From the NCBI GenBank assembly GCA_902812335.1, contig CADDZL010000007.1, positions 1-34,229 on the forward strand: 34,229 nucleotides of DNA. The letters run 5' to 3'. The translations under genes and the position numbers were made by a program. Source of the DNA: Chloroflexota bacterium. GTDB lineage: Bacteria > Chloroflexota > Anaerolineae > DSLN01. A model generated the notes under the pieces. It ran no database searches. It saw only the letters and a list, made by a program, of their open reading frames with translations, and had not been told where the DNA came from. This document shows, piece after piece, positions 1 through 34,229 of this stretch (within the stretch, counting starts at the first letter, position 1; every line of letters starts with the position of its first letter).

Positions 1-1
1 C

Positions 2-319
2 TTCCTGGGAGGGCTGTTGGGCGTCGGCGGCGGCAACTTCATTGTGCCGGTGCTCAACTGGTTAGGGCTTGACCCGAAAGTCGCGGCCGGGACGACGGCG
101 CTCGTTGTGGTGTTCTCGTCCTTTTCCGGATTCCTGGGCCATGCCACGCTGGGCGGGCTGGATGCAGCTTTCATCGGCGTTACCGCCGTGATGGCCGCAG
201 CCGGATCCATTGTCGGATCGCAGCTCATGAAGACCAGGCTATCGAGTACGCAACTGAAGAAAATCATCGGCGTGGTGCTGTGGCTCATCGCCGCGAAGAT
301 GATCTTGGATCTCTTATAG
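2..319 (+). CDS. TauE/SafE-family membrane permease, C-terminal part (start outside window)
   Basis: The reading frame is open from the first complete codon and ends at TAG 317-319, so this is the 3' part of a gene that begins upstream. The visible 105 residues are almost all hydrophobic. They carry the glycine-rich segment GGLLGVGGGNFIVPV followed by AAGTTALVVVF, which is the hallmark of the second half of TauE/SafE (DUF81) permeases, a family that moves sulfite, sulfoacetate or other organosulfur anions. At least three membrane segments are visible, the last ending at the C-terminus as is usual in the family. It lies 29 nt before the FmdE-like gene on the same strand and is probably co-transcribed with it. 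A second TauE/SafE gene lies at 3793. The transported substrate cannot be told from sequence. Confidence 0.88.
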   Translation, partial: FLGGLLGVGGGNFIVPVLNWLGLDPKVAAGTTALVVVFSSFSGFLGHATLGGLDAAFIGVTAVMAAAGSIVGSQLMKTRLSSTQLKKIIGVVLWLIAAKMILDLL

Positions 320-348
320 TCATCTCACAATTGGAAAGGAACTGAATC

Positions 349-951
349 ATGACGACACCGCACATCCCCCCCGACTGGGCCTTTGAATTTCATGGCCACC
401 TTTGCCCGTTCATGCCGATCGGCTATCGCATGGGCAAACTGGCGCTGGCGCATCTGGGCGTCGAGCGCGAGCAAGATCACGGCTTCTTCATCTTCCCCGA
501 ACTGGGCGAGGGCCATCCGCAGACGTGCATGATGGATGGGATACAGGCCGCCACCGGCGCGACTTACGGCAAGGTGCTGATGGCAAAGACGTTTTACGGC
601 AAACTCGCGGCGACGTTCTATCACCCGCAGCAGGGCGCGGTGCGTTTCGCACTTAAGCCGGACTTTATTGACGCGATGGGCAAGTTCGAGTTCTTCAGCT
701 ATCGCAAGCGCGGCGTCGAGCCGTCGCAGATTCCGGCGGCGGTGGCGAATGAAGTGGTGCAGTGGATGTACGATCAACCCGACGAGGCGCTGTTTAAGGT
801 CGAGCCGCTGCCCGATTTCACCTACGCGCCCGTCAAAGGCTCATTTAACAAGACCAAATGCAGCGAGTGCGGCGAGTACGTCTTCGAGCGCTACGTACGG
901 ATGAAGAACGGCCAGCCGGTATGTATCCCCTGTTCGGAACATGGGAAGTAG
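349..951 (+). CDS. FmdE-family protein with C-terminal zinc finger
   Basis: A 200-residue protein beginning with the FmdE (formylmethanofuran dehydrogenase subunit E) motif FHGHLCPFMPIGYRMG, in which H15, H17 and C19 are the likely metal ligands. Two further conserved patches follow (CMMDGIQAATGATYGK and a KTFYGK segment). The last 30 residues form a four-cysteine zinc finger (C171xxC174 ... C192xxC195) of the TraR/DksA-like type, the usual C-terminal extension in this family. The biochemical role of bacterial FmdE proteins is not settled; association with molybdenum/tungsten or sulfur-dependent enzymes has been suggested. The start is ATG with an AAAGGA ribosome-binding site. The SufC-like gene begins 15 nt downstream, so the protein may serve metal or sulfur trafficking with it; that is inference from order only. 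Confidence 0.85.
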   Translation: MTTPHIPPDWAFEFHGHLCPFMPIGYRMGKLALAHLGVEREQDHGFFIFPELGEGHPQTCMMDGIQAATGATYGKVLMAKTFYGKLAATFYHPQQGAVRFALKPDFIDAMGKFEFFSYRKRGVEPSQIPAAVANEVVQWMYDQPDEALFKVEPLPDFTYAPVKGSFNKTKCSECGEYVFERYVRMKNGQPVCIPCSEHGK

Positions 952-966
952 CAAGCTAAGGATGAC

Positions 967-1752
967 ATGGACGAAACCTTGCTGCGCGTTGAGAATCTGA
1001 GCCTGAAGCGCGACGGCCACGCCATCTTGTCGCGGGTCAACCTGGCCGTCCGGCCAGGCGAGGTGCATGGCCTCTTGGGGCTGAACGGCTCCGGCAAATC
1101 CAGCCTGGCTTACGTCCTCATGGGCTGCGCCGGTTACGCGCCTGATGAGGGCCGCATCTGGTTCGCGGACCAGGACATCACCGCCCTGCCCATCAGCGAA
1201 CGCGCCCGGCTGGGGCTGACGCTCGCCTGGCAGGAGCCGGCCCGCTTTGAAGGGTTACCGGTCGGCGCGTACCTGGCGCTGGGGGCGAAAGACTCGGACC
1301 GCCATCACCTGGCGGCGGCGCTGGAGGCCGTCGCCCTGCCGCCCTCGGCCTACCTGAAGCGGCCGGTCAACCATGCGCTGTCGGGCGGCGAGCGCAAGCG
1401 CATCGAGCTGGCCGCCGTGTTCGCCATGCGCCCGAAGCTGGCCATCCTGGACGAGCCCGACTCCGGTGTGGACACGCTCACCCTGGGCGACATCGCCGCT
1501 GTGATCCGGCGCATGGCCGATCAGGGCACGGCGGTGCTCATGATCACCCACCGCGACGAGATGGTCACCGTGGCCGATTCCGCCTCGCTCATGTGCCAGG
1601 GCAGCGTTGTCTTCCAGGGCGACCCGGCCGAGGTGCGCCAGTACTATGGTCGGCGCTGCCGGCCACATGCCGAGCTCTTGGGGGCGCAGCCCTGGGAAGC
1701 AGCCCGCAGCCCAAGCTTCGAAGTCCAGATGCAGAGGGAATCCGAGAGATGA
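967..1752 (+). CDS. sufC: SufC-type (SmsC) ABC ATPase of Fe-S cluster assembly
   Basis: A soluble ABC ATPase of 261 residues. It shows Walker A GLNGSGKSS (about residues 38-46), the signature LSGGERKRIELA, Walker B LAILDEPDSGVD and the H-loop MITHR. The DEPDSGVD form of Walker B/D-loop is characteristic of SufC rather than of transporter ATPases. SufC energises the SufB/SufD scaffold on which Fe-S clusters are built. Its stop overlaps the start of the SufB/D-like gene (ATGA at 1749-1752), so the two are translationally coupled. The two-gene order with a single short B/D protein resembles the minimal SufBC (SMS) systems of anaerobic archaea and bacteria rather than the sufBCDSU operon. No cysteine desulfurase gene is next to it. 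The C-terminus carries about 25 residues beyond the usual core. Confidence 0.9.
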   Translation: MDETLLRVENLSLKRDGHAILSRVNLAVRPGEVHGLLGLNGSGKSSLAYVLMGCAGYAPDEGRIWFADQDITALPISERARLGLTLAWQEPARFEGLPVGAYLALGAKDSDRHHLAAALEAVALPPSAYLKRPVNHALSGGERKRIELAAVFAMRPKLAILDEPDSGVDTLTLGDIAAVIRRMADQGTAVLMITHRDEMVTVADSASLMCQGSVVFQGDPAEVRQYYGRRCRPHAELLGAQPWEAARSPSFEVQMQRESER

Positions 1753-2735
1753 GCACACAGGTGCGACCGCATGGGTTGGCAGCGGCAGAGCCAGGCTGGG
1801 CGCGAGAGTATGAAGCCATTCTGGAGGCGTACCAGCAGGCAGGGGGTGACCTGGCGCTGCTGAAGATGCCCAAGGTCGCCACGCTGGTGGTCAGCGCCAA
1901 CCGGGTGCTGGCCGCCAACGAGGTGCCGGGCGTCCATTTCGAGGCTGAGGAGCTGCCCCACGGCATCCGGGCGCGCATCGTGGTCGAGCCCGATGTCCGG
2001 CTGGAGCGGCCGGTCCACCTGTGCTTCGGCATGCTGCCGGCCGAGGGCGTACAGGAGATCATCGCCGATTATGAGATCGGTCCGGGCGCGCAGGTCGAGT
2101 TCATCGCCCACTGCACCTTCCCCAATGCGCTTCAACTCAAGCACATCATGGACGCGCGCATCCACGTCGGCGCCGGCGCGCGGATGACTTACCAGGAATC
2201 GCACTTCCACGGGCCGCACGGCGGCATCGAGGTGAACCCTAAAGCCAAAGTGACTGTGGATGATGGCGGCCAATTCATCACCAGCTTCAGCCTGGTCCAC
2301 GGGCGGGTTGGTGAACTCGACTTCGACTACGATGTCGCGGTCGGCGCGGGTGGCGTGGCGGAACTGACCACCAAAGCCTATGGCCTGGGTGACGACCGTG
2401 TGCGCGTGAACGAGGCGCTGCATCTGGATGGTGAGGGGGCGCGCGGGCTGACCAAGACGCGCATCGCCGTGCGCGATCGGGCAGTGAGCGAGGTCATGAC
2501 CACTGCCGAGGGCAATGCGCCCTTTGCCCGGGGTCACATGGACTGCACCGAGATCGTGCGCGATCAGGCCACGGCGCGCAACATGCCGCTGGTAGTCGTG
2601 CGCGATGACCGCGCCCATGTGACCCACGAGGCGGCCATCGGCACGGTGAATCATAAGGAACTGGAGACGCTCATGGCGCGTGGGTTGGACGAGGACACCG
2701 CTGTGGATGTGATTATTCGTGGAATGTTGCAGTAG
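1749..2735 (+). CDS. sufB: SufB/SufD-family Fe-S scaffold, short (SmsB-like) form
   Basis: A 328-residue protein with the parallel beta-helix core and C-terminal signature of the SufBD family: a HEAAIG segment, then LMARGLDEDTAVDVIIRGML at the very end. It is much shorter than SufB (about 470-490 residues) and lacks the N-terminal extension, which matches the single B-type subunit of minimal SufBC systems. The conserved CTEIVRDQATARNMP segment precedes the C-terminal helices. The reading frame is open further upstream, but the ATG at 1749 overlaps the sufC stop by four bases and gives the natural start. With SufC it should form a SufB2C2 complex in the cytoplasm. Whether it also carries the cysteine ligand of full SufB cannot be settled by eye. 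Confidence 0.87.
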   Translation: MSTQVRPHGLAAAEPGWAREYEAILEAYQQAGGDLALLKMPKVATLVVSANRVLAANEVPGVHFEAEELPHGIRARIVVEPDVRLERPVHLCFGMLPAEGVQEIIADYEIGPGAQVEFIAHCTFPNALQLKHIMDARIHVGAGARMTYQESHFHGPHGGIEVNPKAKVTVDDGGQFITSFSLVHGRVGELDFDYDVAVGAGGVAELTTKAYGLGDDRVRVNEALHLDGEGARGLTKTRIAVRDRAVSEVMTTAEGNAPFARGHMDCTEIVRDQATARNMPLVVVRDDRAHVTHEAAIGTVNHKELETLMARGLDEDTAVDVIIRGMLQ

Positions 2736-2768
2736 CTATCAGAGGAATCCGGCGGAGCAGGTTGGCTG

Positions 2769-3182
2769 ATGAAGACATCGCGGTGGCTGGCGAAATATGA
2801 GTTGTTGGCGCGGGTGTTTAAGGCGCTGGCGCATCCGGTCCGGCTGTGCATCCTGGACCTTCTGTGCACTGAGGGCGCATACGTGTGCGACCTGATCGAG
2901 GCTACCGGCCGGCCGCAGCCCTACATTTCGCGGCACCTTCAAGTGCTGCGTGCCGCCGGTCTGGTTACCGCCCGGAAAGAGGGTTTACGTGTGCATTATC
3001 AGATCTGCAACCCGCGGCTGGCGGACATGCTCGACCTGGTCGCCGCCATCGCCGGCAGGCCGGGCAATAGCGGAGTCCCTCTCAGGGGCAAGGCTCCCCC
3101 GACATCTTGCTGCGCAGTCCGCGTCCCGCCTGTGGCGAGCGCCGACGCTATAGTAGCTTTGGAAAGGAACATTTCAGCATGA
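2769..3182 (+). CDS. ArsR-family winged-helix transcriptional regulator
   Basis: A 137-residue regulator with the ArsR/SmtB winged-helix core: FKALAHPVRLCILDLL, a recognition helix in RPQPYISRHLQVLRAAGLV, and a wing ending GLRVHYQI. Cysteines sit before and inside the helix in the ArsR sensing position (CTEGAYVC) and a CC pair lies in the C-terminal tail, so it may sense a metal, a persulfide or an Fe-S cluster; the ligand is not known. It lies 33 nt after the sufB-like gene and its stop overlaps the ferredoxin start (ATGA at 3179-3182). That places it inside the operon it may control. The C-terminal 35 residues after the wing look unstructured and are not typical of the family. Confidence 0.88.
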   Translation: MKTSRWLAKYELLARVFKALAHPVRLCILDLLCTEGAYVCDLIEATGRPQPYISRHLQVLRAAGLVTARKEGLRVHYQICNPRLADMLDLVAAIAGRPGNSGVPLRGKAPPTSCCAVRVPPVASADAIVALERNISA

Positions 3183-3568
3183 GCGACAATAACTTCGTGA
3201 GGCCCTGGCACGGCATCCCGCGCGAGCAGATCGACTGGCATCCGACGGTGGTCGCCGAGCGGTGCATTGGCTGCGGCCTGTGCGTCACTTCGTGTGGCCG
3301 CCAGGTCTTCGCCTTCGACTACCTGAGCAACAAGCCGGTGGTGCTCAATGGACTGAATTGCATGGTTGGCTGCACCACCTGTGCTACGGTTTGCACCCAG
3401 GATGCGCTGGAGTTTCCGTCGCAGGGCTTCATCCGCCAGCTCGTCCGCGAGCGCAAGCTGCTGCGCCGGTCTAAGGACGAGCTACGGGCCAACCGCGAGA
3501 AGTACGACCTGATGCTGCGTGTGAGAAAGTGTATGCCTGAAGCGTGTCCTGCGCCGGAGGCGTCGTAG
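3179..3568 (+). CDS. 2x[4Fe-4S] ferredoxin-type protein
   Basis: A 129-residue soluble protein with two cysteine clusters. The first is classic CxxCxxCxxxC (C29, C32, C35, C39 in CIGCGLCVTSC). The second is CxxxCxxCxxxC (C61, C65, C68, C72), a spacing with one extra residue. Both should bind [4Fe-4S] clusters, making it an electron carrier or small electron-transfer subunit. A basic helical C-terminal tail of about 45 residues with two more cysteines follows. The frame is open upstream to 3107, but ATG 3179 is chosen because GGAAAGGAA lies about 10 nt before it and it overlaps the ArsR stop. Its redox partner is unknown; CooS about 4 kb downstream is one candidate, as inference only. Confidence 0.88.
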   Translation: MSDNNFVRPWHGIPREQIDWHPTVVAERCIGCGLCVTSCGRQVFAFDYLSNKPVVLNGLNCMVGCTTCATVCTQDALEFPSQGFIRQLVRERKLLRRSKDELRANREKYDLMLRVRKCMPEACPAPEAS

Positions 3569-3570
3569 CG

Positions 3571-3592
3571 CCCACCCATCGCGGGGGGTGGG
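3571..3592 (+). terminator. GC-rich stem-loop after the ferredoxin gene
   Basis: A 7-bp inverted repeat CCCACCC / GGGTGGG with an 8-nt loop starts two bases after the ferredoxin stop codon. No T-run follows, so it is either a weak terminator or an mRNA-stabilising 3' end. The remaining spacer to 3792 shows no convincing gene. Confidence 0.35.
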
Positions 3593-3792
3593 GCTGCCGC
3601 TGCGCAAACGAATGGCTGTGGCGAGAGGCTAGTACGATGAGGCGCTGTCGGGCCTGGTGGAGAAAGGCTAACTGCCTGTGCCAGCTTGGGCGTGGGCCGG
3701 GCATCAAGCGACCCCCGCCCCTTGTCTGAACCTCTGCATGCGACTCGTTTACCGATGTAGTTGAGAGGATCAAGACAAGGAGATGTGAAACT

Positions 3793-4710
3793 ATGTCTGT
3801 CAAAACTGGTCCATCACTGCGCGGTCAGATGCCGACGCTTGTTATTCTGCTCGTGATCGCAGCGGCGGCCATCTGGTACTTCGCTGCTGGTGGGCTCATC
3901 ACGCGTGAGGCCGTGCCGCCCCTGACCGGGGTACGTGACCTGGCCCTGCTGGTGATCGGCTTTCTGGCGGGGTTGCTGGGTGGACTCATCGGTACAGGTG
4001 GCTGCAGCGTGATGCTGCCGGTGCTTCACTTCTGGATGGGCTATCCGGCATCTATCGCTGTAGGCACGACTCTGTTCGCGGTGATCTTCACAGCTATCTC
4101 CGGCGGCTATGGCCACCTGGTACGCCGCAACCTGGATGTGCGGGCGGTGGCCTGGCTGGGGGGCGTTGGCATTGTCGGGGTGCTGCTTGGTTCCTGGCTG
4201 TTTATCCTGCTGGCAGGTCAAGCCCAGCTCCTGGGGCTGATCCTGGGGTTGATCTTCCTGTGGCCGGCCATCCGCATGATCTGGGAGGGCCTCACCCAGC
4301 GCAAGCTGCCGCAGCGTGAGGGCACGACTATCCCCGGCCCTGTTTGGGGCTGGGCCGTCTTTGGCTTTGTGGTGGGCATCGCCACTGGCATCGCCGGGCT
4401 GGGAGGTGGTTATGCCCTGGTGCCGGGGTTGATCTACCTCTTCGGTGCGCCGGTGTACGTCACCATGGGCAGCTCACTGGCGACGATGATCCCTCTGGCG
4501 GTCGTCGGTGGTGGCATCAAGCTGGCTCAGGGCTTCGTGGACCTGGGAGCGGGGTTGCTGTTGGCCGCGGGCACGGTGGTCGGGGCCCAGGTGGGCGCGG
4601 CCATCATCAAGCGCTTCAAGCCGGCCACCCTGAAGCTGATCTTCGGTCTGTACTTCCTGTACGTGGCCATCAAGTTCATCACCGCCTACTTTGGGATCAT
4701 GATCTGGTAG
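3793..4710 (+). CDS. TauE/SafE-family permease (second copy)
   Basis: A 305-residue integral membrane protein with about eight hydrophobic segments. It shows the internal two-fold arrangement typical of TauE/SafE: GLLGGLIGTGGCSVMLPVL near residue 60-75 and GIATGIAGLGGGYALVPGL in the second half. Family members export or import sulfite, sulfoacetate, taurine-derived or similar anions. An extra N-terminal hydrophobic segment (residues about 14-30) precedes the core. The ribosome-binding site AAGGAG lies about 10 nt before the ATG. It is separated from the ferredoxin gene by 224 nt and followed by a strong stem-loop, so it may be its own transcription unit. It is not a close copy of the truncated gene at the window start. 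Confidence 0.9.
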   Translation: MSVKTGPSLRGQMPTLVILLVIAAAAIWYFAAGGLITREAVPPLTGVRDLALLVIGFLAGLLGGLIGTGGCSVMLPVLHFWMGYPASIAVGTTLFAVIFTAISGGYGHLVRRNLDVRAVAWLGGVGIVGVLLGSWLFILLAGQAQLLGLILGLIFLWPAIRMIWEGLTQRKLPQREGTTIPGPVWGWAVFGFVVGIATGIAGLGGGYALVPGLIYLFGAPVYVTMGSSLATMIPLAVVGGGIKLAQGFVDLGAGLLLAAGTVVGAQVGAAIIKRFKPATLKLIFGLYFLYVAIKFITAYFGIMIW

Positions 4711-4716
4711 GCGGGT

Positions 4717-4757
4717 TGGCGGCAGGGAGGGGCAGACACGACCTCTCCCTGCCGCCA
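4717..4757 (+). terminator. Strong 13-bp stem-loop after the TauE/SafE gene
   Basis: A perfect inverted repeat, TGGCGGCAGGGAG (4717-4729) and its reverse complement (4745-4757), with a 15-nt loop whose ends can extend the stem. It begins 6 nt after the stop codon. No T-run follows, so factor-independent termination is uncertain, but it is the strongest stem-loop noticed in the window and would block or stabilise the 3' end. Confidence 0.6.
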
Positions 4758-4848
4758 GAGTCAATACATGGCCCAGCTTTAGCGCGATCTGAGCAAGCGG
4801 GCCGAGCAACAGAGGATCAGCCTGATCAGTGATGACTAAAGGAAACAT

Positions 4849-5217
4849 ATGATGACGACGAGTTACATAGATTATCACCGGCACCTGGAAGAACATCTGA
4901 TGCAACTGGGGCGCGAACTGCCCGGCCCGATGGGCGGGCTTGCGCGGCTGCATAGGAAGGCAGTGGAAGAAGGGGCGCTCAGCGCGACGACCAAAGAACT
5001 GATGGCGCTGGCGATCAGTGTCGCCATCGGCTGCGAGGGCTGCATCGCCTACCACGTTCACGACGCCGTGGCCGCCGGCGCCACGCGCCAGGAGCGACTG
5101 GAAACGATCGGCGTAGCGATCCTGATGGGTGGTGGCCCGGCCTCGATGTACGCCGCGCACGCGCTGGATGCCATCGAGCAATTCCTGCCTGAGCCGGACC
5201 TGGTGCCTGCGGGTTGA
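4849..5217 (+). CDS. AhpD-like carboxymuconolactone-decarboxylase-family protein
   Basis: A 122-residue all-helical protein with the AhpD/CMD motif CEGCIAYHVHDA: the redox pair C62xxC65 followed by H69. Proteins of this type are peroxidase-linked thiol oxidoreductases or decarboxylases; the CxxC-x3-H pattern points to the redox type. The segment LSATTKELMALAISVAIGC before it is also standard. Two adjacent ATG codons occur at 4849 and 4852 with AAAGGAAA just upstream; the first is used here. It starts a run of small redox and zinc proteins (FmdB-like, thioredoxin-like) and probably acts in thiol or oxidative-stress protection of the oxygen-sensitive enzymes encoded here. Confidence 0.88.
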   Translation: MMTTSYIDYHRHLEEHLMQLGRELPGPMGGLARLHRKAVEEGALSATTKELMALAISVAIGCEGCIAYHVHDAVAAGATRQERLETIGVAILMGGGPASMYAAHALDAIEQFLPEPDLVPAG

Positions 5218-5256
5218 GGGGGGGCGTAGGCGATAAGCCGAGCGGAGGTGAACACC

Positions 5257-5463
5257 ATGCCGATATACACCTACCGATGCGAGAAGTGCGAAACAGAGTT
5301 CGAAGTGTTTGCTTCGATCCAGAAGAAAGCGTCGGGCTGGCAGCCGAAATGCCCAAAGTGCGGCAGTCCGCAGACCAGGCAAACATACACATTAGTGGCG
5401 GCCGTCGTCGGCTCTCGGCCATCGCCTGCGCCGGGTAGTTGCTGTTCGGCCAGGTGGGGTTAG
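5257..5463 (+). CDS. FmdB-family zinc-ribbon protein
   Basis: A 68-residue protein beginning MPIYTYRCEKCETEFEVF, the standard opening of the FmdB/CxxC_CxxC_SSSS family, with a zinc ribbon built from CEKC and CPKC. The start is fixed by GGAGGTG 7 nt before the ATG; a longer frame from an upstream codon is less likely. The C-terminal tail contains a CC pair and is low in structure. FmdB-like proteins are small putative regulators first noted next to formamidase genes; their molecular role is not established. It lies 39 nt after the AhpD-like gene and 19 nt before the thioredoxin-like gene. Confidence 0.85.
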   Translation: MPIYTYRCEKCETEFEVFASIQKKASGWQPKCPKCGSPQTRQTYTLVAAVVGSRPSPAPGSCCSARWG

Positions 5464-5482
5464 TTGAGTGAGTGGAGCTACT

Positions 5483-5752
5483 ATGACCGATCGCCACATC
5501 ACGATCCTGCCGGCGCGAGGGTGCCGTCGCAGCTGCAAAGTGATCGCCTATCTTGAGGCGCACGGTATCCCCTTCACGCGGATCGAGCTGGAGTCGCCGG
5601 AGGGCGAGGCGTTGGCTGCGAAGCACGATCTCCGCGCCTCACCCGGCATCCTGGTGGACGGCGTCAGCGTCAACCCGTTCGATCTGTTGATCCGGCCGGC
5701 ATGCCGCGTGGATGAAGCGGCAGCGCAACAGATGTTCGTAGGTGGACTATGA
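5483..5752 (+). CDS. Glutaredoxin/thioredoxin-fold small protein with CxxxC
   Basis: An 89-residue protein with a thioredoxin-like pattern: a beta strand (HITILPA), a redox-like motif, an alpha helix (KVIAYLEAHGIPFTRIEL) and the conserved ASPGILVDG loop with the cis-proline. The active-site motif is C14-RRS-C18, that is CxxxC rather than the normal CxxC, which should change its redox chemistry. A third cysteine lies near residue 74. The ATG at 5483 is preferred to upstream in-frame codons. Its stop overlaps a possible ATG of the next gene (ATGA at 5749-5752). It probably handles thiols or delivers persulfide or metal, but the partner is unknown. Confidence 0.75.
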   Translation: MTDRHITILPARGCRRSCKVIAYLEAHGIPFTRIELESPEGEALAAKHDLRASPGILVDGVSVNPFDLLIRPACRVDEAAAQQMFVGGL

Positions 5753-5760
5753 GGAGCGAT

Positions 5761-6835
5761 ATGCCAACCGAACAGGAAGTGATAGGAGCGCTGAGCAATG
5801 TAATGGACCCCGAACTGGGGAGCAGCATCGTCGAGCTGGGGATGGTGCGCAATGTGCAGATACGCGATGGCTTGGTCGAGGTCGAGCTGGCGCTGACCAC
5901 GGCCGCCTGCCCGCTGTCGCAAAAGCTCGCTGATGATGCACGCACGGCAGTCAAGACCCTGCCCGGCGTGGAGCGAGTGATTGTGACCTTGGGCGAGATG
6001 ACCGCCGAGGAACGGGCGGCGGCGCTGGGCCAGGCCCAACCTGAGCCGCCCAAGGCCAGCCAGTTCAATCAGGTTGACCAGGTGGTGGCGGTAATGAGCG
6101 GCAAGGGCGGCGTGGGCAAGTCGTCGGTCACCGCGCTGCTGGGGCTGGCCCTCGCCCGGCGGGGGTACAAGGTCGGCATTCTGGATGCCGACATCACCGG
6201 GCCGAGCATCCCCAGGCTGTTCGGGCTACGGCCCGGTGAGGTGCGCGGTAGCGCCTTCGGCATCTTGCCCCCGGTGGCCGCCGAGGGCATCAAGGTCATG
6301 TCCATTAACCTGCTGCTGCCCGACGAGGATACAGCGGTCATCTGGCGTGGGCCGCTCATCGCCGGCGTCCTCCAGCAGTTCTGGGCGGATGTGGTCTGGG
6401 GCAGGCTCGATGTCCTGCTGGTGGACCTGCCCCCGGGCACGTCGGACGCGGCGCTGACGGTGATGCAGAGCCTGCCGGTCAACGGGGTGATCGTGGTGAC
6501 CACGCCCCAGGACCTGGCGGCGATGGTCGTGCGCAAGGCGGTGCATATGGCCGCGCAACTCAACGTACCAGTATTGGGCGTGGTGGAGAACATGAGCTAT
6601 TTTGTCTGCCCGGACACCGGTAAACATCACGAGATCTTCGGGCCGAGCCACGCCGAGGAGGTCGCCGCCGCTGCTGGCGCACCGGTGTTGGCGGCTGCCG
6701 GTTGATCCCCAACTGGCGGCCCTGTGCGATGTTGGCGAGGTAGCATCGGTGACGCGACCTGAGATCGAGGCGCTGGTCGAGGCGTTGGCCCGATCGCTTG
6801 CTGTGCCCACGCCGCGCGTGGCGGTCGTCGGCTGA
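5761..6835 (+). pseudogene. mrp: Mrp/NBP35-type P-loop ATPase, broken by an apparent frameshift near 6690
   Basis: The intact part (5761-6705) codes an N-terminal MIP18/DUF59 domain (residues 1-80, MDPELG motif) and a Mrp/ApbC ATPase domain with P-loop SGKGGVGKSS (about 112-122), GADITGP-type switch and LLVDLPPGTSDAA. Such proteins carry and transfer Fe-S clusters. The frame stops at 6703 right after AGAPVL, while the expected continuation RLPVDPQLAALCDVGE is encoded in the next frame and runs on to TGA 6835. One extra base, or two missing ones, at about 6690 explains this. It may be a sequencing error or a real break. The cluster-binding CxxC is also altered, reading CPDT. The start at 5761 is chosen for GAGGAG 4 nt upstream; ATG 5749 is the alternative. 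Confidence 0.8.
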
Positions 6836-6848
6836 GCCGGGGCCAGGA

Positions 6849-7139
6849 ATGGAGAAGCCAGCAATGGAGAGTGAGAAGCCGCAAACGCCGGAGGCCGCGG
6901 AGACCCGAACCACAGCGGCTGAGAGCGCGCCGCCGCTGTGCACCTGCACACAAGATCCATTTGCTGCACTGCCGCCGGAACTGAGACCCCGATCGGCTCC
7001 CAAGAAGAACGGTCTGCGCAAAGTCACCTGCCCCGGCTGTGGCCTGGTCTATTGGACCAACCGGAAGACTGACCTGTGTCCGACGTGCGAGAAGAAGGGT
7101 GTGCGATTACCAGAGGCAAGCGTGGCGTCGAAGGACTGA
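6849..7139 (+). CDS. Small zinc-ribbon protein of unknown function
   Basis: A protein of up to 96 residues. The N-terminal half is acidic and Pro/Glu/Thr-rich and looks disordered, with a CTC triplet in its middle. The C-terminal half has a clear zinc ribbon, CPGC and CPTC separated by about 14 residues (GLVYWTNRKTDL). I do not recognise a named family. Two ATG codons are possible, at 6849 and 6864; the second has GGAGAAG about 7 nt upstream and may be the true start. It lies 13 nt after the Mrp frame and 18 nt before the ArsR regulator, so it belongs to the same unit. A nucleic-acid or metal-handling role is possible but unproven. Confidence 0.65.
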   Translation: MEKPAMESEKPQTPEAAETRTTAAESAPPLCTCTQDPFAALPPELRPRSAPKKNGLRKVTCPGCGLVYWTNRKTDLCPTCEKKGVRLPEASVASKD

Positions 7140-7157
7140 CAGCGCTGGTGAATTACG

Positions 7158-7514
7158 ATGGATGGCGTCACGTGTTGTGACCTCGATGACTTCCACAGGG
7201 CGATGACCGATGGGACGCGTCAGCGCATCTTGTCGCTCCTGCAAGGGCGCGAGATGAGCGTGAGCGAACTGAATGAGCACTTTGCCGTGACCCAGCCGAC
7301 GATCTCGTATCACCTTGCCATTCTGCGCCGCGCCAACTTGGTCCTGGCTCGACGTGCTGGGCGCCAGACCTTCTACCGGGCTAATCCGGACTGCGTTGCC
7401 GAATGCTGCACCGAAATCCTGACCCGTTTTCGGGTCGAGACAACCACCCTGCAGCGTGCGAGGCCACTGGGGCAGGGAGCGAACGTGGTCGAGCCAGTCA
7501 TTAAGGAGGGCTAA
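7158..7514 (+). CDS. ArsR-family regulator directly upstream of cooT-cooS
   Basis: A 118-residue winged-helix protein with the ArsR fold: FHRAMTDGTRQRILSLLQ, then the recognition helix in TQPTISYHLAILRRANLV and the wing RRAGRQTFYR. It carries two unusual cysteine pairs, CC at residues 6-7 and CC near residue 90, that could form a metal, redox or Fe-S sensing site in the dimer. Its stop overlaps the cooT start by one base (TAATG at 7512-7516), so it is co-translated with the nickel-handling and CODH genes and is the natural candidate for their control. Known CODH operons use CooA or RcoM, heme proteins; neither is seen here. The signal sensed is inference. Confidence 0.88.
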   Translation: MDGVTCCDLDDFHRAMTDGTRQRILSLLQGREMSVSELNEHFAVTQPTISYHLAILRRANLVLARRAGRQTFYRANPDCVAECCTEILTRFRVETTTLQRARPLGQGANVVEPVIKEG

Positions 7515-7711
7515 TGTGTGAGGCAACCGTGTACCTGGAGCGAGATGGCCAGCGCGAGAAGGTGTTGGAGGATGTGGTGCGGGTTGAGTCAACTGACGCC
7601 GGGATCGTACTGACCAAGTTCTTTCAGCCGCCACAGACCATTCAGGCCGTCATCCGTGAGATTGATTTCCTCAAGCATTCGGTGACGCTGTGGGCGGGGG
7701 GCGACGGCTGA
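7514..7711 (+). CDS. cooT: CooT-like nickel-binding CODH maturation protein
   Basis: A 65-residue protein starting MCEATVYLERDGQREKVLED, the typical opening of CooT, in which Cys2 next to the initiator methionine takes part in nickel binding. The length matches the family (about 65 residues). CooT is a small dimeric protein implicated in nickel delivery for the C-cluster of Ni-CO dehydrogenase. Its placement immediately before cooS agrees with that. It overlaps the ArsR stop by one base, has AAGGAGGG as ribosome-binding site and is followed by 44 nt before cooS. No CooC or CooJ gene is visible in the window. Confidence 0.88.
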   Translation: MCEATVYLERDGQREKVLEDVVRVESTDAGIVLTKFFQPPQTIQAVIREIDFLKHSVTLWAGGDG

Positions 7712-7755
7712 CGCGAATTGGGTAACACATAGCTGGACAAGGAGGTGCGGTAGCC

Positions 7756-9753
7756 ATGGCTGAGAAAATCGCCAATCACAACTGGACTGCCGACGCGGCG
7801 GTGGCTGAGATGTTGGAACGGGCTCAGGCGCTGGGGTTGCCGACGGCCTTCAGCCGCGCCCAGGCGATGAAGCCCTGCCCCATCGGCGAGGACGGCCGCT
7901 GTTGTAAGAACTGTAATATGGGGCCCTGCCGGCTGGTCAAACCCGGCCAGACCGGGGTGTGCGGCGCCACGCTGGAGACCATTACCGCCCGCAACCTGGC
8001 CCGGGCTATCGCCGCCGGTGCGGCTGCTCATGGCGACCATGGCCTGGACCTGGCCTTCACCCTGTTGGCGGTGGCCCGGGGCGAGGCGCCCGGCTACGAA
8101 GTGCGCGACCCATACAAACTGGTCAACGTCGCCGCAGCGCTGGGCATCCAACCTGATAGCAAGTCCATCCAGGCGCTCGCGCTGGAGGTCGCCGAGAAGG
8201 CCCTGGCCAACTTCGGCCAGATGCGGGGTGACCTGAGCTACGTCACCCGCGCGCCGAAAAAGCGCCAGGAGGTGTGGCGCCGGGCTGGTGTGACCCCGCG
8301 CGGCGTCACCGTCGAGATCATGGAGACCCTGCATCGCACCCACATGGGTACCGATCAGGACCCGGAGTCCATCCTGCGCCAGGCGCTGCGCACGGCCCTC
8401 TCGGACGGCTGGGGCGGCTCCATGCTGGCCACCGACCTGTCGGACATCCTGTTCGGCACCCCCAGCCCAACGGTGGCGAAGGTTAACCTGGGCGTGCTCA
8501 AGGACGATGCAGTCAATATCGTGATCCACGGCCACGAGCCGACCTTGTCGGAGATAGTCGTCGCCATGAGCAGCGACCCGGAGTTGATCGCCTACGCCCG
8601 GTCAAAGGGCGCCAGCGGCATCAACCTGGCCGGCATCTGCTGCACGTCCAATGAGGTGTTGATGCGCCAGGGGGTACCTTCGGCCGGCAACTTCCTCAAC
8701 CAGGAACTGGCCATTCTCACCGGCGCGGTCGAGGTCATGCTGGTGGACATCCAGTGCATCATGCAGGCCCTGGCGCCGCTGGCCCAGCGTTTTCACACGA
8801 AACTGATCACGACGTCGCCGAAGGCCCACATCCAGGGCGCGACCCATATTGAGTTTGATGAGCATCGCGCGCCCGACATCGCCCGCCAGATCATCCGCCT
8901 GGCCATTGACAATTTCCCCAACCGCAACGGCAGCGCCATCCCGACGGCACTGGCCGACGCCGTGCCCGGTTTCTCGCACGAGTATATCAACTACATGCAG
9001 GGAGGCGCCTACCGGGGCTCGTTCCGGCCGCTCAACGATGCCGTGATCGCCGGGCGCATCCGCGGCGCAGTGGGCATCGTCGGCTGCAACAACCCTCGGG
9101 TGACCCAGGATCAGACCCATCTGGACCTGGCGCGGGAGTTCCTGAAAAACGATGTGCTGGTCGTCCAGACCGGCTGCGGCGCTCTGGCCAGCGCCAAGGC
9201 CGGGTTGATGTTGGGTGAGGCGGCCTTCGAGTACGCTGGCCCCGGCCTGCGCGAGGTGTGCGAGGCCATCGGTGTGCCGCCGGTGCTCCACCTGGGCTCG
9301 TGCGTGGACAACACCCGCATCCTGACCGTGCTGACCCAGATGGCGACCGAAGGCGGGCTGGGCGAGGATATCGCCGACCTGCCGGTGGTCGGCTTCGCCC
9401 CCGAATGGATGAGCGAAAAAGCCCTGTCCATCGGCACCTACTTCGTCGCTTCAGGCGTGTACACCATCTTCGGCGTGAGTTCGCCGGTGGGCGGGAGCGA
9501 GGAGGTGAGCCGGCTGATCAGTGAAGGCTGGGAGAAGCTGGTGGGCGGCAAGCTGGAGTTCATCACCGACCCGGAGCAAATGCTGCAAAAGGCGCTGGCG
9601 CACATTGACGCCAAACGGGCGGCGCTCAAGCTGGCGCCATACGACCCGAGCCGGTGGGGTGCCAGTGGCGACTGGCGGATGCGCGAACTGGAGGGGCTAC
9701 CGTTAGCCGAGCGCCTGACGGAGTTGTACGGCCTGCCGCCGGCCGGAGCATGA
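7756..9753 (+). CDS. cooS: Ni-containing carbon monoxide dehydrogenase, catalytic subunit CooS
   Basis: A 665-residue homodimer-type Ni-CODH that interconverts CO and CO2 in the cytoplasm. All expected metal ligands are visible. The D- and B-cluster cysteines are at about C41, C49, C50, C53, C58 and C69. The C-cluster ligands are the HGHEP histidine (about 258/260), C295 or C296 (AGICCTSN), C334 (VDIQC), C444 (VGCNNPR), C474 (TGCGAL) and C516 (LGSCVDN). The acid-base residues K555 (MSEKALSIG) and H92/H95 (AHGDHG) are present too. The enzyme should therefore be active. A near-perfect AAGGAGGTG lies 8 nt before the ATG, suggesting high expression. Genes for the usual partners CooF, CooC and the acetyl-CoA synthase are not in the window. 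Confidence 0.97.
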   Translation: MAEKIANHNWTADAAVAEMLERAQALGLPTAFSRAQAMKPCPIGEDGRCCKNCNMGPCRLVKPGQTGVCGATLETITARNLARAIAAGAAAHGDHGLDLAFTLLAVARGEAPGYEVRDPYKLVNVAAALGIQPDSKSIQALALEVAEKALANFGQMRGDLSYVTRAPKKRQEVWRRAGVTPRGVTVEIMETLHRTHMGTDQDPESILRQALRTALSDGWGGSMLATDLSDILFGTPSPTVAKVNLGVLKDDAVNIVIHGHEPTLSEIVVAMSSDPELIAYARSKGASGINLAGICCTSNEVLMRQGVPSAGNFLNQELAILTGAVEVMLVDIQCIMQALAPLAQRFHTKLITTSPKAHIQGATHIEFDEHRAPDIARQIIRLAIDNFPNRNGSAIPTALADAVPGFSHEYINYMQGGAYRGSFRPLNDAVIAGRIRGAVGIVGCNNPRVTQDQTHLDLAREFLKNDVLVVQTGCGALASAKAGLMLGEAAFEYAGPGLREVCEAIGVPPVLHLGSCVDNTRILTVLTQMATEGGLGEDIADLPVVGFAPEWMSEKALSIGTYFVASGVYTIFGVSSPVGGSEEVSRLISEGWEKLVGGKLEFITDPEQMLQKALAHIDAKRAALKLAPYDPSRWGASGDWRMRELEGLPLAERLTELYGLPPAGA

Positions 9754-9762
9754 AAGGCAGTA

Positions 9763-10710
9763 ATGGTGAATAAGGCTATCGAGGTCTCGCAACTGACCAA
9801 AGTTTACCCCACAGGCAAAGCCAGCCAGCCGTTACGCGCCGTAGACGGCATAGACTTCGTTGTGCCTGAGGGCGAGGTGTTCGGCTTTCTGGGGCCCAAT
9901 GGTGCGGGCAAGACCACGACCATCCGCATGTTGACCGGCCTCTCGCGCCCCACGTCTGGGCACGCGCGTGTGTTAGGGTTCGATCTGGCCAGCGACATGA
10001 CCCGAATCAAGAAGCGCATCGGCGTGGTGCCAGAGGCGTCGAATCTGTACGATGAGCTGTCGGCTTTCGACAATCTGGTATTCGCCATGCAACTCTACGG
10101 CATACCGCGCGGCGAGCGGGCGGCGCGGGCCGAGGATCTGCTGCTGCGCTTCCGGCTGAGCGAGAAGCGCGATATGCCCTTTGCCAAACTCTCGCGCGGC
10201 ATGAAGCGGGCGTTGACTATCGCCGCTGCCCTGGCGCACCGCCCGCCGTTGGTCTTTCTCGACGAACCGACGACGGGCCTGGACGTGATGAGCGCGCGCA
10301 ACCTGCGGCGGATGATCGCCGGGCTGCGCGACGAAGGGGTGACAGTTTTTCTGACTACCCACTACCTGGAGGAGGCGGAACGCCTGTGTGATCGCATCGC
10401 CCTTATCGTCAAAGGGCGTATCGTTGCTTTGGACACGGTGGATGGACTGAAGGCCGCCACGCAGGACACGCCTGTAGTCGAAGTGACGCTGGCCGACGCA
10501 AGTAATGCCATTGAGACGCGGCGCATCGAGGGCGGTGATGTGGCGGCGGCAGTGCGCGCGGCGCTGGATCAGGCCGATGGTCGGCGTGTGCTGGCCGTCA
10601 ACACCGTCCGTCCGACGCTGGAAGATGTGTTCGTCCGCCTTACCGGCCTGAGCGCCGAGGTGATGCTGGCCGAGAAAGCCGGAAGGGGGCAAACCAATGC
10701 TGGCGGATGA
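9763..10710 (+). CDS. ABC-2-type transporter ATP-binding protein
   Basis: A 315-residue ATPase with Walker A GPNGAGKTTT, signature LSRGMKRALTIAAAL, Walker B LVFLDEPTTGLD and H-loop TTHYLEE, followed by the C-terminal extension (about residues 225-310) typical of DrrA/CcmA-like exporters. It begins 9 nt after the cooS stop and overlaps the permease gene by 14 nt, so it is part of the CODH operon. ATPases of this type drive export of small molecules, peptides or heme-like cofactors with a separate ABC-2 permease. What is moved is unknown. A link to CODH by operon position is seen; function in nickel or cofactor export would be speculation. Confidence 0.92.
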   Translation: MVNKAIEVSQLTKVYPTGKASQPLRAVDGIDFVVPEGEVFGFLGPNGAGKTTTIRMLTGLSRPTSGHARVLGFDLASDMTRIKKRIGVVPEASNLYDELSAFDNLVFAMQLYGIPRGERAARAEDLLLRFRLSEKRDMPFAKLSRGMKRALTIAAALAHRPPLVFLDEPTTGLDVMSARNLRRMIAGLRDEGVTVFLTTHYLEEAERLCDRIALIVKGRIVALDTVDGLKAATQDTPVVEVTLADASNAIETRRIEGGDVAAAVRAALDQADGRRVLAVNTVRPTLEDVFVRLTGLSAEVMLAEKAGRGQTNAGG

Positions 10711-11428
10711 TCTGCGGGGGATGTTTTACATCGGCTTGAAAGACTTGCGGGCCTACTACTTCAAGCCCCCCAACATCAGTTGGGGCATCCTCTTCCCCTT
10801 CGCTTTTGTACTGGCCTTTGCTATCCGCAATCCCGGCGACGTGCATGACCTGGTGCCAGGGTTGCTGGCGCTGACCGTTCTGTTCGGCACCAGTTCGATG
10901 GAAGCCATCGTCATTGTGTTTGAGCGGCGCATCGGTTCGTTAGAGCGGCTGCTGCTGGCGCCGGTGCGGCTGCCGGCGCTATTGGCCGGCAAACTTCTGG
11001 GCGGGATGGTCTTCGGGCTGACGGTAACGCTGGCCGTGCTGGTGATTGTGCTGATGGTCTTCGGTGCGGGCGGCATTCACTGGCCCTTGCTCGTCCTGGC
11101 TCTGCTGCTTTCGGCGTCAGCTTTTTCGGCGCTGGGGGCGTTTGTCTCGGTGGCAGTCAAAGAAGTGTTCGAGGCGCAGACGCTGGCCAATTTCATCCGC
11201 TTCCCGATGATGTTTCTGGGGGGCGTGTTTGTGCCGGTAGCGTCCATGCCGCCGGCTCTGCAGATCGTCGCCCGCGCCCTGCCGCTGACTTATTCGGTTG
11301 AAGCATTGCGCGCGGCCCTGGTGGGCAGCTCGCCGGCCAATGGGGTGCTTGACCTGGCGGCGCTGGCCGCGTTCACCGCTGTCCTGTTTGCATTGGCCGT
11401 GCGCGTGCTGGCGCAGCGGCTGGATTGA
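10697..11428 (+). CDS. ABC-2-type transporter permease
   Basis: A 243-residue membrane protein with six hydrophobic segments arranged as in ABC-2 permeases: an N-terminal cytoplasmic helix, the conserved FERRIGSLERLLLAPV cytoplasmic loop, and the segment FIRFPMMFLGGVFVPVASMP before the last membrane helices. It overlaps the ATPase gene by 14 nt, which couples their translation. Together they should form a simple exporter of two ATPase and two permease chains in the cytoplasmic membrane. Substrate not determinable. Confidence 0.92.
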   Translation: MLADDLRGMFYIGLKDLRAYYFKPPNISWGILFPFAFVLAFAIRNPGDVHDLVPGLLALTVLFGTSSMEAIVIVFERRIGSLERLLLAPVRLPALLAGKLLGGMVFGLTVTLAVLVIVLMVFGAGGIHWPLLVLALLLSASAFSALGAFVSVAVKEVFEAQTLANFIRFPMMFLGGVFVPVASMPPALQIVARALPLTYSVEALRAALVGSSPANGVLDLAALAAFTAVLFALAVRVLAQRLD

Positions 11429-11442
11429 GATGAGGTGCTCCG

Positions 11443-11994
11443 ATGTTGATCGAGAAATATGAGTTGGAAGTGCTCACCCCGCCGTGCGAGCCTGGGGCTG
11501 AGCGTTTCACCGCTGTTGCCCGGCTGCAGACCGACATCCGCGAGGTGTTCCCCTATCTGAATGCCACCCTACGGGGCGCGGTGTATAATCCTACCGCACC
11601 GGCCGTCACCTGGACCAAAGGCGGCCACACCGTCGCCTTCCATCCCGACCGGATCGCCGTCAGCAACGTCGCAGACCGTGATGCGGCCATCAAAGAGGTG
11701 GATGGGCTGGTGAAACTGGTCAATCGCATATGGGAACAACGGGACGAGCTCACACCCGATTTCGTGACTCACCAGCGCCCGACGCCGATGGCGGTCTACA
11801 AGCTGCTGCCGGGGACAAACTGCAAGGCGTGTGGCGAGCCGACCTGCTTTACCTTTGCCCTCAGGCTGGCCGCCGGGCAGGTGCAACCGGAGAAATGTGA
11901 GCCGCTGTGGACCGACGCCTATGGGGAACAGCGTGAGGCGCTGCTCAGTCTGGTGGAGGCCGGGCCGGGTGTTGCCATCGGCAGGGCGACATGA
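11443..11994 (+). CDS. Fe-S protein with a CFeSP-like four-cysteine (Fes) domain
   Basis: A 183-residue soluble protein. Residues 115-160 form the four-helical Fe-S domain seen at the N-terminus of the corrinoid iron-sulfur protein large subunit and related proteins: LLPGTNCKACGEPTC then FALRLAAGQ, with ligands C127, C130, C135 and C152 (CxxC-x4-C-x16-C), expected to hold one [4Fe-4S]. Residues 1-110 form an alpha/beta domain I do not recognise by name. Unlike AcsC there is no corrinoid-binding TIM barrel. It starts 14 nt after the permease, in the CODH operon, and may carry electrons for CooS or activate a corrinoid protein; both are inference. Confidence 0.8.
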   Translation: MLIEKYELEVLTPPCEPGAERFTAVARLQTDIREVFPYLNATLRGAVYNPTAPAVTWTKGGHTVAFHPDRIAVSNVADRDAAIKEVDGLVKLVNRIWEQRDELTPDFVTHQRPTPMAVYKLLPGTNCKACGEPTCFTFALRLAAGQVQPEKCEPLWTDAYGEQREALLSLVEAGPGVAIGRAT

Positions 11995-12006
11995 GGGAGA
12001 GATGAC

Positions 12007-13263
12007 ATGGAGGAAGACGTGAGTTCGAGCATCGTTGAGACCGCCTATGCGAAGGCGCGGCAGATATTGAGCAGCGAATGCAGCCCCATCGGGCTGATGG
12101 CGTCGCCGGAGGGCTACCCGCACGTCTGGGCGCGTGACAGTGTTATTACCGCTCTGGGGGCCGCGCTTCTGAGCGAGCACGCCAGTTGCCTGCGCGTCTC
12201 GCTCGCCACTCTGGCCGGCCAGCAATCCGAGTTGGGTGCCATTCCCAATAACGTCAGCGTGGCGACGGGGCGGCTGGATCACACCAATGCCGGTTCGGTA
12301 GACTCGAATCTGTGGTATATCCTGGGCCATTACCTCCAGTATAAGATTTTTGGCGACGCGGACTTCCTGCGGGCGTCCTGGCCGTCGCTGGAGCGGGCGC
12401 TGTTGTGGTTACGCTACCAGGACTCGAATGGCTGCGGCCTCTTGGAGGTCCATGAGGCCGCCGATTGGGCCGATCTGCTCGCCAACCGCTACAACATCCT
12501 GTATGACAATGTGCTGTGGTATGCGGCGTTGCGGGCGATGGGAGCGCTGGCGTCAGCCGTCGGTGCCGATGGGGCGCGCTACCGCGACATGGCTGCCGAT
12601 GTGCGCCATAAGCTGCGCATCGTGCTCTGGGTTGGGCCGGAGAACCAGGACGAGTGGGGGCCAAGCTGCCCGGGACACACCGAGTGGAAGCACACGCTGA
12701 GCCAGGTGGACCCGGTGCTGGTCAAGCGCCCCTTCTTCCTGCCCTACGTCGCCTTCCGTGACTACGGCGATTACTGCGACGTGTTCGGCAACCTGCTTGC
12801 CATCCTGTTCGGCGTCGCCAACCCTGCTCAAGAGAAGCGTATCCTGGATTATCTCCATCAGGTGGGTATTGCCGAGCCGTATCCGGTGCGGGTTCTCCAC
12901 CCGGTCATCCTGCCGGGCAGCAAGGATTGGCGTGAATACTACCGCAACAACAACCTGAACCTGCCGGACCAGTATCACAACGGCGGCATCTGGCCCTTTG
13001 TCGGCGGCTTCTACGTCGCGGCGCTGGTCAAGGCAGGGCGGTTGGACGAGGCTCGACACCAATTGGAGAAGCTGGCCGAGGTAAACAGGTTGGGTATTGA
13101 TGGCGAGTGGGAGTTCAACGAGTGGTGCCATGGCCGGACCGGGCGGCCCATGGGTTACCCGCATCAGGCCTGGTCGGCGGGGATGTACGTGTTCGCATAC
13201 CATTGCGTTGCTGAAGGGCGAGTGCCGCTATTGGACCTGGCTCAGCAGCCGGTGGCTGTATAG
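12007..13263 (+). CDS. Six-hairpin (alpha/alpha)6 glycosidase, amylo-1,6-glucosidase/invertase-like
   Basis: A 418-residue protein without signal peptide. Diagnostic pieces are YPHVWARDSVITALGA near residue 40 (the W-x-R-D motif of glycogen-debranching and neutral-invertase-like catalytic domains), DSNLWYILGHYLQY, HEAADWADLL, NNLNLPDQYHNGGIWPFVGGFYV and the C-terminal EWCHGRTGRPMGYPHQAWSAGM. These fit the barrel of GDE_C-type glucosidases or GH100-like invertases; the exact substrate (glycogen branch, sucrose-like sugar) cannot be told. The ATG is preceded by GGGAGAG. It starts 12 nt after the Fe-S protein gene, so it is at the tail of the CODH-block transcript although its function is in sugar metabolism. 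Confidence 0.8.
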   Translation: MEEDVSSSIVETAYAKARQILSSECSPIGLMASPEGYPHVWARDSVITALGAALLSEHASCLRVSLATLAGQQSELGAIPNNVSVATGRLDHTNAGSVDSNLWYILGHYLQYKIFGDADFLRASWPSLERALLWLRYQDSNGCGLLEVHEAADWADLLANRYNILYDNVLWYAALRAMGALASAVGADGARYRDMAADVRHKLRIVLWVGPENQDEWGPSCPGHTEWKHTLSQVDPVLVKRPFFLPYVAFRDYGDYCDVFGNLLAILFGVANPAQEKRILDYLHQVGIAEPYPVRVLHPVILPGSKDWREYYRNNNLNLPDQYHNGGIWPFVGGFYVAALVKAGRLDEARHQLEKLAEVNRLGIDGEWEFNEWCHGRTGRPMGYPHQAWSAGMYVFAYHCVAEGRVPLLDLAQQPVAV

Positions 13264-13577
13264 CCTCATAGTTTCTGGTCAAAGGATGGGCTGCGGCGCA
13301 AGGGATAGATAGACTGCGAACACGGCAGATGGCGCTTCCCTTTTCGCTCAAGTCATCGTCAGGCGCTGTTCTGACGCGCTCTTTTGAGAGCGGATCGGCC
13401 TATTTCTTTTGTTTCTAGGGGATTGCAGCGGACGCGGACAAGCCGTGCCTGAGGCGCGTGCCGTCAGCCTGGCTACTCCGCCAGCAACCCCTTCTCCAGC
13501 GCGTAGCACACCACCGCCTGCGCCGACCGGGCTTCTCCGTAAGGTGAACAAGATTTCTCTCGGCTTGATCCGCAAGG
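13264..13577. other. Convergent non-coding spacer with a terminator-like stem
   Basis: The 314-nt spacer separates the + strand glycosidase from the - strand DUF2085 gene. It holds one terminator-like stem-loop (13377-13392). On the - strand the codons just before 13475 read like the tail of a helical protein (ending LEKGLLAE, then TAG), but no start, ribosome-binding site or recognisable domain goes with it. I see no supported gene here. Confidence 0.6.
13377..13392 (+). terminator. Stem-loop between convergent genes
   Basis: CGCTCT-TTTG-AGAGCG forms a 6-bp stem with a 4-nt loop; a T-rich stretch (CTATTTCTTTTGTTTC) begins about 13 nt later. Its place between two convergent genes fits a terminator, though the T-run is not directly adjacent. 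Confidence 0.4.
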
Positions 13578-14330
13578 CTACATGGGCAGCCCCGCCCGCC
13601 GGAATTTGGCCTCGATGGCCGCAGCCGTTTCCTGGAAGTACTGTTCGGCATAGGGGAAGGCAAACCATGCTGCCCCTAGCCCCATCAGGGTGCCGGTCAA
13701 TAGCCGCATCCAGGAGTTGAATGAGCCCAATGCGTCGCCGGCGTAGAACCAGGCCGGCAAAGCCTGGCCGGTGAGCGCCGCCAACCAGGCATTGCTGTCA
13801 CGGAACCCTTGCCCGATGCCTGCCAGATCGCTGATGAAGTGGGTGGTGCCATCCAGTGCCAGCGGCAGCGCCAGCAGCACCAGCAGACGCCAGTCCAGGG
13901 GCCGCACGCGCCGGCGAAGCAGCCCGTAGATCACGGCACCGAACCAGACGGATGTATACAGCGATACCATCCGGTCCGACCAGGCGACCTTGTAGCCCAT
14001 GGCGGCATTGCCGATAAATTGGCGCAGTGTCAGCGGGTTATCGCCCCCCGGCCAGATGGCGTGGATCTGATCGAGGCTGTACATGACCTGGGGGCCGAAC
14101 AGGAAGAATGACCGTTCCGGCAATTGGTGGCATTGGGTGCTGTAGATGGCGTAGATGGTCCGCGCCGGGCCTTCAAGCCCACTTCGCATGAAGATGGGCG
14201 CCAGCCAGGGCAGCCAGACGTATAGACCCCACGCCACCAGGAACGTTGCCAACCAATGGCGGCTTAAGGCCAACACGATCCGGTTGGCGCGGACCGCGCC
14301 TTGCTTACGTTGGACGAGGGTGTTCTCCAT
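13578..14330 (-). CDS. DUF2085 family membrane protein
   Basis: A 250-residue integral membrane protein with about five to six hydrophobic segments. It has the DUF2085 hallmark CHQLPERSFFLFG at about residues 65-78, a GNAAMGYKVAWSDRM segment and a LPLALDGTTHFISDL segment, all typical. The family's function is unknown. The longest frame starts at a GTG at 14336, but ATG 14330 has GGAG 7 nt upstream and is preferred. It is transcribed divergently from prmA. No functional link to neighbours can be read. Confidence 0.85.
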   Translation of the reverse strand: MENTLVQRKQGAVRANRIVLALSRHWLATFLVAWGLYVWLPWLAPIFMRSGLEGPARTIYAIYSTQCHQLPERSFFLFGPQVMYSLDQIHAIWPGGDNPLTLRQFIGNAAMGYKVAWSDRMVSLYTSVWFGAVIYGLLRRRVRPLDWRLLVLLALPLALDGTTHFISDLAGIGQGFRDSNAWLAALTGQALPAWFYAGDALGSFNSWMRLLTGTLMGLGAAWFAFPYAEQYFQETAAAIEAKFRRAGLPM

Positions 14331-14491
14331 AATCACGCTCCACCAGATCTTATCCTGGCCCGGGTCGCAGGTCTGGTATGAAGCTTACTTTACCCTAATT
14401 GGCCGGATTATGCAATGGGCCGCACGGCCCAATCGTTACTCTCGCATGACCTCTGTGCTCTTTCCGCTCTTTGCAGTAGAATCGCAGCGCG

Positions 14492-15445
14492 ATGAACTGG
14501 TTAGAGCTAAGCGTAGTCGTAGATGGTGAAGCGGCAGAGGCGGTCGCTGAGGCCCTGCGCCCGTTTGCGCACGGCGGCGTGGCCATTGAACAGGTCGGCG
14601 GACAGTTGCCCTCCCTGGCTGATGATTGGTCGGTGGAGGTGGCCGGACCGGTGGTCTATGCAGTGCGTATCTACCTGCCTGACGATGAAGCGGCATCGGT
14701 AACGTTGTGTCGGGCTGAAGAGGCCATCTGGCACCTGGGCCAGCTTTACCCTATGCCTGCACCCCAGGTGCGCCGCGTGGCCGAGGAGGACTGGACCGAG
14801 GCCTGGAAGGCGCATTTCAGCATCACCCGTGTCGCGCGACGGCTGGTCATTGTCCCTGCCTGGCGTGAGTATACGCCACAAGCCGAGGATGTCGTCATCA
14901 TCCTTGATCCCGGCATGGCCTTCGGTACGGGCTTGCATCCGACAACGCAAATGTGTCTGAGTGCGCTGGAGGACCTCCTGCGTCCCGGTATGCACGTCCT
15001 TGACCTGGGTACCGGCTCAGGCATTCTGGCGGTGGCTGCAGCCAAATTGGGTGCGGCCGCTGTCCTCGCCCTGGACACCGACAGCGTGGCCGTCACGGCC
15101 GCGCGAGCCAACGTCGCCGCCAACCACGTCGAGCCGATTGTGCGCGTTGAGGCGGGCTCCCTTGATCTGGCGGGCGCTGGGACGTGGGATTTGATCCTGG
15201 TCAACATCCTCGCGCCGGTCATTATCCGCTTCCTTGAAGCCGGGCTTGCAGCCCGTTTGCGACCGGGCGGCGTGCTTGTGGCTGCGGGCATCATCGCCGA
15301 CCAAGCGCCTGCTGTGATTGAGGCCCTGGCTGCGGCCGGGCTGGCCCTCAGCGAGCAACGCCAGATCAACGACTGGATCACGCTCATTGCGGCCCGACCG
15401 GGCGGACAGGCCCCGAACCCATTCCTTCGCTATCGCTCAGGATGA
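14492..15445 (+). CDS. prmA: Ribosomal protein L11 methyltransferase
   Basis: A 317-residue class I SAM-dependent methyltransferase. The N-terminal 90 residues form the L11-recognition domain (MNWLELSVVVDGEAAEAVAE), then the linker EDWTEAWKAHFSITRVARRL leads into the catalytic domain with DPGMAFGTGLHPTT and the SAM-binding VLDLGTGSGILAVAAAKLGA. The LVNILAPV motif is the PrmA post-I signature. It trimethylates ribosomal protein L11. There is no Shine-Dalgarno sequence; a TAGAAT hexamer ends 9 nt before the ATG, so the transcript may be leaderless or nearly so. It converges on the epimerase gene with only 7 nt between stops. Confidence 0.95.
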   Translation: MNWLELSVVVDGEAAEAVAEALRPFAHGGVAIEQVGGQLPSLADDWSVEVAGPVVYAVRIYLPDDEAASVTLCRAEEAIWHLGQLYPMPAPQVRRVAEEDWTEAWKAHFSITRVARRLVIVPAWREYTPQAEDVVIILDPGMAFGTGLHPTTQMCLSALEDLLRPGMHVLDLGTGSGILAVAAAKLGAAAVLALDTDSVAVTAARANVAANHVEPIVRVEAGSLDLAGAGTWDLILVNILAPVIIRFLEAGLAARLRPGGVLVAAGIIADQAPAVIEALAAAGLALSEQRQINDWITLIAARPGGQAPNPFLRYRSG

Positions 15446-15452
15446 CATTGAT

Positions 15453-16415
15453 TCACATTGGCGACATGCTCGCCATCACGTCGCGTATGATGTCATCCAA
15501 TCCCAACGCCGGCTGCCAGCCGACCGTTGCCTGGACCTTACTCGTGTCCGGCACCCGTCGCCGCGTATCCTCATAGCCCGGCCCATAGGCCTGATCGTAC
15601 GGCACGTACACGATCTCCGAACGGCTGCCCGTAAGCGCCCTGATCCGCCCGGCCAGGGCGGCGATGGTGACCTCCTCGCGGCTACCGACGTTGAACACCT
15701 GCCCGATTGCGGCTGGGGCCTCGGCCAGCAGGCGGATGGCGCGCACGACATCGCGCACATGGCAGAAGCAGCGCGACTGTTGACCATCGCCATACACTGT
15801 GAGCGGCTCACCCCGCAATGCCTGCCCGACCAAACGCGGCACGACCATGCCATAGCGCCCGGTCTGGCGCGGGCCGACGGTGTTGAATAAGCGGACGATC
15901 ACGGCCGGCAAGCCCATCTCCTGATGATAGGCCAGTGCCAGGAACTCGTCCAGCGCCTTCGACTCGGCATAGGCCCACCGGCTGCGAGTGGTCGGGCCGA
16001 GCAGGCGGTCGTCGTCCTCGCGGTAAGGGACGCGGTCGCTCTTGCCATAGACCTCGGAGGAGGATGCCAGCAGCACCTTGACGCCGTGCCGGGCTGCCAC
16101 CTGTAGAACCGTATGTGTGCCCATGACGTTGGTCTCGATCACGCGCAGCGGTGAGCGCACTACCAACTGAACGCCCACTGCTGCCGCCAGATGGAAAACG
16201 ATATCGCTGGATGCGACCAATGGCTCCAGCGCCGCCGCATGTGTCACATTGCCCTGGACGAAGGTGAAGTCCTCCCGTCCGGCCAGCGTCGCCAGGTTCT
16301 CAGCCCGCCCGGTCGAGAGGTCATCCAGGACCGTGACGACATGCCCGGCCCCCACCAGCGCCTCGGCCAGATGGCTGCCGATGAAACCGGCACCCCCGGT
16401 AATCAGAGCTCGCAT
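15453..16415 (-). CDS. NAD-dependent nucleotide-sugar epimerase/dehydratase
   Basis: A 320-residue extended short-chain dehydrogenase. The Rossmann motif TGGAGFIGSH is at residues 6-15, the acidic NAD-ribose residue pair DD at 31-32, the catalytic Ser near 119 (LASSSEVYG), and Y149-x3-K153 (YAESK). The substrate-side segment RLFNTVGPRQTGRYGMVVP and the QSRCFCHVRDVVRAI segment resemble UDP-glucose 4-epimerase or UDP-glucuronate decarboxylase relatives. The gene starts directly after the stop of the C25 peptidase gene (no spacing), as last gene of the surface-protein operon. It likely supplies a nucleotide sugar for glycosylation, perhaps used with the membrane glycosyltransferase at 23529-25148; that pairing is inference. 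Confidence 0.9.
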   Translation of the reverse strand: MRALITGGAGFIGSHLAEALVGAGHVVTVLDDLSTGRAENLATLAGREDFTFVQGNVTHAAALEPLVASSDIVFHLAAAVGVQLVVRSPLRVIETNVMGTHTVLQVAARHGVKVLLASSSEVYGKSDRVPYREDDDRLLGPTTRSRWAYAESKALDEFLALAYHQEMGLPAVIVRLFNTVGPRQTGRYGMVVPRLVGQALRGEPLTVYGDGQQSRCFCHVRDVVRAIRLLAEAPAAIGQVFNVGSREEVTIAALAGRIRALTGSRSEIVYVPYDQAYGPGYEDTRRRVPDTSKVQATVGWQPALGLDDIIRDVMASMSPM

Positions 16416-18593
16416 CTATTTCCTAAACCTCAGCGCCGGATCGCCCAGCAGGTTAAATGTCTCGATCACCTCGAGCGGTATAGCAGCATTGGACGACAGG
16501 CCGGCCTGGGCGCGTTCGAGCGCCTCGCCCAGTGTGGATATTTTGGGATCGAACAGAGCTGCATAGAACGCCTGAGCCAGCGGCGCTTGCTGTGCAGCCA
16601 GCGAGCGGCCGCTGGGCACGACCGCACCGACAATGCCGCCGTCCTTCAGCCAGAGTAGCACCTCTGCCAGCGAATCGGCCTGGGGATGCTGGAAGAAGCC
16701 GTTGAGACAGGTGTAGGTGGTCAGGATCGGCAGACGGTCCCCATTTTTCAGATCGCCGGCATTCTTCACCGTCAGCGCCTGCTCGTCGCCCCACACGTCC
16801 AGACTGCCGTGACCGATGTAGTTGACGATGGACACACCGTGATTGAAAGACGCTACGATAGCCTGGTGTAGCTTCTGGCTCCTATCCTTCTGATCCAACG
16901 TCGTGCTGAAGTATATGCGTTCAGCCGAGTAGCCTGGTGGCAGGGCAGCAATGAGTTGCTCATTCAGGCTCTCGAAAGCCGGGTCTTCATCGTCGGCTAC
17001 AGCCAGCATCCGCGTCCTCCAGTCGGCGGCCGGGGCCTGTTCGTAGGCGATGATCTTGCCGACCATCATCGCCACCTGCTCCGGCGTCTGAGCCGGCAGG
17101 CGGCCAATGGCAAACAGGGGCCTGCCCTGATCGTCCTCAGCGTACCAGGTGTCGCTGGCCGTCTCGCCAGCAAACTGGGTGTAGACCAGGGAGGTGGGTA
17201 CGATGTCGCGGTTCTTACCCCGCAGGACGTTGCGATAATCGTAAGAGGCATCTCCCACCAGCAGGACGAAGCGCGGCGGAGGCTGCCAGCGGGAGTGCAC
17301 ATCGCGCAGGAAGTCGCGGATCGCCGCCGGGTCCTTCATGCCGTAGCTATAGGCATCGTAGATGTCTGCCGGGTCCACTGTGCGCACGCGCAGGCCGTTT
17401 TTCGCACGCCAGTCCAGCAGGGGCTGAATTGCCTGGCTGAACGCTGCCGGGACGATGGCCAGGTAATCGGCCCCACCGGTCTCCTGTTTCAGAGTCGGCA
17501 GGCGGGCTGGGGTGACCGATGCCGGGCGGCGGAACGCCGATGCGCCGACGACCAGATAGTGGTGCGGTTTATCGCCTATACTGCCGAACGTGATCTCGTC
17601 GCCCGCTGTCACCGCACCGGTGAGCCGGACAGGTTGGGCCGGGTCAGTAATATCGAGCAGCAGAGTATCGTCCCCGAAGCCCTTCAGGTGAAAGGCGGTA
17701 GCGGTGCCGGTGAAGGCCAACAGGCCATCGTTCGTGCTCAGCCAGTGTGGGTAATCGAGCTGGATCCAGTTCAGGAAGACCTGGTCCACTGGCGCGCCCG
17801 TGTCGCCGGGCGCGTTAATGACCAGTGTATTGGCCCCATCATGCAGCACACCCGCTGGGATCGTGGCCGTGATCAGGTGCGCCATCATGCCGTCCCAGCG
17901 GTCGTCGGCCAGCGGGCGGTCGTTCAGGCTGATATTGACGTGGTGGTCCGGGCTGGTCGGGGCATTCGTCCCCGACCAGAGCGCGACGACGAGCGTGGCC
18001 TCCTCGCCCGCTGCCAGCAGCGGCAGGTTCAGGGTTCGGGTGAGCGTGCCGGGGCCATACAGAGCTTCCCAGAGCCAGTGGTCCTCGTTCGGTAGCGGTT
18101 CGGGGTGATAGATGCGGTCTTCTTCCAGCCGCAACCGTGCCATTCCGGCCTCCACCGGCACGCCCTGGGGTGCTGCGGCGCGCTCAGCCATATACCTCGC
18201 GCTGCCCTGGGCGGAGGTGGTCAGCCAGTAGATATTGGCGGCGCTGTATGCACTGGGATTGCCCTGCCCGTAGAAGATCAGCGCCCGGTCACGGCCCACG
18301 CCGGCCAGGTAGAAGGGCACGTTGCGGCTGCGCAGGGTTAACCGCAACCTGTCGGGATCGGCACCGGCCAGGTTAAAGCCGGCCGCGCCTAATAGGGCTG
18401 CGTCGAGGCGGTATACCCCATCGGCCTCCACGGCGACCTTCACTGCGTCGGTGGCTGAGCCACCGATCAGAGGTCCAGCCACCGATAGCGTTCCTCTGGC
18501 GGGGCCAGTGCGCGTACGGCTGGCCGCCAGCGCGGCCAGGCCGCCTAGCACTCCGACAAGCAGCAGGGCGAGTAGAAAAGGGCGACGGCTCAT
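16416..18593 (-). CDS. Gingipain-type (C25) cysteine peptidase, secreted
   Basis: A 725-residue protein with an N-terminal signal peptide or anchor (residues 5-25, FLLALLLVGVLGGLAALAA), a beta-rich region (about 40-380) and a C25 catalytic domain (about 385-725). The catalytic dyad is visible: H595 in YIGHGS and C629 in TYTCLNGFF, 34 residues apart, as in gingipains. The LLVGDASYDYRN and IGRLPAQTPEQ segments are further C25 landmarks, and the protein ends LLGDPALRFRK. C25 enzymes cleave exported or surface proteins. No Por-type C-terminal secretion domain is evident. The start overlaps the stop of the Thr/Pro-rich gene (ATGA at 18590-18593). Paralogous to the larger peptidase at 20356-23502. 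Confidence 0.9.
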   Translation of the reverse strand: MSRRPFLLALLLVGVLGGLAALAASRTRTGPARGTLSVAGPLIGGSATDAVKVAVEADGVYRLDAALLGAAGFNLAGADPDRLRLTLRSRNVPFYLAGVGRDRALIFYGQGNPSAYSAANIYWLTTSAQGSARYMAERAAAPQGVPVEAGMARLRLEEDRIYHPEPLPNEDHWLWEALYGPGTLTRTLNLPLLAAGEEATLVVALWSGTNAPTSPDHHVNISLNDRPLADDRWDGMMAHLITATIPAGVLHDGANTLVINAPGDTGAPVDQVFLNWIQLDYPHWLSTNDGLLAFTGTATAFHLKGFGDDTLLLDITDPAQPVRLTGAVTAGDEITFGSIGDKPHHYLVVGASAFRRPASVTPARLPTLKQETGGADYLAIVPAAFSQAIQPLLDWRAKNGLRVRTVDPADIYDAYSYGMKDPAAIRDFLRDVHSRWQPPPRFVLLVGDASYDYRNVLRGKNRDIVPTSLVYTQFAGETASDTWYAEDDQGRPLFAIGRLPAQTPEQVAMMVGKIIAYEQAPAADWRTRMLAVADDEDPAFESLNEQLIAALPPGYSAERIYFSTTLDQKDRSQKLHQAIVASFNHGVSIVNYIGHGSLDVWGDEQALTVKNAGDLKNGDRLPILTTYTCLNGFFQHPQADSLAEVLLWLKDGGIVGAVVPSGRSLAAQQAPLAQAFYAALFDPKISTLGEALERAQAGLSSNAAIPLEVIETFNLLGDPALRFRK

Positions 18594-19801
18594 TCAGATG
18601 ATCCAGGGCGACGCCAGTCGTGCGCTTCGGTATCGGCGGCATTGGGTTCGGCTGGCGGATGCGCACTCTCCCCGGCCGACATGGGAGGTGAGGGCAACGT
18701 GGGCTCCGACCAGCGCCAGAAAACGTAACCGAGGCCGCACAGGCCACACAGCCCAACCAGAGCCAAAGCGACCAAAATCAGTCCTGTGCGGCGGCTCTCA
18801 GTTCGGGTCACGTTATCCGCCGTGTTGGGTACGGCACCCTGCTGGCCCTGATTCAGCGGCAGTTTGGCTGCCACCAGGGCGGTGGCCGTGGCCTTCGCCC
18901 CGGCAGGTGGAGCCATCCGCTCAGGTATGGTGAAGGTGGCTGGACTTAGAGATGGGCCAGGGGCGGTGACCGTTGGCATCATGAGCGGAGTTGCAGGTGC
19001 ATCCTGCTGCTGCGAGCTTTCGGGCGTGGATGCCGGGGCGGTCGGCTTGGCAGTCGCCGGGCCAGTTGCTGGGATGACGGCAGTCGGCGGGTGCGTCGCC
19101 GTGGGCGGGGGTGATGCGACCGGGGCAGCCGTATGCGTAGCGCCCGGCAGCGCTGTGGGGCCAACCGTAGTCGTCGTCGAAGGGAGGGTCGGCGTGCTTG
19201 CCGATGGCGGGGCAGGCGTGTCATTGGCGGCATCTGGTGGTTGGGTTGCCGCTTGTGTCGCAGTGACCTCGGCCGGAGCTGTCGGTAATATCGGTGCATC
19301 GGTGGGAATCAGTGTCATGGCGGGTGGGGGTGTATCTGTAGACGTCGGCACCGGTTGAGCGCCGGGCACCAACGGGTTGTTCTCATTCTCAAGGTACGAT
19401 GGGGGGTCCTGGGTGTCCAGCCATTCCAGCCGGTACCAGTAAGCTGTGCCGTTGACCACGCTGGTGTCGGTGAACCAGTAGGTTGAGCCGATTGGCTGGC
19501 CAGGGTTCTGTGGGGGGACTGGGTAGGCGTTGAGCTTAACGCCGGGTGTCGCACCGGGGAGGGGGGTTGCCGCTACGTCCCTGCGCCACACGTTGACGCC
19601 GGCCAGTGTCAACTCGTTGCCGGTCGCCCAGGTCAGGTAGACGATGCTATCGCCGACGGTGCCTTGAAAGTATAGCAGGCTGACCGAGGCGATAGCCTGA
19701 CGGACCAGCGCCAGCGCCACCAGCCAAACCGCCAGCGCAATCAGCCAACGGATGCACCGACGGTCATGCGTTTCGGGATTCTCAGCCCCATCACGTCGCA
19801 T
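18590..19801 (-). CDS. Membrane-anchored protein with FnIII-like domain and Thr/Pro-rich stalk
   Basis: A 403-residue protein. An N-terminal hydrophobic segment (about 18-38) is followed by a beta-sandwich domain (about 40-130) with the pattern YLTWATGNELTLAGVNVWRR and YWFTDTSVVNGTAYWYRLEW, an FnIII-like fold common in Chloroflexota secreted proteins. Next comes a roughly 180-residue low-complexity stalk of Thr, Pro, Ala and Ser, a likely target for O-glycosylation, then a second membrane segment (about 340-360) and an acidic/polar cytoplasmic tail. Topology resembles a wall-spanning display or anchor protein. A TAGGA site precedes the ATG. The domain is related to that of the lipoprotein at 27624-27983. 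Precise role unknown. Confidence 0.75.
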   Translation of the reverse strand: MRRDGAENPETHDRRCIRWLIALAVWLVALALVRQAIASVSLLYFQGTVGDSIVYLTWATGNELTLAGVNVWRRDVAATPLPGATPGVKLNAYPVPPQNPGQPIGSTYWFTDTSVVNGTAYWYRLEWLDTQDPPSYLENENNPLVPGAQPVPTSTDTPPPAMTLIPTDAPILPTAPAEVTATQAATQPPDAANDTPAPPSASTPTLPSTTTTVGPTALPGATHTAAPVASPPPTATHPPTAVIPATGPATAKPTAPASTPESSQQQDAPATPLMMPTVTAPGPSLSPATFTIPERMAPPAGAKATATALVAAKLPLNQGQQGAVPNTADNVTRTESRRTGLILVALALVGLCGLCGLGYVFWRWSEPTLPSPPMSAGESAHPPAEPNAADTEAHDWRRPGSSE

Positions 19802-19811
19802 AACGGCGGTC

Positions 19812-20348
19812 CTATGTCACCATGCGAGATACCAGCCGCGCCAGTGCCCGGAAGGGCATGCGCGCCAGCCAGCCCAACTTCGGTGTGCGCCTGCCCAGGA
19901 GGCTATGCGCTGCACCCCGCAGCGTAGCGTACGTGGCTGCCTCCAGCCGGGCCAGTGCGCCTTGCAGCTTGATGGCCCGGTGCCCCTTGCCCTGTGTGAG
20001 ATCCAGCGTCTGTCCGCTACGAACCACTGCCACGGCTCGCCCAATCACTGACTCTGCGGGCCAAGGCGGATCGGGCATGTCGCTGCGGTCGCCCCGCGTC
20101 ACCAGCCATGCCACATCTCCCTGGTGCCGAAGAGCGACTAGGCGGTGCACGACGAATGGCCTGCCGGGCGCAACCGCTACGACCAGGTCGCCGGGACGCA
20201 AAGCTTTAGCTGCCACGGCCGTGACCACGACCTCGTCGCCAGGCTGGATCAGCGGGGCCATGCTGCCGCTGACCACGCGGAAGCGCAAGCTCGCCCCAAG
20301 CGCGGCCCGTTCACGCACCAGGCTGACAATGCTCGCGTCGCGTTCCAT
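19812..20348 (-). CDS. Signal-peptidase-like S24/S26 (S26B-type) protein
   Basis: A 178-residue protein with the S26 box I VVSGSMAPLIQPGDEVVV (candidate nucleophile S29) and, instead of the bacterial lysine, the box HRLV (H68) after DLVVAVAPGRPFVV, as in archaeal/SipW-type S26B signal peptidases, then VTRGDRSDMPD. A typical N-terminal membrane anchor is missing; the C-terminal third is a basic amphipathic region. It may process secreted products of this operon, but loss of the anchor makes activity uncertain. The longest frame uses a TTG at 20366; ATG 20348 is preferred. It overlaps the end of the large C25 peptidase gene only if the TTG is used. Confidence 0.78.
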   Translation of the reverse strand: MERDASIVSLVRERAALGASLRFRVVSGSMAPLIQPGDEVVVTAVAAKALRPGDLVVAVAPGRPFVVHRLVALRHQGDVAWLVTRGDRSDMPDPPWPAESVIGRAVAVVRSGQTLDLTQGKGHRAIKLQGALARLEAATYATLRGAAHSLLGRRTPKLGWLARMPFRALARLVSRMVT

Positions 20349-20355
20349 AGGCTGG

Positions 20356-23300
20356 CTAGGGTCCAAACATCATTTGCACCCGCGTTGCCGGGTCGCCCAA
20401 CACGGTGAACGTATCAATCAACTCCAGATAAGCGGAGGTGTTGGCCGCCAGATAAGCCTTGCCCGCGTCGGCCAGGCTGCCCACCTGCGGCATGGGAGGG
20501 TCTCCGAACAGCGCATTGTAGAATCCCGTATTCAGATAAGTGTGACCTGTGTCCACTTCAAGGCCGGTGGGGGCGAACGATGCGACCGAGCCGCCGCCTT
20601 GCTTGCGGAGCATGGTCTCGTCAACCGACTGGAAATTCGACTGCGGTAGGACGAAGTAGCCTTCGAGGCAGGTCATCGGCAGCATCACCGGCAGACGGTC
20701 GCCGTTGGCTAATGTCGCAACCGAGTTCAGGTCGAGGAGCCCCTCGGCGGCCCAGTATTGTACCGCGCCATGGCCATAGTAGTTGACGAAGACGCGGCCC
20801 AGGTTGATCTCGCTGATCAATGTCGTCGAAACCTGCTGTGGCGTGCTATACCGTGGTGTCATTCCATAACAGCCGTTGGGATGGGACGGATCGCTGTCCG
20901 GGTCAAAATAGACGCGGTCCAGCGGCTGCTGTGGCTGATAGGCCAGAATGTCTGTGATGATCTGATCACTCGAAGCGAAGAAGTTGGCAGCCGGGTCCTG
21001 ATTGCAGTTGTATTGTGGAGGCCAGTTGCCCAGGCCATTGTCGGAAACGAACACCATCTGGTGGTGCCAGGTGGCCGGCGGATTAGCCTCGTAGTTCACA
21101 ATCTTATTGACCATCACCGATACGTCCGATGATGTGTTCGCTGGTAGCCGCCCGATGTGCATGAAGGGCAGCGCCGATTCCAGATAACTGGCGGGGTTAC
21201 TGACGTAGCGGTTATCGGCCGGCGCTTCGCCCTCCCAGGGGTCAATGTTGACCAGGTAAGGCGGCATGGGGTTAGGCGTGTTCAGGCCCAGATAGTTCTT
21301 GAAGTCGTAATGGCCGTCGCCTACGAGCAGAACGTAGCTGGGCGCCGGCGGGGTCCAATTCTGGTAGGCGTACCACAGGAAATCGTGGATAGCCTGTGGG
21401 TTGACCTGGCCGTCGCTGAACTCGTCGTACACATCCTGCAAGTCCACGACCGTGACGGCCATCCCTTGCGACTGGCGCAAGTTGATCAGGGGCGTGAGTA
21501 CGCCGCCTGCGCTCAGCGAGGCCGGCGCGATAACAATGTAGTCGGCGCGGTTTGTTGTCGCATGCAGGCTCGATGGTGAATCCAGCGTGATCCCCGGCAT
21601 CCCACACTGTGCCGCCGTTTGGATGGTGTAAGTCACCGGGCCGGTTGTCGTTGTCTGAAAGTCGAAGGTGGCATCCGGGCCCTGGCTCACCGGTGCATTG
21701 CCTGGGCCCTGGCCGCTGCTGCGCAGGGCGGCCGGCAGATAGAGCATCTGCGCACAAGGCGCGACGGTTGCGGTCGTGCTGATGTACTTGGGAAGGGGCG
21801 GGTTGGTGACATCAAAGGCTGAAAGGTAGCTGCTGCTGAGGCCGCTGACCTGGTAATGCTGGGTCCCGCCGGGATAGCCGAACGTCAATTGGTCATTCTG
21901 GGCCACGAAGCCACGCCGGTAAGTCACCTCAAACCAGTCGGCGACCACAGTGTATAGCGGTGTTGTGGTCGGGAATACCTCAATCTTGATGATATTCGGA
22001 CCGTTGATCAGCCAGTTTGCATCAAGTGGGAACTGGCCGGTCCACTGGCCGTAGCCACTCCAGTTGGCCGACTCGGCGACCAGGTTGCCGTTGAAGTAGA
22101 CCTTGGCGTCGTACTGCCAGGTGCTTCCCCCACCCCATAGCGAGAACCTGAGCATCGGTGTGTAGTTTCCCGCTGCCAGATTGCTCAGTGTGACGGTATA
22201 GGTGCGCGTAGGCGGTATATGGCTGGGGTCATAACCGTAGCCGATCAGGTTCCAGAACCAATGATCGTGGGTTGAGTAGGGCGGCTGGCCGCTATCGCGC
22301 GGAGGGATGTAGCTGTAATAGACAAGGTTCTGCTCCAGATGCACCGTCGTTGTGTAGTAAGCCGGGATTGTCGCGCCCGCTGGTGTGGCATTGACCACCT
22401 GCATCCGCAATGGGTTTGTCGCATCCCACCCCAGCCAGTAGATGTTGGTGTCGGTGAAGCGGGTGGTGGCTTTTCTTCCGTAGAACACCAACTTCTCGCC
22501 CGGCTGAAAGACGGTGTCGCCATTGCCCTGCTCCAGCAGCGCGACCGGGGCCCCGGCGTTGCACAGCGTGAAGGTGTGCGGGTTAATCGTGTCCATTGGA
22601 ACGCCTGCTGCCTTGAGCGCTTCATAGCTGAGCTGATAGACCCCATCGCGGTTCACAGCGACCTTGTACACCGGTGAGTTGTCGAAAGCCGGCCACAGGC
22701 AAGAGGGCAACGTCGGCATTGCTGGTCCCTGGGCCTGCGTGCGCCAGGGCCGTGCCGACTCGTAATTGAGCAATGTTGCTCGCAGAAAGCGTTCATAATC
22801 AGCGCTCTCCGGGCGCGCTTCTAGCACCGGCCGGCCGTTCGGGTAGGTGAAGGTAAGCTGCACGACCAGCCGATGGTAGACGCGTGCCTGACCCCGTGCC
22901 GGGTTGTATTGCACCGGCCGGATTGTCACCTGAACAATACGCTGATCGCGTAGCCAGGAGGCGGGCATAGCCGCTACAGGCGCCTCCGGCGTGAAAGCAT
23001 CGCGGGTATAAGCGGCCGCGTCCGGGACGGTTTCCGTGGTATAGTCCAGCGGCCCGCCCGTCAGGGACGGCTGGATATGGATAGATTGCACCGGCAGGAC
23101 CTGCGCCAGGCTCTGCTCGCTACTATCGGCTTCGAGCAGGCTTAGCGTTACTTCAGCGCCCGGCGGCACGCCCAGTGTGAAGCCCCGCAACGGTAAAGCG
23201 GGCTCACCAGGCGCACCCGTCAGGCCATAGCCGGCGATGGCCAGCCTCTGGTAAGTTTCACCGGCAACCATCATGGGCTGGATGATCAACGGTGGCACGG

Positions 23301-23502
23301 CCACTTCGAAAATGATGGCGTCCTCATCCGAGCGGATCAGGCGTGCCCCTCCCATCGGAGGCGCTAATAGCGGTGCTGGCGTCGCGGCCGGCTCAGGTGA
23401 GGGGGGCGGTACATGCGCCCGCACGGCGGTGAATCCACCCGGCATCAGGCTCAAAATCGCCAGGTAGATGAAAAGCCCGATCAGAATCCTACGATGTCTC
23501 AT
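20356..23502 (-). CDS. Large gingipain-type (C25) cysteine peptidase, secreted
   Basis: A 1048-residue secreted protein. The signal peptide (about residues 5-28) ends near AVRAHV. Residues 30-240 resemble a gingipain propeptide (QRLAIAGYGLTGAPGEPALPL is spread over this part). A central beta-rich region follows, with the C25 domain at about 690-1048. The dyad is H911 in YYGHGA and C945 in MTCLEGYF, 34 residues apart. LLVGDGHYDFKNYLG and HIGRLPANTSSDV match the same landmarks as in the smaller peptidase. It ends TVLGDPATRVQMMFGP. The frame is open to a TTG at 23532, overlapping the glycosyltransferase gene by 4 nt, but ATG 23502 with GGAAGGA just upstream is used. Substrate unknown. Confidence 0.9.
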   Translation of the reverse strand: MRHRRILIGLFIYLAILSLMPGGFTAVRAHVPPPSPEPAATPAPLLAPPMGGARLIRSDEDAIIFEVAVPPLIIQPMMVAGETYQRLAIAGYGLTGAPGEPALPLRGFTLGVPPGAEVTLSLLEADSSEQSLAQVLPVQSIHIQPSLTGGPLDYTTETVPDAAAYTRDAFTPEAPVAAMPASWLRDQRIVQVTIRPVQYNPARGQARVYHRLVVQLTFTYPNGRPVLEARPESADYERFLRATLLNYESARPWRTQAQGPAMPTLPSCLWPAFDNSPVYKVAVNRDGVYQLSYEALKAAGVPMDTINPHTFTLCNAGAPVALLEQGNGDTVFQPGEKLVFYGRKATTRFTDTNIYWLGWDATNPLRMQVVNATPAGATIPAYYTTTVHLEQNLVYYSYIPPRDSGQPPYSTHDHWFWNLIGYGYDPSHIPPTRTYTVTLSNLAAGNYTPMLRFSLWGGGSTWQYDAKVYFNGNLVAESANWSGYGQWTGQFPLDANWLINGPNIIKIEVFPTTTPLYTVVADWFEVTYRRGFVAQNDQLTFGYPGGTQHYQVSGLSSSYLSAFDVTNPPLPKYISTTATVAPCAQMLYLPAALRSSGQGPGNAPVSQGPDATFDFQTTTTGPVTYTIQTAAQCGMPGITLDSPSSLHATTNRADYIVIAPASLSAGGVLTPLINLRQSQGMAVTVVDLQDVYDEFSDGQVNPQAIHDFLWYAYQNWTPPAPSYVLLVGDGHYDFKNYLGLNTPNPMPPYLVNIDPWEGEAPADNRYVSNPASYLESALPFMHIGRLPANTSSDVSVMVNKIVNYEANPPATWHHQMVFVSDNGLGNWPPQYNCNQDPAANFFASSDQIITDILAYQPQQPLDRVYFDPDSDPSHPNGCYGMTPRYSTPQQVSTTLISEINLGRVFVNYYGHGAVQYWAAEGLLDLNSVATLANGDRLPVMLPMTCLEGYFVLPQSNFQSVDETMLRKQGGGSVASFAPTGLEVDTGHTYLNTGFYNALFGDPPMPQVGSLADAGKAYLAANTSAYLELIDTFTVLGDPATRVQMMFGP

Positions 23503-23528
23503 ATCCTTCCCCGACGTCTGATAGCTGG

Positions 23529-25148
23529 TCAATGACTACTGTCCTGTTGCCGCCCCAGTGCATCCAGCCGGGCCTGCACATAGGCCGCAATGTCGGCATA
23601 GGGCACGTAAGCGCCCCCCCCGACGCTGCGTGAATCGAAGCCGGTAGCGGGCACAAGGGCCAGCCCCGCTTCATAATCGGCAGCGGCGCGGTCGCGGTCG
23701 CCCGTAAGCTCATAAGCCAGCCCGCGGCTCAGCTTATCTATCGCATTTGGCTTGACCTGCGCTTCGAGTCGGTCGAACCCTTGAGCCGCCCACCGGAAGT
23801 CGGCCTCCCCCCAAGGCCGCTCGCGGGCGCGTAAGGCCTCGGTCGCCGGACAGCCCATAATACCGCCCCAAGTCCAGCGGCGCAAGGCGCTGATCAGGTC
23901 GTTCCGGATCAGAGCTTGCTGGCCGACATTGAAAGCGCCGAGCCCAATCAGGGCAATGGCCAGAAGAGCCGTGGTCAGTGGCCGGTGATCAGTAGCCGGT
24001 CCACTGATCGTAGGCAAACGATCGTTAACTACTGCTTTCACCAGGCAGGCCAGCAGCAGAAGGTAGCCGATGCTTGCCAGATACAGATAGCGGCCGCGGA
24101 ATGGGGCCAGGAACGAGGCAGCAAGCGTCACCGGCGCGAGTGCCACTACGACCCAGGCCGTCAGAAACCAGCCCTCGCGCCGTCCCCAGCGCCATACGAT
24201 CAGCCCCCATAGCACGGCGATGGCACCTGCGGCAGCGACGACGGCCCGTAGACGCATCGTGTTGAGCGTGTTGTACGGGATGAACGGATCCACCAGGAAT
24301 ATCACAGCCTTGCCCAGGTTTTCCACCGAACGCAGCGCCAACAGGTCATAGCTCTCTGCACCGGGTCGCTGCCTGTAAGCAATACCCACCAAAGCGGTAT
24401 ACACGCAGGTGAGCAGGAAGAAGGGGAGGTATCTGAGCGCGATGCGGAATCGGTCATGCTCCTTGGGGGCAGCTTCGTCGTGGGACACCCACTCCAATAT
24501 CGGGAACAGGAACGCGATGGTGATGCTGCTCTCTTTCGACATCAGGGCCAGTGCGAAGGCAGCCAGGGCCAGGACGTAGTATCGAAAGGCATGAGGGCGG
24601 GCCATTCGGGCTATATCCAGATAACGCCAGAAGAAGAGCAGACTGGCTAGAGTGAAGGTCACCAGAAGTACCCCCGCCAGGTCCGCGATCCACAGCACGG
24701 CCCAGCGGTGGACCGGATAAATGAGCCAGGTGAGCGCCCCGACCAGCGCCAGCCGGCCGTTGCGGGTCAATCGCTGAACGAAAGCATAGGCCAGCAGGCT
24801 GTTGACGATGTGCAGCGCCAGGCCCACTGTACGGTACGCGGCCGGCTCGCAGCCGCATAGCGGCACGAGTGCGCCGAAGGTGAGGGAGGCCAGCGGGCGA
24901 TAAGGGAATTGGCTGTTGGGCAAAAAGGCCGCTGGCAGAAGCGCGGCGGGTGAGATATGGCGCGCAGCGTTAATCCAGGTGAGATCGTCGAGCCAGAAGA
25001 AATCACCCAACATCGGCCCAAATACGGCCAGGCCCAGGAGTAACAGAGCCACAGCCACCAAGACCCATTTGACCCAGGCCTCCCTCAGCCCGGGTAAGAC
25101 ATGGGTGCCGCGGCCGCCCTCCGCTCCACCCTGAGCTGTCGCATTCAA
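23529..25148 (-). CDS. Membrane glycosyltransferase of the PMT/TMTC type with C-terminal TPR
   Basis: A 539-residue protein with about ten membrane segments. The first periplasmic loop carries FFWLDDLTWI with the DD pair expected for a GT-C glycosyltransferase, then FPYRPLASLTFG. Later landmarks are YPVHRWAVLWIADLAGVLL and ALALMSKESSITIAFLFP, the pattern of TMTC-like protein O-mannosyltransferases. About 120 C-terminal residues are soluble and include a tetratricopeptide-like unit (KLSRGLAYELTGDRDRAAADYE). It probably transfers a sugar from a lipid carrier to exported proteins; the Thr/Pro-rich protein at 18590 would be a suitable acceptor (inference). The only in-frame start near the N-terminus is TTG 25148 with no clear ribosome-binding site, so the start is uncertain. 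Confidence 0.82.
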   Translation of the reverse strand: MNATAQGGAEGGRGTHVLPGLREAWVKWVLVAVALLLLGLAVFGPMLGDFFWLDDLTWINAARHISPAALLPAAFLPNSQFPYRPLASLTFGALVPLCGCEPAAYRTVGLALHIVNSLLAYAFVQRLTRNGRLALVGALTWLIYPVHRWAVLWIADLAGVLLVTFTLASLLFFWRYLDIARMARPHAFRYYVLALAAFALALMSKESSITIAFLFPILEWVSHDEAAPKEHDRFRIALRYLPFFLLTCVYTALVGIAYRQRPGAESYDLLALRSVENLGKAVIFLVDPFIPYNTLNTMRLRAVVAAAGAIAVLWGLIVWRWGRREGWFLTAWVVVALAPVTLAASFLAPFRGRYLYLASIGYLLLLACLVKAVVNDRLPTISGPATDHRPLTTALLAIALIGLGAFNVGQQALIRNDLISALRRWTWGGIMGCPATEALRARERPWGEADFRWAAQGFDRLEAQVKPNAIDKLSRGLAYELTGDRDRAAADYEAGLALVPATGFDSRSVGGGAYVPYADIAAYVQARLDALGRQQDSSH

Positions 25149-25182
25149 GGCACGGTTAGCGTTGCTTTCCTAATAGATAACC

Positions 25183-25211
25183 AAAAGGAGGGGGTCGGCA
25201 ACCTACACCCC
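25183..25211 (-). terminator. Possible terminator after the small peptide gene
   Basis: Read on the - strand, GGGGT and ACCCC pair around an 11-nt loop and are followed by CCTCCTTTT. A second small stem (CGGTG-CTG-CACCG, 25238-25250) precedes it. The stem is short, so some transcripts may read on into the glycosyltransferase and peptidase genes. Confidence 0.35.
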
Positions 25212-25261
25212 GCCCCCCTGCGCAGGCCGAGGTGGCACGGTGCTGCACCGGAAACATCGTC

Positions 25262-25438
25262 CTAGCTATTGATGACAGTGCAGTCTGCGCCCGCCTTGCC
25301 GTTTATCGGGTCGGACTGTTGGCAGACCCCAGCAATGGCCTCGAGCACCTGCCGGTGAACGATCTGCGGCTTCTCGTAGGTCTTCTTCTTCCTTCGCTTC
25401 ACTTGCCGCTTCACTTGCCTCTCCACCTGTTTCTCCAT
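25262..25438 (-). CDS. Candidate RiPP precursor peptide (58 residues)
   Basis: A 58-residue gene, short enough to be lost in ORF calls. Start ATG 25438 overlaps the stop of the radical SAM gene by one base (TGATG), and AAAGGAG lies about 8 nt upstream. Both are strong signs of a real coupled gene. The first 19 residues are Lys/Arg/Gln/Val-rich with a repeated QVKR unit. Then comes KKTYEKPQIV, a YxxPx-hydrophobic motif like those that bind RRE domains in lasso and other RiPP leaders. A hydrophobic stretch VLEAIAGVC follows, and a polar C-terminus with C39 and C53 (VCQQSDPINGKAGADCTVINS spans the putative core). Likely substrate of the maturase; the modification is unknown. It ends at TAG 25262. 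Confidence 0.72.
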   Translation of the reverse strand: MEKQVERQVKRQVKRRKKKTYEKPQIVHRQVLEAIAGVCQQSDPINGKAGADCTVINS

Positions 25439-26505
25439 CACTTCGCTCCTTTCCCCCTGAGAGCTTGTCGGCGCAGCCGCGCTTCGCGATAGGCGACACT
25501 TGAACAGCCCAGCATGTCGCCATCCTCAAATGCCGCGTTGCCGTGACAGCGGACACAGTACTGGCGTAGTTCGCACGTTGAACAGACCGGCAGGTTACCC
25601 AGGGTCAGGCCGGACAGTTCCTGCCAGACCGGCGACTCGCGCCAGATGGCTACCAGGGGCTGCTCACGCACATTCCCGGCCGACACGCGTGCCCCTACGC
25701 ACGAGAACACTTCGCCATAGGGTCCAATAGTCAGGCTCGTCAGCCCAATTCCACAAAAGCGGTAATCCTCACGGTAAGGGGTCAGGTGCCACGAGCCCGG
25801 ATCTATCTCGCGCCGGAAGACTTCCAGCAACTGGTTGTCGTTCATGCGATGCTTAAGCGGCGAACGGTCGCCTGTATGTTTGGGTACAATAGTGAGATCA
25901 TACTGCCAGCCAGCGCCGATCTCAGTGGCTAGCGCGCGCATCGCCTCCATCTGGTCCCAATTCTCGCGCGTGATCGGCGTCTTGAGTATGACCTTGACGC
26001 CGCGCTGCCTGAGCAGCCGGGCCGCGCGAATGGTGAGATCGAACGAACCCGGCAGGGTGGTGATGTCGTCGTGCGTCGCGGCGTCTGCTCCATAGATGCT
26101 CAGCTCAACCGCCACCGGGTGAAGCGCTGCGATCTGGTCGGCCACTTCTGGCTTGATCAGGATGCCGTTAGTATAGAGCCGGATGGCGAAGCCGCGTTTG
26201 CGGGCATAGGCGGCGATTTCGAAGAAATCGCGTCGGACCAGGCTCTCCCCCCCAGAGAAGGTGATCGTCAGCGCGCCCAATTCCGCCAGTTCGTCAATGA
26301 CGCGCTTGGCTTCCGCGGTGGTCAACTCCCCCGGGAGCCGAGCGCCGGGGGGCAGAACATCCAGGTAGCAATGAGTACACTTCTCATTGCAGCGGTAGGT
26401 AAGCTCCCAATGAACGCCGATGAGCCGATGTTGCTGCTGTGACCTCAGCAGCATCGCCTTGTAGCGGTCGCTCGACTCATTGGTGACGGCACAAGGTTCG
26501 GTCAT
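25438..26505 (-). CDS. Radical SAM/SPASM peptide maturase
   Basis: A 355-residue radical SAM enzyme. The SAM-cluster motif is C39NEKC43THC46, with GGES at about 84-87. The C-terminal SPASM region has cysteines at about 250, 268, 307, 310, 316, 319 and 333, enough for two auxiliary [4Fe-4S] clusters. Close relatives are maturases that install thioether or carbon-carbon links in ribosomal peptides (PqqE, sactipeptide and related enzymes). The start overlaps the PqqD-like stop (ATGA at 26502-26505), and the small peptide gene starts on its own stop. The pairing with a separate RRE protein and a short peptide makes a RiPP maturase the best call; an anaerobic sulfatase-type activator is less likely since no sulfatase is nearby. 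Confidence 0.9.
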   Translation of the reverse strand: MTEPCAVTNESSDRYKAMLLRSQQQHRLIGVHWELTYRCNEKCTHCYLDVLPPGARLPGELTTAEAKRVIDELAELGALTITFSGGESLVRRDFFEIAAYARKRGFAIRLYTNGILIKPEVADQIAALHPVAVELSIYGADAATHDDITTLPGSFDLTIRAARLLRQRGVKVILKTPITRENWDQMEAMRALATEIGAGWQYDLTIVPKHTGDRSPLKHRMNDNQLLEVFRREIDPGSWHLTPYREDYRFCGIGLTSLTIGPYGEVFSCVGARVSAGNVREQPLVAIWRESPVWQELSGLTLGNLPVCSTCELRQYCVRCHGNAAFEDGDMLGCSSVAYREARLRRQALRGKGAK

Positions 26506-26801
26506 CCGTTGTCCGTCCCGGGTTGGTCATGCAGGATCAGCACCCGCTGGTCCACGAGTTGCCGGACGAAAGCGTCCACATCGTCCAGGGCCTGGGCGAG
26601 GTCAACTTCGTACTCATCCGTCAGGACGGCGGCGATTGCCGCCAGGCTATGCTGCCCGTCAGCCAATGCGAAGATGCGCGAGCCGACCTCATTCAATACC
26701 TGGATCTCGTTGGTTTCGGCCAGAAGCAGAATGGCCTCACCATCTATAACACGACCGGCCGTCTGAGGATGCGGCTTCGGATAAAGATTACGTGGGTCCA
26801 T
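26502..26801 (-). CDS. PqqD-like RRE (leader-binding) protein
   Basis: A 99-residue protein with the PqqD winged-helix pattern: a beta wing (RVIDGEAILLLAETNEIQVLN), then EVGSRIFALADGQHSLAAIA and the helical end DVDAFVRQLVDQRVLIL. Free-standing PqqD-like proteins bind the leader of a precursor peptide and present it to the radical SAM enzyme. ATG 26801 is chosen for GGAG 8 nt upstream; the longest frame starts further up at 26825. It overlaps the HPr-kinase-like gene by 14 nt and the radical SAM gene by 4 nt. This tight coupling suggests fixed stoichiometry with the maturase. Confidence 0.88.
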   Translation of the reverse strand: MDPRNLYPKPHPQTAGRVIDGEAILLLAETNEIQVLNEVGSRIFALADGQHSLAAIAAVLTDEYEVDLAQALDDVDAFVRQLVDQRVLILHDQPGTDNG

Positions 26802-27609
26802 GAATAACGCTCCAGAAACCGTCATCGCGCCGGAAGTGGAGGGCGCGCACCGGCACGGCTGCCGTGAGAGCGCTACACACCTCCAGCAGTGCGGCTGCTG
26901 ACGCCCGGTCGGCGACGACGAATGGCGCGGCTGCTGCCAGTTCGGCTACCCCTTCGGCCGGGCTAAGCGGTGCAACGGCGTGACGTTGGTCCTTGCGCAA
27001 CCGATAGATACCAGCCAGGGGGGCCTGGGCATTCGCCCTCGGTGCTGCGACGAGTTCGCCGCGGAATGGCACGCCGAAGAGAGTATAGCGGTCGTCCACG
27101 TAGCGAATGATCACCAGGTCATCACTCAAAACCTGGGCCATGCCCTCGGACAGGCGGGCCGTCGTGGTTTTGCCCGCGCCCGAAGGGCCGAAGAACACAT
27201 ACCCTTGCCCATCGCGGATCAGGCCGGCGGCGTGCAAGAGCAGTCCCCCTCGTTGGAGACACAACCAGGCGTACACGACGCGCAGGAAGTTCTCCAGATT
27301 GCCCTCTGGTGCCATGATAACGTGCCCCTGTGCGCTGCCAAAGTCGGCCTCGCCTGCCTCAAGATACGATCTGAACTTGATCCGGCCAGCATCATAAGCC
27401 AGGTTGATGATCCAGGGCCCAGGCTGGATAGGGACAAACCGGGCTCCTTTTCGCACCTGGACCTTCAGCCTCAAGGCCGCTTCATCTCTCCCTTCGCCAA
27501 GAAAGGCGGCGTAGTGGTGATGGATCCGCTCCGCCATCGAGCTATCGTTCACCAGCAGGTGTACCGGTATGCCGGCGATGGTGATAGGGATCAGAGGATA
27601 CAATGCCAT
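26788..27609 (-). CDS. HPr-kinase-like P-loop protein of a peptide-modification cassette
   Basis: A 273-residue protein. The N-terminal 110 residues have no named domain. The C-terminal part starts GGLLLHAAGLIRDGQGYVF and contains the P-loop GPSGAGKTT (about 141-149), then LSDDLVII as a Walker-B-like site, as in HPr kinase/phosphorylase-related proteins. Such HprK-like proteins are recurrent partners of PqqD and radical SAM proteins in RiPP-type cassettes, for example the ScmC component of the SynChlorMet cassette described for Chloroflexi, Synergistetes and methanogens. Its substrate is unknown; it may phosphorylate a peptide or protein, or only bind nucleotide. ATG 27609 is used; a TTG at 27627 overlapping the lipoprotein stop is the alternative. 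Confidence 0.82.
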   Translation of the reverse strand: MALYPLIPITIAGIPVHLLVNDSSMAERIHHHYAAFLGEGRDEAALRLKVQVRKGARFVPIQPGPWIINLAYDAGRIKFRSYLEAGEADFGSAQGHVIMAPEGNLENFLRVVYAWLCLQRGGLLLHAAGLIRDGQGYVFFGPSGAGKTTTARLSEGMAQVLSDDLVIIRYVDDRYTLFGVPFRGELVAAPRANAQAPLAGIYRLRKDQRHAVAPLSPAEGVAELAAAAPFVVADRASAAALLEVCSALTAAVPVRALHFRRDDGFWSVIHGPT

Positions 27610-27623
27610 GTGTTCGGCGCGTG

Positions 27624-27983
27624 TCAACGAATTGGCGCGCTGGCTTGCCCGGCAACAACCTTGATCGGCCCATGCATCTCCCTCACACCAGTCGTGTCCA
27701 GGTCTTCGAGCTTATAGTAGTAGGTGTGACCGGCGACGACCTGGGTATCGGTGTACACATAGTCCCCCCCTAGGGCCGGATCGTCCTTCGCCGGGATCAG
27801 GGTTGCGTTGATCTTGACGTAGGGTCCATCCTCGCTCTCGGCCCGGTAGAGATTGAAGCCGGCAGTGTTGTACTCGCTCTTCGTTGTCCAACGAATGGTC
27901 ACCACCGGATTAGGAGAGCCACAAGCCACGAGGAGAACCAGAGCCAGTGCGCCTGGTATGAGAGCGAGATGCCGCCGCCGCAT
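27624..27983 (-). CDS. Small lipoprotein with FnIII-like domain
   Basis: A 119-residue protein with a lipoprotein signal peptide: basic start MRRRHL, hydrophobic core, lipobox LVAC with C21. The mature part is one beta-sandwich domain with IRWTTKSEYNTAGFNLYRAE and YVYTDTQVVAGHTYYYKLEDLD. It resembles the domain in the Thr/Pro-rich protein at 18590-19801. It should sit on the outside of the cytoplasmic membrane. It lies 11 nt after the DsbA-like gene and just before the HPr-kinase-like gene, inside the peptide operon. A role in binding the exported peptide or a cell-surface partner is possible but not shown. Confidence 0.82.
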   Translation of the reverse strand: MRRRHLALIPGALALVLLVACGSPNPVVTIRWTTKSEYNTAGFNLYRAESEDGPYVKINATLIPAKDDPALGGDYVYTDTQVVAGHTYYYKLEDLDTTGVREMHGPIKVVAGQASAPIR

Positions 27984-27994
27984 GGGTCACGCGT

Positions 27995-28879
27995 CTATCC
28001 GCCCCCTCCAACCTCGTTAATTGCCGACCGGAAGGCTTCAAACGGCTGGGCCCCGACCAGAGCCTGGCCGTTAATGAAGAATGTCGGCGTGCCGCTCACG
28101 TGCAGCCGGTTGCCCTCTTGGACATCGGCCTCCACGCTGGCTTGATACTTGTGTGAGTCCACACAGTCATTGAAGCGCCGTGTATCCAGGCCAAGCTGCT
28201 GGGCGTAGCGTTTGAGATCCGGGATAGTCAGTGCCTGTTGGTTGGCAAAGAGGACGTCATGATATTCCCAGAATTTGCCCTGTTCATGGGCACACTGGGC
28301 GGCCTCAGCCGCCTGCCGCGCGTACGGGTGGATGCTGTCGAGCGGGAAGTCGCGGAACACGAAACGCACCCGGTCGCCGTAAGCTTGTTTGAGTTGTGCC
28401 AGGGTGTTATCCTTGAACATCTTGCAGTAGGGGCACTGGAAGTCAGAGAACTCGACGATGGTCACTTTGGCGTTGGGGGGGCCAAACGAAGGATCGGCCA
28501 GGCCGGCGTCCGATGGCCCGGCGATGGCGCTTCCCACCCCACCTGCTCCAGGAGCAGGCAGGACGAATCGGCCGATCAACAGACCCAGGGTGAAGAAGAC
28601 GATAGCGATCAGGATGCCGCCAATGAGCGTGCTGCGGCGGATGACGATGACGTCGGGTCCCTCCATCAAGGCGGGGTTGAGACGCCGCTTCGCCACACGC
28701 CGCACCCCCGTTCCCTCCGCTGTCAGAGGAGCAACAGGAGGTGGGGATATTGCTTCCGCTGGCTCACCAGCCACGTCCGCGAGCGGCGGCGATGGCACAG
28801 CCATTTCAACTGGGGTCCCTGGCCAAGGTTCGGGCGAATTCTCATTGCCCTCAACGACGCGCGTCTGTTTATATTCCAT
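27995..28879 (-). CDS. Membrane-anchored DsbA-type thiol-disulfide oxidoreductase
   Basis: A 294-residue protein. An 80-residue cytoplasmic N-terminal part is rich in Pro, Glu and Ala. One membrane segment lies at about 84-107, and the outer domain (about 130-290) has the thioredoxin fold of the DsbA/Thioredoxin_4 family. The active site is C149-P-Y-C152 (FSDFQCPYCKMF), the cis-proline loop is SGTPTFFING and VRFVFRDFPLD is a further family motif. It probably makes or isomerises disulfides outside the membrane. It is the first gene after the strong promoter of the peptide operon, and the candidate peptide has two core cysteines, so it may act on that peptide (inference). AGGAG lies about 9 nt before the ATG. 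Confidence 0.88.
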   Translation of the reverse strand: MEYKQTRVVEGNENSPEPWPGTPVEMAVPSPPLADVAGEPAEAISPPPVAPLTAEGTGVRRVAKRRLNPALMEGPDVIVIRRSTLIGGILIAIVFFTLGLLIGRFVLPAPGAGGVGSAIAGPSDAGLADPSFGPPNAKVTIVEFSDFQCPYCKMFKDNTLAQLKQAYGDRVRFVFRDFPLDSIHPYARQAAEAAQCAHEQGKFWEYHDVLFANQQALTIPDLKRYAQQLGLDTRRFNDCVDSHKYQASVEADVQEGNRLHVSGTPTFFINGQALVGAQPFEAFRSAINEVGGGG

Positions 28880-28890
28880 CGCTAGGATCT

Positions 28891-28910
28891 CCTGTGGGGT
28901 GCGCCACAGG
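28891..28910. promoter_or_regulatory. Perfect palindrome over the start site of the peptide operon
   Basis: CCTGTGG-N6-CCACAGG is a perfect 7+7 inverted repeat. It lies directly downstream of the -10 box and covers the predicted transcription start, and one arm overlaps the AGGAG ribosome-binding site of the DsbA-like gene. It could be the operator of a dimeric repressor or, in RNA, a small stem hiding the ribosome-binding site. Confidence 0.5.
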
Positions 28911-28912
28911 GG

Positions 28913-28941
28913 ATTCTAGCCCGGATCGGAGCGTGTGTCAA
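28913..28941 (-). promoter_or_regulatory. Near-consensus sigma-70 promoter of the peptide operon
   Basis: Read on the - strand: a perfect -35 TTGACA (28941-28936), a 17-nt spacer and -10 TAGAAT (28918-28913). The predicted start of transcription is near 28906, 27 nt before the ATG of the DsbA-like gene. This is the best promoter match I found in the window. Confidence 0.7.
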
Positions 28942-28964
28942 ACGGAGAGCGGGTTCGCCATGCC

Positions 28965-29387
28965 CTATCCGGGCGAGGGCATTAGCCCGAGTTGCTGCAT
29001 CATGCCGACCTGATCTACGTTGCCCCAGTGCTCCACGACTTTGCCGTTGGCGAAGCGCATAATGTGAGACTCGGTCCACACGGCGTGTTTGCCGGTTGGG
29101 GGCATGCCCATCAACTCGCCCTTCATGGTGCCGCGCCCCGTCAGGCGTTGCATGACCTTGTCTCCTTCGGCTACTTCAAATTCGATAGTGTATTCCAGAT
29201 CAGGGAATGCTGCGCGCAGCATCGTGACGAGTTTCTTGGTGCTTTCGACAGTGGGTGGCCAACCGGGCGGAACCTGATGATCTACAGCAGCCGGTGCAGT
29301 CAGTTCATCGAGCAGTTCGACCTTGCCCTGGTTGGCGATCTCAAGCGGGAAGCGGCGGGCAGTCGCCTTGTTCTCTTCGATTGACAT
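28965..29387 (-). CDS. SnoaL-like (NTF2 fold) ester-cyclase-type protein
   Basis: A 140-residue protein of the SnoaL-like polyketide/ester cyclase family with NTF2 fold: opening MSIEENKATARRF, the strand LEYTIEFEVAEGDKVMQRLT, GTMKGELMGMPPTGK and the end VEHWGNVDQVGMMQQLG. Family members are small cone-shaped enzymes or binding proteins with varied substrates, so no reaction can be given. GAGGAG lies 8 nt before the ATG. It is the second of two tandem, diverged copies. Its stop is followed by the promoter of the peptide operon. Confidence 0.85.
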   Translation of the reverse strand: MSIEENKATARRFPLEIANQGKVELLDELTAPAAVDHQVPPGWPPTVESTKKLVTMLRAAFPDLEYTIEFEVAEGDKVMQRLTGRGTMKGELMGMPPTGKHAVWTESHIMRFANGKVVEHWGNVDQVGMMQQLGLMPSPG

Positions 29388-29425
29388 AATGCGGTCTCCT
29401 CACTTTGGCTGGAAGTACGGGGGCG

Positions 29426-29851
29426 CTACGCGGCCGGGATAACGCCGATCTGCTGCAACACGCCGAGGAAATCCATATTGGCCCAGGTCTCGACGATTTT
29501 GCCCTCCACGATGCGGTAGGTGGTGATGCCCGTGACCTGGATGCGCTTGCCGCTGGCAGGAACGTTGCCTATGGGGAACGGCGCACCGCTATGGGTGGTG
29601 GTGAGCGTCCATCGTTCGACGACCTTGTCGCCTTCGGCCAGCAGATCGTCCGTGCGCACGTACTGGTCTGGAAAGACGGCCAGGTTGCCCTGGTGGATCA
29701 TCTTGGCGCCCAGCAGGGTCTGTGGCACGTTGGGTAGCATCTCGTGAGCGATGAACCTCGGGGCCAACACCTCGTTCAGCCGATCCAGATGGTTGGTATT
29801 GTGGGCCTCACGATAGCGGCGCACAATCGCCTTGTTTTGTTCTATTGACAT
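29426..29851 (-). CDS. SnoaL-like protein, tandem paralogue
   Basis: A 141-residue SnoaL-like protein opening MSIEQNKAIVRRYREAHN, with LLAEGDKVVERWTLTTTH, IPASGKRI-type loop (here VPASGKRIQVTGITTY) and the end VETWANMDFLGVLQQIGVIP. It shares start, core and tail motifs with the following gene, so the two arose by tandem duplication and then diverged widely. AAGGAGGAG about 7 nt before the ATG is a strong ribosome-binding site. Function is not assignable beyond the fold. Confidence 0.85.
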   Translation of the reverse strand: MSIEQNKAIVRRYREAHNTNHLDRLNEVLAPRFIAHEMLPNVPQTLLGAKMIHQGNLAVFPDQYVRTDDLLAEGDKVVERWTLTTTHSGAPFPIGNVPASGKRIQVTGITTYRIVEGKIVETWANMDFLGVLQQIGVIPAA

Positions 29852-29887
29852 ACTTGACTCCTCCTTGTGATGTGAGTCGTGGCATAT

Positions 29888-32515
29888 TTATTTACGCTGT
29901 GGCTGGCTCGGTGCATTCATCAGCTCCCGAACCATCTTCTCGACCAGGGCCTGTTCCTCGGCCTCAGTTTTGACCTCCCCGTCGAGGCGGGCGGTGCGCA
30001 GCCGCGCCAGGATATGCTTGAACAGCGGTCCAGGCGTCAGCCCCATGGCGCGGAGCGCGTGTCCATCCAGGGCTGGCTCCAGTAGGCGCAGTTCGCGCCG
30101 GTAGCGTTCGATCTGAGACCGGGCAGTCGGGTCATCGGTCGCGACCCAGCCGACCAGAAGGACCCGGTCGGCAAAAGGGCTGAGCGCCCGGTCAATGGCG
30201 CTGTTGCTGCGGGGCTGAGACAGATCGGCCAGGATCGGCTTGAGCGCGTGAATCTGGTGCACATCCTCGGTCGTCTGGCGTCGCACTTTGAGCCGCCGCA
30301 GCGTGGCGGCCAGGTCGTCCGGCTCCATCCGGTAGAGCAGAAGCCCGAAATAGGGGAAGATCAGGTCTGGTGCGGCCTCATCTGCAGCCGGTTTCCAGGG
30401 GCCTGCGCTCACTGCCCGGCGCAGTTCAGCAAATTTCTCTGCCAGCCAGGCATCGAACATGAGCGCAGGCTGGATCTGGTGGAGAACGCCCAGCGCATCC
30501 AGCCGTGCCAGGGCCCGTTCCGGTTGGGCCTCTCCCAGGATAGCTTCTAATTCGTGCCGGATGCGGTCGCCACTGACGCGGTCGAGCATGGGCAGAGCGT
30601 GACCGATCAACTCCTCGGTGCGTGGCTCGATGCGGAAGCCCAGCCTTCCCTCCAACTGGGCAGCCCGCAGCATTCGCGTCGGGTCATCCACGAAGCTCAG
30701 GCTGTGCAGCACGCGGATCACGCCGTTATGCAGGTCGCGTTCGCCGCCCCAGAAGTCCAGCAACTCGCCGTAGTGGTCAGGCGCAAGTGCAATCGCCAGG
30801 GTATTGATGGTGAAGTCACGCCGATGCAGGTCCAATTTGATTGAACCCCGCTCGACCTCCGGCAGCGCTGAGGGCGATTCATAAAACTCGGTCCGGGCGG
30901 TCACGAAGTCCAGCGTCTCGGGGCCACCCCCCGCTTTCTCCCCACCCGGCTTAGGCGGTGGGAGGAACCACTTGGCGGTGCCGAAGCGGGCGTGGCTGCG
31001 CACGCGGCCGCCATGACGCTGCGCCAGCGCCCTGGCCAGCGCAATTGCATCGCCCTCCACGACCAGGTCCACGTCGGTGATCGGCTGGCCGAGAAGCAGG
31101 TCGCGTACCAGGCCGCCGACAAAATACACGGCGTAGCCCATTTCCGCTCCGATCTGGCCGGCCTCGCGCACCAAATTGAGCAGAGGGGGCGGCAGAGCCT
31201 GTTCCAGCAGCCGGGAGATATCCTCGCGGCGGGGGTGGTGCGTGGGGGTCCCCGACCACACCTTGAGCAGATCGGTGCGCGTGACCACGCCGATGACACG
31301 GCCGCCGGAGACGACGGGCACCTGGCCCCAGCCATGCTCCATCATGACCTGGCCTACCCGCTCGATTGGCTCGTCGGGGCTGACTGTCACCTCGCCCCGG
31401 TCCATGAAGCGGTCCACAGTGGCTCCCTCCAGCTTGTGCTGGATAGCGCGGTCCACAGCGCGCCGGGTGAGCAGGCCGACGACCTGTCCGTCACGGACGA
31501 CCGGGTAGCCCTCGTGGCCGGTGCGCCGCATACGTCGCGCCGCTTCACGCACGGTTGTTTGGGGTGTGAGTGTCTGAACGCCGCGTGACATGATCTGGCC
31601 GACGGTCATGGCTGGCTGGATGTGGTTGGGAAGCACGTCCAGCAGGCGGCGACGGACGTCCGCCAGGGGTGTGTCCCGAATCAACGCAGCCGCGGCGCGG
31701 GGGTGACCGCCCCCGCCGAACTGTCCGGCGATACGGGCCACGTCAATTCGATCCGTGGCGCTACGGGCCACCATTTGAACGTGGTCGTCGAGTTGCACCA
31801 GTACAAACAGTGCCGCCGGGTCGAACAGGTCGCGCAGCTTGTGGGCGAGTGTCGAAATCTCCTCGGCCAGGCCGTCGGCCTCCGCGCAGGCAACGATGAC
31901 CGACTGGCCGGCGATCTGGTGAGCCTCGGCCGCTTCCACCAGCCGATCATAGAGGCGACGCTGCTCTTCAGAGAGGGGGTGGTGCAGGAAACTGTTGACG
32001 ACGGCCAGGCTGGCTCCTTGCTCCAACAGCCAGGCCGCACAGCGCACATCGCGCACGGTTGTCGTCAGGTAGGAGAGCGAGCCAGTATCTTCGTAAATGC
32101 CCAGGAGCAGGAGAGTGGCCTCAATAGGTGTGAGGTGTAGCCCGGCCGCCTGGATGCGTTCGACGAACAACGTGGTTGTCGCGCCGACTTCATCACCAGC
32201 GTAGGTCCAACCTGGGCTCAGTTCGCGGCCCAGAGGGTGATGGTCAATGATCTGGACGGCAGTGTGCGCATCCATGCCCCTGACGGTGATGGCACTCTGT
32301 GTGTCCACCAGCGTGACGCGGTCCACGTGGCCGCGTGGCAGGTCTGTGGCGCGCACGAAGGGCAGCTCATCCCAATAGAGCGTCAAGAAATGGCGCACAT
32401 TACGATTGGCCCGGCGTGGCATGACCGGGCGTGCCGCCGGGTTCAGCTTGTGAGCCGCCAATTGAGCCGCAACGGCATCGAAATCGGCGTTTTCATGCGT
32501 GAGGATCAGTTCCAT
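29888..32515 (-). CDS. cca: DHH-CBS-tRNA nucleotidyltransferase fusion (CCA-adding type)
   Basis: An 875-residue fusion. Residues 1-300 are a DHH/DHHA1 phosphoesterase-like domain (LTHENADFDAVAAQLAAHKL at the start, IDHHPLG at about 92, GGGGHPRAAAALI near 270). Two CBS domains follow (about 310-425, with MSRGVQTLTP and MDRGEVTVSPDEP). The poly(A) polymerase/CCA-adding head starts VYFVGGLVRDLLLGQPITDVDLVVEG in two parts (FVGGLVRDLLLG, then TDVDLVVEG, giving the DxD metal site), then RDFTINTLA and RMLRAAQLEGRLGF. It probably adds or repairs the tRNA CCA end; the DHH/CBS part may sense nucleotides. This architecture is known from several bacterial phyla. It is preceded by an extended -10 promoter. 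Confidence 0.92.
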   Translation of the reverse strand: MELILTHENADFDAVAAQLAAHKLNPAARPVMPRRANRNVRHFLTLYWDELPFVRATDLPRGHVDRVTLVDTQSAITVRGMDAHTAVQIIDHHPLGRELSPGWTYAGDEVGATTTLFVERIQAAGLHLTPIEATLLLLGIYEDTGSLSYLTTTVRDVRCAAWLLEQGASLAVVNSFLHHPLSEEQRRLYDRLVEAAEAHQIAGQSVIVACAEADGLAEEISTLAHKLRDLFDPAALFVLVQLDDHVQMVARSATDRIDVARIAGQFGGGGHPRAAAALIRDTPLADVRRRLLDVLPNHIQPAMTVGQIMSRGVQTLTPQTTVREAARRMRRTGHEGYPVVRDGQVVGLLTRRAVDRAIQHKLEGATVDRFMDRGEVTVSPDEPIERVGQVMMEHGWGQVPVVSGGRVIGVVTRTDLLKVWSGTPTHHPRREDISRLLEQALPPPLLNLVREAGQIGAEMGYAVYFVGGLVRDLLLGQPITDVDLVVEGDAIALARALAQRHGGRVRSHARFGTAKWFLPPPKPGGEKAGGGPETLDFVTARTEFYESPSALPEVERGSIKLDLHRRDFTINTLAIALAPDHYGELLDFWGGERDLHNGVIRVLHSLSFVDDPTRMLRAAQLEGRLGFRIEPRTEELIGHALPMLDRVSGDRIRHELEAILGEAQPERALARLDALGVLHQIQPALMFDAWLAEKFAELRRAVSAGPWKPAADEAAPDLIFPYFGLLLYRMEPDDLAATLRRLKVRRQTTEDVHQIHALKPILADLSQPRSNSAIDRALSPFADRVLLVGWVATDDPTARSQIERYRRELRLLEPALDGHALRAMGLTPGPLFKHILARLRTARLDGEVKTEAEEQALVEKMVRELMNAPSQPQRK

Positions 32516-32532
32516 AAGTAATACTGTACGCC

Positions 32533-32541
32533 ATTATAGCA
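32533..32541 (-). promoter_or_regulatory. Extended -10 promoter of the DHH-CBS-CCA gene
   Basis: On the - strand TGC-TATAAT is a perfect -10 with the TGn extension, ending 17 nt before the ATG at 32515. No good -35 box is seen, which is normal for extended -10 promoters. It shares the 121-nt divergent spacer with the glycosidase promoter. Confidence 0.6.
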
Positions 32542-32600
32542 TAGCTTGTCCTGGGGCCCATCCCACACTGGAGCCGGGTCAAGTACGTCAGGCCGGCCTC

Positions 32601-32629
32601 TTGCCGCATTATGCTCGCTGTAGTATACT
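32601..32629 (+). promoter_or_regulatory. Promoter of the glycoside hydrolase, placed for a leaderless mRNA
   Basis: TTGCCG (32601-32606), 17-nt spacer, TATACT (32624-32629). The -10 box ends only 7 nt before the ATG at 32637, so transcription should begin at or next to the start codon. No Shine-Dalgarno sequence is present. Confidence 0.6.
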
Positions 32630-32636
32630 CGTGCCC

Positions 32637-34229
32637 ATGGCCAGGCGGACAGCCTTACGTTGGCTGGGGCGATGGTGCATCGTTTTGGTGCTGCTGGCAT
32701 TGGTCAGCCGGGCCGGTGCCATGCGCCCATCTACCTCCTATCAGTCCTATTTCCCCTTCATTAGCAGCGCAGTGTCTAGCACGGTAGGGTTCGGCCTGAA
32801 TTTCGTCACCTCGGCTCAGGCGCTGGCCGACGAAGACCGCTTCACCCACGCCAGTTCGACGGGGGCGACGATCGATCGCTGGCCGTTCTACTGGTGGGCG
32901 ATTGAGACCGCACCGGGCGTGTTTGATTGGAGCGCGCACGATGTGGCCGTCTCCGGGGACGTGGCGCATGGCTTCTCCACCGATGCCGTGCTGATGACAC
33001 CACCTGGGTTCTACCTGATCGGCCCGTGTGGCCTCAAAGGGGGGCGCACCATCCGCCTGGGCCGGCCTTTGCCTGCTGATCTGGCCGCCTCACAGGCGGG
33101 CCAGGACTGCACAACACCGCGTGACTTGGATCAGCCGGTTTTCAGTGATGGCACCGACTGGCCGGGTCCAGGCAAGACGGCCAATCCGAATAACCCATGG
33201 GCTCGCTTCGTCTTCGAGACGGTACAACGATACAAACCGGGCGGTGTGCTGGCGCAGCAGCAGGGCTGGCCTGCGGGAGCTGGTGTGCGCTATTGGGAGA
33301 TGTGGAACGAGCCCGATTACGAATACTTCTGGAATGGCAACGTTACGCAGTATGCCCGCCTACTGAAGGTGGGCTACCTGGCCACGTATCAGGCCGACCC
33401 GACGGCCGAAATCCTCTTCGGCGGCCTGTCCAATGTGCCGGCGCTTCCGGATTGGCCCTCCGGTCGGCCCACCTGGCTCAACGACACACTCAATCTGATC
33501 GCTGCTGACCCCGACCCGGCGTTGCGCGACGCCAGTCACTGGTACTTCACCATTCACGCGCGCCACAACTATAGCTGGGCCTGGGCTACCTCGTCATTTG
33601 TCTCTGGGGATATTCAGGTCCTGGCGGCACATGGGCTGTCCAAGCCTGTCTGGGTGAATGAGAGCGGTGTCCCGGCCTGCGATGACTACCCCGGGCCGGC
33701 TTGCGACACCAACCCAGCCTATTATGCGACCCTGGAGGAGCAGGCGGCCTTCGACATCCAGAACGGTGCTTATGCGCTGAGCGCCGGGGCCACTGCGGTC
33801 TTCCACTTCCAACTGTACGACGACTGCAGTTATGATGCCTGGGGCATATACCGCAACCCGGTCAGTGCAGTATGCTCCAACCAGAGTCCCAACCCTGATA
33901 CGCCTCGGCCGGTGTACGACGCCTATCGCGTGCTCAGCGCCAACTTTGTGGGTGTTGAGCCCTTGTGGCAGATGCGCCCCGGTGGGGTGAATGGGACACA
34001 GGAGTGGCTGGCGTTTTACCGCCCGGCCACGCGCCAGCGGGTCCTGGCGCTCTGGGCGCGCTTTTATGAGCCGGAAACCGCCCAGGTGCCGGCGACCGGG
34101 GATAGCGCTTTGCGTCTGGACCAGACTGGCGCAGCGGTCACGATCTGGCCGGTCAATGGCAACTACACGCTGGAACTGCCGGCCGCGACCAATCGCCTGA
34201 CGCCGACTAACGATGGCAGCGCGCCGATT
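32637..34229 (+). CDS. Secreted clan-A glycoside hydrolase (GH39/GH5-like), open at the window end
   Basis: The frame is open for 531 codons from ATG 32637 to the last base, with no stop, so the 3' end is missing. Residues 1-28 form a signal peptide (basic start MARRTALRWLGRW, core CIVLVLLALV, ending SRAGA). The TIM-barrel region shows FGLNFVTSAQ, WPFYWWAIETAPGVFDW, the acid/base motif YWEMWNEPDYEYFW (E225) and the nucleophile candidate E342 in VWVNESG, the two-glutamate arrangement of retaining clan GH-A enzymes. An HFQLYD segment and a C-terminal beta domain follow. Likely substrates are plant or microbial polysaccharides; the exact family needs a profile search. It is transcribed away from the CCA fusion gene. 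Confidence 0.85.
   Translation, partial: MARRTALRWLGRWCIVLVLLALVSRAGAMRPSTSYQSYFPFISSAVSSTVGFGLNFVTSAQALADEDRFTHASSTGATIDRWPFYWWAIETAPGVFDWSAHDVAVSGDVAHGFSTDAVLMTPPGFYLIGPCGLKGGRTIRLGRPLPADLAASQAGQDCTTPRDLDQPVFSDGTDWPGPGKTANPNNPWARFVFETVQRYKPGGVLAQQQGWPAGAGVRYWEMWNEPDYEYFWNGNVTQYARLLKVGYLATYQADPTAEILFGGLSNVPALPDWPSGRPTWLNDTLNLIAADPDPALRDASHWYFTIHARHNYSWAWATSSFVSGDIQVLAAHGLSKPVWVNESGVPACDDYPGPACDTNPAYYATLEEQAAFDIQNGAYALSAGATAVFHFQLYDDCSYDAWGIYRNPVSAVCSNQSPNPDTPRPVYDAYRVLSANFVGVEPLWQMRPGGVNGTQEWLAFYRPATRQRVLALWARFYEPETAQVPATGDSALRLDQTGAAVTIWPVNGNYTLELPAATNRLTPTNDGSAPI

Follow-up and report, generated by a model that had tools for sequence, protein, structure and literature searches.

A radical SAM/SPASM peptide cassette of the Chloroflexota, probably related to the phosphorylated RiPPs, and its linkage to C25 peptidase genes

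Linear polyphosphorylated peptides (LPPs) are phosphorylated RiPPs of the Bacillota (Popov et al. 2026, PMC13381572). Archaeal-type signal-peptidase homologues are the demonstrated class of leader peptidase in this family: LppS, an archaeal-type SpI, requires S29/H68/D93 and the RiPP recognition element (RRE) for leader cleavage, and cuts LppA after T-1, with a Tyr at -16 (PMC13381572). In lasso peptides of the paeninodin type, the C-terminal Ser of the precursor is phosphorylated by PadeK, ThcoK and PsmK, kinases with a His-Lys-Asp-Asp motif (PMC9266682). HprK-like proteins also occur in the SynChlorMet cassette (ScmA-F), together with radical SAM/SPASM and PqqD-like proteins as in the Chloroflexota locus presented here, and a preliminary description of this locus had suggested kinship with that cassette through ScmC.

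This kinship is not borne out. The NCBIfam models for ScmC (38 against a cut-off of 125), ScmD (27/100), ScmF (99/400) and ScmE (93/400) all score far under their cut-offs, and membership of SynChlorMet was therefore rejected; that cassette has two maturases whereas one is present here, and the locus carries C25 peptidases and a signal-peptidase homologue (SPase). The phosphorylated RiPPs, absent from the preliminary description, are the closer precedent. Shared with the LPPs are a discrete PqqD-like RRE, an HprK-like kinase with its catalytic residues, an archaeal-type SpI with the Ser/His/Asp spacing of LppS, and a YxxPx[IV] leader with a small residue at Tyr+15 (-1), where cleavage is predicted. 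Relative to the LPPs, the locus adds a radical SAM/SPASM maturase, FnIII-like proteins and a pair of C25 peptidases. Neither an NTP transferase nor an MsbA-like transporter is present among those genes of the run that could be identified (one membrane protein being unassigned), and the host phylum is Chloroflexota rather than Bacillota; radical SAM, C25 and Chloroflexota are not mentioned in the text of the LPP paper (PMC13381572). The phospho-Ser of LppA is core residue 3 (Tyr+18), which is Cys in 21/21 group I precursors, and the constant Ser is instead C-terminal. The paeninodin-type systems (PadeK, ThcoK, PsmK; PMC9266682) share this C-terminal Ser (20/21 in group I, Thr in 1/21), an HprK-like kinase with catalytic His-Lys-Asp, a PqqD-like B1 and a [Y/W]xxP leader; unlike in those systems, the B2 protease/leader peptidase and macrolactam cyclase are absent from the run and a radical SAM enzyme is present. 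We consider it fairly probable that the run is a RiPP cassette and a radical SAM-bearing relative of the phosphorylated RiPPs (LPP and paeninodin-type).

Gene run, maturase and precursor peptide

The window, that is, the whole stretch of DNA analysed, comprises 34,229 nucleotides of contig CADDZL010000007.1 from a Chloroflexota bacterium. A co-directional run of minus-strand genes spans positions 16416-28879 (~12.5 kb), with the following features:

28913..28941, minus strand: sigma-70-type promoter match TTGACA-17-TAGAAT, preceding the run (score 11/12)
27995..28879, minus strand: DsbA-like thiol oxidoreductase, membrane-anchored (Pfam DSBA/Thioredoxin_4)
27624..27983, minus strand: FnIII-like lipoprotein with LVAC lipobox (from sequence; without Pfam match)
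26788..27627, minus strand: putative HprK-like serine kinase with P-loop, starting at TTG 27627 or ATG 27609 (conserved residues, AF2, Foldseek)
26502..26825, minus strand: PqqD-like RRE (PF05402, E 7.5e-15)
25438..26505, minus strand: radical SAM/SPASM maturase, CNEKCTHC (PF04055, E 7.5e-25; PF13186)
25262..25438, minus strand: precursor peptide, 58 aa (homologues beside the radical SAM gene in relatives)
23529..25148, minus strand: multi-pass membrane protein, family unassigned (without Pfam or NCBIfam match)
20356..23532, minus strand: C25 peptidase, gingipain/PorU-like, carrying an N-terminal signal and a propeptide (PF01364, E 1.6e-78; PF08126)
19812..20366, minus strand: archaeal/ER-type signal-peptidase homologue, candidate leader peptidase (TIGR02228, 59.2 bits)
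18590..19801, minus strand: FnIII-like repeat protein (homologues in relatives; without Pfam match)
16416..18593, minus strand: second C25 peptidase, C25b (catalytic pair His595, Cys629)

The six genes of the operon as first described were all found on the minus strand, joined by an 11 nt gap between the DsbA and FnIII genes and by overlaps at all other junctions. They are, however, the front half of the run, which goes on 3′ of the peptide gene to 16416 with five previously omitted genes, those of the membrane protein, the FnIII-like protein, the signal-peptidase homologue and the two C25 peptidases. For the strong promoter proposed for the operon there is a match scoring 11/12, to be read against the ~3.4 chance matches expected at the scan's lower threshold in the region scanned. 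Searches of Pfam and NCBIfam confirmed the Radical_SAM and SPASM, PqqD and DsbA/Thioredoxin_4 domains, with the HprK-like protein matched only below cut-off.

For the peptide, the ORF list gives a GTG start at 25441; ATG 25438, one base within the stop codon of the radical SAM gene (TGATG) and preceded by AAAGGAG, is the better start and gives 58 aa. The leader ends in ...YEKPQIVHRQVLEAIA and the predicted core is GVCQQSDPINGKAGADCTVINS. In 7/7 close relatives from the Chloroflexota, homologues lie immediately 3′ of the radical SAM gene (BLAST E 1e-9 to 1e-19), and 21 distinct group I precursors were collected, so the peptide is no chance ORF. Precursors were sought by an anchored scan, an all-frame YxxP scan having been dropped as too noisy; none was found at L065, where bases are masked, or at L066, L069 and L070, which lie at contig edges or lack a clear ORF. 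Numbered from the leader Tyr, Pro+3, Glu+12, Ala+15 and Cys+18 are invariant in group I (n=21), where the core has two conserved Cys and, in 21/21, a Lys, mostly as Gly-Lys. Residue Tyr+15 is Ala in 28/28 precursors of groups I and II and Thr in group III. The C-terminal residue of group I is Ser in 20/21 despite core lengths of 17 to 30. Given a Ser frequency of 8.7% at other core positions, C-terminal Ser in 19/20 has a nominal P of 1e-19, which is overstated because the peptides share kinship; the L095 precursor, discovered once the rule had been noticed, obeys it.

The group I maturases form a single clade (100/98). As in radical SAM/SPASM peptide maturases, a radical SAM core and SPASM domain are encoded beside a precursor gene, and most relatives whose contig reaches far enough retain a nearby peptide gene with the maturase. 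The conserved peptide gene supports the original call of a RiPP pathway, made from the discrete RRE, the SPASM maturase and the YxxP leader. Among solved structures the enzyme is closest to PqqE, SkfB and a CteB-type peptide maturase, which gives no sign of a grouping with non-peptide SPASM enzymes. The AhbD and NirJ2 profiles score it as high as MftC, all far under cut-off, so that by sequence it may still be kin to heme-type SPASM proteins; its AF2 model (pLDDT 56) is too poor to be used as support. The two conserved Cys would be compatible with a sactipeptide or ranthipeptide, in which Cys is joined by a thioether to a carbon in the alpha, beta or gamma position.

Conservation in relatives and the C25 peptidases

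About 20 loci of the Anaerolineae share the set of HprK, PqqD, radical SAM, peptide, FnIII, C25, SPase and C25 genes, and most of it is carried by L095, outside the Anaerolineae; a search of the genome's own family and order yielded no additional genomes. Gene order varies, being peptide-SPase-HprK-PqqD-C25 in L014. The FnIII-like lipoprotein has relatives in most cassettes (37-65% identity), and homologues of the FnIII-like repeat protein lie between SPase and C25b in L010, L011, L013 and L015. DsbA, thought at first to be built into the operon, is missing from every other locus compared and, being present only in this genome's copy, was rejected as a member of the conserved unit. A homologue of the multi-pass membrane protein was found in none of the other loci.

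Both C25 proteins belong to peptidase family C25 (PF01364, catalytic His and Cys). In the larger protein (ORF numbering) His921 is conserved in 19/19 homologues and Cys955 in 18/19, and the His595/Cys629 pair of C25b is intact in 13/13. These are the only C25 genes of this genome. C25 alone was rejected as a RiPP marker since it is found in 234/396 genomes of the class, and its presence by itself carries little information; linkage to HprK is informative, with a C25 gene inside about 7.5 kb at 19/30 HprK places.

The C25-SPase-FnIII-C25b block is constant while the maturase and peptide type changes. The exchanged maturases beside it are SPASM types I, II and IV and, in L082 and L083, a B12-binding radical SAM enzyme; L085 has the same kind of peptide as the latter two loci. 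This retention would fit a cassette for cell-surface protein maturation, in which the main, sortase-like machinery consists of the C25 pair together with SPase and the FnIII proteins, and the modified peptide is its tag, inhibitor or signal, not an antibiotic-like secreted product. In common with PorU (the T9SS sortase) and gingipains, the two proteins have a C25 domain in which the catalytic His and Cys are present and, in the larger one, a propeptide; PorU-type models match them at 209 and 181 bits, both under cut-offs (NF033707 for the larger, 209.5 against 420), and here C25 occurs in Chloroflexota, adjoining a RiPP pathway. L100 and L105, however, keep HprK, PqqD, radical SAM and SPase with no C25 nearby, so the peptide pathway is able to stand without C25, and we regard surface-protein maturation as the main function as possible but rather unlikely.

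Putative kinase and leader peptidase

H132, K153 (Walker A) and D169 of the HprK-like protein are invariant across 26 homologues. Its AF2 model (pLDDT 93.6) matched PEPCK and HPr kinase/phosphatase in Foldseek with modest TM-scores, and the modelled fold is HprK/PEPCK-like. By analogy with the phosphorylated RiPPs, the kinase probably phosphorylates serine, in group I the C-terminal Ser; for direct comparison, no lasso-kinase sequence was found among plasmids. The precursors of group II lack a C-terminal Ser, though a kinase gene is present in several of their loci, and only 4/10 of group IV have one. That every HprK-linked peptide follows the C-terminal-Ser rule was consequently rejected, and this residue is not the acceptor throughout; its conservation could have other causes, such as recognition by the maturase.

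The lack of a constant C-terminal Ser in groups II and IV is also what would be expected if the product were simply a radical SAM RiPP (sactipeptide- or ranthipeptide-like, or Lys-/Cys-crosslinked), with the C-terminal Ser a recognition feature only and the HprK-like protein an accessory, as in the uncharacterised SynChlorMet/HprK_rel systems, instead of a peptide kinase. Consistent with this, the protein matches only HprK-related models, all far under curated cut-offs, the best being the uncharacterised ScmC and HprK_rel_B. The invariant His, Lys and Asp argue against it, as does serine phosphorylation demonstrated in two families with such a kinase and RRE (PMC9266682, PMC13381572), one of which, LPP, shares the archaeal-type peptidase too (PMC13381572). 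We regard an accessory role as improbable.

Where no leader peptidase had been recognised, the run encodes an archaeal-type signal-peptidase homologue (19812-20366), flanked by the two C25 genes. It scores 59.2 bits with TIGR02228 (cut-off 51.85), its nearest solved structure is SEC11, and hydropathy gives no clear transmembrane segment. Ser35 (19/19), His74 (19/19) and Asp99 (17/19) are spaced by 39 and 25 residues, identical to S29/H68/D93 of LppS, and Ala+15 of the precursors occupies the same -1 register as Thr(-1) of LppA. These likenesses suggest that the signal-peptidase type of leader peptidase, recently described in Bacillota, extends to Chloroflexota. The SPase gene is placed between both C25 genes in most loci, and the enzyme may act on the C25 peptidases instead of the peptide.

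Proposed pathway

The gene set, its linkage, the conserved residues and the shared register are combined here in a pathway for a phosphorylated radical SAM RiPP, each catalytic step of which we infer. The PqqD-like RRE would bind the leader at YEKPQI, and the radical SAM/SPASM enzyme would then alter the core, in which the two Cys and the Lys are kept, a Cys thioether being the likeliest guess. The HprK-like kinase would phosphorylate a serine, in group I most likely the C-terminal one. The signal-peptidase homologue, to which the RRE would present the substrate in the way that LppB does for LppS, would cut behind the invariant Ala at Tyr+15, which is Ala36 of this precursor, and free GVCQQSDPINGKAGADCTVINS. 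After export, the two secreted C25 peptidases and the FnIII-like surface proteins would act with the product at the cell surface, the peptidases either trimming it or serving as its partners.

Gingipains cleave after Arg or Lys. The core Lys, present in every group I precursor (21/21) and mostly as Gly-Lys, would suit a C25 enzyme finishing the peptide, for example by a cut after this Lys that leaves two chains held by the Cys pair; only 1/7 group II cores contains Lys although group II loci carry C25, which weakens such a cut as a general step, and we regard this reading as quite improbable. Very doubtful, too, is a covalent surface decoration system, a general Chloroflexota peptide-modification chassis (RRE, HprK kinase, signal-peptidase leader protease, C25 pair and FnIII-like surface proteins) with varied radical chemistries, whose phosphorylated product is attached by C25, acting as a sortase, to surface proteins.

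In the literature, no paper was found that describes a peptide with both radical SAM chemistry and HprK-type phosphorylation, and no report of a RiPP pathway linked to gingipain-like proteases, to which the cassette ties one. From the cassette, predictions follow for the acceptor residue, for the site of leader cleavage and for the masses of the mature product, and these are directly testable. For GVCQQSDPINGKAGADCTVINS the calculated [M+H]+ is 2176.996 without modification and 2256.962 with one phosphate; one thioether or crosslink (-2.016 Da) would lower these values to 2174.980 and 2254.947. The cassette also suggests a possible role for the HprK-like proteins of other radical SAM cassettes, such as ScmC of SynChlorMet.

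Organisation of the gene run

The six genes of the preliminary description (a RiPP-like operon) were found on the minus strand at 25262-28941, and Pfam searches bore out the DsbA, PqqD and radical SAM/SPASM domains. The HprK-like assignment drew matches from HprK-related models only, all below cut-off, and the lipoprotein said to carry FnIII domains has no Pfam match, so that its label 'FnIII' reflects a resemblance only. The best start of the peptide gene is ATG 25438, which overlaps the radical SAM stop codon (TGATG) and is preceded by AAAGGAG. The proposed strong promoter corresponds to an 11/12 match at 28941-28913, although some weaker matches are expected by chance in a scan of such size. 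A short inverted repeat (CCTGTGG...CCACAGG; 28889-28912, minus strand) lies in the DsbA 5' UTR, overlapping the AGGAG ribosome-binding site, and possibly exerts translational control.

The co-directional run extends past the peptide gene where, after 113 nt, five more genes follow:

23529-25148, minus strand, membrane protein
20356-23532, minus strand, C25 peptidase
19812-20366, minus strand, signal-peptidase homologue (SPase)
18590-19801, minus strand, FnIII-like repeat protein
16416-18593, minus strand, second C25 peptidase (C25b)

Neighbours among these five overlap or are at most 11 nt apart, and the spacing suggests that the whole run may be co-transcribed. ORF starts are uncertain for several genes (HprK, C25). 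A nucleotide-sugar epimerase-like gene lies 3' of C25b both in the window (15453-16415) and in the related locus L065 (10441-11406). The plus strand of the window (349-13263) carries an unrelated set encoding FmdE-like, ABC ATPase and SufBD-core proteins, TauE, a NUBPL/ParA iron-sulfur carrier, a prismane-family protein and an ABC transporter ATPase.

Related loci and linkage to C25 peptidases

Seven close relatives from Chloroflexota were identified by searching genome contigs with the radical SAM protein, along with more distant ones, among them a Nitrospirota locus, and a profile search matched 28 of 396 genomes of the class in two score bands; all genomes are drafts, many of them metagenome bins. 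In wide-flank maps, most loci with enough contig have the order HprK-PqqD-radical SAM-peptide then FnIII-C25-SPase-FnIII-C25b, which is reshuffled in L014 and L065; DsbA and the membrane protein were absent from every other locus mapped. Outside the class, L095 has HprK, PqqD, radical SAM, peptide, C25, SPase and second C25 genes. In a tree of 50 radical SAM proteins, the enzymes of group I (one of the precursor/radical SAM types) form a single supported clade (100/98), within which the fragment L054 falls. L016 of the Nitrospirota (5856-12134) contains two HprK/radical SAM/peptide sets, one peptide being Gly-rich and ending MMS and the other Cys-containing, and a signal-peptidase homologue.

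C25 peptidases are widespread (234/396 genomes of the class); the window's genome has only two such genes, both inside the run. Across a phylum-wide sample a C25 gene lies within about 7.5 kb of 19 of 30 HprK places, far above chance when each genome carries one to nine C25 genes (P = 5e-22 at an assumed 3% chance, too small a value because of relatedness). C25 pairs without a group I/II radical SAM enzyme were deliberately chosen for a neighbourhood check: at five loci (L082-L086) the pair is still beside HprK and PqqD, several others are short contigs, and L091 has C25b and SPase without HprK and PqqD. Conversely, L100 and L105 have HprK, PqqD, radical SAM and SPase genes and lack C25. Linkage between the peptide core and the C25 block is therefore strong but not obligate.

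Precursor peptides

Pro+3, Glu+12, Ala+15 and Cys+18, numbered from the Tyr of the YxxP leader motif, occur in all 21 distinct group I peptides. Each peptide also contains another Cys and has a Lys in the core, and the motif starts with Tyr in 20 cases and with Trp in one. The segment that begins with the first Cys is 17 to 30 residues long, but it ends in Ser in 20/21 peptides and in Thr in 1/21 (nominal binomial P 1e-19 for 19/20, overstated because the peptides are related). The L095 peptide, read only after this rule was noticed, obeys it. No precursor was found at four group I loci searched.

Group II peptides, which accompany more distant radical SAM enzymes, have Trp first, Ala at +15, an internal Ser, a late Cys and a C-terminal residue other than Ser. 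Group III peptides have Thr at +15, their partner in L082 and L083 being a B12-binding radical SAM enzyme, and group IV peptides have three Cys. The B12-binding proteins (PF02310 and PF04055; L082 5135-6829, L083 12479-14158) adjoin HprK, PqqD and C25 genes. Short peptides of L082, L083 and L085 (KKTY[KQ]TPxLTKHQRLQKVTLGTV) resemble lasso leaders and the leader motif of linear polyphosphorylated peptides (LPP). Three-Cys peptides with the first Cys at Tyr+20 (L097, L100, L102, L103, L104, L108, L109, L110) adjoin another radical SAM enzyme and HprK, usually also SPase and C25, and those checked fit none of the NCBIfam peptide models.

Enzymes and comparison with known systems

The AlphaFold2 model of the HprK-like protein is confident (pLDDT 93.6), its best Foldseek matches being PEP carboxykinases and HPr kinase/phosphatases with modest TM-scores; His132, Lys153 and Asp169 are invariant across 26 such proteins. 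Among solved structures, those of PqqE, SkfB and a CteB-type maturase lie nearest to the radical SAM enzyme, but heme-biosynthesis SPASM profiles score level with peptide ones, all below cut-off. The SPase homologue scores above the TIGR02228 cut-off, is closest to SEC11 among solved chains and has no strongly hydrophobic segment by hydropathy. Ser35 and His74 are conserved in 19/19 homologues and Asp99 in 17/19; the catalytic pair is kept in C25 (His 19/19, Cys 18/19) and C25b (both 13/13).

In the LPP family, core Ser3 is phosphorylated and cleavage occurs after T-1, with Tyr at -16, requiring the RRE and S29, H68 and D93 of the signal peptidase LppS (PMC13381572). The Ser-His and His-Asp spacings of the SPase (39 and 25) are the same as in LppS, and the invariant Ala at Tyr+15 is in the same -1 register as the LPP cut. 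The constant last residue of group I in turn fits the paeninodin-type kinases, which phosphorylate a C-terminal Ser (PMC9266682). By analogy, these matches point to four steps: the PqqD-like RRE would bind the precursor, the peptide would undergo radical modification and Ser phosphorylation, and the leader would be removed by signal peptidase-type cleavage. The cassette is not classed as an LPP member because Tyr+18 is Cys instead of Ser, and because it lacks the NTP transferase and the transporter of LPP.
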